Assembly: GCA_907163375.1 (NCBI GenBank) | Contig: CAJQUW010007086.1 | Span: forward strand, 1-64,000 | Reading direction: 5' to 3' | From: Prostheceraeus crozeri | Lineage: Eukaryota; Platyhelminthes; Polycladida; Euryleptidae | DNA length: 64,000 nucleotides | In this document: one piece after another, positions 1 through 64,000 of the stretch | Numbering within the stretch: position 1 is the first letter of the stretch | Layout of the letters: the number at the start of each line of letters is the position of its first letter | The notes under the pieces: generated by a model | What the model saw: only the letters and a program-made list of their open reading frames with translations | What the model was told of the DNA's origin: nothing | The model's database searches: none | Translations under genes and position numbers: made by a program

Positions 1-99
1 TAATATTTTTGTTATTTTTATATATTATTTTATTTATTTATTTATTGAATTTTATATTAAATTTCCCCTATCAAATCATTAATGATTATATTTTTTTAT

Positions 100-832
100 A
101 TATTATTTTTTCCCGCCCCCCCGTCCCCCCCCCCCCCCCGAGGCCGCCCCCACGCGCCGCCCCGCCCACCGCGCCCCCCGCCTCCCCGCCACTCCCCCCC
201 CGCCCCGGCCGCCCCCCCCCCACACCCCGATCCCCGGCCCCACCCCGCCCCCGCGGCCCTCGCCCCCGCCACCGCCCCCTCGCGGCGCCCCGCCCGCCCG
301 CCCCCCCCCCCCCGCGCCCCGCCCCGCCCTCCCTCCGCCCACCCGCTGCCGGCGCCGCCTCCCCCGCCGCCCGGCCCTCCACCGCCTCCGCCCCCCCGCC
401 CCCTATGCCCCCCCCCTCCGCCCCCCGCCCCCCGCTCCGCCCACGCCCGCCCCCGGCCCGCCCCCGCCGCGCGCCTTCGGCGCCCGGCCCCCCCGCCCCC
501 CCCCGGCCTCGCCCCCCTCCCCGCCTCGTCCCCCCCCCGCTCGGCCCCCCCGCGCCCCTCCCCTTGCCGCCCCCTCTCGCCCTCCGCCCCAGCCCCCCGC
601 CCGCCCGGCCCGCCGCCCGCTTCCCCCCCCCGCCCCTCGGCCCCCCCCCGCCTCCCTCCGCCCCCCCCGCCCGACCCCCCCGCCCCCGCCCTGCCGCCCC
701 ACTTCCCCCCGGCCTCGCCGCCCCGGCCCACCCTCCCCCCCCCCCCCCGCCCGCCCGCCCCCCTCTCCCCCCCGCACCGCCGCGCGCCCCGCCCAGCCCC
801 CCCCCTCCGCCGACCGCCGCCCGCACGTTCCC
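100..832. repeat. C-rich low-complexity tract, possibly artefactual
   Basis: About 720 bases consist almost only of C with scattered G and very few A or T, after an AT-rich first 100 bases. It directly precedes the end of a Polinton terminal repeat. The long proline-rich (plus) and glycine-rich (minus) reading frames across it are consequences of composition, not genes. It has no internal period that I can see and does not match the corresponding part of the intact Polinton terminal repeat at 16917-17536. A long C-homopolymer badly resolved by sequencing is a likely cause; a true C-rich satellite is the alternative. Confidence 0.7.
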
Positions 833-1137
833 AGTCCACTAGACGGTCGCCCACGTCAACCAGGCCGGTCGGACCCACGCACCCGAGTTCTCACACTCTG
901 TCGTTGGCAGAGGGGGGGGGGGACGTCAGCGAACATATTGTTGTGAACGTGGACCCACCCGGGCCGGCACCACCACGGACTTGACCACAACCTCTGTCGT
1001 TCCAGAGGGGGGGGGGACTCAGACACGAAGCACCACGGCGGCCGACCACGACACTCTGCCGTGCCAGAGGGGGGGGGGACGTCAGCCACGACGGCGGCCA
1101 TCTTGCGCGGTCCAGAAGTGGAGTTTTGCTTACTACT
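833..1137. repeat. Terminal inverted repeat end of a second Polinton
   Basis: This stretch matches the outer part of the right terminal repeat of the intact Polinton (39300-39502). It has the same succession of G-runs followed by GACGTCAG, the same 'gcggccatcttgcgcggtcc' block, and the same terminus reading gcttactact at 1128-1137. The body of this second copy would lie left of the window. The next six bases, ctccaa (1138-1143), should be its target duplication, but the other copy is outside the window. It is more diverged in the middle (about 925-990) than the two ends of the intact copy are from each other. Confidence 0.85.
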
Positions 1138-1143
1138 CTCCAA

Positions 1144-3676
1144 GAATTTTAGCCACGTGTCTGACTTAAGAACAAGAGAAGTTTAAATCATTAACACTGT
1201 CTCATTGCTATCCATAAAACTTCGAAATTCTCACCTGCAACGAATTATACTTGTCTCCACTAATTAGGTAAGTTCCTATGGATAAATAACTCGTCAGTCG
1301 GTTTCAAACCAATGTTGAATTCGATTTTACAGGAAAATTAGAGTCGAAGATATCTTGCTGTTGAATGGCCTATATGCTGTAAACTATAAACTATAATAGT
1401 TTTCCCTTCACTCGCTTAAATCCAATAATCCAATCAGTTTGCCAAATCCATTTATTGAATAAAATGCAATCTGATCACTGCTAGACAAATAGTTCAGTTT
1501 GTCTGATCCATGTTTTTTTACGCCATTGATGTCGCTAATGGCATTCCATATTTTTCAATTACGCCTTGAGATAGCTTGTTTGGACAAATTCTGATATTTG
1601 ATTATCAAAAAGTAAATGGAGAATAGATCTAATTGATTGCTATCACATTCTTGCTAATGATAAAATAAAGAATTCGAAGCTGTTTCATCATTACTTTTCG
1701 TTGGTTTTGTTTAAGGGCGTTGTACTGAGGCGTTTAAACGTAGGCGTTAAAATGTTTAATTATCACTATCACCGAAATATGTTGTCTAGTAGCACAGCTA
1801 ATTTATTTCATATCTCTGGAAAGTTCAATTCATTTTTTTCAGTTCATTTCGTTGTTAATTTTTTTTTTTTTATGAACGTGCATTAACATAATCCTAAATA
1901 AGCAGTTCACGATCTTTGAAAGAGCAGACCTATTTTATTTCACCCAAAATTGCAATTCACCGAAATCGCAAATATAATATATTCATTGGAAAAAATCTTA
2001 AAAATTCTCTCATTTTCTGTTGTTATACTTCAGCGTTTTCGTATGTAGATAGCTATTGAGCGTGTTAGTTGGGACGTGGCTATTTTTATGCTATCTTTAC
2101 GTGGAGAAGTGATCAATAGATGATGAATAGAGCGTTCCGGAAATAGCTGTTACATTAAGAACTATTAAAGCATTGGGTTTTCCTATACGAATACACAAAA
2201 CTATTATATGATGCGATAATTTTAAATAAAAGCAGTTGGTTGCTTAAACATGTCCACATGCGTGCAAGAACCACGCAAGAATTGCACATATTTGAGGCAT
2301 CGGAAGCAAACCAAGTATCCATAGACTGTGCAAAACCGAAGTGCGATGGTTTTCACTTTACATGATTTTCAGATACCCACGGTACTTATATTTAATATAT
2401 TCAAAAAATATTTTATTGCAATATTATTCAGGTTATTTTGTTTACTGACATCTTCTGATGCACTTTAGAAATAATAAAGCTATAGATTGTGTTGATATTG
2501 TTTATTAGATCTTCAAAAAGTTAATTTCGCCGATATATCATTGCACGTGTTCAGGTGAAATGAAAAGGAGTATAATGTATCATATTTAGAACGCAGATGT
2601 TGGAAAAGATATATTTGCCAGACCATTCATCTTGGCAAACAGGAGAGCGGGCTAGGAATAGTAATCAACTGTAGTGGTATATCTCGGGTCACATTGGTAA
2701 ATCCATGTCCGCTCTGTTGTAGGTTTACCCTTATCGCCATTTCTTGCCAAGATGACTGATATTCGAAAAGACATCTCCTCAAACCAAGATATGCGGAATA
2801 CTATCACTCTGATGGAACTCAGACTCCAAGTAGAGTAAACGAGTATTCACGAATAGACAAGCCAGCCAGGTTGCCATCATCGGAATATATGCAATATGTA
2901 AATGACTGGGGCGGGTGGTAGGATTGGGTGTGGGTGGGTGGGGGGCAGTTGGTGGTGGTTAAGGGGGGTAGTATTAGGTGTGTGGCTGGGGTAGCGGGTT
3001 GTTGTATGGCGTTTCCCCGACGGTTTTTGAATTTGTTCGCTGCAGAAAAACATATATGGCGATTCGGCCTAGTCGCATTTTTGCTGTGGTCGTCTGAGAT
3101 CTAATCGGCTTAACCGATGCCTTTGTGACTCTTAGTGCTAGTGTATTTTCTAACTTTTCACCAAAAATATTTGGATTTCACCCACCGTGCTGCAAAAGTA
3201 ATTTTTGTGACCATTTTTGAAAGTGCTTTATTCGGAAGTCTGAAAAATGTCACTTTCGCAAGCATTTTGCGTGAAAGCTCTCAGCAAAGCGGATCGACTC
3301 GATATTAAGCATGAATGCGCTGTTCTATAAATGTAAGTCTGTGAATCATTTGTCATCACCATCTGCTATACTGCATCGATATTGGAGATTCAAACTACTT
3401 ATAGTATTATGAGTAGGCCTATAGTCGTTTCTATGTATTTTCCTAATCATTTGAATTTTTTGGGCATTTGAAAGTCGTTCTTCTTCTTTATAGTCAATTG
3501 AAGTTACGTAGAACAGTGGAATACCATTTTCAAAGATACGTTGGCAAGGTTATTTTCACGTTCATATAGCCTACGTATGTATCTTTGTTTTCATGCACAA
3601 ATGAATCCTCAATCTCTTTAAGTAATATAAGTAATCTTTCGCACAGTCAACGAGTTTGGCATCGCAGTCATTCAGG
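1144..3676. other. No gene recognised
   Basis: AT-rich sequence with only short, unconvincing reading frames. Apart from a G-rich stretch near 2905-3000 I see no RNA gene, repeat or transposon signature here. Confidence 0.6.
2905..3000 (+). repeat. G-rich low-complexity tract
   Basis: Irregular GGGTGGG/GGTGG-type runs over about 95 bases on the plus strand. Several runs of three to six G lie close together, so intramolecular G-quadruplex formation is possible. No clean repeat period. Confidence 0.6.
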
Positions 3677-3681
3677 GGCTT

Positions 3682-3919
3682 TGTATTGACGCAAGGAAAA
3701 ACAGCAATTCGTGTCAATAAGAAGGTGCTCTCTTCTCAATAGAACATGCTTATGTCATACTTGATGTGATATGAGTTTCAGCTTTATTCACAGCTAATGG
3801 TCAATAGTGACGTCACATGCAGTTAGCACGGGAAGAGGGAAAGTCGCGATTAGATAATCACACACAGACTTCCAATATGCGAACGGAACGGCAACGCACA
3901 AACAGCTCAAACTCCCACA
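3682..3919 (-). repeat. 3' LTR (238 bp)
   Basis: Direct repeat of 7707-7943, identical except for one extra A near 3901. Ends tgtattgacg and ctcccaca. Target duplication ggctt lies immediately to its left. Confidence 0.93.
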
Positions 3920-4199
3920 CGCCCCCCAGGTCGACAGACCTCACACGCACACCACATCACTAAGTCACCGAATCTATCCGGCGGCTTCCTCTCGCGAATG
4001 CTACGACGTAAAATACTGGCCTCATTATCCTCATCATCTTCACCGCTTAAACCGCTTTCATCACTGTTTGAGTATGTAGGAAACGTATCTAACGTACACT
4101 CCTCACCAGGGACTAGCCTTAGGATGTTTGTGAAACGTGGCGTGCAACGCCATCTTCATTCAGAATAAACACTTACGCTAGAACAGATGCTAGTTATCC

Positions 4200-5143
4200 G
4201 ATGGGGACCCGATGACAGGTGTTTTAACGTAACCGACCACCCTACTTAGAAGACGTAAAGTACCAAATAGAAGAAAATTAAAACCAAGTACTATCGCACT
4301 CCCCGAAACACTCTTCAGGTAAACTCTGTCGCCAATACTGAAGGGATTTCTATCTAAATCCTCATACTTTGAACTTTCTTCCGAGTCAACCTGCTCAGGG
4401 CCTACCGCTGGATGTGTTTACGCTCAGTAGTCACTCCTGGCTTCTTAGAGGTGGCTGCAAAACATTAACTCGTAGGGGCTTTGCCGCTCACCGTCTCTAC
4501 TATTATTTACCAGAACGTTGCTTCTTCGATATCTCGGTTCGCTCGTTTGGCACATCTCTTAACAGTACGGTGGACTCGTTCTATAATTGCGTTGCCTTGC
4601 GGGCGATAAGCACTAGAAAAAACATGTTTAATCTCCCAATTATCGAATAGCTCATAGATATCTCTACTTCTAAACACGGTACCGTTATCGGAGAACTCCG
4701 AACTAGGAGGACCGATCTCCGCTCTAATGTGAGACATCTGCATCGACACTTCAGATGAAGACTCATTGCGCAGCCGTCTCCAAATAGTGTCCGAGATGAA
4801 AGGTCGATTATAGTCAAATAAGGAATCCCATTATAGTGAGTTATATCAAACTGCTATGTTTCTGCCATATAACCGGATAGTGCTGAAGGCGCCCTTATCC
4901 CAACTAAAAATTCACCGCCGGATCTATCCTAGCACACCTGTCACAACTACGGACGACTTTCTTTACTAGCCTCCTAGAAACCAAATTTCCTAGCTTCTGT
5001 TTGGCTAGATTCAAAGTTCGATCTACACCAAAGTGGCACCTTTCGTGGATCTTTTTAATTTCCATGAGGTTGCGGTTTTGATTATCTGCGCCCTCTGCTA
5101 CTGCTGCGGATAGAACATTTGCTGTGTCTGCTTGATCTCTCAT
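4200..5143 (-). pseudogene. Retrotransposon integrase (broken)
   Basis: The frame 5143-4904 carries the HHCC zinc-binding domain (HERCHFGVDRT then CDRC). The frame 4749-4507 carries the end of the catalytic core (SDNGTVF and YRPQGNAIIERVHRTVK, with the Asp and Glu of the DDE triad). A further frame near 4390-4200 reads NPFSIGDRVYLKS, typical of the C-terminal domain. The pieces sit in different frames, so this copy cannot make integrase. Confidence 0.8.
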
Positions 5144-5601
5144 AACCTGTATCCATTTTTGATTTTTTCGGTTTCTATAATCTCTCTTAGAGTATCAAGT
5201 CGACGTTTGATAAGTCTTTCTGATAGAGCACGAGTCTTGACATTGTGCGTTTTATTGATAACTGCCGTCAACCATTTATACACAGTGGATGAATCAGTCT
5301 TAATAATTATGTCTCTCTTACCCCATCGTAGGGCCATATTAAGCCCTTTGATAGCTGCGTCTAACTCACTAATATTGATATGTCCAGTGTCGTTATGTGG
5401 TCTCAACCACGAAGCGTCCTCTATTATCTTATTGTTAACTGTCAAGACAACACCTAGAGCTAGGTTGCTAGCATCAGCCCAAACAACAATAGGACTATTT
5501 TCAGGGACCGGCCAACTTCCCCTCACTGGATCACCATTAGTCGCTATCTGCCGCATCATCTGATTAATGAGATCCATAACTGGCGTCGTGACACTATTCA
5601 T
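5140..5601 (-). pseudogene. Retrotransposon RNase H domain
   Basis: The 153-codon open stretch contains WADASNLALGVVL (first catalytic Asp), an ELDAAIKGL segment (catalytic Glu), and IIIKTDSSTVYKW (third Asp), the canonical order of RNase H. It degrades the RNA strand during reverse transcription. It lies between reverse transcriptase and integrase, in a different frame from the RT piece, so the polyprotein is interrupted. Confidence 0.82.
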
Positions 5602-5840
5602 CCCACTTAAGCTGCGCTAACGAAGTCAAGCGTTGGAGGAAACTACAATAAACGCGCAACCACCCAGCAACTGGAAGTGGCCTAACAGCTCTCCTATGAT
5701 GCCATTAATTTGACGCCGAGGAACACTGTCCTGAAGGTATGGGGGGAATAGTTTTATCTCTTTGCCATGACAAGTCATCGTTCACTCGGATGCCAGTACA
5801 CGAACTCCTGCAGGATTCCCTAAGCTAACGGGTTCCTTGG

Positions 5841-6480
5841 TCAGTAATCCCACTTTGACAGGTGATTTTTGACATGAGAGACGCTTACTTTACTTTCGTC
5901 AATGAATAAGTCATCCACGTAGCTGGAGACAGATTCCTTCAATTCCTTTTCAAGTGATATCACTTTATCTACTACTGCTGTCATAAATCTTAGGAGCGAC
6001 GGAGAGACCGAACCCCAGCCTGGTGAGCAAGTATATTTCATTTTTCCATCTAACGGCCTGATGCACCCACAGTGACTCATGCACGTGTATTTGTAAATAA
6101 GCTTTACGTAAGTCTAAGAGGGAACAAGTAGACCCTTGTTGCCGCCATTCCCGAAGCCTATCTGAACATAGAGGTACTGAGGCCCCCTGGAAAACTTTTA
6201 ACGACCTGGTTCAGCATTCGATAATCTAAAACCGGGCGAATCTTTTTTTCGTCTCCTTTATCTTGGAGCACAGCCATGGTAGGCAAAAAACTCTGAATTT
6301 CACCATGCTGGGAGTGGCGTCATACTTTACTAGTATCCCCTCGCTAACCCAAGAATTCATTTCCGGCATCGAAGCCATTCCGATCGGCAGGGTTTCACAT
6401 AGTCAATAGGAGGTTTTATGCAAATTATCGGTATTACCACCCTCGGTCCACTTCCAGCTAGCTACCCATCGACCTTCAAC
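5841..6480 (-). pseudogene. Retrotransposon reverse transcriptase fragment
   Basis: An open stretch at 6080-5841 holds the catalytic YVDD box at about 5921-5910, preceded by a GWGSVSPSLLRFM segment in the position of the family's LPFGL...AP..F region. The upstream part of the domain (toward 6480) is spread over several frames. It would copy the element's RNA into DNA. A YVDD box with RNase H and integrase downstream fits the Ty3/gypsy group; BEL is not excluded. Protease is not recognisable. Confidence 0.72.
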
Positions 6481-6984
6481 GAAGCTGGCGGTGAAGTCGC
6501 TATCACTAACGCTTAGGCTTTGCGGGGCCCAGTCAGCGTCGATACTGACGGCAGCTGTAACATGGGTGATGTTTGGGGAGAACTTAACCGTAACTTCTCC
6601 CTCACAATAGCTGAGTTCGAGTCTCTTGTGAGATAGAAATGTCTAAACACTAAGCTACAACATCGACATCAAGCGGCATCGTCGTTTAACAACATGTGCT
6701 TTCACGGGCCTAACTCAACGTCATCGTCCGTCACAACAGACCTGAGCATGACAGCACCACAAGTATGCAACTTGTCCTTATTCATCAGCTCTTAAACACA
6801 GACTAGACTGCTCGCGACGTTTCCCCTTAGCCCTGTGCTCACCTAGCAAAGTAACGCTGCAGCCGGTATCCAATCAGCACTCGCAGTTTGTGTCCATCGA
6901 TCCACATCGTCCGGATTAATGCGCGGATGCGGGGGCAGCATGATCCGCACATCCACCTCCGCACGTCCGTTTCCCGAAGCAGTA

Positions 6985-7732
6985 GACTTGGGGCAATGGG
7001 ATCGAAGATGCCCAACTTCTCCACAGCTGTAGCAGATAGTGTTGCAGTCCCGAAGAAGATGTCCGATACGCTTGCAGCCGCTGCAGCGCCGTTTGTTTGT
7101 GTCTCTGCGGATCCCAACGTTGGTGTGTTCCGACGCTGGTTGTTCCAGCTTGCCGCAATGTCCAAAAGTTCCGATGGGTTCGCCAGAAGGGCTTTAGCAC
7201 AGGAAATGATCTGGGACAGTTCCATCTTCTCTCCACATTGAACCTTGACTTGAGGTACAATTTGTTTTGGCAGTGCGTCCACGAGATGATACGAGACGAG
7301 TTGTTCCGGTACTGCGCTTCGGTTGCCGATCATGACGCCAAGAGCGCTCTTGATCTGATCCACGACCAGGTCTACTGACTCTCCCGGTATCAGCTTCGTT
7401 TCTTTCAAGTCTTGCCATGCGCGCAGCTTTGAGCGGCCAAACATTCGCATGAGTTCGGCCTTAATTGCGCTAAGGTCGGATTGCTTTGCAGGGGGCATCT
7501 GCTTCCATGTGGTGTAGGCCGCTCCCTCCAGGAAGATAGGTAGGATTTTCGCCAGTCGGTCATCGGTCTTCTCGTCCTTATTCTCAATGGTGATTTCGGC
7601 TGTTAGCAGGAACTTATCCATCCAGAATTCAACATCTTCTCCTCTGCCGCCCGAGAATTTCTTCACCGCGTCGATTAGCTTCATTCCCGCCTTTGCCGTG
7701 ATAGCTTGTATTGACGCAAGGAAAAACAGCAA
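6985..7732 (-). pseudogene. Retrotransposon gag with two CCHC zinc knuckles (frameshifted)
   Basis: The minus-strand frame from 7732 encodes a gag-type alpha-helical region (for example the short motifs FWMDKFL and YTTWKQ). In a shifted frame downstream, two CCHC knuckles of the form C-x2-C-x4-H-x4-C lie at 7085-6993 (CSGCKRIGHLLRDC, then CYSCGEVGHLRSHC). The capsid-like part and the knuckles are in different frames, so the gene is broken near 7130, or uses a frameshift there. The first codons overlap the LTR edge; the likely natural start is the ATG near 7684. Assembles the retrotransposon particle; the knuckles bind RNA. Confidence 0.8.
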
Positions 7733-7943
7733 TTCGTGTCAATAAGAAGGTGCTCTCTTCTCAATAGAACATGCTTATGTCATACTTGATGTGATATGAG
7801 TTTCAGCTTTATTCACAGCTAATGGTCAATAGTGACGTCACATGCAGTTAGCACGGGAAGAGGGAAAGTCGCGATTAGATAATCACACACAGACTTCCAA
7901 TATGCGAACGGAACGGCAACGCACAACAGCTCAAACTCCCACA
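7707..7943 (-). repeat. 5' LTR (237 bp)
   Basis: Direct repeat of 3682-3919. The target duplication ggctt follows it at 7944-7948. Confidence 0.93.
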
Positions 7944-7948
7944 GGCTT

Positions 7949-9267
7949 TATGGCCAAAATTTGGTAAAGCATCAAAGGTTTAAAAATCTGTCAAAATTGA
8001 TGATTTTAAACTGCTAGGTCTTACAAAACAAGTATAGCATGAAGATGAGTAAGAGCAAATGAACACCACCATTAAACATGTCACACCCTACATGTGTTGT
8101 ACTGCAAAGTTCAGAGCAGCATTTTGGAAATTTGAGATCGGAGGTTATTGACTAAAGACTGTCTCAATTCTGGTCAGTAATTAACAGACGCTCAGGTTTT
8201 GCTACAGGCCAGAGTCGTAAGACTCTGTAAGGCCACCTGTCATTTGATAAAACTCATACGCAAGACTTCGGCCAAAATGACAGGACTTCGAATCCGCATA
8301 CCTGCTTCAAACATCTTCATCTTCATCTTCATCTTCTTCTTGCTTCTTCTGATGTATGAACTTAATTCAGCAATAAAATTTATTAATATTCATATCCAAT
8401 TAAAAACTTTTTTTATCCATTTCATGTAGCCTTATGGGTCTATTCAAGTCACTATCCAAACTGATAATAGGATGTCATGCGACTTCACAACTGCACCGAT
8501 AAATGGCTTTCGTGGACAATAACATGTTTAGTGTAGACCTACTCCAAATGGACAGTTTGCCATTTCATTTATCGGTATTCCTTTGGCGTCGGGAAAGAAA
8601 TTGATAGCATTCTGAGAAAGCTGCGTAGGGGCCTAACAGTTCGGTGTTGATCAATGAAAAGTCCTTCAGTTTAACTTGCTCTCCGACGCTGCCTGAGATA
8701 TAAAAACTTCAGCACAACCGATATTTACTACCGTAGAAAGGTGTGACTAGATTGGAAATTCTAAAACTTACTTCTGTATTAGGACTATTTATAAAATATC
8801 AAAATGCATCATTTTCAAAAAATAATGATCTGTTAAATCAGTTTCATCGACTGGCCAAGTGAATAAATTTAGTAATCAATCAATTATGAGCTCACGGCTA
8901 AATTTTATGAGAATAAGTAAAAGATAAGAGTTTTTCGTAGTCTGCAACGATTTAGGAAACGGACTGTATGCTTCAACGCGTGTTATATTCGAAATCGTAT
9001 GTCATCTTAGTCCAACAACAGAGTCCACGCGTTTCTTGTTGAACATTTTGTAAAGTATATAGTCATGTGAAAAGGGGCAAGCGAAAAAGCTTTGCAAGTT
9101 GAGCTCGAGGAGATAAATCCTGCTTGATAATCACTATGCGGCTAATAAAGTCATCACAATTGACACCGTTGAGACGATAGCACACAGAATGTGTTGCTAA
9201 TAGATCAGCCAATCAAAATGCACTATTCTGTAGCCGCTGTTTCTTGAAGTGGAAATCCCTGTCGGAT
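7949..9267. other. No gene recognised
   Basis: AT-rich intergenic DNA. The only structure seen is a short CTTCAT/CTT microsatellite at about 8312-8350. Confidence 0.6.
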
Positions 9268-9825
9268 TCCAAATTCCTGGAAAATCTCAATTCCGGGATT
9301 CCAGGATTGAGCCCATCCGATTCAGTAGAATCACAAACATCCCATTACAAAGCATAGATACATGTTAATAATGGCATGTGATGCCTGTACGTATTGCAAT
9401 CCCGGGGTTGAGTAGAATCGTAAACATCCTATTGCAAAGCATATACTCGTATGTTAATTAGCCTGGGATATCGGTAAGAATTGTAATCCCGAGATTCCAT
9501 GGGCTTCGTGCAAATCCCGAAATCACAGGATTCATTTATTTATTTAGTTGCTATTTTGGTAGCAATTTATAAATGTTTTACTGCTTCACTAGTGGCGACC
9601 GAATAGATTTTCGAGTATTTTTCGATATTTTTCTTTGAATTACTAATTCAACACAACAGCCTATTGCAGTTGCATCGGCATACTTGTATCTGTGATTAGA
9701 CTATATATTTTCGCCCTTTATGTTTTCTAGTCATGTACATGGTATAATCCCGGAAAATCTCGGTCGCGTGAGTCCAGGATTGAGTAGAATAGCAAATATG
9801 CCATGACAAAGCACATGTGCATGTC
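9268..9825. repeat. Diverged repeat family, three partial copies
   Basis: A module containing ccgggattg, gtagaatc, aaacatccca and caaagcata recurs at about 9268-9372, 9396-9470 and 9745-9825, with separate 'atcccggg' blocks continuing to about 10440. The spacing is irregular, so this looks like an old interspersed repeat or fragmented transposon rather than a satellite. No coding signal. Confidence 0.5.
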
Positions 9826-10958
9826 TGGGTACCGGGTTGTGGAGGCACGGAGTCGGAATTGCCGAAAGTCGATTTACTTACACTACCGAAATTGACAAGT
9901 CGACTTGAAGCTTATTCCGCTTCATGCAAAAATTGATAACGGCAACGTTGAGAGCAACATGGAGCAATTGCGAATTCCTGATTTTTTCAGTTTCAATCTG
10001 CAATTTCTTTGCTGAGATTCGGGATTGGTAGAATGAAGACCCGGGATTAGAGCCTGCCTGCCTGCAAGATCTCGACTCTTCTTGATCCTGGGATTCTGTA
10101 TTTCAAGGTTTGACTTGGGTTCGAGACTGACAAAATATAAGCAAACCAGCTGCACTTACAAGAAAAATGGCAAGATGACAAGATAATCAAAGTCACAACT
10201 ATTTCCTCAATTCATTGCACTAGCACATTGAGATACCAAAATCCGTAGCAGGATTGCGCGATTGAAGAATCTTTTGTATGCCCTTTTACCGCAGCAAGCT
10301 AGTCTGATGCTGTGAATATAACAACTGTGGACAAGTGAGAATGATTCTTTCTGAATCCTTCTCATTTTTGCCTTAGGTCAATTTGCCTCCTTAAGATCTC
10401 AATCCCGAGGATTAGCTCGATTCTTAATTCCGGTATTGTGTAATTGGCCTACTTCGCCAATACTCACCTTCAATTTGGTCATGCTTTCAAATGTTGTTGG
10501 CAAATTACAAGCTTAGATTTAAGTCTCGACCTTGAAAACGCAATACGTTGACAATTATAAATGCATTGAAGTGTGAAGAGCCTATATCTATTGTGCATGC
10601 AATTTCTGATTTTATCTTCACTAATTTGACTTGCTTCAAACGGAATACAGCTATGTTGTTAATTCATCAATCCCGGGATTAGAATCCCTACTGCCGAGTG
10701 ATACACGAGGATGTCCACGACTTTAGTCAGCTGGGATTGAGTGACATGACCCCTACCACAATATAGGCCTACTCGGTCGTTGAAAGTTCATCACATTGCT
10801 TCCTATCACAAAGAAATTCCACATCCCTAGTATTCCAGTGTGTATGTTTGCAGCATGCGATTCCACATTAGGCTAATAGTGGAAAGTCTCTTGTAGTCAA
10901 AATATCTAATCATCACTTTGGCGTCAGACATATGCACAAACTTATAGTTGTGTGAATA

Positions 10959-12276
10959 TAGGGAGGGTGGGACACATTGAACATGTTTTTGAACTTTTCT
11001 CGATAGTTCGAATATGCTAAATCAACTGAACCAAAATCAAACTCGGATGAAAAGTTAAGGGCATGCTGAGTAATCTCTGAGTTGTTTGACGTTTCTGTGA
11101 CATTCCATCTTCTCACAATTTGAATTTTAGAATTTTTACCAAAGTGGTTCAAAGTGCCCCATGCGTGGGGCACATTGAACCACCCAGTGGGGCACTTTGA
11201 ACCACCATTGTTTATTACTCTTTTATGCAACTTTATTAGACTTTATGTATCTGATCTAGGCCTATAGCTTCAGTTCATGAATAATCAAAATGAAGCAAGA
11301 AAATTCATAGATTGAGATTTTCATTGTCAAAAATGATAGCAAATGCTTGATGTGATGGTAATACATGCTAATTTCTGAAAGTAAAATGTTCATAGACCAT
11401 CATAGTTCTCAGATTAATAACATTATTCACCTTGGTAAGACCATTAGTGCTGAATGTATTGATATACAACTACATTTTTCATTTTTGATCATCAGTTAAG
11501 CATTTGTAGGCATTACGCATTACATGTAGACAAGTAAGACACGAGTAGGCCTAGGCAAAAAAGCTGAGAAATGCACCATTTGCATCTACGGAAGCTCTTC
11601 CACAAAGTCAATTGGAGCTGATTGAATTGGTAGCAAATGACGTATTAAAGCGAAAGCACTGCAGTTTGGAGTCGATTCTTCAATTCTGGAAAAAGTTTAT
11701 CACAAAAGTCTACGCAATGTCAGCACGATTGTCAGTTCCATGCTTGGATCCACATATGCATGCGAACAAACATTTTCGTCGCTTAATTATGTAAAAAACA
11801 AACACAGAAATCGACTTTCATGCGAGCACACTTCGGATCTAATCAAAGCTGTGGCAACAAAATTCGAACCTAATTTCAATAAACTTTGTTCTGAAATTCA
11901 TGCGCATCCATCACATTGATATTCTTAATTTCTTTCTGTAATCAATTATAATTCGTTCGTTCAAATTGTCTTCTGTCTAATTAATTCTTCTAATAATGCT
12001 TCTAATTAATGCTAGTTTGTTTTAAATCTAATAGCCTAAATAGTACAATTTATAGTTCGGGTATCCAGTAATTGAATGATGCAAGAAGGCCTAAAATGAT
12101 AGTTTAATACTATTATGCGTATACAATTCTAAAATGCGGCCAGAACGAAAAGTGTTTACATGAATTTGGACGGAAGGGGTTCAAAGTTTGCGGCACCCTG
12201 TCCAAAAGCATAAAGTTTCCAGCATTTATAGTTTTGGAGAAAAGGCTGGTGGTTCAATGTGCCCCACCCTCCCCTA
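10959..12276 (+). mobile_element. hAT-type DNA transposon remnant with subterminal repeats
   Basis: The ends are inverted copies: TAGGG-AGGGTGGG-ACACATTGAAC at 10959 and its reverse complement ending at 12276. Inside, short subterminal motifs of the form GGTTCAAAGTGCCCC or GGGGCACATTGAACC recur in both orientations (near 11148, 11168, 11189, 12178, 12250), as hAT transposases require. A hAT C-terminal coding remnant lies inside. I could not find a convincing 8-bp target duplication. At 1.3 kb it is an internally deleted, non-autonomous copy. Confidence 0.72.
11587..11919 (+). pseudogene. hAT transposase C-terminal dimerisation domain (frameshifted)
   Basis: The plus frame from 11612 reads ELIELVANDVLKRK and FWKKFI. 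A second frame then gives GSTYACEQTFSSLNYVKNK and continues to a stop at 11919. Together these are the classic hAT C-terminal dimerisation region. The frame changes near 11740. Only the last ~110 codons of a normally 500-700 residue transposase remain. Confidence 0.78.
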
Positions 12277-12584
12277 ACTCTATCTTAGAACACGAAGTAC
12301 AGTAAAACCAGCATGTTAATGAGCAAACGATTCATCAACATCAGCAAAGAAAATTCAGTACTCATTCTTATTTTTTTGTACCACAAGCATCTTTCAATGG
12401 TTTTCGTGAAGTACAACAACTCGTATAAGCATTATGCTTTCCTTGTTAACATCCTCTTACCGTTCAAAGAAACTTCGAAATATCACAGATTTAAAAAGAT
12501 AATAAATCTTTTAACTAAAAAATAAAATTGATTTTTCTTCAGACGCACAAATAATTTGTCAGATAATTGATTTTCCAAAATATA

Positions 12585-13938
12585 CAGTCCGTTTCATAAA
12601 AAGTGGATCATCCTAAAATTTGACTAAATAAAACATAAGTATGATACAGAAAGCATTTTTCATGTTATTTCAGGTCCCTAATATATTTAAATGTCCTTAT
12701 ATAATCTGATAAGCTATGATACAGTAACGGTTCTTAAGAAGCTAATATTTTGTGGCCCTACCCTTATTGTCAATGACATTACCAATTCGTCTAGGCATTG
12801 ATTCGATGATATCGTTGATTTTTGACTGATCTAACTTTCTCCACTCTCTTTTTAATAGTGACGTAAGTTGTGATACGCCATCTGTAGGTAGCAGTGAACG
12901 ACGAAGGTTACGTTTTAGAATACTCCATACATTTTCTATGGGATTCAGATCAGGAGAACGAGCTGGCCAAGATAATGTCCTAGGCCCTAATTGAGACTTG
13001 CATAAGTTGACTCTACTACGTACTTCTGTGACACGTAGCATTATCATCCATAAATAACCAAGTCGATGGATCACCAAGTTGATCTGTCATTTGGCCAATG
13101 TTCATTCGTAAAACATTCACATAGCGTTCAGAATTCATGGTTCCTTGCTGTATGTGAAGTCTTCTACGAATAGTGGACTTAGAAATAGACGAGTATAGTG
13201 CAGCCATCTCAGTTAACGAGAGACTTGGATCAACTTTAACAAATCTCAAAATTAGGCGGTCTCTACGTTTGGATGTTTTGCATGGACGGCCAGAGCCCTC
13301 TTTACGACAGAGTCGAAAATCATCATTATGCCATCGATGCACATTTGTGTAAGGGACATTTAGTCGCTTGCTTGTATCTCGCTAAGAAAACCCTGACACT
13401 TTGCCTTTTGTGAATGCGATCTCGTTATTGTTCATTTGTGCTTTTTATTGTTTTCAACCGGTAAGAGATAGATTTCTAGCTGAAAGCAATCAGGAGTGCT
13501 GCCAACACCACCGCAACGAAGTCAGGAAGCTATGGAACATGAAGTCCAGTTAATCACATGTAGCAGTTACATTATTGTTGATGATTAATTGTTCTATACT
13601 CTCTATGATTGACCGATTTTCTTATTTTTTGTTTTGCTTGATATCTTTTGGCTTGTAGAACAACATATTACATAACAAAGGAAACAAATGTAATTTTATA
13701 AGAGTGAGGTATGATTTTGTGTAACATTGCTAAATGAAGATCAAATTATCTACTACTTTTTTATCTATAACAGGAAAACAACTCAATATTCATGCTTGAA
13801 ATTTCCAAGAATGATATTAGTAAGCACAACTGACATATCTTTCAAATTTCAGAGAAATTCGTTCAAGTTTGGCGGAGTTAGACAAAGTTGAAGTTAAGGC
13901 GATGTTTAAGGGTGATCCATTTTTTATGAAACAATCTG
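12585..13938 (-). mobile_element. Tc1-like DNA transposon remnant
   Basis: Inverted ends CAGTCCGTTTCATAAAAAGTGG at 12585 and a diverged copy ending ...CTG at 13938, each flanked by TA (12583-12584, 13939-13940), the Tc1/mariner target. Total 1354 bp. A broken transposase lies inside on the minus strand. Its right TA coincides with the left edge of the foldback element at 13940. Confidence 0.85.
12742..13342 (-). pseudogene. Tc1-type transposase fragment
   Basis: The frame 13342-13016 has the helix-turn-helix part (GSGRPCKTSKRRDR, then SKSTIRRRL) followed directly by a catalytic piece (FMDDNATCHRS). The frame 13077-12742 has SWPARSPDLNPIENVW and the C-terminus. The middle third, including the first catalytic Asp, is missing and the frame changes near 13030. 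Inactive. Confidence 0.85.
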
Positions 13939-13939
13939 T

Positions 13940-14940
13940 ATTTCGGCGAGCCAGCCTCCTAAATCAGATATATAATTTCCAATAATCTCATCTAACGAAG
14001 ACTACGATTTTAAAATAAAACCTGGAAATGTCTGGTATTAATAATATCATGGGTGAATGGGGAAAGATTTAAGTCAATGATCATGAAATCAACACAGCCT
14101 AGGACATTTCTGTATAAACATGGCCCCGATGCATTTTCATGCATCCTCTTTATGTTGTACAGATATTACCGGCAAATTTCATTGGTTCAATTCTTCTTTG
14201 TTTTGTGAAATTTCACAATCAGTGCTTTGTTTTGTTCCTTTATATTTCTAATAATCATAGCCGCTGCGATTTGCTTTTCCATTTCGCTATTATGATGCAC
14301 TGCTGTAAAGTTGAAATCAAAACTACAAAGATCAAATCCTTTCCAAAAAATATAATGTCAAAGAGAATGTTTTTGTGCAGATCAGGGAGAAGGAAATTGT
14401 GAAACAACAGGAATAACTTATGAGATAGAGTGTGACAAATGTAAAGCAAATATGTTGGTAAATCATCGAGAAATACAAGAAAAAGAGGCAATTAACACAT
14501 CAGGCAATTAAAAGAAAGATGGCAGTCATCTCTATTATGGAGACACTGTGAAAATCAGCATGACGGAATTGAACAAAACTTCAACATGAACGTTACAGAA
14601 GTGCATCACAGCGAAATGGAAAGGCAAACCGTAGAGGCAGAATTTATTGGAAATATAAAACTATGAAGACGTAAAACTGGCAACAAAACAGAATGGAGCC
14701 ATTAATCAAATCTGCAGGCATTAACTCTAGGCGGACACATGAAAGCGCATTGGGGCCATGTTTACACAGAAATGTGCTATGTTGACTCCATGATCTTTGA
14801 CTTCACTATCTTTCCCCATTCACCCATGATATTTTCAATAATAATAAACATTTCCAGATATGATTTTAAAAATCATTGCCTTTGTTGGATGAATCATTGA
14901 AAATTAAAACTGATTGAGAAGGGCGCTTCTTCGAAATATA
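13940..14940. mobile_element. Foldback element with long inverted arms
   Basis: The left arm (about 13940-14130) and the right arm (about 14750-14940) are diverged reverse complements; for example atcatgggtgaatggggaaa at 14047 matches tttccccattcacccatgat at 14812, and aacatggcccc appears inverted near 14116 and 14753. The centre of about 600 bp has no convincing gene. Probably a non-autonomous DNA transposon. Confidence 0.75.
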
Positions 14941-16330
14941 TTTTGGAAAATTAAAACATCAAATAGTTTGTACGCCGAAAGATAAATCAATTTTATTTTC
15001 TTTATATCTAAATCTTTCTTTTTTCTTTGCAAGTTCAGCTAATGTTGCTAGAGATAAATCTCCTCCTATCTATCTATACATTGTAGCACTATCTATAAAT
15101 CGAAGACAGGGTCAATAATAAAATATATTGAATAGAAGATAGGCTAATTATTGAACAAATGTAATGATAATTATATTGGTGAAACACAATGTAAAATGAG
15201 AATTGAAGTTTATTCAAATTCATACCTAGAATTATATGGTAAACCCGGCTAAAATAGACACTCAAATTAGTTACAAATCTTGTAATTAATTAACCGGTCC
15301 GACAATATGATGTTCGCTAGTAGCCTAAGTCATAATTGTCATAGCTAAATGTTAAAAACATGTGAATTAAGATATCGGGTGATGCGATAATGAGCTTGAA
15401 ATGCGGCGGAAGCACATACGCGACTACGAAAACTTCTCATATGATTTTCACTGATTTAAATAATTATTGCATTAGTAGCCTAAAACAATTCTACGCAAGT
15501 ATAGGCTCCAAATTTGGTTAGTTCTTCACAGCTTGAAATATGACCTCTTGTAGAATCACCTGTCTCGGACTTGAAAAAGAGGAAATGTGTTTTATATTAT
15601 TTTAGCGTTCCATTAGCAGAAAATGTGTCTGATATCGGCGCTTCCCCGCACGAATGCTACAATTTACAGGCTACTTGTCCTATTATGGTGACAAATAGTT
15701 TTAACTAAGACGATCTGATGCAGCAATCTAACTTGTCTAAAGTTCTGAGACAAATAGCAAATTCATTGGAATTTTAAGCTTCAAACTCTGATTGCCGCCA
15801 CCATTGACAATTTTTCAACTAGTGAGTAAAGCCGTACATTTCAAAGATGAGACAACTCGACAAGGTAACTTTCAGCAGTTTCAATGATAGCTGGCGCACG
15901 CTGTAAATAAATAAGCGCTTTGAATGTCTGAACATAATAACATACGTGTATACCCATGATCAGCAAATCAAATAATGAAGTATTTCTTCGAAATTAGCGA
16001 TAAAAAGGACACTCCAACAAAACTCGACTGTCGAGTTGTTTAGATATCTTCAGATTCTTATCCCTCAACTTGTTAAAAACATGAGCTTGTATGTTAACAC
16101 CTTCCTGAAAATGACTAAATCAAAGAAGTCATGCCAAATTGAAATAATGAAACATTCAATCATGTTTACTAATCCGAAATCAATTCCTCCACAAAAACTG
16201 AGAGACATACTTTTCTTACAAACTTGCTATCAATTCACAGTTTGCTTATTTATTAGAGATAGAGCGGATTTTTCCAAACTTGATGCTACATTTGCTAAAT
16301 ATCGCAACTAATGCATGAAAAGACCACTCT
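14941..16330. other. No gene recognised; 3' flank of LYRM1-like exon
   Basis: AT-rich, with only a 91-codon open frame (16036-16311) that has no recognisable motif. Confidence 0.55.
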
Positions 16331-16340
16331 AAGAATATAT

Positions 16341-16715
16341 TCATTTATTTTTTTTGTCTTTTAATTCATCATAAGATCGTAAATAAGATGGGATTGCACC
16401 CTGAATCGACTGCATGGTCCTTTTCTTCTTTGGCTTTCCATCTAGAACAGGCAACGTGTGTCGAGGAACATTGGGCAATCGCGGATATGGGACTCCATAA
16501 TGGACTGCCAATTCTATGCGGGCTTCGGCCTCTTTTATGTGGTCGTTAATCGCGCTTTCATCAGTTAAATGTCGATTCTTCTTGAAGAGAGTGCGAGCTT
16601 CATCCTTGATGTAGTTTCGTTCGGTGATTGTATCGGCACCGCTACCGACTCGAGATTCCCAAGTCTGTCCGAGACGCAGAATTCTCTTGTAAAGTGACAA
16701 CACCCGCGTCCGATT
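16341..16715 (-). CDS. LYRM1: LYRM1-like LYR-motif protein, last coding exon
   Basis: The minus-strand exon opens after a splice acceptor (TTGCAG, AG at 16717-16716) and runs to a stop at 16341, followed at once by AATAAA. It encodes about 124 residues beginning with the LYR motif region LSLYKRILRL, then DEARTLFKKNRHLTD and ARIELAVHYGVPYPR, and ends PSYLRSYDEL. This order and length match animal LYRM1, a small LYR/complex-I-type adaptor linked to mitochondria. The first exon, with the start codon, must lie further right on the minus strand; the Polinton inserted at 16917 separates them, so it would sit in the intron. I could not identify the upstream exon to the right of 39508. Confidence 0.85.
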   Translation of the reverse strand, partial: NRTRVLSLYKRILRLGQTWESRVGSGADTITERNYIKDEARTLFKKNRHLTDESAINDHIKEAEARIELAVHYGVPYPRLPNVPRHTLPVLDGKPKKKRTMQSIQGAIPSYLRSYDELKDKKNK

Positions 16716-16916
16716 CTGCAACGAATAATAACCGTCAAGTCATCGCTTTAACTTAGAATTTCATCAAATTCGCTATTAAAGAACATTACACTGCATTGCT
16801 GAATTTGCATCAATAAGGATATTTTCTGATTACCGCTGAAATGCACAATGTCCATGCAATGTCAACAAAGATTCAAAACTCCAGGTAATTCGAGCATTCA
16901 GCTGTGAGGTAACGCA

Positions 16917-17536
16917 AGTAGTAAGCAAAACTCCACCACTGGACCGCGCAAGATGGCCGTCGTCGCTGACGTCCTACCCCCCCCCCTCTGGAACGGCAGA
17001 GTGGCGTGGTCGGCCGCCGTGGTGCTTTGCGTCTGACGTCCCCCCCCCCTCTGGCACGACAGAGTGTACCAGCCAAGTGAGTCCGCAAGGTTCGCTGACG
17101 TCCCCCCCCTGGCCGGCCGTCGTATAGCGCGCGGTGATGTGCTGTCGAGGTTGGCGTGGTGTGCCGGCCAGGTTGGCGTGGTGTGCCGGCCAGGTTGGGA
17201 GGGTGGACTGTTGTAGCTCACCTGAAAAAATCCTAAGTGTCAGAGTGGCTGTGTATGGGTAAAATTTTGAAAATTTTCCAAAGTGTGGTATTTCGACCTG
17301 GGACCTTTACCAAAACATTTTTCATCAAATTTCACTGACCCCCCCCCCGCCAACTTTGGTTCTAGTGGACGGATTTTGTCTTACAGCTACTCGTTTGAAA
17401 GAGGAGAAAAAACTCCTCGACGACATTTTCGCCGCGAGTCAATCGGACCAGCCGTTCAAAAGTTAGAGCTGTTACAAGATGTTACCTGAAAAAATCCTAA
17501 GTGTCAGAGTGACTTTGTATGGTCAAAATTTTGAAA
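16917..17536. repeat. Polinton left terminal inverted repeat
   Basis: Reverse complement of 38899-39502. The outer 300 bp hold three C-runs (on this strand) each next to CTGACGTC. The inner half is one unit of the ~270-bp repeat described at 17220-18025. A ~22-bp unit (ggttggcgtggtgtgccggcc) is present twice here and once at the right end. Differences between the ends are mainly the lengths of the C-runs (10, 10, 8 here against 7, 8, 10 at the right), plus a few substitutions. Confidence 0.95.
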
Positions 17537-18025
17537 ATTTTTCAAAGTGTGGAATTTCGACCTGGGACCTTTACCAGAACATTTTTCATCAAATTTCACT
17601 GACCCCCCCCCCTCGGCACCGATCTTCCAACTTTGCTTCTAGTGGACGGATTTTGTCGTACCATAGCTCGTTTGAAAGCTAAGAGTGAGACAAATTCAGT
17701 GAAAGAAACGCCTTGTTCATATCTGTCTTCGTTTAGATGTGAGACGCCATTTAAGATTTTAGGTCGGAGCTCACCTGAAAAATCCTAAGTGTCACAGTGA
17801 CTTTGTATGGTCAAAATTTTGAAAATTTTTCAAAGTGTGCAATTTCGACCTGGGACCTTTACCAAAACATTTTTCATCAAAATTCTCCGATCGAGGGGGG
17901 GAGGTCAGTGAAATTTGATGAAAAATGTTTTGGTAAAGGTCCCAGGTCGAAATTCGGAAGTTTTAAATTTTTCAAAATTTTCACCACACTGGAGCTCTCA
18001 CACTTAGGAATTTTTTCACTTGTGG
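17220..18025. repeat. Tandem ~270-bp subterminal repeats, last copy inverted
   Basis: Units begin cacctgaaaaaatcctaag near 17220, 17484 and 17771 (spacing 264 and 287 bases) and contain ttcgacctgggacctttacc and a C-run after tttcactga. From about 17896 the same sequence appears inverted (gtaaaggtcccaggtcgaa at 17934), so 17772-18020 can fold into one long hairpin. The first unit forms the inner part of the terminal repeat. The short reading frames across them are repeat translations, not genes. Confidence 0.85.
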
Positions 18026-18190
18026 CATGTTACATGGACATGTGCTGACGGACCAACTTCCCGTGATCATATGAGAATGGTTCAGGTGTCATATGATAGA
18101 GAATGATGAGACGAATCGTTTGCAACAAACCGCATGTCGCTACGATGAATACTTTCGGAGATAGAGCCATTTTAAGTTTTCTTCCGAGCA

Positions 18191-18239
18191 TATATAAACC
18201 CCCGACAACGTAAGTCTGATCACTTCATCGAAAGACGAG
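18191..18239 (+). promoter_or_regulatory. TATA promoter and 5' exon of the coiled-coil gene
   Basis: TATATAAA at 18191-18198, followed about 40 bases later by a consensus donor (gag/gtaagc, intron start 18240). A matching acceptor, ttatcttacag, ends at 18802, 18 bases before the ATG at 18821. The natural reading is a short non-coding exon and a 563-base 5' UTR intron. Promoter and splicing are inferred from sequence only. Confidence 0.6.
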
Positions 18240-18820
18240 GTAAGCGACGGTCGTCGCTCTGAGCTCCCGATATCGGGTGTTTCAAAGGACTCTATCTTTT
18301 GAAGTAGGCAAGCTATCTTCTTACTTCAAAGTTTGTATGATAGAGTTTGATAGTGTCTTTACTACTGATAAAATTTTTTAAAAGTAGTATGAGTAGTAAA
18401 ATGCGGAATTTTTTAAAAATTCTTAATTTTCACTTTTTTCAAAGTTTTAACATATAGACTAAGATTTTCAAGTATCCTGAGTTCAAATCTGCTATCAGAT
18501 TTAAAATTTAACTAAGTCTAAGGCAGCTTTGAGGGGTTAGATCCCAGCTACTGATCACTACCTTTGACTCGGCGTTCCTGTTACCACTTCGGGGCAGTGA
18601 CAATGATGTCTTCAGCTGTAAAGAGCGGGTATCGGGGAAGATCTCTCACTTCCCTAGTGATCAGTACAAGGCCTTCGGGCTGTCGACGGGATCGAGTGCC
18701 ACTCACTACACTCAAATCTATCATTCCTGACTAAGTGTACTGCTTTAGGAATATGACTGTACTACATGATTCCAAACTTATACAAATTTCATTATCTTAC
18801 AGCTAACGATAAAATCAGGC

Positions 18821-19999
18821 ATGGCTAATGATAAGAATAGAAAATATCATATCAAAATGTGTGTGTGCGGTCGAATAAATCGCAGTGCGGACGCCAAGGC
18901 GCATGTCAAGAAGGCGGGCACCGGCCACATGATTATCCTGAATAGGGTTGCGTGTGTGAAGTGTAGAGTGCTGAAGGGTGATGAGGATGAGGCGCATTTC
19001 TACAGAGTGCATGCTGACTGTAGTGGTGGTTTGGTGAGTGACTTGAGATTCACGCAGTTGATTGTGGAAGAGAGGGAACGAATGTTGGCGATCGAGCGAG
19101 AGGGTAAGGTTGAGAATGTTGTTGAGAATGTTGTTGAGAATGATGAGTTGAAGAGAGCGGTTGCGTCGTTGGAGGCTGAGATTGAGCGAAAGAGAGTGCT
19201 TGAGAGTGATGATGAGGATGATGTGGATTTAGATAGGGAGCGTGTGAGGAAGCGTGTGAGGAAGTTGAGCTCTTCGTCGTCGGAGGTGTCAAACATTGTC
19301 ATCACCGACCCCCCGAAGAGCTCATCTTCCCCAAAAGTGAAGAGTGGTGGGATTCGTGTGCAGTCGGCGAGGTGGTTGAAGGATGAAGAGAAGAGGCATG
19401 TTTCGCAGCAGATGGCGCATGACTTGTTGGTGAATAAGTATGAGAGTTTGAAGAAAGTGAAGGATGAAGTTGTGAAGGAGTTGGATGAGTTGAAAAAGAA
19501 GGAACTGAAGTCGAAGGAGGTAGCGGATGAGAATATTAGAATGAGGCGTAGTGTGACTGATTTGAAGAATAAGACGCGAGAGTTGGAAGAGAAGAATGAT
19601 GAGTGTGAGAAGAGGGCGAGTGCTGCGGAGAGAAGAATGAGAGATGCAGAAGCGAAGTTTGAGGAGATGATGAAAAAGATGAGTGTGTTGAGAGCGAGGA
19701 ATGTTGAGTTGGAGAGGACTGTGGCTCGGCGGGGTGATGAGAGGCAGGCGTATGAGAAGTTGGAGCGCATGAGGGATGAGTGGGAACGTGTGAACGAGGA
19801 TCGTCTGTTTGAATTTCACATCCCTATTCGGGATAATCATTTGGCCGGCGAAGTACTGGTAAATCAAAGCCTCGACGAATCTATAATATGTTATAACGGC
19901 CATCCGACGAAAAAATGTCTGCATGCCAGCCTAAGAATGCGCGGTCACTTACATAAATTCTCGATTCGGAAGCGCGCGAGACTGCCAAAGGATGGCTAA
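18821..19999 (+). CDS. Coiled-coil protein with N-terminal Cys/His cluster
   Basis: 392 codons. Residues ~12-70 hold a Cys/His-rich module (CVC, then CVKC, then H and C spaced like a zinc site). Residues ~85-345 are charged, heptad-like coiled coil with a VENVVENVVEN repeat. A basic KRVRKRVRKL-like stretch near 140 could be a nuclear signal, next to a Ser-rich segment. No enzyme motif. The codon use (GAG/GTG/TTG rich) differs from the AT-rich capsid and polymerase genes. A 60-base GT-AG pair (20004-20063) lies just after the stop, possibly a 3' UTR intron. I do not recognise the family. Its TATA promoter and histone-like 3' signal group it with the two small downstream genes. Confidence 0.75.
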   Translation: MANDKNRKYHIKMCVCGRINRSADAKAHVKKAGTGHMIILNRVACVKCRVLKGDEDEAHFYRVHADCSGGLVSDLRFTQLIVEERERMLAIEREGKVENVVENVVENDELKRAVASLEAEIERKRVLESDDEDDVDLDRERVRKRVRKLSSSSSEVSNIVITDPPKSSSSPKVKSGGIRVQSARWLKDEEKRHVSQQMAHDLLVNKYESLKKVKDEVVKELDELKKKELKSKEVADENIRMRRSVTDLKNKTRELEEKNDECEKRASAAERRMRDAEAKFEEMMKKMSVLRARNVELERTVARRGDERQAYEKLERMRDEWERVNEDRLFEFHIPIRDNHLAGEVLVNQSLDESIICYNGHPTKKCLHASLRMRGHLHKFSIRKRARLPKDG

Positions 20000-20097
20000 C
20001 TTGGTAAGTGAAAAGTAAATAAGATAGTATATCCTATTCTAATACATATCATTTTCATTGCAGATCTTTGCCCGCCTTCACCACCCCATCACGACAC

Positions 20098-20240
20098 TCC
20101 CGAGAACGAACCATCGGCTCTCTTAAGGGCCACCTAGGGGCAAGACATGATAGAACCTCCACGCGGTTTGCCCTGGGCAGTCTTCGGACTGGCGAATACT
20201 ATCATTAAGTTGAATCTGCTATCAGTCAACTTGAACGTTG
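20098..20240 (+). repeat. 3' cassette repeat, copy 1
   Basis: First of three ~140-bp direct copies (others 20575-20713 and 21101-21243). Each contains a histone-like stem-loop, a CAAGA element, a CAGTC-TTCG-GACTG hairpin with a TTCG tetraloop, and a final inverted pair aagttga...tcaactt. Each lies right after a gene and, for copies 1 and 2, just before the next TATA box. Confidence 0.9.
20116..20131 (+). terminator. Histone-mRNA-like 3' stem-loop, copy 1
   Basis: GGCTCT-CTTA-AGGGCC: six base pairs (one T-G wobble) and a four-base loop, followed by ACC and, nine bases later, CAAGACATGA. This is the layout of metazoan replication-dependent histone 3' ends (stem-loop, ACC(C)A, purine-rich downstream element with CAAGA). 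The loop starts with C instead of the usual T, so recognition by stem-loop-binding protein is uncertain. Confidence 0.6.
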
Positions 20241-20256
20241 CGTCGCGTTAGAGGGG

Positions 20257-20264
20257 TATATAAA
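20257..20264 (+). promoter_or_regulatory. TATA box of the 88-codon gene
   Basis: TATATAAA 32 bases before the ATG at 20296, so the predicted mRNA start is only a few bases upstream of the start codon. Confidence 0.65.
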
Positions 20265-20295
20265 CCACTGCCTTTCATTTCATTTCATTTCAATC

Positions 20296-20562
20296 ATGCA
20301 GACGCCGAACAGTCAAGTCAGCTCTCCTCGCGGACCGCAGTTAAGGCCCCGAAATTTATTTGAGGAGTTTGTCAGGCTAGAGGAGCAAGACAGAGTTTAT
20401 AATAATCTTGCTCGGATTGGCAATCCGATGACAGCAACTGCTGTCAATCCAACGGAATGGCGCTACATTCCACTTTTTAGCCATGTACCAGTTAGTGTGG
20501 AAGTCGACAGTGCTACCAAAGAGAGAGTCGAAGACTCTCTCAGCAGAATTGGTAGGGTGTAA
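20296..20562 (+). CDS. Small protein of unknown function (88 aa)
   Basis: Intronless frame starting just after a TATA box and ending 30 bases before a histone-like stem-loop. The N-terminal 25 residues are polar and Pro-rich; residues ~22-42 look helical (LFEEFVRLEEQDRVYNNL); the C-terminus is charged. No motif I recognise. TATA, no intron and a 3' stem-loop are histone-gene-like, but the protein is not a histone. It sits in tandem with the 84-codon gene in an equivalent cassette, though the two proteins are not obviously homologous. Confidence 0.6.
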   Translation: MQTPNSQVSSPRGPQLRPRNLFEEFVRLEEQDRVYNNLARIGNPMTATAVNPTEWRYIPLFSHVPVSVEVDSATKERVEDSLSRIGRV

Positions 20563-20574
20563 GATGACGTTACT

Positions 20575-20713
20575 CCCGAGAACGAACCATCGGCTCTCTT
20601 AAGGGCCACCATGGGGCAAGATTTGATAGAACCTCCTCGCGGTTTGCCCTGGGCAGTCTTCGGACTGGCGAATACTATCATTAAGTTGAATCTGCTATCA
20701 GTCAACTTGAACA
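20575..20713 (+). repeat. 3' cassette repeat, copy 2
   Basis: Direct copy of 20098-20240 with few substitutions; follows the 88-codon gene. Confidence 0.9.
20592..20607 (+). terminator. Histone-mRNA-like 3' stem-loop, copy 2
   Basis: Same 16 bases as copy 1, followed by ACCATGGGG and CAAGATTTGA. Confidence 0.6.
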
Positions 20714-20780
20714 TTATGCAGTCGATTGCTATCCCTGAAGCATTCTGATTCGCTGTTGAGCAATTCATTGTTGAAAACCC

Positions 20781-20788
20781 TATATAAG
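20781..20788 (+). promoter_or_regulatory. TATA box of the 84-codon gene
   Basis: TATATAAG 41 bases before the ATG at 20829. Confidence 0.6.
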
Positions 20789-20828
20789 CCAGAAGATTGT
20801 AGCGCTTTTCATTCAATTTCAAGTCACG

Positions 20829-21083
20829 ATGGAAGCAACATCTGCCAACAGCATTCCCGTCTTCATCGATGAAGACAACGCCATTCCCGAGTTCGTCATC
20901 CTCGACGAGTGGGATGAAGAGGATGATAAGAAGGGGAAGATCAAGAAGATCATTTGGACGGATGAGGTGTGGACTCCGAATACCACTCGCATCCGAAAGG
21001 TGCCAGATGCACCAGTACGACCTCGGCGGTATAGGGTCTATGAGAACCTAACCGTCATACCAATTGACTATTCCAGCCAATAG
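20829..21083 (+). CDS. Small acidic protein of unknown function (84 aa)
   Basis: Intronless frame behind a TATA box and ahead of cassette repeat 3. Very acidic middle (DEWDEEDDKKGKIKK) then WTDEVWTP and a basic, Pro/Arg-rich segment. No family recognised; the length and charge would suit a regulator or adaptor, which is a guess. Confidence 0.6.
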   Translation: MEATSANSIPVFIDEDNAIPEFVILDEWDEEDDKKGKIKKIIWTDEVWTPNTTRIRKVPDAPVRPRRYRVYENLTVIPIDYSSQ

Positions 21084-21100
21084 TCAACTTAAATTCACAC

Positions 21101-21243
21101 CCCGATAACGCACCATCGGCTCTCTTAAGGACCACCATGGGGCAAGACATGATAGAACCTCCACGCGGTTTGCCCTGGGCAGTCTTCGGACTGGCGAATA
21201 CTATCATTAAGTTGAATCTGCTATCAGTCAACTTGAACGTTGC
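21101..21243 (+). repeat. 3' cassette repeat, copy 3
   Basis: Third direct copy. Unlike copies 1 and 2, no TATA box with a plus-strand gene follows. Confidence 0.9.
21118..21133 (+). terminator. Histone-mRNA-like 3' stem-loop, copy 3 (one mismatch)
   Basis: GGCTCT-CTTA-AGGACC; a G to A change in the 3' arm leaves a C-A mismatch at the third pair, so this copy is weaker. ACCATGGGG and CAAGACATGA follow. Confidence 0.5.
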
Positions 21244-21584
21244 AAATGAAGTTCGGTGTAATACTTCCTTTCGGGCTCCTTCGGGGTTCCTGTAAAGGGC
21301 GGCGGTGAAACCCGTAGCTATGTATACCGCAAGGGACATTCGGCAATGGTCAATCTTGTTTAACCTCTCTGCGTCATGTTTGCAAGTGATTGCCTCTGTC
21401 TCAACGTAGTATGCATTCGCGTCAGGGCGACATTTAGCCAACTGTCGAAGGTTGCCTAAAACTTTCCATTGCATACGTTATGAGAACCATGAGTTCTACC
21501 TCTCTATCAATGAGACGAATTGATGAATGGAATGAAATGGGAGGACACTCACGCGCCACACGCAACATAACACACTTCTCTCTT

Positions 21585-21995
21585 CCGTAGTCTAACAAGC
21601 TCTTTACACATGGATCGCAGTCGATTGCTATCCCTGTATCAGAACTGTAAGCTATCTTAATTTTATTTGACACTATTTCATCTACCATCATCGTCCATAT
21701 GAAATGTTTTAAGATTTACAAGTTAGACTAAGCGTGCTACTATTTCCAAATGAAAAAGTATACATGGTTAAATCATCCACTTAAGCCCATCCGTAGTCTA
21801 ACAAGCTCTTTACACATGGATCGCAGTCGATTGCTATCCCTGTATCAGAAGTGTAAGCTATCTAAATTTTATTTAACACTATTTCATCTACCATCATCGC
21901 CCATATGAAATGTTTTAAGATTTACAAGTTAGACTAAGCGTACTACTATTTCCAAATGAAAATGTATACATGCTTAAATCATCCACTGAAGCCCC
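21585..21995. repeat. Tandem duplication, two ~206-bp units
   Basis: The unit starting ccgtagtctaacaagctc occurs at 21585 and 21791 with about 95% identity. A 19-base piece of it (cagtcgattgctatccctg) also occurs near 20719. It duplicates the 5' part of the doubtful minus-strand gene. Confidence 0.9.
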
Positions 21996-22044
21996 GTTCA
22001 AGTAAGTCAGTATGAAAGCAAAGATAATACGAAATAAAAATTTA

Positions 22045-22428
22045 TTATGGCATGTATTTCAAAAGGTATTCATCGTCAATATCGTCCCTCACTTTGCCAA
22101 TATACTCCCACTCCGCCATAGTTCGTGGCTGGGAGTTAGGGGTGTACCACTCCCATAATTGGTGGAGGAATTTCGTGCTGCTGATCTCCATCACATCGTC
22201 AGTATCGTACTGGAGATACTTCCACCTCAAGCCTGTTAAGTCGGGACACTCCTTCTCACATACACTCTCCTCTTCATCGTCCGCTGGTAATGACAACTTT
22301 CTGATATTGTCCAGTTGGTATACTTTCTCCACCTTCCCCTTCGTTGGAGCGTTTGGTGCAACGAGCGCCTTTGTTGTTGAGGATGGAGAAGAGAATTTTG
22401 TGTTTGGTGTTGTCGGAGGGCTTGTCAT
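22045..22428 (-). CDS. Hypothetical protein divergent from the DNA polymerase (127 aa)
   Basis: Single frame reading away from the polymerase gene, with about 240 bases of shared upstream DNA. The N-terminal 45 residues are Ser/Thr/Pro-rich and low in complexity; the C-terminal half is acidic and aromatic (LHQLWEWYTPN, MAEWEYIGKVRDDIDDEYL). No motif I recognise. Clean frame and position support a real gene. Confidence 0.6.
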   Translation of the reverse strand: MTSPPTTPNTKFSSPSSTTKALVAPNAPTKGKVEKVYQLDNIRKLSLPADDEEESVCEKECPDLTGLRWKYLQYDTDDVMEISSTKFLHQLWEWYTPNSQPRTMAEWEYIGKVRDDIDDEYLLKYMP

Positions 22429-22480
22429 GTTGACTGTGAATAATAACTTTGAAATGTTTTCTAATTCTTAAGTATCAACA

Positions 22481-22532
22481 AACAACCAATCAGAATGAAC
22501 AGCCGAATGATGAATACGAAAGTATATATATG
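22481..22532 (+). promoter_or_regulatory. CCAAT and TATA boxes of the DNA polymerase gene
   Basis: CCAATCA near 22481 and TATATATATG at 22523-22532, about 135 bases before the ATG at 22667. The spacing suits a polymerase II core promoter with a short 5' UTR. Confidence 0.6.
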
Positions 22533-22666
22533 TAAAGTGACATTCGTGTCATTTCACTCTGTCTTTGTGACATATAAGTGAAGTGTTCTCTGGCGTACAA
22601 GTGAACTGCTCTCTCGTGAAGTCTCTATCTTGTTGAAGTATCAACCTTAAACTCGATTTCGTTGAA

Positions 22667-25600
22667 ATGGTAAGTTGAAAATTTCTTCACTCATCTCCCT
22701 CAAACGTGTGGCTAACAGCATCTTCCTCAATTTCAGGCATCAACTTCATCACCAACGCCCTCCCTTCTCGAGGAAAGTTTAGAGTTGTTGAGTCAAAGTA
22801 GGTTGTAACAATACACTGAGACTTGAACAGAGATGATAGAATGATTTCTCTTTCAGGTGATGTGAGTTCCAGCTCAGGACTCTCGCGACAAGGCAACGAG
22901 TGGGAATGTGCCGACTGCGGACACATGTTTACAAGGAAGCACAGTCTCCTTCAACACATCAAACAACGTGTGTGTCAACGCAAAGCGGCGTCAATCTCCG
23001 GAGGTGAAGTTGATTCTGACGATGACATCTCCTTTCCTTGCGATTTGTGCCCTCTTTCTTTTGATAGTCACTTTCAGCGATCTTCGCACAGACTTCAACA
23101 CACACATGCAAATGATCACTACACCAACGGTACCTCTACCATCTCCCTCATTGTTTCACATAATAATTTAGTACGCGACTACTGCATGGAGTCCAATACT
23201 CAAATAGTAGATTTTCCTGAGTGGCTCCTTCAAAATTCTATCATTATCGAAGCGCTCTTCAACAATTTAGACAATTTTAGAATGAAGGCGCTCATCTACC
23301 TTAAACTAAAATATATTAAGATAGATTTTCAAACGGGTCAAGTGACGGAGAGAATACAGTTTCATATTCCTTCCTCTTCCGCAACCGAAGTTGTAGACTG
23401 CGAGTCTTGGCTAAATTTTCACATTCAATGTTTAAAATCAAATGTAGATAAATTCAATCAACGCGACAGCGCTCTCATTTTTGATGGTGTGGACTCAGCC
23501 ATATTCAAAATTTCCCTATTAGAAAGTCATGCAGCTCGAGGTACATTTAAACTACCAAAAACGTTGTATAATAAGAAAGCTGTCATCAATGTCGATTGTA
23601 AATCACAGTGTTTCAAATATGCAGTCCTATCCATCCTTCACTATAATGATATCAACGCGCACCGAGATCGCACCTATAGCTATAGACAGTGGGAGGATGA
23701 ACTAGACTTTGAAGGTTGTGATAGTAACAACATCAAAATCAAAGATGTAGAAACGTTCGAAAAACATAATAAGATTAAAATTGTCGTTCACGTGTGGGAG
23801 AAGGGGTTGAAGGGTGCCCGCTATAATTCACGTTCAACTTGTTATGAACGTGTAGTCAACCTCTTATTAGTAAAACAAGATGATAGCGAGGAATGGCACT
23901 ACTGTGGTATTCCCAAAAATCTCTCGCTTGTACACTCACTTGGGGCACTCTCAAAGAGGTGAACATTTTGTATGCGACCGCTGCATCCGCTCCTTTTGGA
24001 GTAAAGATAAATTTGAAACTCACTATGAATGGTGCAAGCGAGGTAAATTACAAATGGAACGCATGCCCAAAGATAAAATATTTTCACATAGGGATAATGG
24101 TGACGAATTAAGTCCCCTGCGTGTCATTTACGCAGACATAGAATGCTACATTGATGATATCATCCACAAGCCAGCAGCCATATCCTGCTATGAAGTATGG
24201 CATGACCACTTTAGGAATAGACAAAACAAAATGCATACTTGGCAAGGTGAAGATTGCATTTCACAATTTCTAGAATTTCTCGATAAAGCTGCTAAATTTA
24301 AACAATCATATGATTCCCAATTGCAGCGTAAGTCACTACATATGTCAGATGAAGACAAACAAAAATTTGAAAGTTGCACATCCTGTCCTAAATGTCATAA
24401 AACGTTTGATGACGATAAAATTAAGAAAGTGCGTGATCATGATCACATCACTGGTAAATTTAGAAACGCACTCTGCTCCAAATGTAACTTTTCACTTAGG
24501 TTGAGACGTCGTGTACTACCGTCATTTTTCATAACTTTAAGGGCTATGACAGTCATATGCTCATAAAAGGAGGGTTGAGCCAGATGAAATCGTGGCAGTT
24601 TAATGTAATAGCACAAACGAGAGAAAAATTCATGGCAATGACAGCAAAAGTACCAGTAGATAAAACTAAAGAAAATAAGACAGTCTTCTTCGAAATAAAA
24701 TTTTTAGATTCATTCCAATTCATGTCAGCGTCACTAGCTTCTCTCGTTCGTAATCTCAAGTTTCTTCCCCATAGTCAAACTTTGAAGAAACACTATCCAA
24801 ACTTAACGGATGAAATAATCACTCGCAAAGGAGTCTTTCCTTATGCGTATTTTAGCTCAATGTCTAAACTAAATGAAACAAGCCTTCCTTCCATTGACAA
24901 ATTCCAAAACGATTTGACGGGTGAAGATTGTCCAGTAGAAGATTATGAACATGCTCAAGAGGCATGGTTAAAATTTGAATGTAAAACGTTTGGCGATTAC
25001 ATGATCGCTTACTTAGAATTAGATGTCATTTTGCTGGCTGATGTCTTTCAGGAATTTCGACGAGTGGCATTAGAAGAAGACAAATTAGATCCTGTCCACT
25101 TTGTCAGTCTACCAGCCATGTCCTTTAAATCAGCCTTTAAAATGACTGGTGAGTCCATTCATCTCTTACAAGACCCGGAGATGTATAATATATTTGAGCG
25201 CGGAATACGCGGTGGTCTCACATTTGTAAATAAACATCATATAAAATCTGAAACAGTAGGTGATGATCATATCCACCTAAAGTACTATGACCAAAATAAT
25301 TTATATGGCAGTTCACTGTCTAAACCACTGCCTCATTCCGAGTTTAGTTGGTTAAATCAAGATGAGCTTGAGTATTACTCCAACCCTTCAAACATACTGA
25401 AGATTCCAGATGAAGGTGATTGGGGATATTATTTTGAAGTGGATTTGATTTATCCAAATAGCATTAAAAATAAAACTGCTGATTTCCCACTCGCACCTGA
25501 ATCTGGTGAAGTGACTGAAGATATGTTTTCACCATTCATGTCACAATTTCATAATAACTTAACAGAGTGTGGACAGCCAAGGTACAAACCATGCCGCAAA

Positions 25601-26638
25601 CTTTTACTCACCCAATATGATAAGAAAAATTATCTCGTACACTTCTGCATACTAAAATTCTATTTAGAAATGGGCATGCTTCTAAAGTCAGTTCACCGCA
25701 TTATCAAATTTAGACAAAAAGCCTTCCTCAAACCCTACATAGATAGTAACAGTCAAAAACGTGCACTCGCCCAAAATAATTTTGAAAAGGATTTTTATAA
25801 ATATAAGAATAACAGTCTTTTCGGAAAGACCATGGAGGATGTTAGAAAACGTATGAACTACAAACTAGTCGTTGATGAACAAAAATATCACAAATTGACC
25901 TCATCACCTCTTTTCATTGATAGAGACATCATCGATGAGGATCTTGTAGGTGTTAAAATGATAAAATCAGAAGTTGAGTTGTGCAAACCCATCTATATTG
26001 GGCAAGCCGTTTTAGATTATTCCAAGCTTGAAATGTATCAACTCTTCTACAAAATATTAAAACCATGCCCTCTCGTAAAAGAGGTTCGCTTGCTGGGTGG
26101 CGATACAGATAGTTTCTTTTTAGGAATTACCGCTCAAAAAGATTTAAATTTTAATGAAGTAGGCAAGTCATTAGAAAAATATTTCGACACATCTAACTAC
26201 AATCCCACTCATCCACTCTATTCCATACAGAATAAAGCCAAACTTGGTTGTTTTAAGGATGAAACAGCAGGAAAGGAAATAGATGAAATGATTCTCCTCC
26301 GTCCTAAAATGTATTCCATGAAATTAAAAGAATGTGCAGATAGTATTAAGCGTGCTAAAGGTATATCAAAATCCATTGATCACAAAATGAAACATCGGTC
26401 CTATAAGAAGGCCTATAAAAATAAAACTATAACGTTTGTCAATATGACAATCTTAAAATCACAAGTTCATACTGTGAAAACGTACACGTTCAAGAAACGA
26501 CCACTTTCAGCATGGGAGGATAAGAGGTGTTGGATAGGACATAACACATCTCTTCCACATGGACATCCTGACACAAACATACCTCCACCCAAAAGAATAA
26601 AACTCACGCTACCACATTCAGGAGATGTATTGACATAA
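22667..26638 (+). CDS. pPolB: Protein-primed family B DNA polymerase (two one-base breaks)
   Basis: Replicates the element by protein-primed synthesis from the terminal repeats. The ATG (22667-22669) abuts a 67-base intron (22670-22736). A 61-base exon follows, then a 59-base intron (22798-22856). The N-terminal region has C2H2-like fingers (CADCGHMF, CDLCPLSF, CDRCIRSF). An endonuclease-VII-like zinc motif (CPKC...DHDHITG...CSKC) lies between exonuclease motifs ExoI (DIEC) and ExoII (HNFKGYDS). Later come ExoIII (YLELD), motif A (DQNNLYG), motif B (KNNSLFG), motif C (GDTDSF) and the MYSMK box. The frame breaks at a G-run (23942-23945) and a T-run (24525-24529); all catalytic motifs survive across the three frames. 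Convergent with the capsid-type gene downstream. Confidence 0.95.
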
Positions 26639-26775
26639 TCAACTTTAACTCAGTATTTTGATGTTGCTTTTTGTAGATATACATGGTTGTTTTATGTATC
26701 GCATGAGATCGTTTCTTCCTTGTGAATATATGCCTACAGTTAGCTCATTCCCCCTATATCTGTGAAAAGACTTTT

Positions 26776-28367
26776 TCACATACATATTTTTATTTCAATA
26801 AACATATCACAATGACTTAACTTTGTTTTCCGAAACACTAACGTTATGAGGGATTTAGTATCTTTCACGTGGATGCACTCTTGTAAACCATTGGTAATTT
26901 TGATAGCAATAGAGGGTATAGTTTGTTTGATGACGGGATGATAGAAAATAGATTCAAACATCTTCTCGACTATTCCATATGAAGCGTCTTTATCATGAAT
27001 GAAATCGCGTAAAATGTATTCTTTTTTCTCACCAACAGAAATAGGTAGAATCAAATCACTTTGAATGTAAAGGTGCTGTTCATGTTTATCAAGTGTCATT
27101 GGTGTTTCTATACCAATCGTATGCGCAGCAGTGAACACAGTTTGTAGCATTGAACAACCAGAGTTTTTTCAAATTTTTTACTCAATTGACATTGAATGTC
27201 ATCACCCAGTTTCAGAACAACGCGTTGATTTTCAATTGAAAACGAAATGTGGTGTGTCTTTACATCATATTTACTTTTCATCACATGCTTCAACTTCTGT
27301 TGTATATAAGGATTTACTACATGAATGAAGCTTTCAACTGTATGATATAGACGCGGCATTATATTGATAGCAACTTTAGATTCTTCATAAGACTGGTAAA
27401 TTTTCTTGATGCGATCACCATAGATGTCAACCCACCATTCATCATTAACTGAATCAGCTTTAGTGTGATATTCATGAGAAGCATACACCACACCGCTTCC
27501 AATAATAGGTGTATAATGTCTTACAAAATGACGCAAGGTTGGAGAGAAATAAACTGTAAGTTTCTCATTATATTTCTGAATAACCAACTTATTTTTGTCC
27601 GCCATAATTTTCTCTCCATACTTCTTACCCACAGTCTCATCCCATCGTTTTACTAACTCAATAAGTGATAAAGGTTGAACACCACGCTTTTTCAAAATGA
27701 TGCGTTCTTCGCATTCTACAACATCTTCATCAAATATTTTAAATCTATAATGAAATTTGTTGATTCGATTTGAATAAACTTTTTTAACATTTGCAGTAGC
27801 AATTGACGTTAGATGTAGTCCATGACCAAAACCAAGATGTGGATAGAATTCATTATCCAACCTCAGTGTAAGACCTTTAGTAAAAGAATGAAAGCGAAGG
27901 AACTGTCTCCCACTCCAATGATAGATAGTAAACTCATAAACTTTCTGATCCTTATTCTTCATGATGGAAGTATTACCACTATTGAATGCCTTAATAATTT
28001 TCTCATTCCCAAATGGTTCATAAGAATCTGATTTTATCTGAATCCATTCATAGTTCCACTTTCCATCTAATGTTAAATTGTATGGGAACTGGAATGCATT
28101 ATTCATCGTTATTCCATCATGGGTGCGAGGAGTCAATATCATTTCTTCCAAATCATTCACATTCTGAATATTGCTATCATAGCAAATACTAGAAACGCCA
28201 ACCTCCCATTCACCTTCTAAATGTAGTGGGCGATTTAATTCTACTCGATAGTCTGATGGTTTATTTTTTGGAAATTTATTCATAGAAGCATTACTGGGAA
28301 AGTAGATTAGAAACGAGTCCTTATTTTCACTGTCCATATTATTCACATTGGAAAAATATATTAGCAT
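26776..28367 (-). CDS. Polinton minor-capsid (penton)-candidate protein A (frameshifted)
   Basis: The N-terminus has the Polinton signature FPSNASMNKFPKN and, about 20 residues on, GEWEVGVSSI; the C-terminus in the 27150-26776 frame ends with a beta-rich segment and LITLVFRKT, matching the family's terminal TLHFRR-type strand. This conserved family lies beside the major capsid gene in Polintons, and I infer it is the minor capsid/penton component; another virion role is possible. The frame changes in or near the T-runs at 27164-27179. The start could be 28367 or the ATG at 28337, which places the signature closer to the N-terminus as in relatives. Paralogue of the next gene upstream. Confidence 0.75.
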
Positions 28368-28376
28368 ACGTTTGCA

Positions 28377-29777
28377 TTAACTCTTCATTCGGAAATGGAG
28401 TGTGATACTTGTCACAGCATCTTTATGAAAAGGAATCAACGCACCAGCATCGTCATAAATTGCAATATCAATTTGTGGGATGTAGTTTGATTTCAGCTTT
28501 GTATAATGCACTTTCTTGAAAGTATGCTCAGATAAAATACTGCAGCTTTTTGGCTGGTATGGTATCATTGCTAGCAATGGAGCTTCAACATCTCCCACAC
28601 GTACATCTTCACCAATATTGGAATATATCTGAAAATAGTTAATACGACGCGATAGCGACATGTCTGCGCTAGCTTTGGTTACAGTACCACTTTTAAAGAT
28701 ATTTTGATCAAAACCCAAAATGTCCATTCGAGTTTTATCCATAATTAGTTCAATACGTTTTCCACTTATAGTGAGAGACAAAGTACCTTCTTTTTCAGAA
28801 AATAAAATATGTTGCTCATTAATCACTTCATTTAAATAATCTACAACCAATTTAACCGAAGTAATGATGCAAGGCATCAACACTCTTGTTTCATATAAGA
28901 TACCACCGAAAGGCTCTACACACTTTCTGTATAAAGATACGGTCCATTCTGTATCAACTTGATTTGATCCATCACATTTTAAATAGCGCATATCAAATTT
29001 TCCATGAACAGCTGCAGAACGATGTCGTAAGAACTGATGAAAATCTTCTGAACAAACTAATACTAGATCATCATCATCATCTAATTTACTAATGACGATT
29101 TGATCCGTTGACTTCGTATACGTCAATGTTGCCACTTGTTTACCATCAACTCGAAGGAGATAATTAAATTTCTTCAATAATGTTTCAGGAGTCATGTTTG
29201 TCTTTCTTGCCTTAATCACAATCTTCTTCACCAACGTCTTCTCATTTCTTGGAATAAGATCTACATAATAAGCTTTCTCTTTGTAAATCAAATCTTTACA
29301 ACCACTTGGGTGGTAATTAACGTTATAATTATCATAGCTTGTTAAGGCGCTAGCGAGGTAACCTAAATCATTTCTTAAACTTGGACTTAAACCAACAATC
29401 CAATCTTTCTCAACTACATGATGTACATAATTATAATCATCATTGTGCAGTGTAAATTGGATGATATGTTTACACGCTTTATTCAAGAAATCATATATAA
29501 AATTTTTACATGATAAGAGATCTTTCTTTGGCCACTGTGGAATGTATACTCGACAGCCCTTTTCACATTGGTAAGCAGCTGTGCGTCTCATATTAATAGT
29601 CATCACCTCATGATCAAAAGATTAGACACAGTTGCTATAAACAAGTTGAGTGACACCCACTTCCCAATTTCCATTTAGCTGTTGTGTATGATCAATGGGA
29701 GTAGAAAAGAGTGCGGCTCGATTACTAGCAAATCTCTTTGTAGCCGCATTGCTAAGCAAAATATGATAAAACGACAT
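28377..29777 (-). CDS. Minor-capsid (penton)-candidate protein B, in-frame stop
   Basis: From the ATG at 29777 the frame reads an N-terminal module of the same type as protein A (LLSNAATKRF, then GNWEVGVTQL), meets an in-frame TAA at 29624-29622, and continues without any frame change to 28377 (467 codons in total). The C-terminus has IYDDAGALIPF and SITLHFRMKS, the family's hallmark end. The piece after the stop has no good early ATG, so one interrupted gene is the best reading. It lies 10 bases upstream of protein A: a tandem duplication. Confidence 0.72.
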
Positions 29778-29812
29778 TTTTATATTGCTGATCTGCGACT
29801 TTGCATAACATC

Positions 29813-30169
29813 ATGAAGACTTGGATTTTGGACTCTCTACAATATATCAGAGTTGATCGTAATGGAAACGTACATTTCAAAAATTTTCATGGTCATTCAT
29901 CCAGAGGTATTACATTAACATGGCGACAATTTGTCAACCTCAATGATATCATGAGGGATTTGGAATATTTTGAAACATTAAGATTCATCTCCTTGGGTGA
30001 TCAAGTTTGGCTTCAACATTACAGAAATGAAATTCAAATCTACCATTCTCATTCCGCAAACTGTTTCTCATTTCGCAAATACAATTGGGAGAAGTATAGA
30101 AGATACATACAACGCTCCATCATGACATTTATTCGTCGTGAGTTCATCGCCCTACTATGCAAATCTTAA
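29813..30169 (+). CDS. Small basic protein, possibly PC4-like, copy 1
   Basis: 118 residues from the ATG at 29813. Shares with the next gene LDSLQ, a VHFK/VYFK strand, a Gly-rich turn, ITLTWRQFVNLNDIMRDL and NWEKYRRYIQRSI. The strand-strand-turn-helix succession resembles the transcription coactivator PC4/SUB1 single-stranded-DNA-binding fold; that is inference from pattern, not a secure match. Its start lies only 35 bases from the divergent start of capsid-type protein B, so the two must share a very compact promoter. It ends 22 bases before copy 2. Confidence 0.6.
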   Translation: MKTWILDSLQYIRVDRNGNVHFKNFHGHSSRGITLTWRQFVNLNDIMRDLEYFETLRFISLGDQVWLQHYRNEIQIYHSHSANCFSFRKYNWEKYRRYIQRSIMTFIRREFIALLCKS

Positions 30170-30191
30170 TCAGACATGTCTACCACGCACC

Positions 30192-30842
30192 ATGAGTTGG
30201 AAATTAGATTCCCTACAACGTATTGAAACGGATCATGATCGAAACGTCTATTTCAAAGATTCAACTGGAAATGTGAGAAGAGAGTTTGCTTTATCTTATC
30301 GTCATTTTCAATCTCTACATCATATCATGAAGGATTTGAAATACTTCTATATGAAAAGACATTCACGTATTGGAAATCGCATCTGGCTGCGCGTCAACAA
30401 ACGGCGAATTCAACTCTATCATTCCCAACTTCATACTAACTTCACATTTCATCAAGGTAGTTGGGAGAAGTATAAAAGGAAGGTACATCGCTCAATTTAC
30501 TCATTCTTTCATCATGAAGCGCCATCGCTACACCATCGTCAACATTCTCCGTCGCTTCAGACTCTACACCAAAATCGATCTCGCAACATTACACCAACAC
30601 CTTCCCAACAGCAAGTATTACCCGGGCCGACCTCAAATGTTAGTGGTGAAGATGAACAATTCACGGAATCTTCAACTCTTCCCAAATGGGACTGTACAGA
30701 TTCTCGGCGCCCTTTCTCATTCATCGGTGCAGTCAATGCGCTTAGAGCTACAGAGACTACTACGTCGGATATGGAAGAGGGAGAGGTGTGTGATGTCGAA
30801 TCTGACTGTGGACAATATGGTGATCTCTACTCAATTGAGTGA
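30192..30842 (+). CDS. Paralogue of the preceding gene with C-terminal tail, possibly PC4-like
   Basis: 216 residues. The first ~110 align with copy 1 (LDSLQRIE, NVYFKDSTGNVRREFALSYRHF, IMKDL, SWEKYKRKVHRSI). The tail of about 105 residues is Ser/Thr/Gln-rich and ends acidic (MEEGEVCDVESDC); it overlaps the TBP-like gene in another frame for 329 bases. The tail may be an overprinted activation-type region or simply chance open sequence. Gene order places both paralogues directly before the TBP-like gene. Confidence 0.6.
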   Translation: MSWKLDSLQRIETDHDRNVYFKDSTGNVRREFALSYRHFQSLHHIMKDLKYFYMKRHSRIGNRIWLRVNKRRIQLYHSQLHTNFTFHQGSWEKYKRKVHRSIYSFFHHEAPSLHHRQHSPSLQTLHQNRSRNITPTPSQQQVLPGPTSNVSGEDEQFTESSTLPKWDCTDSRRPFSFIGAVNALRATETTTSDMEEGEVCDVESDCGQYGDLYSIE

Positions 30843-31059
30843 AAGTGTATCATTTTTGAAGATTCGTACCAGCAGTTACAATTTGTGTTATGAACCCGAA
30901 CTTTTTCCTGCAGCTCTCATTAGTTGTTGGTTACCTGTGCATGTGGCAATCTTTCATAATAGTAAAGTGATCATTACTGGACTAAAATCTCATGTACAAG
31001 CAAATGTGATCCTAGACTATCTCATCGAGTATGTACGCACCCAGCGGATTGTAAAATAA
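30514..31059 (+). CDS. TATA-binding-protein (TBP)-like protein
   Basis: 181 codons, exactly the size of the TBP saddle core, with both pseudo-repeats. Repeat 1 (about 8-88): IVNILRRF, KIDLATL, Y...P, LQLFPNGTVQILGALSHSS. Repeat 2 (about 98-175): VDNMVIS, the diagnostic YEPELFP at 126-132, then VAIFHNSKVIITG. Of the four Phe residues that kink the TATA box in TBP, three are present (F56, F131, F147); the first is Pro (P40). Basic residues are common (RRFR, RRIWKRER). The natural start is the ATG at 30514, inside the upstream gene. AATAAA overlaps the stop. Predicted role: binds TATA promoters of the element, and possibly the host's, in the nucleus. Binding itself is inferred. Confidence 0.88.
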   Translation: MKRHRYTIVNILRRFRLYTKIDLATLHQHLPNSKYYPGRPQMLVVKMNNSRNLQLFPNGTVQILGALSHSSVQSMRLELQRLLRRIWKRERCVMSNLTVDNMVISTQLSESVSFLKIRTSSYNLCYEPELFPAALISCWLPVHVAIFHNSKVIITGLKSHVQANVILDYLIEYVRTQRIVK

Positions 31060-31095
31060 AAAACAATTTTTCCAACATGATGTTTTTATTTCAAA
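31055..31095. terminator. Convergent poly(A) signals
   Basis: AATAAA on the plus strand at 31055-31060 overlaps the TBP-like stop codon. AATAAA on the minus strand (tttatt near 31084-31089) overlaps the end of the protease gene. The convergent transcripts therefore probably end within about 40 bases of each other. Confidence 0.65.
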
Positions 31096-31547
31096 TCATG
31101 ATAGAACTTACAAATCATTTTTTCATTAGAGGATGGATTACATGAAAAGTTTTGAATAACAGATACAAATCGAGATACATGTAAACGTTTTAAGATGAAG
31201 TACAGTACAAAAGCACCACACGTTGATGAAAGTGGATGTTGTAGTATGCGTTCATTTCGCTGATATTGACGCGTATGTTTTCTCAACCACTGCTGTGTTG
31301 GTATATTTGGAGGTTGAGCAAGAGAGTCAAATAGTTCACCACGTCGGTCTTCTCCAATAAAGATCGCTTTCCAATACTCACCGCCTAAATTCTGCGAATC
31401 AGTGTTAATCACAATAAAGATGGGATAGTGATTTACTGCAGGTGGTAAGGTATCGAGTGAATAGACATTATCGAAAGCTTTCAACCTCGCTTCGTCTGCA
31501 TTACGCTGCACTTTAGTCTTAATATCGTCAGCAGTCAACCAACTCAT
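31086..31547 (-). CDS. Adenain-like (Ulp1/C5) maturation protease, catalytic His missing
   Basis: 153 residues. Adenain-type cysteine proteases use His-Asp/Glu-Cys plus Gln. Here the block GGEYWKAIFI has Tyr58 where the family has His before Trp; ELFDS gives D74; ILQ gives Q103; STCGAFVLYF gives the nucleophile C110. The Tyr codon is TAT (31376-31374), one transition from CAT. The protease normally cleaves capsid and core precursors; with Tyr at that site activity is doubtful unless another His substitutes. The ATG overlaps the major capsid stop as TAATG. Confidence 0.85.
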   Translation of the reverse strand: MSWLTADDIKTKVQRNADEARLKAFDNVYSLDTLPPAVNHYPIFIVINTDSQNLGGEYWKAIFIGEDRRGELFDSLAQPPNIPTQQWLRKHTRQYQRNERILQHPLSSTCGAFVLYFILKRLHVSRFVSVIQNFSCNPSSNEKMICKFYHDLK

Positions 31548-32823
31548 TAACGATTATACTGAAGAATCACGTCACGATACTTTGTAATTTCAATGTTTGA
31601 ATCGAAGACTGCATAAATTAATACATTGATCGTCTCAGGTAGTGTTCTTTTGAACGTCAAATCCAAATGAATATTATGAGGCACGTTCGCTTGACGATAG
31701 GGGGCACTAATATCGCTGTCAGCAGTCAAATCAAATGCATAAATAGTATATCCACTCTTAAACTCTTTCATAGTCAGTCCGTTGGTGTCATCCGTATTGT
31801 AAAAGCCAAAGACATCCATAAAATCAACATAACTGCGCATAAATTGATCCGAAGCAAAATCTGGTTTGTAGGGTGGACCAGGATGACTCACACCATTTAC
31901 ACGTAAAGCAATTTCACTTAACTGATTGTGTTTAAAATTGAAAGGATTCTTCTTTATATTACCATTAAATGCATCATTTTCAACCATTGCCACCATGAGG
32001 AGCTTCGGTGCTTCCGATGGAAAGAGGCCATCTTTCATGAAACTCTTTTGATCTTTAGGAATTGTAAAGGTGAGAAGCTTTGTATGCTGAACGGGGTAAA
32101 TGGCATTTTGGCGGTTAAGACCTTCAGCATGTCCTCTAATGACACTTGGATTCGGTACTACTCGACGAATGTAAAGTGCAATATCTTCCACATGAATTCT
32201 AAAATTGTCAACTTTAGCAAATGCATTCAGCGCAAATTCAGGCTTATTCAATGTCAGCTTGAGTCGCATGCTGGTATTACAGAGTAAAAACTTTGACTGT
32301 CTAAAGAAGTCTAAATTCAGCGGACCATATAGCTGACATACTCTACTATCTTTAATCATAGCAGATCGCTTTACAAAGCCACTGTTTGTTTCAACATCAA
32401 ATTTTCCTGCTTCATCTCTGTACCATCCCATGGCTTCCATATGACTTTTTTGTGCTGCTGGATGAAACTGTGATACATGATTGAAATATGATTTATAGGG
32501 ATAATCGCTTTGACCACCTTCCACCTGCTGCTCTCCAATCGTTAGAGAAACATCGCGAAGTAATGTAGTCAATGGTAAATTGTTCAGTCCAACTTTATGT
32601 GCATCGTCAATAGAAGTTCCGTCTGCTTGCAGAATTCTAAACCTCAAATCATCATCGCAAAACTCAAATTTATGTAGTCATCACTACCACCAGGAATATC
32701 AAATTCAATGGGGCCAGCATTCTCAGCTGTTCGAGGATGATAATCTACAATACTTGAACTAAGAATATCTGTCTGTATGGCTTGTTGATCAAACAAACAA
32801 AAACCGGAAGTTTTACACTCCAT
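31547..32823 (-). CDS. MCP: Major capsid protein, double jelly-roll (frameshifted near N-terminus)
   Basis: The frame 32647-31547 holds the Polinton major capsid core: LRFRILQADGT, LTTLLRDVSLTIGEQ, YPYKSYFNHV, MEAMGWYRDEAG, LNLDFFRQSKFLL and the C-terminal YAVFDSNIEI. The true start is probably the ATG at 32823: from it a short frame reads PIEFDIPGGSDDYINL, the usual MCP N-terminus, and then the frame shifts by one base around 32650-32680. It forms the hexon-like icosahedral shell. Upstream, the core-protein stop is only two bases away; downstream, the protease start overlaps the MCP stop. Confidence 0.93.
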
Positions 32824-32825
32824 GA

Positions 32826-33281
32826 TTAGAAGTTATGGCAGCGTCGTCGTTTAGCGCCTGATGAATGATTAGAGCCTCTGCGACGTTTGCGTGAATGCCT
32901 TTTGACTGAAGATCGCACCTTACCAGCTCCGTGATGTTTCCTCCTTCCTTTTTTCATTCGTTTAGGTGATTTCTTTCCTTGAGTAACACCAGCAAAGGTC
33001 TGCTTCAATGTTTTTAAACCGCGTTCCTTCCCACGATTCAACAAACTGCTCTTAAAACTTCTACCTCTGGAAAGATCACTAGCAACATCACCAGCAAAGC
33101 CAACGGCATTACTTAAAACATTTCGTTTTAAAGATCTACCGACATTGGATATGAGAGGTGCTACAACAGATTTCAGTGCACCAAGTATGCTACCTCCACG
33201 TTGGCGGCGAGCGCCGATGTAAATTTGTCCTCCACCACTTACATAGGAGGGTCGTGAATAAAATGAGGCAGTTGGATTCAT
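32826..33281 (-). CDS. Basic core protein, adenovirus pX/mu-like
   Basis: 151 residues. A Gly-rich N-terminus is followed by GARRQRGGSILGALKSVVAP (residues 23-42), the pX/mu-type motif seen in Polintons and adenoviruses. The last 45 residues are nearly all Lys/Arg/His/Ser, ending SSGAKRRRCHNF. Expected to condense the element's DNA inside the particle; the Gly-containing motif resembles adenain cleavage contexts. Placed directly before the major capsid gene, with two bases between. Confidence 0.85.
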   Translation of the reverse strand: MNPTASFYSRPSYVSGGGQIYIGARRQRGGSILGALKSVVAPLISNVGRSLKRNVLSNAVGFAGDVASDLSRGRSFKSSLLNRGKERGLKTLKQTFAGVTQGKKSPKRMKKGRRKHHGAGKVRSSVKRHSRKRRRGSNHSSGAKRRRCHNF

Positions 33282-33322
33282 AGCTCAAACCCTAAACATT
33301 GTTAGTTACAACTTTGCATGAA

Positions 33323-34589
33323 TCACTGTCGATCACTTAGATGAAAGATGTCGGCACGACGCATCCAAGATTTCATACTTGAAGGATAACCAGTCCATTT
33401 AACAAGACACCATTCTTCACCTTGCCGTTTTTTACATCGAATGATTTTCTCTACCAAATATGTTTCACTTTCAGTGACTACCTCAATCTCATCGCGGTAA
33501 AAGCAACCCTCAATTTCTTCATTATCGTAATCTTTCAACTTGTAGGTGGTCGGAGAGTCTTTTTGATTAATCCTTGATACTGTAAATACCTCCTCTGTCC
33601 AATTCGGAAGGTACCCTTTAGCAAAAACACTTTTCACTTTTGAGATACGAACTTTATCACCAATTTTCACATCACTTTTCACATGAGTGCGTTTACGTTG
33701 GAATGATTCGCGCACTTTATCTACATTGTCAGCATTTACATCTACTGGTCTGAGTCCAATAGAACGATGGATAGAGTGATTGTAGGCATGGAGTCTATCT
33801 CGTAGATCCTTTGTCCAATTTTGTGTCAAGTTGGCAGTAAAATGTCGCCACAAGCGATTTTTTAATGTGCGATTAAAACGTTCAACGAGTGCAGCTTTAT
33901 AAGCACTCTTTACACTAAACAACTCAATGTCATGCCTCTCAAATAATCTTCTCACATGCTGATTTTCAAACTCTTTTCCTTGATCACTCTGAATTCTTTT
34001 TGGAATGCGACCTTCTCGAAAAATTGTTTGGAATGCTTTTGCTACTCCTTTCCCTTCTTTAGTTTTTAAAGGTTGAACCCACGCATAACGCGAGAAAATA
34101 TCAATGACGGTTAAAATAAAATTATTGCCCGAGTTATGTTTTGAAATGGAAGCAACATCACACAAATCTGCTTGCCACTGTTCATCGATGTCATGAACAA
34201 TATAATGGCGGGTGCGGTACTTCTTTTTCGCTTGTTTGTGGAGTGTATAGGTAGCCTGACCCTTTAACCATCGTTTCACTTGTGATTGTGGAAGACCACT
34301 CGCTTTTGATAATTTCTTGATAGATGCAAATCCTGCCGGATGTTTTACATCATAATAGATTGACTTCAAACGTTCAGTCGATGACGACTGACTCTTTTTT
34401 CTCCTTCTCATCTTTTTGTTTTCTTGCCTTTCTACATTTACAACAACTGCAGCATTTAGCTTTAGCGGTTTTGCGATCGTGTTCACATTGCTTAGGGGTT
34501 TCATTGTGAGAGCTGGCGCAGCAAGTGCAAGTGACAACGACATTCACCTCTGGCGGCTCATTACATGGTAAGCAACACATCTGCTTCAT
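33323..34589 (-). CDS. INT: Polinton integrase with C-terminal chromodomain (frameshift near N-terminus)
   Basis: Counting from the first codon of the long frame (34543): helix-turn-helix-like YYDVKHPAGF...GLPQSQVKRWL (63-92), catalytic core with D126 (QADLCD), D187 (QSDQGKEF) and E221 (VERFNRTLK), an SH3-like segment (KIGDKVRISKVK), and a chromodomain at ~355-400 (YLVEKIIRC...CLVKWTGYP..MKSWM) that may steer insertion to modified chromatin. A separate frame from the ATG at 34589, one base after the previous gene's stop, encodes a Cys-rich start (CCLPC, CTCC, CCSCCKC) and meets the integrase frame at a T-run, 34395-34400. I think that is the real N-terminus, shifted by one base; the alternative is a start at 34543. 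Confidence 0.92.
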
Positions 34590-34590
34590 A

Positions 34591-35283
34591 TTAATAGTCT
34601 GAGAACATGTATTTCCTGGGAGGAGCTGTTTTACGTTTTCCTTTTACTAGTTTTAGTGGCGATGTAGATCTACGTCGAGTTCTTCCTCTTGTTTGCTTAG
34701 TGAGTGTGGGAGGGGATGTAGCAGGTGACGTCTTAAACCAATTTGTTGGCATTTTCATCGTCTGAAGCATTGGAGTAGTAGCCACTGTTGAATCAAATTC
34801 TTTCAATGTCTCATTATTCAAAGCAAATTTTGGTACATTATGCTTTTTCAATAGTTTAAGAAAGTATGAACAACCAGGTGGAACATAGCCCTGACGGCGC
34901 TTTCTACGTGTCGCATACTGAATCAAGTCTTCATAACGTGAAGCATCAATCACTTTATTTTCATCTGTAATGATTTCTCCTCTATCATTTACATTCAGAT
35001 GGGGTTCAATACTGTTGAAAAGAGATATGGCATGTGCGCGAGATGCTTAAGGTGTAGCAGTCGATACAGAGTCACGCATCTTATTCTTCAAGTTTTTCAA
35101 TTGCTCAACAGTTTCCGATTGTGATAATACAGCACGATGTGGATCTTTGATGTGAACATTTTGCTGATAATCTATTTCTTTCCTATACATTTGATTTGCA
35201 AGAGGTTGCTTTACTTGCTGCATGGCAGTCAATTGTACATATTCATCCTGAGGAATAACAATCATGCGAGAATAAGAACTCAT
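34591..35283 (-). CDS. Conserved Polinton protein of unknown function, in-frame stop
   Basis: 231 codons in one frame from the ATG at 35283, interrupted by a TAA at 35049-35047. The N-terminal part (MIVIPQDEYVQL) and the later part (SIEPHLNVNDRGEII, then YVPPGCSYFLKLLKKHNVP) correspond to one conserved Polinton/adintovirus protein in which a 'LVPEDM'-type start precedes a 'W-D-RGE' module. The C-terminus is basic and Pro/Thr-rich (RGRTRRRST). There is no ATG between the stop and the second module, supporting one interrupted gene. The start codon overlaps the ATPase stop as ATGA. Confidence 0.72.
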
Positions 35284-35945
35284 AGTTTGTAGATAATCAT
35301 GGGAGTTTTCAAAATATCACTTCGAAATCTAAATTCTTCCGGACACTCTTGCGTAAAGTCAATGAATAAGTAACCGTATGGTTTTTCAGTAGCTGCTTGA
35401 AAAATTTCAATTAAGGCTTTTGATCCTCTGGGTGCAACTTGTCGCGCTAAAATTTCAAATTGACTTTTATCTCGCGGATTCTTGAAAATAGCATAATAGT
35501 GTGTATTCAGGTTTCGTGTACGAGCTTCTTTTCCATCAGGAAACAAATTTTGTGTGATATAGATGATAAAACACCTTTTATGATGTGCTGCACGAGTGAA
35601 CATATCTGTAACATCTTTGGAATTCTTACTTTCTTTTAATAAATCATCCAATACAACAACATCATTAGACTGAAGTTTATCCACTGGAATAATTCCTTCA
35701 TGTCGAATAAAATTGCGACTTTGCAATTCCTGAAACAGGGACGGTTGATAAATACCATAACACCAAATCACTCGATTGATAGGTTCCTTAAACAACTCCC
35801 TTCTTTTATCCAATAAATTCAGCGTGAAAACAGTTTTACCTGCATGAGATGGACCTGATACAGTCAGAACTTTATCACATTGAAGTCTGAAATCCATTTT
35901 ATTACTTTGAGATTCAACATTTGCATAATTAACGCTTAGAGCCAA
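35280..35945 (-). CDS. ATPase: A32/FtsK-type genome-packaging ATPase
   Basis: 221 residues with Walker A GPSHAGKT (31-38), Walker B DVVVLDDLL (95-103) and a FIIYITQNLF sensor-like strand near 125-135. This is the FtsK/HerA-family ATPase of Polintons, virophages and nucleocytoplasmic viruses that pumps DNA into the procapsid. Full-length and unbroken. The start lies inside the end of the upstream gene (17-base overlap). Confidence 0.93.
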   Translation of the reverse strand: MALSVNYANVESQSNKMDFRLQCDKVLTVSGPSHAGKTVFTLNLLDKRRELFKEPINRVIWCYGIYQPSLFQELQSRNFIRHEGIIPVDKLQSNDVVVLDDLLKESKNSKDVTDMFTRAAHHKRCFIIYITQNLFPDGKEARTRNLNTHYYAIFKNPRDKSQFEILARQVAPRGSKALIEIFQAATEKPYGYLFIDFTQECPEEFRFRSDILKTPMIIYKL

Positions 35946-36279
35946 AGATATTACCCAATAGGTTGCCCACGGCAGGAGCTATCATTGGAAGTATTGCTGA
36001 AAGGAAACCGCCCTTTTGTGTTAGAGTTTTCCTCTTTCTTTGAAGGGTGACTTTAGGATTGGAGATGAAACGCAATTTCGTAGCATATCGCTTAAGTAAC
36101 TTTCGCTGTTTTGGCGCTAATTTCTTCGTCCTCAACTTCCTCACATGAGAAATAATTTCACAAATGAATTTATCGTTAGCATGTCGTATAGCATTGTATC
36201 GCTGATTTGCTTTCATTCGTCGGAGAGCTTGAATGGCTGAAGAAAACTTTGAAGACTTTTGACTTTTACGTTTCGCCAT
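35929..36279 (-). CDS. Small basic protein with C-terminal hydrophobic helix (pVI-like candidate)
   Basis: 116 residues: a basic N-terminal two thirds rich in Lys/Arg, then KGGFLSAILPMIAPAVGNLL (89-108), a Gly/Ala-rich hydrophobic segment. Proteins of this shape are conserved in Polintons next to the ATPase; the hydrophobic end suggests membrane disruption or capsid-interior binding as for adenovirus pVI, which is inference. Unbroken. Confidence 0.72.
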   Translation of the reverse strand: MAKRKSQKSSKFSSAIQALRRMKANQRYNAIRHANDKFICEIISHVRKLRTKKLAPKQRKLLKRYATKLRFISNPKVTLQRKRKTLTQKGGFLSAILPMIAPAVGNLLGNIFGSKR

Positions 36280-36330
36280 TTTCCGTGTTAGTCTTTGCTA
36301 AAACCTATCTTTACCACATTTGCATAGGAA

Positions 36331-36654
36331 CTAACTATTGCGACATAAGTGACACTCGAAATGAGCAATATCACAGTGGTTACATTTGCAAAGTTGAATG
36401 CAATTACGTATGAAACAGCGTTGACAAAAAGCGTGCTTACATCTCTTGAAGATGCGCTTTTCATTTCCATCCTTTCGCTTACATACATCACAACACATAG
36501 TTTCACCGTTACTGATGTCTATAGCAAGTCTTTTTGAAGATATGAATTTGCTAGCCTTTTCTAAATAATAGACGCATGTACAGAAGGAATATACTTCGAG
36601 AGTGAGCAGACATAGCTTGAAAACCAGTTGTGCTACAATCAAGTACCACTGCAT
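36331..36654 (-). CDS. RING-finger-like protein with N-terminal hydrophobic segment
   Basis: About 107 residues from the ATG at 36654. The first ~30 are hydrophobic (YLIVAQLVFKLCLLTLEV), a possible signal or membrane segment. The second half has a Cys/His array C-x2-C...C-x-H-x2-C-x2-C...C-x2-C (CDVC, CKHAFCQRC, CNHC), of the RING type found in E3 ubiquitin ligases. A role in handling host ubiquitin is inferred from family only. The start lies a few bases after the previous stop. Confidence 0.6.
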   Translation of the reverse strand: MQWYLIVAQLVFKLCLLTLEVYSFCTCVYYLEKASKFISSKRLAIDISNGETMCCDVCKRKDGNEKRIFKRCKHAFCQRCFIRNCIQLCKCNHCDIAHFECHLCRNS

Positions 36655-36661
36655 TTTCAAT

Positions 36662-37066
36662 TTTTCTTTATGGAAAGTTGAATGTGAATATCTGAAATCG
36701 CTTCAATCACTAGACTGCTACCATGATGGTTAAATGCGTTAAGACGTTCAGCAATTTTTATCATATGTCTTTTAAAAATTCTTGGGGGTGATCTACCACT
36801 TCCATTGAATAAGAAGCAAAATGGAAAGACCGACTTTCCACCTCTTCCTTTCCAAAATGACTAAACTTAATTTTCGCAACTAATCGCGCCATGACAATGC
36901 TATCAGAGAATGTATTCATTAACTCTAGAAATAGAGTGCTAGCATCATCGACCACTGCTTCGATGTCGGTCTCATCTTTATGAAAATTTATCACATAATC
37001 TTGAACAGCTCCTTTTAAACTTTGCCTATGAAAATGTAATGTTCCGCAGTCGTTTGAGAAAGACAT
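36662..37066 (-). CDS. Conserved accessory protein (frameshifted near the end)
   Basis: The first 101 codons (37066-36761) read an alpha/beta protein with FHFASYSMEVVDHPQEFL near the end. A second frame continues with IKIAERLNAF, HHGSSLVIEAISDIHI to 36662; the change falls in the run of T and A at 36770-36779. The combined pattern (a helical middle, aromatic strand, and a 'G-S-x6-I-x2-I-x-I' end) resembles a module I associate with regions upstream of mobile-element type B DNA polymerases. Function unknown. Confidence 0.5.
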
Positions 37067-37150
37067 GATCGCCCTTTATCTAACCCATCCATTGCATGAA
37101 AACAATTCTTCTCATAGTAACATTTATTGAATAATAGTAACAAGCATGCA

Positions 37151-37681
37151 TTATAAATCAATGGTTTGAAAGAGATAAAATAGATACAGCTGGTAACTAT
37201 CATACAGCGAGCAATGATAACCATACAGGACTTTGGCAGTGCTGAGGTAAGGAGGAAAGAAGCATTGGTTATGAACGTAGCTACTACAACGAACAGACAA
37301 AATAGGAACAGACAAATCCTTAAAACGTTTCATGACTTCATGATAATGTTGATTCACTCTACTATCCCAAGGTGGGAGCAAAATATCATCAATGATTAGA
37401 TTGGGAAATACTTTCCTCTCCTTACCAGGATTATTACAAAAGATGCGTATAACATTGAAAGCAGCTAACCATCGTTTAAAGTCAATAAGAAGAGCACTCT
37501 CACAAGAAAAGCCATAGTCTTGCAAATATTTCAGATTAAGTCCATGAATGTGTTTTCTCGCCCATTGATCAACATTGGGATTGCAGTTGGCATGTTGATG
37601 ATAGACACTGACAATCTGATATGTCCAATTGTTCATAGCAATAGCACTGAGCTCCTGTACAGGTTCACCCTCACAATCCAT
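37151..37681 (-). CDS. Possible DEDD-type exonuclease-like protein (176 aa)
   Basis: Starts MDCEGEPVQELSAIAMN; the preceding bases in the same frame read IIF, so a beta strand followed by D-x-E-G and a QE-L-xAI helix is present, as in exonuclease motif I of DEDD nucleases. Other candidate acids are in IIDDILLPPW and HYHEVMKRFKD. The later motifs do not fall clearly into place, so the call is weak. A TTTTAG acceptor lies just upstream of the frame, so the gene may have an upstream exon. Confidence 0.5.
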   Translation of the reverse strand: MDCEGEPVQELSAIAMNNWTYQIVSVYHQHANCNPNVDQWARKHIHGLNLKYLQDYGFSCESALLIDFKRWLAAFNVIRIFCNNPGKERKVFPNLIIDDILLPPWDSRVNQHYHEVMKRFKDLSVPILSVRCSSYVHNQCFFPPYLSTAKVLYGYHCSLYDSYQLYLFYLFQTIDL

Positions 37682-37729
37682 AAAAATGATGAAGCCTAAA
37701 ACGGAAATTTACACATCTAAGGAAACGTT

Positions 37730-37975
37730 CTATAACATATTACAAAATGAAGAATTACATCGATGCTTTTCACGACAAAATACACAAATGATATGATGGC
37801 AACGAAGAAGTAAAATGTATCTAATAAGACCACGTCTACGACACTCAAAGCACATAACCGAATTGTCATAGGGTAGAGTTAGGAAAGGACTAGTAATTCT
37901 CCTTTGATTTGCGTTTTGATGCAGCATTCTTCTCCGACTTGCGCTTCGTACCACTGCTGTTAAGGATTTGATCAA
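37730..37975 (-). CDS. Small Cys/His-rich protein, RING-like
   Basis: Up to 81 residues; the second half reads CFECRRRG...LLRCHHIICVFC...CNSSFC, a C-x2-C...C-x-H-x2-C-x2-C spacing similar to the RING-like protein at 36331-36654. The start is unclear because the frame overlaps the end of the upstream gene by 86 bases. A second RING-like gene in the same block suggests duplication. Confidence 0.5.
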   Translation of the reverse strand: MIKSLTAVVRSASRRRMLHQNANQRRITSPFLTLPYDNSVMCFECRRRGLIRYILLLRCHHIICVFCREKHRCNSSFCNML

Positions 37976-38661
37976 TTATGTCGTCCACGTTGGGTGGTTT
38001 TGGAATATATATGATGGATTCCATATGCATGGAGAGAGAGGCTATTTTATTATCCTTATGCCGACCATAATATAGCCCATTCACTTTGAAAAGGATATCC
38101 CAAGTACCTTCTCCGAGCTCGTCGCATGTGATGGGTGTTGAATGATCTCCCTCCTTCTTATAGTAAGTGCACCAATGTGATACCGGTAGGCAAATTTGAT
38201 TACCATCCCAAATCTTTCTATAGGGAGTATCCTTGTCATCTCTCGCCTTCCACTCTTGAGCAAGAGGAGTAGGAATGTCCATATTTAATGTCACGTACTC
38301 CTCAATAATATCAAGTTGGTGGCGAATGTACGGACTCACGGGGATCAGTATGTAGTCTCCATACTGATTGTGCATTATCTTGACATCCGTGGAAGGGAGC
38401 ATTCCCGTTTGGAGTACTACGCCATGATCGTCATAACACAAGACTTGTTTAAATTTACGCTGTAGTGGTGTAGGATTATGTACCTTGGTTGTTTCTTCCA
38501 ATGCCCTCAGTCGTAGATGATCTGATCGTAGCGAACCTTGCAACGTTTGACCGCCATTTTGTCCTAGTGGTGCAGCAGATGGAGTAGATGCCTGAAAATG
38601 AAAAAGATTGTATTAAGTTTACGTTCAAGGGAGGAGAGGGAGGAAAGTAGCGACTTACCAT
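37890..38661 (-). CDS. First gene of the minus block, unknown function, spliced (~235 aa)
   Basis: The ATG (38661-38659) is followed at once by a 67-base intron (38658-38592; gtaagt...ttttcag) and exon 2 starts GCATCT, encoding an ASTPS-type start. The protein has mixed alpha/beta segments (VLCYDDHGVVLQTGML, YILIPVSPYIRHQL, WCTYYKKEGDHSTPITCDEL) and a Lys/Ser-rich basic tail (KRKSEKNAASKRKSKENY) suited to nuclear import or DNA binding. No family recognised. The arrangement copies that of the DNA polymerase gene, suggesting shared early expression. Confidence 0.62.
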
Positions 38662-38760
38662 TTTAGTTGGATAATAGAATAGGGAACTAGAGAGAGGAAA
38701 TGTGCGTCCGTCACTCGTGTGATTCAACGATGGAATGATTCTCACTGTGGAAGGCTCGCT

Positions 38761-38807
38761 ATTTATATAGAAATGCTTGATTCTCATTGGATGATGATCC
38801 TCATTGG
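38761..38807 (-). promoter_or_regulatory. CCAAT-CCAAT-TATA promoter of the minus block
   Basis: On the minus strand, CCAATGAG occurs twice (38807-38800 and 38790-38783), then TATATAAAT at 38769-38761, about 100 bases before the ATG at 38661. Good polymerase II core promoter layout. Confidence 0.65.
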
Positions 38808-38898
38808 ACAATAACATCAAGCTGATTCCAAATCTGGCCTCTGTTTACCAATCCGAGCCTTCATTCGCCCGCTGGAGTTGTTTCTTGGGGGGGAGTTG

Positions 38899-39502
38899 TT
38901 TCAAAATTTTGACCATACAAAGTCACTCTGACACTTAGGATTTTTTCAGGTGAGCTCCGAACTAAAATCTTGTAACAGCTCTAACTTTTGAACGGCTGGT
39001 CCGATTGACTCGCGGCGAAAATGTCGTCGAGGAGTTTTTTCTCCTCTTTCAAACGAGTAGCTGTAAGACAAAATCCGTCCACTAGAACCAAAGTTGGCGG
39101 GGGGGTCAGTGAAATTTGATGAAAAATGTTTTGGTAAAGGTCCCAGGTCGAAATACCACACTTTGGAAAATTTTCAAAATTTTACCCATACACAGCCACT
39201 CTGACACTTAGGATTTTTTCAGGTGAGCTACAACAGTCCACCCTCCCAACCTGGCCGGCACACCACGCCAACCTCGACAGCACATCACCGCGCGCTATAC
39301 GACGGCCGGCCAGGGGGGGGGGACGTCAGCGAACCTTGCGGACTCACTTGGCCGGTACACTCTGTCGTGCCAGAGGGGGGGGACGTCAGACGCAAAGCAC
39401 CACGGCGGCCGACCACGCCACTCTGCCGTTCCAGAGGGGGGGTAGGACGTCAGCGACGGCGGCCATCTTGCGCGGTCCAGTGGTGGAGTTTTGCTTACTA
39501 CT
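38899..39502. repeat. Polinton right terminal inverted repeat
   Basis: Inverted copy of 16917-17536, ending gcttactact at 39502 and followed by the target duplication aacgca at 39503-39508. Confidence 0.95.
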
Positions 39503-39508
39503 AACGCA

Positions 39509-40458
39509 TTATCAATATTAGCGAAGGCGTCATTGTTCTCTTTCCGCACCAACTGTAGAATGCTCAGTATTCACATGCGTCCATTCATTGGATAGAATTT
39601 ACGATAATAAAAAAAAAGGCTAAAAGAAATTGAAAAAGAACTATTGAACATATTTGAATAAAACTTACATATTATTACTCCTTACATCGCTAAGATTCTA
39701 ACGATTCCAAACGCTAATATTTTTTATAAAAAAGCAAGTCAGTATATTCGCGATTTCGTGATATTTTTACGATATCATCATTTCTTTCTAGTTCACAGAT
39801 CTCGATTAACAATATATCAAAAGAAAGCCCAGAAAATGTCCGTTCTCTGCGTGCCTGATTCATAATCATACACACAGAACTAAATGTTTTGTTTATCTGC
39901 TTCGGTTTGCTAGAAGTGTGATTGATTCGAAATCGCTGGCACATCGCGGAGCTCACTAAGTGGGCAAAAGGTAACTCTTAATACCATACGGAGATAGGAA
40001 AAAAGTCGTGCGTTGCTTGCGGATAATGTGAGTTCAAGCAAAGTGCTTCGATTGCCACGATTTCTTCAGATTCGAAGAATTCAATTCATTACGCACAAGT
40101 TTTCTTCACAATGTAGGCGAATATTACGAATATTAGTTCACCGCGACTAATTAGGATGATTGCAACATCCTCTTCTCAGCATTCCTCACTGCATAGTGCA
40201 TACAATCTACACTAGCCAGACAGCGATGTGTGCTTTGGTGTGTGCGAAGTGATACCGTTAATTCTGCCAGCGACTTCTGGGCACGTTGTCGCTCTTGAAA
40301 TTTCATCTCCAACTGTTTCTCAACACACTTCTCTTCATACAGATTTGACAGGGTTGCACACTTTCAATTTCAATCATCAATTGCTTCTCTAGTGTAAATC
40401 TTTTCTTTTCTTCATCTTGCTTCCTCTCTTTCGCCTTCAATTTTGCTTTTGTATGCGT
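39509..40458. other. No gene recognised
   Basis: Right flank of the Polinton. The upstream exon of the LYRM1-like gene could lie here or beyond, but I cannot identify it. Confidence 0.5.
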
Positions 40459-40700
40459 TCATTCCGCAATCTGAAGAAACTGAGGAGTTATCGGTAGTGT
40501 TGGTGGTGTCAAACACTTCACTCTCAGACAAGATCTGGAAACGACCAAAGCAGTTATCGTTTTGGAGCTCAGGCTTTGACGCTTCTTTTGTACAACGTCG
40601 GAGAGGTTACTGAAAACGCGCTCGACGTCTGGATTTCCATGAGGCAATACTAGAATAGCGCGGACCAAATTTGTTAACACTGGAAACTTTCCAGTATTTT
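40459..40700 (-). pseudogene. hAT transposase C-terminal fragment
   Basis: The minus frame has LPHGNPDVERVFSNLSDVV and KKRQSLSSKTITALVV, the hAT dimerisation signature. The rest of the transposase is not recognisable nearby. A relic. Confidence 0.7.
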
Positions 40701-43700
40701 TTGGAACTTCATCCAGTAAGAGGAAACATGGTCGTCGGGGGTGTCGCTCGAAGTACTTGATTGAGGAACTCTCACTTCCAACCTTAAACTTGACAATTCC
40801 TCTGTAGGAACATCAGAAGGCAAACTTTCCGCCAGGAAAACGAATTTCTTCTCTAACTTCTTGCTATTCTCCTTGGTGGGACATTGGCGCTATAACGTCA
40901 TAACTGACCTTTGACGTGACGTCCATTCAAAACATCTAACAGTCTGAAGCAGAATTCGGAGATAAATACGTATATGCAATCATAGAATACATGTGGAAAA
41001 AGAATGTCTTTGTAATCAAGAATCCAGATACACCAATTCATGTAAGGCTATTACTTTTGCAATGTTCAGAGATAAGGTAACATAAAGAGAAGGCGCGGTC
41101 TACTTGGCATAAAAACTAAAGTGTATCAGTGCTAAATTACAATATAATAACATTAACTTGAATGAAAAGTTTAGGGCATTATTCATATAGATTTTCGGGC
41201 CTGGTGTCTCAGATTCAGGCATTAGGGCCGAATTCGGGCTGAAATCGGAGAACTGAATTGCCCATTCGAGAAGGAGTAAGTTGTCTAATTCTGTGATGTG
41301 CCATTTCGATATTTAGTTTAGATACGATCCTTCCATTCTAGAAAACCGAAGCGCGCACAGATGAATCTAATTCTGTGTGCTCACATGTTTTCTTATTGAA
41401 AAGTTGCGATTTGCAAATTGAACGATTTTCATATTTTGTTATATATTTTCATGATTTATTCATTTATTTATTTTGAACACCATTCAGCGAGCACAATAGA
41501 GGACACAAGTTTATCATCGCTCATCTGAAACATGAGACTGTAAGTTTTATTAATGTGTGACACGTTGATATGCGACATCATGAGGCATGAGAATCGATTG
41601 AATTTCGACATAATCTAGGTGACCCGCTTATATGATCAATTCTGCTGTAGCAAACCCAAAAACATTATCTGGAACACGTATTGGAGAGAGAACTAATTGT
41701 TCATTGTCATTCAAATTATGAAAAAAGAAACGATAGAGTCAGAAATTAATCATCTAGAATCATCATCATTTCACAACTTAGAAAACTTTTGAAAATAAAT
41801 GCAAAAAAGTCTGTTGACCATCGATATTAAAGCGGAGCATCAAAATTTGGTAGTCGGCACTATCAACAGAGAATGAAGGAGTTCTACGAAGTTGCAAATC
41901 TGAACTCATCAAAACACTAAGTGCTGAAACATTTCCATGGAATATAGTAGGAAGAAAGGGGGCTGCAAATCTGCTTCCATAAGGGTTAAAATACTGGTTC
42001 GACCAGTCAGAAACAACTGTTGAGCGGATTAAAGTTGACACTGAGACCATGTACAAGTATATTGCATAATTGAGTTCAACGCAAACAATGAAAACCCGCT
42101 GCCTCCAGCTCGCCGGCGAGACGAAATGAGGAATTGCACTTTTTGGACCTACATGATTAGATTGCGCCCTACCTTAATCCATGTTCGTGCATAGGTGTAT
42201 AGATCCAACAATCGGCTTCCAGTCTATCAAATACTACAAGTGTCGCAGCCAGACATAATAGAAAAGAAAAGAGACCAGCAGCCTATGTGCAAGCTACAAC
42301 TGGCAGTGATCCTATAGTATCTACCCAGGACCACAACGCATTTACCGCGGAGTCCCTTTTACTCCGGTCTTATCTCATGCAGGATTGCATCAGCCATATT
42401 CTAAGACAGGCAACCGCAAGGCACACAATTTGCATGAATGCACATGCTCTAAAGATTCCTTATGGTCACCTGTGGTCAAGAAGCACACAGGAAAATTAGT
42501 GATTCTGTTTAAAGCTCACATTATTCAATTAAGTGAATTGCAGCAGCAGCATTGTCTTACAATATTCTTTTAGATAGATTGCCCTTGAAAATCAAGGTTG
42601 CTTTATGTTAAATGTCAATACACGAGTTATTTCCATCTAACATGTGCAACGAGACAAAGGTTGCTGATTGGTGGAGATAGTAGAAAGGTCACCATTAGAA
42701 AGATCTTGAGTGGGAAGCTTCAGCTCACGCTCAGGCCGTATTTTTCGAATGACTATCAGACAAAAAACGACTCTCATGAAGCATCCGGTGAGCAAAGCGT
42801 GTCACTGTTGGAGGGGACCTCTGAGACTGGTTGAATACCCTTAATATTGGAGAATGGCCGACATTGGTTGAGGGTCGTTGATACTAGTAAAAATAATCAT
42901 TGTCAATTAAAATGATAATTGAAATCACAGTATGAATCGACCGTACAAATTAAAGTTACCTTTTATGTATAGATTTGAAAATCGTAATTATGAGACAAAA
43001 CCGGGAGCAAATTGTGCAGAATATGCACATGGCCCATGATGTTGAGTAAGAACTTCATAGATTGAACTATGCAACGATTCTCAAGAGATGGCGAACATCA
43101 TTAATTTTGTGATGTTTTATCAATTTTTCCTGATCACATTTTTTACTATCCCTTTCGCAGCTAACAGCATCCTAACTCGCTGATTCTAGGTATCCGATTC
43201 ATTTTGTATCAACTAACCACGTTCCAACTCGTCCTATGCTAATTTACAGCCTGAGGAGAATTCATCCTATTCCAGCTTGCCTTACAGGGCCCACGAAAGG
43301 GCGCCAAATGGTCTGTTTCTTTTAAAACTTCAAAACACAAGAGCATTCTGCACTCACGACTTAACGGGGATGATAACCAACATAGCATGAAATTGTCAGA
43401 TAATAGAGTCAAAGAAAAACAAATTCCATCTCCTTCCTTCGATTAATAGTTACAAAAGACGTCAAATTCTATTGAAGATTTGACTCATCATCAAGTTCAC
43501 AAGAAAGATTCACAATCTGATTTACAATTGAAATAGAGATTCGAATCAATGATCAAATTTGGCAAAAATACAGCTTGGTTTGGTTTGTGCCTATTTGAAT
43601 TTGTGTCCCTGCCCCTTTTGACATTTTCCGCCGTCCCTACATTATACAGTCAGCAAACATCTTTAGTGCCAATTTCCTAGAAATTAATTTTTTCCTAGTT

Positions 43701-44200
43701 AAATCTCACTTCAATTTCTCAGGCGCATGTTCTGATAAACATAACACCAATGTATCAGATTTTATTTATAAATAACTGTTAAAGTAAATTGGGAAACAAA
43801 AAAATGCACAAGAATGAGGAAGTTGCGATAATAAAAACAGTACAGATGCCACGTTGAAATACATGGAACGATTCAAGATTGCTTATGATAAGGATTAACA
43901 ACATCCAAAAATACACACAGAAGAATGAGAATGAAAATCATCAAATAGAATATAGTCTAAACACAAACCAATGTACAATTATTGATCATAATTGTTTTTA
44001 TGCGTTCCGAGAAGCAGTCACTTTTGGCTGACATGTTCCTGAATTTTCCTATGAGGTGCGACTGTCATCAGGTTCTCTACATTCGAATGCATCATCACAC
44101 TGCAAATCAGCAAGACCAATAAAACTCACTGAAGAAATACTAGATAAAATCGCAATCTAAAATGCGATTCCTGTTCATGCATTTTAAATTTACTCATCAA
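40701..44200. other. No gene recognised
   Basis: Only short frames without motifs (for example 41778-42056 minus and 42287-42834 plus). No repeat structure seen by eye. Confidence 0.55.
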
Positions 44201-44203
44201 ACG

Positions 44204-44245
44204 CCAGACGCCGTGGCCTTGTGGTAAAGTGCTCGCCCCCGGCAG
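44204..44245 (+). repeat. tRNA-like A-box segment, possible SINE head
   Basis: gccgtggccttgtggtaaag resembles the A-box half of a tRNA-derived SINE. No B box at the right spacing follows, so it is at best a decayed 5' fragment. Confidence 0.3.
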
Positions 44246-44323
44246 CCTAATACGGCGCTACCCCCACTGCACAAAAATCGCTAGGAGAGTTAGAGCATCA
44301 TTACCCTTGAATGATGTCATGTG

Positions 44324-45455
44324 CAAGGTTGGGTCTTGGGTTCACTCTTGGGTTTTGAGTACCCCCCCCAATAGTAAAGAAATTGACCATGAATGATCAT
44401 TTGCGGTTTTCTTGGAAAAATTCTGCCTAAGTATATGACCACATCATGCCACAGTAAGTCATCTGCATGTAAGCCTACATGTATGTACATGTAAATATGT
44501 AACCTACTTCAACCACACGATAGGTCTTCCTATGATAAAACTGTGCTATCATCAACTTTGATATAGACCTATCGTAAATGTCTATCTGATAGTTTGTTTA
44601 GTTAGCTTTTTAAACTATGCTTAGATTACCTATGGCTTCCTTGTGGATTTAATCCATTAAACAAGATGTAATGCATATTGTGTTAGACAGAATTTTGTAT
44701 ACATCATTTTGCGTGAAATAAAACAAATAATAAATGAAAAAATGCAGCACATCAAACCAATACCTGTATAACGCTTATGCAGTTAAATTGGTAGCCTACA
44801 ACAATTCGTTGATAACTTGCTTCATATAGCCTCTTGCCTTGAAAGTTAAAAACTTTGGCCTGTATTGTTTATTCTATTATTAGGCTACATGTATTAGAAA
44901 TAGAAAGATATCGGCATCATTTAATGCAGTGACATTCTTTGATGATTGCTTCTTACGATTAGTAAAAATATCGCTATATCTACATTTGTGCTATTTTCAT
45001 CTTATACGAGGCCTATGTTATGTGTGTTTCGTTTCTCGATCAGACATGTTGTAAGGAATGTAGCTTAGCAATGCATGTTGTTCTAATTAGGAAATTATTA
45101 TGCTGTAGACGCAAACAGGGTTGATGATATTAAGCCCAGAGATAACCTATGCCGATAATAAAAACTTTTAGCTGAATTTTAATTATGGCCTCAATTCCGC
45201 AATAACAAATTCATGTAATAAATAGTAATTGATATGAACATTAAATACATATTAATTGAATAGCAATATGTACAATATGGCATATTCAAAATATCTTCAT
45301 GCAATTTTAAATCTCAATCAAAATTCCAAGCATGTTCTGGAAATTGTTGTTCCACTTCATTAGAGAAATAGCCACTCTTGGGTCCAATCTTGGGTGGTAC
45401 CCAAGATTAATCTTGGTCTTGGGGATACCCAAGCCCAAGATTGGACCCAACCTTG
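44324..45455. mobile_element. Non-autonomous DNA transposon with 7-8 bp target duplication
   Basis: Ends CAAGGTTGGGTC and, inverted, GACCCAACCTTG; the flanks carry tcatgtg on both sides (44317-44323, 45456-45462), or gtcatgtg if the end base is counted with the duplication. 1132 bp, no transposase. A strong palindrome lies at its right end (45378-45455). Length of target duplication suggests hAT or a related superfamily. Confidence 0.75.
45378..45455. repeat. Long imperfect hairpin at the right end of the element
   Basis: ttgggtccaatcttggg is followed about 45 bases later by its complement cccaagattggacccaa, with further ccaag/cttgg pairs between. It would extrude or fold in single strands. 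Confidence 0.8.
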
Positions 45456-45715
45456 TCATGTGAGTGATCAAAAATACTGAAAACCTCTAATAGAACACCA
45501 GCTTATATACTATATACACCTTCCTCGGAATAGTAACGCACTAAGAAATTTGAATGCACACAGAACATATATGCATGTATATTGTATAGTTCCCATATAG
45601 TGCCGTTTCGAGCTTTAACTTATAGCTGCCAATTGAAATGCAATCAAATGATAGTTGGTGAAAATTGATCGTACGAGCCGTTATTAAATGCCTACATGCA
45701 TATTAATGAAATATG

Positions 45716-46131
45716 GGTACTCCTATTCTTCCCCCCCCCACATTTCTGTTGTTAACACTTGGAAGTGTAGCATCGTCAACGATCTTCTCTTGCTCCCACT
45801 TCTTCTCAGTAACGTGGCATAGCGTTGAGTGTGTAAAACTCATCTTATCTGACTTGAAGAACATTTACAGCCTCAGAATTAGACAACTGCTCGTCATTTG
45901 TCTGTAGACAACAATCACACGAAGCTCATGATCACAGCTGTACCTTGTATTCCAACTGAGTATCCAAGGAACCAATCCTTCATCCCAGGGTTCAAGTAAT
46001 ACTTCTCAGTCGTATTGTAGTGTCACTCAGTGACAGATCAAGTCTATTCTAAACCCAATGTGACTAACTTTGGCGAAATTTGATGATTTTTGGAAAACTT
46101 GAAAAATGTGGGGGGGAAGAATAGAAGTACC
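45716..46131. mobile_element. hAT-like MITE with perfect 8-bp target duplication
   Basis: Terminal repeats GGTACTCCTATTCTTCCCCC and, inverted, ggggggaagaatagaagtacc. The flanks are gaaatatg at 45708-45715 and 46132-46139, a perfect 8-bp duplication, as made by hAT transposases. 416 bp, non-coding. Confidence 0.88.
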
Positions 46132-46139
46132 GAAATATG

Positions 46140-48597
46140 TATTTAGCATTATATAAGCCAGCTATGAACTTGTTCACCCTAAATCGCATTTCACCCAACA
46201 TCTAGTCTAATCCGAAATTGCTCGTCTCATTACAAGCCACTCGCTCCGAATGTACGGCATCAGTAATCGAAGCCATTATAGACCGAAGAGAAGCCATCAT
46301 GGATACCGTAAATGGGAAGGGAACGGTTTGAATAGGATATATTAGATGAATTGTTCGGTAGCTGCTGTTCTGTATAGTGATATCAGCTACTCCAGCAGTA
46401 ATCACATAACTACATTGCGTTTTGTTTTTGGAGTTAGCTGTAGTTCTGAAATGATTGTTCAATAATGGAAAGAATGAGCAAATGGCTCTCTTCATTAAAC
46501 AAAAATTCAGCCGGCAGAAAACTAGGCCGATTTGACATTCTTGCGGTGGAATATTCAGCCGAGCATTTTATGGACAGTAAAACACTGAAGTCGATAGAAT
46601 ACTTAGTCGTCTTTGGTGCTGCATCGTCGTTCAAAACTTTCTAAATCATTCTAAGGCAGAATATCAAGTAAGTTTACTTTTCTGCCGGTTGATTCTTTAG
46701 TTAACGAAGAGGACCAATTTCGTGACCACTGTAAAATCATCAAATAGTTTGAAGATTGAGAAAATTTTTCACTTTTTTTCAAATACAGCACTAACTTGCA
46801 CGACTTCTGAGATGCTATAACAGAAAGCATGCTTCCTTGAGGTTTGTGAAGATGTTTTAAGTCAAACGCACGCTATAAATCGAAGGCAAAATTCGAGTAC
46901 GCGTGCACCCCTATGGAACAGCTATCCAATAATTCTTAACTGTGATGACTCATGGTGTAGATATTATTGTACATAACGATGGATTATACGTTAAGTATGC
47001 AAGCAAATTGCTCTTTATCGCAACATCGTTTTCATTACCGATTTTTTCACAATCTTTAATATAAGCACATTTAATGTAACTTTAAGCAGAACTCGAAATG
47101 CAGTGTCATGCATTCTCACTCTTTTTTCATGGCCATCTTACTAAATTTTGTTAGAAGGGTTACAAGGGTGCCAAGAATCGCCCAACCCCTTTCTTATTCT
47201 ATAAAATTCTATGAAAGAGAATCTATGAAATTCATATTGATATATTTCGTCAAAATATATGCGACATTAATTCTAGTGCTATTATAAATAGACCGGGATT
47301 GGAAATCACAAGTGTGAATGCGTGACAAATCTTGATATTTCTATATAATTTCATCTATTATATAACTTAGGTATTTTAATATTTGCATATTGGCATTTAA
47401 TCTGTCGAATAAATAAAAGGCATGTAAACAAACATTTATGATGACAGTATGATGTAAATTGAAATACTAATAGAATGATATTATTCCACTGACATGAATA
47501 ATTCACGTAAATTGCGCATTGATAATAAGATGTTTGCAGTCAAGTTCAACGTTGGCATGTATATTTTGGTTGGCAAATCTCACAATTTCATACAAAATTT
47601 TGCTTTTTAAACGGAGGATGTTTGGTAATTTGAATAGAAATCAGGAGATGATACCAGTACAAAATCAGGGACATACAGTAAAAAATCCAGTCTTAAAGAC
47701 AAGTCTTAAGAACGCTGTTGCTTAAAGCTAGCAAGAAGATTTTGTCTTTTGGTGGAAACATCTGAAGTTCGGATATTGTACTGTGAACGTACATATAGCT
47801 ATTATCACAAAAAATCTCACTAAAATTCCCGTTCTACGTGGTTGAATTAATTATGAGACTATTAGGCCAATGAAGACTTAGAAAATCACCTCAAATTCAT
47901 TATTTTAAAAAACAAACCCCTTTCTTCTTTTCCAGTGCTCTCGACGAAGTCTTCAATGAATTGAAGTTGAACTATCTAATTTCACAACCTCATAAAATCT
48001 GCAAATCCCCTCATCACTAAAGGCTTTCAAAATAATTTTGTCTTTTTCGTCTTATCGTGACTTGCAGATTGCCCGATCCTCTAATTAACTCTTCCTATGT
48101 AAACGAGACCTGTAAGAAAGACCACCAGATGTAGTTATGTAACTGAAGGTTGAATTATGTAATTATTTGCACTTCCAGGTTTCAACAGAATTCCCTGAAA
48201 AGTTCATTCATCTAGTCATTACGATAGGAAGAGGCTCGCTCAGATAGCAATCAACTTCTCCAATACCGATTTATTACAAATCACAGGTGCTAATGGGTCA
48301 CTGCACTTTTGATATTTGTGTTGACTTCCCTGATTTCAATGACGTATATCAATCCCGCTATCACATTGTATGTTTTGAAGATTCAGACATCGATGATTAA
48401 TCAAATATCTAATCAGACAGAAACATTTTTTGGATGCAGAGTTGATAAGGATGGTCTTACCTCAATCGCGAATGCGCAAAATACTTTTAAACATTCAATT
48501 TAAGCGAAAGACGAAGTTTAGTGAAACGATGAAGATAAGAAACTATAAGATATAAGATAACTAAAAGATAGACTATGAAAATAGAATAATTATTGAG
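46140..48597. other. No gene recognised
   Basis: AT-rich; the open frames at 46202-46634 (minus) and 47519-47725 (plus) show no motif. Confidence 0.55.
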
Positions 48598-48872
48598 TTG
48601 CAACCATGCCCGAGTATATTTGAGATTTCCAATTAGCAAGTTAGTGAAATTTCAACGGACATTCATAAAATATCACAATAATATTTCATTAAATATTATT
48701 CTATCTACATTGTATTTTCATCAGGCAGCACTCATCAATTAATGCAGGCGCACTAACTTAAACGATTTGCCAGTAGTGTATTTAAAGCGATGTTCAATGA
48801 ATACCCGTTGAAATTTCACTAACTTTCTGATTGCATATCTCAAATTTACTCGGGCATGGCTGCAACTTTAAA
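48598..48872. mobile_element. Small foldback/MITE
   Basis: gttgcaaccatgcccgagta at 48597 and its inverted partner tactcgggcatggctgcaac ending at 48872 are the outer parts of ~70-bp inverted arms (also ttagtgaaatttcaacgg / ccgttgaaatttcactaa). Its right half recurs, diverged, at about 49025-49155 as a second partial copy. Confidence 0.75.
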
Positions 48873-49024
48873 TATGGAGCTGCGTCGATGTTGAGAGATG
48901 TAGACTAGGCCTGCTGATGATTCCTGATATTGAATGAAATGGTAGCTATTCATGTCTGTTCCCATTTTTCAACTGAGGATGTAGCTCAATATGTAGTTAT
49001 TCTGTTTGCATTGTGTTTGCAAAA

Positions 49025-49155
49025 GCAGCATCTATTGATTATTTCAGGTGCGCTAACTTAGAGGTGATTTGCCAGTAGTGTTTAAAGTGATACTTAATGA
49101 ATACCGGTCGAAATTTCACTAACTTACTCATTGCAAATCTTAGATATACTGTGAG
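49025..49155. repeat. Partial second copy of the foldback element
   Basis: Direct, diverged match to 48728-48855 (shared gatttgccagtagtgt and gaaatttcactaactt). No left arm found. Confidence 0.65.
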
Positions 49156-49412
49156 ATATACATGATGATACTTGACAGCTGGTTGATCCACTCGATCTAA
49201 CCTGTTTCTGCTAAATTTCACTTGCTTCGCTGTGATTATCTGAGATTTCAAGGTCACAGCTGATAATCAGCACTACATAGAAACTAGAGATGCGCGTGGT
49301 TCAAGAAATATAGACGAAGCCAGCCGATTTCATTTTAGGTCAATGCCTAGGCTGGGACTGAATTAGCCGGCTCAGTTAAATTAGCATGCCATCTATTCAC
49401 ACGTTTGGAGAC

Positions 49413-49640
49413 AATCAACTAGGTGGTTGGATATCTCAGTTGGTTAGGGGTGCACTTCAGTGCAGAAGTGTAGAATGTCCAAGGTTCGAGTCTGGCCGTC
49501 TAGGGAGATATACCACCGCTCTCACAAGAGGTTACTAACCCAAACCTGTTGAGAGTTCTGAGTGTGCGAAGACTGTCCCGGGATTGTATTAAAAGAAATG
49601 AGGTACCTCCAATCAAAGTCGGGAGAATTTTTCTTATTTT
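49413..49640 (+). mobile_element. tRNA-derived SINE
   Basis: A tRNA-like head with an A box (ggatatctcagttggttagg) and a B box (ggttcgagtctggcc) about 45 bases later, then a tRNA-unrelated body of about 130 bases ending in a T/A-rich tail near 49640. It is not an intact tRNA gene: the arms do not close into a cloverleaf. Transcribed by RNA polymerase III if active. Confidence 0.7.
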
Positions 49641-51300
49641 TAAAGTAAGGTTTCAATGACGACAAGTATAGCATCTTCCTACGTGGCTGTGATTGGAACA
49701 AAAGGATTTCAAAGCGAACAGCTGATGTGCCTTAATTTTTTCTTTTAGACATGCCGATCGATTTGGGGGATTATCAAAATCTTCTAAAAATATGAAAATC
49801 CGTCAAAGTTGGGAAAGCCTATAGTCATTGATCATCTATTTCTGAAAAATGGATTTTTATTTTATGATTGAAAATAGAGTGATCCACTGAAGTTAATTGC
49901 AAATGGCCGGGATCATCTGCAATTTGAAGCATCTTCTATCAACCTCCAACTCATGCAACAACAGAATTGACCAAGCGAAAATCAGATATACTAATGTTTT
50001 AACATGTTTCAGTGCTTGAAGAAATCACCAAAACATTGAAGAGGAAAGGAAATTAAAAAAGCAGCGTTCGTGCTTGCATGAGTAAAGCATTTATGAGGTA
50101 TTCAAACTGAATTTAGCACACATCAATTGCAAGTTTGTAGAGAAACGGTAGTTAAACTTCGACAACTGATTAGGTATGAGGGCTAACTTCTGACAAATTC
50201 CGACAGTACGTTTCGTGTATGTAACAAGCATTTCAAATGAATAATCTAATAAATCAAAGAGATTCCGAAAAAGGACCTATCTATTTATTTGCGTAGCTCC
50301 TACCTTATCGATAGAATTATCAACAACTCTATCCGATGCTTTCAAAAAGAACACAATCAGTAACTAATATATTTCGCCTGATATGAGCAGATTCAATTTT
50401 GAGGAAAGCCTTATTATTAATTCATGAATTTCGAGAAAATCTAATGCGCAGCTGATTCAGGAAAGAATAACAATGTCCTTGTATGCATGTCAGATGTATA
50501 TTATAAATTCTAAATTATCTGCATATCTTGATAAAAAGCCATTAAATGTCATCTTTCATTACGACGGTTAAATTCAGACACTACGGACAGCAGTTCGGCG
50601 AATTTCTTAGTAAATCTCAACGTCGATACTGTAATTTGCAACTTTGTTATAATGCCACTCTTGTAAACCAACCAAGTCATCCTGCGCTGATGATTATTTT
50701 TCATTAATTCTATCTGACTTACAATACAGTACCTGCATTGTCTACATTGAATTACTCAGTTTATTTTAAAGTACCTACGTAGGTAGTCCTCCATAAATTG
50801 ACATGATGCGCTCTTCATTCTTGTGCAATTTCATCCTGAACCCTTACATGAATGTTTTCGATAATGCAAGTTTGGAAATTCTATAAAAATCATATAATTC
50901 ATTATTAACCATGCAATCATATAACGCATCTTTCTGTGAAGTTTTCTCCAAAAGCATGCATCAATTTAGCTAAGGTCTACACTGAACATCATCTTAGGTT
51001 CGAACAGATCGCTTTCAACAGGATCTTCTTCGATAGATTCGCATAAGTTGACAGGACAAGATAGATTTTCTGTCCAAATTATCCCTCATTATTTTTCCAG
51101 CATTTTGTCATTGCTCAACCCTAGCAGAAGTACTGCTTGTAAACAGATATAGAAACAGGTATATTTCTCGCGTAATTTGTCTTTTAATCATCACATTGCG
51201 GTCGTTGTTAACAAAGTTTTTTCGCATGCTTGGCTTCGTTAAAAGAGTAACAAATAATTTCAATGACATTACTGTTTTGAAAGTTTCAAAACAGTCCGCT
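49641..51300. other. No gene recognised
   Basis: AT-rich sequence with no open frame above about 60 codons that carries a motif. Confidence 0.55.
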
Positions 51301-51319
51301 CAGTTTTGCTGTATTCGTT

Positions 51320-51770
51320 TGCTTGCTTTTGCAGTGCTGCAGAGTATTTGAAAAATGATGTTTTACGTGTGGAGCGAAGAGTCTGTAAGATAATTGGCAT
51401 TAATCTTGATAATGATAACAACATTTTGCAGGCTGCTGATAAGTCCTGATGCAAGCTGTTAAAGTGTATAGTTGAAAACCAATGTCATGCACTTCGTGAA
51501 TTGTTTTGCGCACGCCCTACGCGTAATTATACCACTCGTCGTTCTTGTGAGCTGTTTCCACCACCTGCCAAAACTAGACGTTTTAAGAGATCATTTATCT
51601 ACTTTTGTAAATAGTTGGGATTATTCACTGTTTATATTTCCTTGTTGGATCGTGGTAACCTATGCTCTCTTCTTTTTGTGTCTTGCACCTTTATTGTCAT
51701 CGTTGAGCTTGTAATGATCACCGATTCTGTATCCAGTGATTCAATATAGATTATTATTATTACTATTATT
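51320..51770 (+). pseudogene. LINE (non-LTR retrotransposon) 3' end
   Basis: Plus-strand fragments read EYLKNDVLRVERRVCKIIGI and HALRELF...RNYTTRRS..LFPPPAKTRRFKRSFI, the typical C-terminal end of a LINE reverse-transcriptase protein, followed by a 3' microsatellite of ATT units near 51748. Frames are broken. A 5'-truncated copy. Confidence 0.65.
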
Positions 51771-52955
51771 GCATACTTCTATATACGCTTTTGTTTGGAT
51801 TATTGCTTATCATTTGCACAAATTGTATGATAAATAAAAATTGAGCGTGTACAAATACATTTAAAGTACTTTAATTTCATTTAAAGTATCTGCGTTTTCA
51901 AACCGGTATGATATATATAGATATATATAAGTATACATGCAGCATTGTACAGAAAGAATGCCCCACCCACGAAAATTCTGTAAAAACGTCTTTAATGCAT
52001 ATCTAGGAAGTCTTTCTGTTATTTAATGGAATTCAGTAACTATGCTTGCAAAGTTTATCATAACCTCTTTCAGTTGATACTCTTCATATAAGAAGATACA
52101 CATGTATGGACATCATGAAATAGAGAAAGTGAGAATGCATTTGTGATAGGCCTACTGGTATATATGGTTAAATATTAGGAAAAAATTTCCATTAATGAAA
52201 ACATGCAGGTCAGAAGAAGCAGATCGGTACACTCTATTACAAGGTCAAAATTCTTATTAGAAAACTTGTCATTCGGTGATTTCTTGAACTTGTTGAACTG
52301 CCGGTCGTTTGACAGATGCATCATGGCCAATCAAGTCGGCTGCAGCCAATCAGCGACAACCGCTGTAACAATCAATAAAGCAATCACGAATGTGCCAGTC
52401 AGTCATACTGCCAACATTTGCAAGGATTTCTTGCGAACGAATGGTGTTGGAATAGGCAGGAAGCAGCCCTGTGCTGAATGTTAAAGAGAACCTGCTGCAC
52501 TTCCTTAAACAAAGAATTGATAAACATGAGGCATTATCAACATGAGACAAAACAAGACATGTTCGAGCAATGTCTGGACATCTTGATGCGAAACAATTAA
52601 ATGGCTGATGTTTGCAGGAAACTTATTAAATCGATACCTCGAAGATTAGCAAAATGCATCAAGGCTACAAGTGGCCCATTTCGACGTATTGAAGTTCGCT
52701 TTCCTATTAGCATGATCTTTTTTTAAGTAAATTATTAATTGATTAATATACACATGTTCTATGCTTTGACAGCATCAATGAACACAATTAACATGAAACA
52801 CATTCAGACATTCATTTGCAGACGCAAATATGACAAAATTGTTGTTTGATAGCACCTACTTTCCAAACAATCAGATGAATTTGTGATATACCATCGTTGA
52901 GATGAAATTTCGCTGAGTATCTCGTAATAGTCACGGTGGGGCAATCTTTCTACAC

Positions 52956-52960
<5 letters not shown>
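51771..52960. other. No gene recognised
   Basis: AT-rich. The open frame at 52203-52484 has no recognisable domain. Confidence 0.5.

Positions 52961-52961
<1 letters not shown>

Positions 52962-53006
<45 letters not shown>
52962..53006. repeat. (TA)n microsatellite split by transposon insertion
   Basis: About 22 TA units ending at the left end of the DD41D element; the array resumes at 55079. Confidence 0.95.
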
Positions 53007-53008
<2 letters not shown>

Positions 53009-53344
53009 AGGTGTTTCAAAAGTAGGCTAACAGTTGATTTTGCCCTAGGAAATCTATGTTGACCGTTCTATTGGCGATTTACACCTGAATCAGTCGATGG
53101 ATATCCATGATCAGTCCAACATGAGCCATAGACTTCGAAGTAATTGCTACTATCATTTAGAAGTCTATGCAGTAGCATTCCATTGGCAAAGGAATTTTGA
53201 AATCTATCATGGACAAGATATAGCACCAATCTGACATTACGTACATGGATATGTTCAATTAATTTGATTTGAATCAAACACTGTTAGTTTGACTTGAAGT
53301 GAATTAAACAAGCTTGAAGCTTTTTTGAATTTGCTGCTTCTGTC

Positions 53345-54409
53345 ATGTCAGGTCATCTAAAAGATGATCAGAGAAAATGGATTTTGAAATCCTTTTGGAA
53401 AAACAAGAATGCTGAAAAGGTGCGAATGGAATGGAGAGATGCCTTTCACAGCAATCCTCCATCAAGATTTGCTATTTATCGCATTCGAGATAAATTTGAA
53501 AAGACCGGTTCGGTAGAGAATGCACCGAAGTCAGGACGCCCTCGATCAGTTTCAATAACATCAAACGAGGAGCTAGTGGCCCAAACATTTGTTCAAAGTC
53601 CGAAGAAGTCAACAAGAAGAGCCTCATTGGAGTTGGACATTTCTCTAAGCTCTACTTGGAGACTGATGAGGAAAGTTGAGTTGAAACCATACCGACCCAG
53701 ACTGTTGCAGCACCTTCTACCGGATGATGCTGAACTACGCTTGCAGTTTGCTGTGCTCATGTTGTCGGAAATTCGGGAGAACCCAGATTTGCTTGACAAG
53801 ATAGTTTGGTCTGACGAAGCCAGTTTCAAACTATCAGGTCACGTAAATAGACATAACTGTGTCTACTGGTTCCCTGAAAATCCGCACATGGTATCAACAA
53901 ATGAGCTGAACCAGCCTGGCTTAACCGTCTGGGCCGGTATGTCAAGCAACGGTGTGATTGGGCCAGTATTTTTTGAAAGAACTGTGACGGCTGAGGTGTA
54001 CCTTCAAATGCTCCAATCCTTTGCGATTCCTGAGATGCAGTCATTGAACAACTTCAATGAGCTGTACTTTCAGCAGGATGGTGCACCAGCGCATTTTGCA
54101 GTGAGTGTCAGAAGCTATCTGAATGACACTTTTCCAGGAAAGTGGATCGGGAGATGTGGTAGCATCCTTTGGCCTCCTCGCTCTCCCGATCTAACTCCGA
54201 TGGACTTTTTCTTTTGGGGCGTTGTAAAGGAGAAAGTGTACGGACGAAAACCTCACACACTTTCTCAACTCCGCTCCTACATCACAGATGCCTGTCAAGA
54301 GATCAGTGATGACAGGAACTTATGCAGAACTGTGTGCCACAGTGTGGCCGAAAGACTACAAGAATGTGCCGATGTCCATGGTGGACATTTTGAGCATTTG
54401 CGTTCGTGA
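53345..54409 (+). CDS. Tc1/mariner-superfamily transposase, DD41D type (354 aa)
   Basis: Full-length open frame. Two N-terminal helix-turn-helix parts (about 5-55 and 70-120) with a GRPRS linker at 64-68, then the catalytic domain: D157 in WSDEASF, D245 in QQDGAPAH, D287 in SPDLTPMDFF. Forty-one residues separate the second and third Asp, the DD41D class rather than mariner DD34D or Tc1 DD34E. WPPRSPDL precedes the third Asp as usual. It cuts and pastes the element at TA sites in the nucleus. No break seen, so it may be active. Confidence 0.93.
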   Translation: MSGHLKDDQRKWILKSFWKNKNAEKVRMEWRDAFHSNPPSRFAIYRIRDKFEKTGSVENAPKSGRPRSVSITSNEELVAQTFVQSPKKSTRRASLELDISLSSTWRLMRKVELKPYRPRLLQHLLPDDAELRLQFAVLMLSEIRENPDLLDKIVWSDEASFKLSGHVNRHNCVYWFPENPHMVSTNELNQPGLTVWAGMSSNGVIGPVFFERTVTAEVYLQMLQSFAIPEMQSLNNFNELYFQQDGAPAHFAVSVRSYLNDTFPGKWIGRCGSILWPPRSPDLTPMDFFFWGVVKEKVYGRKPHTLSQLRSYITDACQEISDDRNLCRTVCHSVAERLQECADVHGGHFEHLRS

Positions 54410-54544
54410 ATTTTTGCAACTTTAAGTTGATTAATTTTTTGATATGTTGAATAGGCCTTGGTTATTCATTTGTTCATTTTTTTGTTAGGAAACCAAGCAA
54501 ACAAAATGGTAGTTGTTTTAATGTTAATACCTTTATTAATTTCA

Positions 54545-54605
54545 GCCTCCTCTAGGCCATCGTCAGAAGCTTCTGACGATGGTCTAAGAGGAGGCTGGAA
54601 TTAAC
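54545..54605. repeat. Near-perfect palindrome in the transposon 3' region
   Basis: The arms agcctcctctaggccatcgt and (inverted) acgatggtctaagaggaggct meet at cagaagcttctg, giving a hairpin with about 28 bp per arm and almost no loop. Confidence 0.9.
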
Positions 54606-55100
54606 AAAGGTGAAGGACATTTGGATGTCAGCTGTTCTTCCTTCTTCGCCTCCCTGTCTTGTGTTGACGACAGCGTCTTCGTGCACCAGGCTGAGGGGCG
54701 CGGAGGACATTCGAATGTCAGCTGTTCTTCCTTCTCCGCAGTAACACTGAAACAACTACTATCTTGTTTACATGGTTTCCTAATAATTTTTTTTTGATAG
54801 ATGTTGGATAGTTATTCGACTTCTCATGATCGGTATAGATTCAAATTGGGTTGTAGTGAAATATGTAGGCATGAAAACACTGGAGATCATGAGATATTTT
54901 AATATGATTTACGCGATGTCAAAGAGTATTGAATTTTTGCCCCTTACGAATACAAGGCATATTAGCTATCTGTGGCATCGTGAAAAAGATTATTATGACA
55001 TAGCTTATTAATCTATAGCATTAAGACATAGCTTTTCAAGGCCAATTTCTACTGTTAGCCTACTTTTGAAACACCTTGTATATATATATATATATATATA

Positions 55101-56817
55101 CAGGGTTGGCGGAAATTAGATGCTTAATAGAAAATGCCTCTATTTTTGGTGCTATTAGTCAGTTTTATCTACCTTTCCTGGAGAATGTGTACTACGTTAG
55201 GGAGTTATTATCGCCAAAGTTTCATTCGAAAATATGCTGCACTTTTTTATTATGGCCTTGTGAAAAAAAGTTATTATTTATAAAATTATTTATAAAGATT
55301 TTTATTTTATATTATTTAGAGAATTATTTATAAAATCGATATTCGTCATTAAAGAAAAAATAGATTCCATGTGAATACTTTATTCAAAGAAAGTGCACAT
55401 ACACACGAATTTGGTAACTCAAAACTCGATGTGCGATCCGCCTCTTTGGACGAGAGTCTGAAGACGTCGAGGGATAGCATCCACTGACTTAGACAAAAAC
55501 TCCGGCGTCACCGAAGTAATGACCTGACGAATCCGGGCCTCCAGGTCGTCCAGTGTCCGCGGTTTTGTTCGATAGACCTCTTCTTTGGACCAAACCCCAA
55601 AGGAAGAAGTCACACGGCGTCAGATCAGGACTCCTAGCCGGCCACTCAAGTGGCCCTCGACGGCCTAGCCAGCGCCCAGGAAAGTGCTCACTGAGCCACT
55701 CACGGACAGTCAGGGCAAAGTGTGGAGGAGCACCATCTTGCATGAAGATAACATCACGAATGTTGTTCCAAGTGCTGATAATCGGTCAGACGTCGTTCTG
55801 CAACATCGCGAGGTACCGCTCGGCATTCATGGTGTTGCGCAGAAGTACCGGACCCACAATCCGATCCGCAGTCATGCCGCACCACACCGTCACACTTGGT
55901 CGTGCCTGCAGCTTCTCAGTGGCAACTCGAGGATCCTCTCCCGCCCAATAATGACAATTGTGGCGGTTGACGAAGCCACCGACGTGGAACACGGCCTCGT
56001 CGCTCCAAATGATGTTGCGGAAAAGTCCGGGCCATTCCGCGTGCCAGGAGAGCATGGATTCCCCAAACTCCAGCCGAATGTCACAGTCTTCAGCAGAAAG
56101 CGATTGGCAGTAGTGTGGCTTCCACGCTCGCCATTCAAGCTCCTTCTTCAGCACAGTTCGCACTGTGTAGCGGGACAGTCTACTTTCTCGAGCTCCCTGG
56201 CGGGTTGACTTTCCTGGGCTCCTTAAAAACATCTCCTCGACCATCTGCACAGATTACGGCAAGTTGGATGTTGAGCAACGTCCGCTTCTGTGTGCATCTG
56301 CTACTGAGCCGGTCGTCATGAGCTTGGAATGACAGTTCTTGATTGTTCTGGCATCCACTTGAGCATGCGATCCATACACCGATCGCCACCATCTTTGTAC
56401 GGCTATGACAGATTGCCACACTTCTACCTAGCCGCTAATTGTGCACGCTCCGTCAACGTGTAGCGCTCAGCCATAACAAACGCACTGGTATGACAAAATC
56501 AATCCAATAGACTTTTGTTCTTAATAATTCGATTTGCAATCACTGACTGGGTTCAAGTTGCAACCGTCGAAAGGGTTGTAAATGAATCGTCATCACTAGT
56601 CATAAATGCACAGAACAGAAAATGGTGTGGATGATTAATCGATTAACTTAATCTTAAAGTCATCTAGAAGAGAAAGTACAGCATATTTTCGAATGAAAGT
56701 TTGGCGATAATAACTCCCTAACGTAGTACACATTCTCCAGGAAAGGTAGATAAAACTGACTAATAGCACCAAAAATAGAGGCATTTTCTATTAAGTATCT
56801 AATTTCCGCCAACCCTG
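55101..56817 (-). mobile_element. DD41D-type transposon with ~150-bp inverted repeats
   Basis: Ends CAGGGTTGGCGG at 55101 and its complement at 56817; the arms match over about 150 bp (55101-55255 against 56665-56817), both flanked by TA. The left TA array (55079-55100) separates it from the preceding DD41D element by only 22 bases. The transposase is broken. Confidence 0.92.
55419..56250 (-). pseudogene. DD41D transposase pseudogene
   Basis: The frame 56250-55786 holds the second helix-turn-helix and the first catalytic Asp (IIWSDEAVFHVGG). The frame 55743-55489 holds MQDGAPPHFAL and WPARSPDLTPCDFFLWG, and the frame 55613-55419 the C-terminus. Forty-one residues again separate the last two Asp. 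At least two frameshifts; the N-terminus beyond 56250 is also scattered. Confidence 0.88.
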
Positions 56818-56837
56818 TATATATATATATATATATA

Positions 56838-58045
56838 AATAAATAAGTGAAAATAAAATCCTTCAGAAATTGCAAAGAAAAACAAATGAAATAGCTCAAA
56901 CCGGTTTCACTTGTTAGTCAGGCTTGTCACGGGCAAATGAATTTATTCATAGTATATACTATACAACATAAATTTCAAAATCAGTGCATCGAATCTCGTA
57001 GAATATAGGAATAGAAATCAGTAATAAAAATAGATAATAACATAGCTCACTTGTCAATCATCTTATTCAATGATGGTTTTAAGATTTTAATGCATCGCTT
57101 TTCTTTTTCCTCTCGTACAAACCTACTACTATTACTTAGTACTTTGACAAGTGGCATAGCGTAAAAGGGAGGCTTATGATCTTTCGCACATATCGATATA
57201 TAATCGCTGACAAGAAGATTTTGGTAGCTCTTGCACCGAACTTGTTGGCGATGTACTCTGATCCTAGAGCGAAAATGGTCACCAGTCTGTCCAACATAAA
57301 GTTGTTCACATCCACGGCACTTTATCACGTATATAAGGTCTTTAGACGAGCAAGTCATGTTGGCTCTAATTGTGAACTCTTTGTCTGTGTGATATTTAAA
57401 TATTTTACCTTCAATCAAACATTGGCAGCATTCACATCTTTTGTTACCACATTTTTTTACACCTACTAAAGTTTGTCATCTGTTCTCACGTAAAATCTGT
57501 AAGAGTGATGGAGGTTGGCGATAAACCCGGCGTACTTTATATTCATTGAACGGGGATGTGACATGCAGTGATGAAAAAATGGGATTGATGACATTATGAT
57601 ACACATTGGGGTTATTCGGATTAAAAGTTTCAATAAAAGGAAGTTGAGATTTACATTTAGGTTTTCTTCTTACAATATCCTTAACTTCCTGCGATTTCAA
57701 TATAGCATCATTAATTACGGCCATTGGATATCCTAAATTCAACAACTGTGACTCTAACTCCTTGAAGCGTATTCTCTTGACATCTGGTAGTGAAACTACA
57801 CGATTTATTCTTTTGACGAGTGTGTGAGGTATATTTCTGAGAGTGTGATTGGGATGAGCAGAGTTGAAGTTGTGCATACGAGATTCGATGCACTGATTTT
57901 GAAATTTATGTTGTGTAGTATATACTGTACTATGAATAAATTCATTTGCCCGTGACAAGCCTGACTGACAGGTGAAACCGGTTTGGGCTATATCATTTGT
58001 TTTTCTTTGCAATTTCTGAAGGATTTTATTTTCACTTATTTTCGT
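56838..58045 (-). mobile_element. Truncated Penelope-like element with inverted arms
   Basis: Inverted copies of about 130 bp bound it (56838-56970 against 57905-58045, sharing ctcaaaccggtttcac and gtcacgggcaaatgaattta). Inside on the minus strand is the end of a Penelope protein with a GIY-YIG endonuclease. TA microsatellites abut both ends. Inverted terminal copies are common in Penelope elements. Confidence 0.78.
57047..58012 (-). pseudogene. Penelope-like reverse transcriptase C-terminus and GIY-YIG endonuclease
   Basis: The frame 58012-57476 is the RT-endonuclease linker region (RESRMHNFNSAHPNHTLR-like basic segment, KSQLPFIETFNPNN). The frame 57418-57047 has LIYVIKCRGCEQLYVGQTGDH with the downstream Arg/His residues (FRSRIRVHRQQV), the GIY-YIG nuclease. 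The RT catalytic part is absent and the frame is interrupted near 57470. Confidence 0.75.
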
Positions 58046-58062
58046 CCATTTTGAAATTACTT

Positions 58063-58067
<5 letters not shown>

Positions 58068-58137
<70 letters not shown>
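58068..58137. repeat. (TA)n microsatellite
   Basis: About 35 uninterrupted TA units between two Penelope-like fragments. Confidence 0.97.
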
Positions 58138-58140
<3 letters not shown>

Positions 58141-58330
58141 AAATAAAAACTAGAAGGGTACCTCAAATTGAGTTTAATTATGCTGCCGATTGATTTCACG
58201 AGTTGTCTCGCTTTTCAAGGCACTGCATAGAAAGAAATAAGTATGTTACATAGAATCATTTACAAATTATAAAGATAGATATATGAAAATCATTAAGATA
58301 TCTAAAATGAAAGTACTCAACAATTACTAT

Positions 58331-58750
58331 TCAAAGAAGGCCGAAATAAATTGATGAACATACTTCTTTATGTTCTCGCTCAATCTTGGTTGCTGTAGGC
58401 GGTAGTTGATAGAAGGGGGCCGACTTGAATTTTCCTCCACAGTCACTTATGTGTTTACTGACTTTTAACACGGCATTATGTTGATTGGCGACATGTTGGC
58501 GGTGCAATGTCATTCTGTGATTAAATGTGTCACCCGTTTGACCGATGTAATACTGTCCGCATGAACATTCCAATTTATAGATAATATTTGATGATTTACA
58601 ATTGAAGCTATTTCTTATGTCAAAAGTTTTTCCAGCATTTGTAAAATGAATCGTTCTTCCTGTTATCATGGTTTCACATGTTTTGCATAGTTTATTATCA
58701 CATTTAGTTATTCCATTAATGGTTTTTCGGAGTCTTGGGAGAAGATGCAT
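58331..58750 (-). pseudogene. Second Penelope-like GIY-YIG endonuclease fragment
   Basis: 139 codons: a Cys-containing linker (CDNKLCKTCETM) and IIYKLECSCGQYYIGQTGDT then NHRMTLHRQHV, the GIY-YIG nuclease of a different Penelope family from the one at 57047. No reverse transcriptase follows. A 5'-truncated copy. Confidence 0.75.
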
Positions 58751-60765
58751 GCGATTCTAGACTATTCATATAAATGTTTTATCTGCAAATTTTGCCATTT
58801 GCAACATATGCGAGTGAATCGTATTTACTGTTCATGCGTTCACCGCACACTGATGACCTTTAACAAAGATAATAGTTCATAAATTAGTCCATCGTGAACT
58901 TATCACAATCTGTTAAATTAACTGAATGGACGATTCGAATCTGCAAACATGACAACTAGTGATCTATGATACAGCAATAAATAATTATTGCATCCTGACG
59001 CAATGCGCAATTATGGTAAGATAGGTGCTACAAATATCAGAAATGCGATCGCCATCACTATTGAAAATGACAGTGCTCCATATCATGATCAAATGATAGG
59101 AACATCTCTATTAGCATCCTAGTTAAGCTCGCAAGGTGAGGTCTTTCAATGTTTATCAAATTTATTAAAACGTAACCAGTTGTGAGAGTGCTAACAATCT
59201 TTTTTATGATTGCTGTGATGATTCCTTTCTTCACCTGATTGTAGGTTTAGATTGAAAACAGAAATATTCCTATTGTTCGCTTGAAATGCAGTTATCATAT
59301 TTTTAGCCAACTTTCTCATCAATCGATATTGGTGTTCTTTTCCTCAAAGTCTCTCCTCACTGTAAAGAAATATCCTCAAAATGCCCCCAGCATAGTTAAT
59401 CCTGCGATGCTTTCAATAAATAACCCTTACCATTTCATGAAGGCATTTATTGCTTGTTCTCGACCATTGGCTGCATGAGCACTGCGCCCAAGTATGGAGT
59501 CCTCAACACATTAAAGTTATAAAAACGATCGAAAAAATTAAAAAATAATACACCAAAAATGCGTGACGTCGAGTCAACATATCTTGCAGTGATTATAAAT
59601 CTCGCCTGACGATATTTAAAAACAATGTAAAAAGACGGCATAAAGCCATATTTGAAAAATTGGTTTTAAAAAGCAGTTCTAAATAAGACATCGCGTCAAT
59701 GTTAAATTGTTATTCTGCCTAAACATGGTTTTGAAATACGCCTTTGTTCTTTGAATAGTCCCAACGAGACCGGTATTACTTTCGGGACTGCATAATTAGC
59801 ACATCATCATTCATCATGCATACAATCCGACATGGATAAGATGACAATTGAATAATTATCTCGTAATTCAGATATCATCAAGGCTCTATTAAGTTTTGAA
59901 CATGATAAAACTTCTCACACCCTAAATTGGTGAAACCCTAATTCATAAGAATAATCTGTTAAATATTTTTTATTCATTGGAAATATACGCTTCTAATACT
60001 CTGAAAAACCCTGCTGCTTGGTATCTACAGTGATCTTTATTATCATTACAGCAATTCAAGATGCTAGAGGATTACGTGTATTAAGATGCGAATCGCACAG
60101 CCACCACTTTTGGTGTTGTTCTGCCATGTCAACTTAGATAGTAGAAGGGCACTAACTCGTGACTTAAGGACTCAATAACGTTTGAAGATCATGCAGGACA
60201 CATCTCCGATAACAGATACATGCCTGTGGTAAGTAAAACAGCTTGAACATGATATAGCCAAATATACTATTTCCAAGAGGGATGCTCATAGTTCAAGGCA
60301 AGTATGTTTTCGAAAAAAACACCACTTATGATAAAACTGCTGGGTTGTCGCGAGATTTCGACCGCTGTCTGATGTCTTTATCATGCGAAGTGAATTTCGC
60401 GTGTACAAACAAAATATGCATTCAAGACTGAAAACATCTCATCACATGATACAAAACCACAGATTTGCACCTCAACAGTTAAGGGTACCGGTACGTTAAC
60501 AACAAATGTCACGATGTTATTACTTGTGAATGTAAATGCAGTAGTGTCAAAAAATCGTTTACATGCTGCTACTTATGAATACAAATAAGTAAGATGAATA
60601 AATTACAATAAAAAGGATGAGTCAATGAATAAGAAAGTTATTGCTGTGCAAAGAAATATGTGGATTCCAAATTTCGATGAATAGATAGTTACCATCTCGG
60701 TTGTAAATCTTGTCACGATTTGAGTGGATGTAGATTGTTTCTTTGATTCCTCTGCGATGCATGTT
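58751..60765. other. No gene recognised
   Basis: AT-rich, no convincing frame or repeat. Confidence 0.55.
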
Positions 60766-61423
60766 AGATTTAACAGAAATGATTTTTGCTGGAGAAGCCG
60801 GAGCATGGGAGTGTTCATGGACATGTTGTGAAACTGTTGATCGCTAATTGATTTATTTTATGTCTCTTTGTTGTTCATTGCTTCTGGTGCTCAAGTTTCC
60901 GGAACTTTCTCCCATGTAATGATACGGGAACTCAGAGCAGACGGTTTTGCATAGCTCCACTCCTGCCATCATCCTTTGCTTTTACTTTTGCAAGAAGATT
61001 TCTTAAACCGCAACCAGGCTCATAAACAGTTCTGAAACCATACCTACTGCCGACATACACGACTCAACATCTCAATTACACCTTTGAACAAGCTTGCAAG
61101 ATATTGGATTCATCTGACGCAGATTGGTTTCGAGACACTACAAAGCAAATTTTGCTTAATCCTTAATCCTTTGTTCACAATAATCCTAATAATACCGAGG
61201 GTGTTCAAAACGGCTGACCTGATTTACTTTCAAAATAAAACGAATTTATCCAAACGGATTACCTATTTCATTTACAGAGACAGTTAAGAAATAGTGACAT
61301 CTTCATTTAACAAAATATATAAATTATAGGCTACTTAAAGTCAATTTACACATGTATACGTATGTACTGTATGTGCATGATTGCAGAATTATACCTTCTA
61401 GACATTCGTGGTAGTCAATAACT

Positions 61424-61711
61424 TCAACTGTATGCTTGCAGAAATACCTGCACAGCCTCCTGCATTCGATGGCATATACATCGTACTTTCTTCAGCGCCT
61501 TGGTCGACCTGTCTACAGTTTTCTCAAACAAGATTGCTTGGTTGCTGTTACCGGTGGTTCCAAGAACGTCATCAATTCCAAGGAAGCGTGTGCTATAAAG
61601 TGTTGTTCCCCATGAAGACCAACCGCATTTTCCAAGCGACAGGCTACGCCATGTACAAAATCTCTCCATAAATGCTTTTGTCAAGTCAATAAACATATGC
61701 ATCTTTCTCAA
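61424..61711 (-). pseudogene. LINE reverse transcriptase fragment
   Basis: The minus frame starts MHMFIDLTKAF, the RT motif containing the first catalytic Asp of non-LTR retrotransposons, and runs about 95 codons without further catalytic motifs. Broken relic nested inside the Penelope element. Confidence 0.5.
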
Positions 61712-61741
61712 ACTCTTCCTCGTTCATCACTCCACCCGCAG

Positions 61742-61804
61742 TCACGAGCTGCTAAATAACCATCACGAGCTGCTAAATAACCATCACGAGCTGCTAAATA
61801 ACCA
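61742..61804. repeat. 21-bp tandem repeat, three units
   Basis: Unit tcacgagctgctaaataacca repeated three times. Confidence 0.95.
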
Positions 61805-62261
61805 TACACGTCTTCACAAAGGTTATAAAAGAGTATGTTCGTCTTGCTAAAACATTCATATTCTATGATTACAAATGGAAAGTTTATGGAGTGTATATCA
61901 CTGAAATATGATGCTGTGGTCATGCTGGATTAAGTGCGGGCGCATCATTTGCCAATAAAAAGTTGTTTTTGATCCCCGTCGCCTACTTGCCATCAAAAAG
62001 CACATTTCTTGATCGGTGAACTGACTGCGTGAAAAGCTTAAATCACTCATTCCCCTACTCAAATTATATGCAAATTTGTGATGAAAATTATTTAAAATTG
62101 CACTTAATGCACCAACTGACAAAGTCAGGAAGTGTCAAGCCTTTGGCCAGCTTATTCGAACTGTGGCAGCAACTAAATCACAAGTTCGACCGTTTTGATC
62201 ACCTTTGGCACTTTAAGGGTTAATGCCAAACAATAAAAATTCAACATCAATAACGATGATC

Positions 62262-63380
62262 AAGAGGCTCTTCACAGATTATTCCGTGATACAGTCTCTG
62301 TACCAGCTGATAAAGGAAATACCACTGATTTAGTAATGGAAAGAATGGATTACGAGAATTTAAGTTCGTTCAAAAGTGTCCAGAAAATTGAGAAATTATC
62401 TCATGGGTTTGCAAAGGAAAGTGGAAATTTCTCGAAAACTTCGATTAGATTTGACAATATCGGATTCAAAAGCTCCTGAAATGTACGCACTTCCAAAGGT
62501 ACATAAAGAAGGACTTCCATCACGGGTCATTGTCTCATTTACCCACATCAACTCTACCTTAAACAATGTCAACGCCTATCTCGCCAGGGCTCTTAGACCC
62601 CTAGCTGATAATTCTCAAAGGAAATATACTTTAAATTACGTAGAATGGAAAATGACTCGCGTCATTTGTGTTCCATTCTACACTCCATCTCACTTCATGA
62701 TTCAGAATACACGGTCAGCAATGACGTAATGAATTTTGCCGGCTAGAGAAGCCGTTTCAGTTATGGGTTTGAGGAGCGATTTCGTCAAGAACAGTTTGTT
62801 TCATCAAGAACAGTCCTGTCATTAAAGTCTGTCAATGAACTTCTGATTTTGTGTGTAGACAACAAGTTTTTCTGATATCTAAATCAATTGTACTAGATTT
62901 CTGCTTGTCCTATGGGATCACCTCTTTCTCCAATGATATGTGAGCGTTTCATTCAAGGAATTGAATAACTGGCATTGCAAAGTTTTGGACAAGATATAGA
63001 GCCATTCTGCAGTTATGTCGACGATAGTTACATGATTATTGATATAGAAAATGAAGCTTCATTGAATATCTGAATTCTGAACATTCGAGTATTAAGTTTA
63101 CTCGTGAATGCAACAATCGCATTGCAGTGTTGGATGTTCACATCCACAGGATTGATTCACAATTACCAACTTCTGTATACCGAAAGCCATGTACTGTAAT
63201 AGTTATCACATCTTACCCTATCAATCATATCATCCTAATCATGTGAAGTCTGGTGTTGTGAAATGTTTCGTGAATCGTGCAAAAGCTTTATGTGATGACA
63301 ATTTGTTGGATAAAGAATTGTCTTTCCTTCGGAGGATAATGACAGGAGTGGAGCTATATGCAAATCGGCTGCTCTGAATG
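62262..63380 (+). pseudogene. Penelope-like reverse transcriptase pseudogene
   Basis: Plus-strand pieces in several frames follow the Penelope order: VPADKGNTTDLVM near 62300, ALPKVHKEGLPSRVIVSF near 62485-62540, CPMGSPLSPMICERF near 62910-62950, SYVDDSYMI (catalytic YVDD) near 63010-63040, and a C-terminal thumb-like region to 63380. Frameshifts and stops separate them. Confidence 0.75.
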
Positions 63381-63576
63381 CCCGCATCTTTTCATGGGAG
63401 AAAGTTCCGGAAACTTGAGCACCAGAAGCAATGAACACCAAAGAGACATAAAATAAATCAATTAACAGTCAACAGTTTCCCAACATGTCCATGAACACTC
63501 CCATGCTCCGACTTCTCCAGCAAAAATCATTTCTGTTAAATCTACAGATCACCCAGCCGATTCGAATTTAAAAAAA

Positions 63577-63656
63577 GCGAAAAAAACGAATCCTTATCTT
63601 AGGAAAGCGAAAAAAACGAATCCTTATCTTAGGAAAGCGAAAAAAAGCGAATCCAT
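63577..63656. repeat. 30-bp tandem repeat, 2.7 units
   Basis: Unit gcgaaaaaaacgaatccttat plus cttaggaaa, starting at 63577, 63607 and 63637. Confidence 0.9.
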
Positions 63657-63659
63657 AAT

Positions 63660-64000
63660 TTTTACATCAAGCAACGTAGAATAGCGTTATAGCGACATAA
63701 CATGATAATAGTGCTGTAACGACATACATATTACGATTATAATGACCATTAAACCATACACTGCCACAAAACGAATACTCCCAACCTGTTTAGATTGCGA
63801 ATATTACTTCTTGTTAAACGATTCGCAAGTACACCAGACCATATTTACAGACAAACTAACTTTGTATACTATTAATGAGCAGACATATAACCAGCAATTC
63901 AATTTAGATTGCTTCAATTTTAAACAAATAGTGTAGATTCCAAGATTGTTTCATAGGATAGTTGAAACATAGTGCTGAAAAAATCAACAAAAATACTGTT
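63660..64000. other. No gene recognised
   Basis: AT-rich end of the window; one 64-codon frame (63742-63936) without motifs. Confidence 0.5.

What the first reader, a model, noticed from the sequence alone, without database searches (positions are those of the whole stretch)
30514..31059. A TATA-binding protein homologue encoded inside a Polinton
Seen: a 181-codon frame with both TBP pseudo-repeats, the diagnostic YEPELFP motif, the repeat-1 GALSHSS block in the place of TBP's GAKSE-type block, and three of the four DNA-kinking Phe. Known: TBP nucleates polymerase II initiation, and some large DNA viruses carry TBP-like proteins; I do not know of one described as a Polinton gene. Inference: the element supplies its own promoter-recognition factor, with altered specificity because the first Phe is Pro.
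Basis: partly seen in the sequence, partly recalled or inferred. Interest (0 to 1): 0.93.

Follow-up and report, generated by a model that had tools for sequence, protein, structure and literature searches.

The report
Polinton that encodes its own TBP
An integrated virus-like element (a Polinton) in what is probably an animal genome carries its own altered version of the TATA-binding protein, the factor that marks where genes start being read, and relatives of the element in the same genome carry it too, so the element may bring its own start-site reader.

The parts
30514..31059 (+). TBP homologue, 181 aa, two TBP pseudo-repeats
30471..30478 (+). TATAAAAG, 43 nt before the TBP ATG; TATAAA at 43-47 nt in the copies of families B and C read; also encodes Tyr-Lys-Arg of ORF216
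30192..30842 (+). ORF216: N-terminal ~110-aa PUR/Whirly-like (ssDNA-binding fold) domain; C-terminal half overprinted on TBP codons 1-109
29813..30169 (+). ORF118: paralogue of the ORF216 N-terminal domain, 40% identical
16917..17484 (+). left terminal inverted repeat, outer end AGTAGTA
38963..39502 (-). right terminal inverted repeat
16911..16916 (.). target-site duplication AACGCA, left copy
39503..39508 (.). target-site duplication AACGCA, right copy
33323..34543 (-). integrase: rve core plus chromodomain
   Evidence: PF00665 1.8e-10, PF00385 5.6e-06
22841..26638 (+). putative Polinton-type DNA polymerase B region, spread over three overlapping frames in this copy (apparently interrupted)
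   Evidence: zf-C2H2 4.6e-05 (under Pfam cut-off) and Endonuclease_7 2.9e-07; polymerase motifs recognised by eye only; 51-73% identical pieces of the 24557-26638 frame in families B and C
31547..32647 (-). putative major capsid protein frame (name recalled; no profile hit); no ATG near the start of the open frame in this copy
   Evidence: 44-57% identical frames in family B
31086..31547 (-). putative adenain-like protease, directly beside TBP
   Evidence: PF02902 E 0.031, under cut-off
35280..35897 (-). putative packaging ATPase
   Evidence: Pox_A32 E 0.022, under cut-off
30157..30163 (+). ATGCAAA, 35 nt before ORF216 (candidate motif, weak statistics in this family)
28371..28377 (-). ATGCAAA, 40 nt before the second ATG (28337) of ORF 27108-28367, about 10 nt before its first
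33313..33319 (-). ATGCAAA before ORF 32826-33281
35920..35926 (-). ATGCAAA before the putative ATPase
36319..36325 (-). ATGCAAA before ORF 35929-36279

Best explanation
The frame is a genuine TBP and an established gene of a Polinton lineage. It is most likely an element-specific promoter factor. Proposed course: (1) the host's own TBP/TFIID reads the canonical TATA box before the TBP gene; (2) the element's TBP binds element promoters through a saddle whose C-terminal half is canonical and whose N-terminal half is remodelled (Phe to Pro, Thr to Leu), shifting preference away from TATAAAA, perhaps towards a family-specific core such as AAGCAA in family B; (3) its intact E-x-E-L-F stirrup recruits host TFIIB and thus host Pol II, since no TFIIB or RNA polymerase was recognised in the 20 element ORFs scanned; (4) the PUR/Whirly-like proteins ORF118 and ORF216 assist at melted DNA. 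Shown: homology, fold, element context, family conservation, residue pattern, a TATAAA before the gene, hexamer enrichment in family B, the overlap. Inferred: steps 1 to 4.
For: TBP profile and fold. Element ends with target duplication. Of 14 genome regions picked around TBP-profile hits, 11 carry Polinton genes around the TBP, in three families, and 3 are host-gene regions; families A and B share gene order with TBP beside the protease. One family on one side of a 100/100 branch from host and archaeal TBPs. In 131 family proteins, the window's own included: Pro at the first kinking Phe in 125 of 128 aligned; other kinking Phe 131, 130 and 131 of 131; C-half Asn 131 and Thr 130; stirrup E 128 (D 3) and E 131. 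Near copies ranked by DNA similarity of a neighbouring gene: 28 synonymous and 45 non-synonymous distinct variants over 122.7 and 420.3 sites, pN/pS about 0.47. TATAAA 43-47 nt before the TBP ATG in 6 of 6 copies examined from three families. AAGCAA before 6 of 8 chosen starts in family B, 0 of 1000 random-position controls as high; 6 of 10 with two starts first left out, 2 of 1000. No Pfam hit to TFIIB or RNA polymerase in 20 ORFs scanned.
Against: No expression, binding or structure data. In family A the ATGCAA signal is fragile: 6 of 18 starts (33 of 1000 controls as high) falls to 5 of 18 (274 of 1000) when ORF 27108 is started at its first ATG. The A hexamer is in 0 of 8 B starts and the B hexamer in 1 of 18 A starts; only GCAA is shared, noticed afterwards. 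Family-C starts that could be read show neither; its capsid region was not fetched. The TATAAA also encodes Tyr-Lys of ORF216, and in family B an earlier in-frame ATG lies upstream of it (L040:4547), so it may be coding sequence there. pN/pS 0.47 is only moderate constraint; 7 of 22 near copies do not read straight to codon 181 and 0 of 8 more diverged copies do. No search was made for Polintons of this genome that lack the TBP. The database relatives have no known context.
Confidence: 0.6

Rival explanations
1. Decoy or host shut-off factor: the protein keeps the TFIIB-binding stirrup but binds DNA poorly and titrates TFIIB or other TBP partners away from host promoters.
For: One of two Phe pairs is broken (Pro in 125 of 128 aligned) while the stirrup is kept.
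Against: The remaining DNA-contact residues are nearly invariant (N 131, F 131, F 130, F 131, T 130 of 131), which a pure decoy would not need.
Confidence: 0.16
2. Replication or integration factor: a DNA-bending protein acting at the terminal repeats or origin together with the ssDNA-binding-like neighbours.
For: In family C the TBP lies near polB. It overlaps ORF216, a PUR/Whirly-like fold.
Against: The TFIIB stirrup is conserved, which replication would not require. In families A and B the gene lies beside the protease and capsid frames.
Confidence: 0.1
3. A recent capture of host TBP, or a decaying passenger with no function.
For: Of 22 near copies, 15 read straight to codon 181; of 8 more diverged copies, 0 do.
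Against: About 25% identity to the host TBP and a separate group with 100/100 support; three element families, 337 database relatives; near-invariant residues. Decay of old copies is expected of any element gene.
Confidence: 0.03
4. A promoter factor for Pol III or another host machinery rather than Pol II.
For: TBP serves all three nuclear polymerases (established knowledge); the stirrup contact is shared by TFIIB-type factors (recalled).
Against: Long protein-coding genes and a TATAAA before the TBP gene point to Pol II.
Confidence: 0.06

Closest known systems
Cellular TATA-binding protein (eukaryotic and archaeal TBP)
   Different: First kinking Phe is Pro, repeat-1 Thr is Leu/Met/Phe, about 25% identity to the host TBP, encoded by a Polinton, start overprinted by another gene
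Giant-virus (NCLDV) TBP-like proteins
   Same: Virus-encoded saddle; named BFVD matches include TBPs of Heterosigma akashiwo virus 01 and Terrestrivirus
   Different: Those viruses are much larger and many encode their own RNA polymerase (established knowledge; for a megavirus, passage). Here the element is 22.6 kb and no RNA polymerase or TFIIB was recognised. Identity is 6-21% over the 50 rows listed; the best row (A0A5P9U4S6, 21%) has no name, so a small virus is not excluded there
TBP-like factor TLF/TRF2 (TBPL1)
   Same: Divergent TBP paralogue with a changed DNA surface (recalled)
   Different: The host has its own TLF-like frame at C3829:151570-151938 (name recalled) with no match to the 22 element proteins around it; no tree test was made
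Polintons/Mavericks and adintoviruses as described
   Same: Terminal repeats, 6-bp duplication, rve+chromo integrase, capsid-type gene set
   Different: The words TATA and TBP do not occur in six papers on Polintons, PLVs or adintoviruses that I word-searched; in a seventh TBP is absent and TATA occurs twice, in the shown passage as part of an author name

Membership tests
TBP family (PF00352) | Profile match above the curated cut-off, two repeats | tested here: met
   73.4 bits against 22.9, two stretches
TBP family (PF00352) | Saddle fold | tested here: met
TBP family (PF00352) | Four DNA-kinking Phe | tested here: not met
   Three of four; first is Pro in 125 of 128 aligned. This lowers 'canonical TBP', not TBP homology
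TBP family (PF00352) | TFIIB-contact stirrup E-x-E-L-F (residue roles recalled) | tested here: met
   E 128 of 131, E 131, L or I 129, F 130
TBP family (PF00352) | Binds and bends TATA DNA | not testable with these tools
   needs protein
Polinton/Maverick | Terminal inverted repeats and 6-bp target duplication | tested here: met
   repeats ~0.55 kb; AACGCA on both sides
Polinton/Maverick | Retrovirus-like integrase with chromodomain | tested here: met
Polinton/Maverick | Protein-primed DNA polymerase B | tested here: inconclusive
   No Pfam, NCBIfam or PDB hit to a polymerase; motifs seen by eye; related frames in families B and C
Polinton/Maverick | Double-jelly-roll capsid, adenain-like protease, A32-like ATPase | tested here: inconclusive
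   protease E 0.031 and ATPase E 0.022, under cut-off; capsid no hit
Adintovirus | PolB with OTU-like domain and BLAST-recognisable Hexon (definition from a passage of PMC11071296) | not tested
   definition read
PUR/Whirly/MRP ssDNA-binding fold (ORF216 N-domain) | Two beta-beta-beta-beta-alpha repeats, structural match | tested here: met
TLF/TRF2 | Clusters with TLF sequences | not tested
   no TLF was put in the tree

The most novel reading that the evidence does not exclude
A lineage of small (~22 kb) integrating DNA viruses of animals carries a remodelled TBP and a promoter code of its own (AAGCAA in family B, perhaps ATGCAA in family A, in place of TATAAA), so that one viral subunit re-targets the host Pol II initiation complex from early TATA-driven genes to late genes, with an overprinted ssDNA-binding partner. 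TBP and promoter core would co-evolve family by family.
Probability: 0.28. Interest if true: 0.92.

Novelty: new variant of a known kind. Interest (0 to 1): 0.75.

Why it matters
TBP is the hub of eukaryotic transcription initiation. Among viruses, TBP homologues are known to me mainly from giant viruses that often bring their own RNA polymerase. A TBP kept by a small element with no recognised polymerase of its own would be a minimal case of re-targeting a host initiation complex with a single swapped subunit. Three families with diverged TBPs in one genome make the co-evolution of TBP and promoter directly testable, and the copy number may affect the host's own transcription.

Tried and rejected
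Viral-contig scans gave no relatives: TBP alone and with the profile, putative capsid and polymerase frames; they depend on short exact patterns, so absence there means little. PHROGs gave nothing for TBP at E 0.1. PC4 was my first guess for ORF118 and ORF216; no Pfam match and no PC4 row in the fold lists, while PUR, Whirly and MRP came up. A canonical TATA box before most element genes: TATAAA lies within 150 nt of 2 of 22 ORF starts (TBP and an internal ATG of the capsid frame), and 5 more have another TATA[AT][AT]. The ATGCAAA motif as a general Polinton motif: its density is about the same in the element as in the rest of the window, it is not repeated in B or C, and its enrichment in A depends on one start choice. 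Strong purifying selection from the first 30 copies (8 non-synonymous, 29 synonymous) was dropped, because those copies were ranked by protein score; one search replaces it. A search for the rest of family C found only flank and the other side could not be fetched.

Starts left out: in A, four of the 22 ORFs (an internal polymerase frame, the capsid frame, 34591 and 37890, the last three lacking an ATG near the start of the frame); in B, the ATPase (too little upstream held), 26776 and the ORF216-type start; the last two were added.

Papers: passages only, by word search, in PMC10675990, PMC4028283, PMC11071308, PMC8097293, PMC11071296, PMC11464507, PMC7805220, PMC12220804, PMC10120064. Listings only for the rest. 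The original Polinton paper (PMC1450207) and 10.1093/ve/veaa055 (looked up from memory as the adintovirus paper) are not held, so an earlier mention there or in repeat libraries is not excluded.

Full report

THE ELEMENT. Inverted repeats of about 0.55 kb end in AGTAGTA at 16917 and 39502, flanked by AACGCA on both sides: a 22,586-bp element with a 6-bp target duplication. It encodes an rve+chromodomain integrase and frames that I name from memory as PolB, capsid, protease and ATPase; profile support for these is weak or absent. In this copy the PolB region is spread over three frames and the capsid frame has no ATG near its start, so the copy seems damaged; the TBP frame is intact.

COPIES AND FAMILIES. 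The window's genome has 2.05 Gb in 14,165 contigs. A protein search scored 150 of 11,885 first-look candidates; the 150 listed are 98-100% identical over residues 1-181 with no stop. This is a lower bound and favours intact copies. A PF00352 search scored 150 of 10,984 candidates; its top rows are the host TBP (C9306, 123.7 bits) and a second host TBP-like frame (C3829; I recognise it from memory as TLF/TRF2, an animal gene, so the host is probably an animal). I fetched 14 regions around hits of that search. Eleven carry Polinton genes around the TBP: family A (4 loci, 96-97% identical to the window TBP), family B (3 loci, 42-44%) and family C (4 loci; 43-44% in three, 59% and 39% in two pieces in L050). 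As the regions were picked by TBP hits, this shows that such TBPs lie in Polintons, not that every Polinton here has one. A and B share the order polB - 26776 - 27108 - 28377 homologues - ORF216-type - TBP - protease - capsid - 32826 - integrase - 34591 - ATPase, as far as each fetched stretch reaches; the ORF216 domain itself matched by tblastn only in L040 of B. In C the TBP lies near the end of polB. The three host-gene regions show no match to the 22 element proteins at E 1e-4.

FAMILY. One-sequence search: 62 proteins. Profile search: 337, of which 120 were listed; four listed members carry JGI names such as 'TATA-box binding protein'. The genomic context of these is unknown to me. A 37-row tree puts the 33 rows of the family (three from this genome, 30 from the database) on one side of a branch with 100/100 support, apart from the host TBP, P0063 and two archaeal TBPs. 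The cellular sample is small and the branch long, so the origin of the gene stays open.

RESIDUES. In 131 family proteins aligned, the window's own included (roles in yeast TBP are recalled): repeat 1 keeps Asn (109 of 109 with a letter) and the second Phe (131 of 131), but the first Phe is Pro in 125 (Q, T, L in one each; gap in 3) and the Thr is L, M or F in all 131. Repeat 2 keeps Asn 131, Phe 130, Phe 131, Thr 130. The stirrup that contacts TFIIB in known complexes keeps E 128 (D 3), E 131, L or I 129. So one half of the saddle is remodelled in a fixed way while the half that meets TFIIB is canonical. The host's own TBP has the canonical residues in the part read.

SELECTION. Copies ranked by DNA similarity of the neighbouring protease segment avoid the bias. 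Of 31 fetched, one was cut short by a contig end. Twenty-two are over 96% identical: 73 distinct differences from the window copy, 28 synonymous and 45 not, over 122.7 and 420.3 sites (pN/pS 0.47). Fifteen of the 22 read straight to codon 181 (one of them with gaps against the window copy); the other 7 have gaps, some perhaps only an offset of the fetched stretch. Of the 8 less similar copies none reads straight to codon 181. So recent copies are often intact and old ones decay, under moderate constraint.

PROMOTERS. TATAAA begins 43 (A), 46, 47, 46 (B) and 43, 43 (C) nt before the TBP ATG in the six copies read. It also codes for part of ORF216, and in B an earlier in-frame ATG lies before it. 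Most other genes lack TATAAA; exceptions include 32826 in B and a 199-aa frame in C. In family B, AAGCAA lies 33-47 nt before 6 of 8 starts, and 0 of 1000 random-position sets reach 6 for any hexamer; with two further starts and the earlier TBP ATG it is 6 of 10, 2 of 1000. The six are the 27108, 28377, capsid, 32826, 34591 and integrase frames; TBP and protease lack it. In family A, ATGCAA lies 29-46 nt before 6 of 18 starts (33 of 1000), and ATGCAAA before 5 (7 of 1000); but one of these starts was moved to the second ATG after I had seen the motif, and with the first ATG the figures are 5 of 18 (274 of 1000) and 4 of 18 (113 of 1000). The A integrase, protease and TBP lack it. The two families do not share the exact hexamer, and the family-C starts that could be read show neither. 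The family-B signal is thus solid as enrichment; the wider promoter code is a proposal.

LITERATURE. Searches for TATA-binding protein, TBP, TATA-box binding, TFIID and TBP-like with Polinton, Maverick, adintovirus or virophage listed no paper that, by title, abstract start or the passages I looked up, describes a Polinton TBP. The nearest are TATA-binding proteins in mirusvirus-like elements of Cymbomonas (passage) and in a giant virus (passage). The founding Polinton paper and, probably, the adintovirus paper were not held.

VERDICT. TBP identity and membership of the Polinton are as good as settled. Its role as an element-specific promoter factor is the best reading (0.60). The promoter switch is a concrete but unproven proposal (0.28).

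Noticed in passing
window 30192-30842 against 30514-31059: Two genes overlap out of frame over 329 nt, and the second frame is open in three diverged element families far beyond chance.
   Followed up: partly
window 29813-30169 and 30192-30521: Tandem paralogues with a PUR/Whirly-like predicted fold in a Polinton; no Pfam family above cut-off.
   Followed up: partly
window 1007-1137: A third stretch that resembles the outer part of the Polinton repeat, 86-90%, perhaps the end or remnant of another element.
   Followed up: no
window 20088-21241, 21584-21994 and 17220-17900: Direct repeats of 129-205 nt in the left end of the element.
   Followed up: no
window 53345-54409: Mariner/Tc1-like transposase frame with DUF4817 and DDE_3 matches.
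   Followed up: no
window 36331-36660: Small frame with a hydrophobic start and a cysteine-rich, RING-like part; no Pfam match above cut-off.
   Followed up: no
L049, G000:C3829:151570-151938: Host TBP-like frame that I recognise from memory as TLF/TRF2, which suggests an animal host.
   Followed up: partly
window 37890-38543 and 37151-37681: Accessory frames of family A have 21-41% relatives beside the TBP in family C, where the 37890-type frame matches twice in three of four loci.
   Followed up: no
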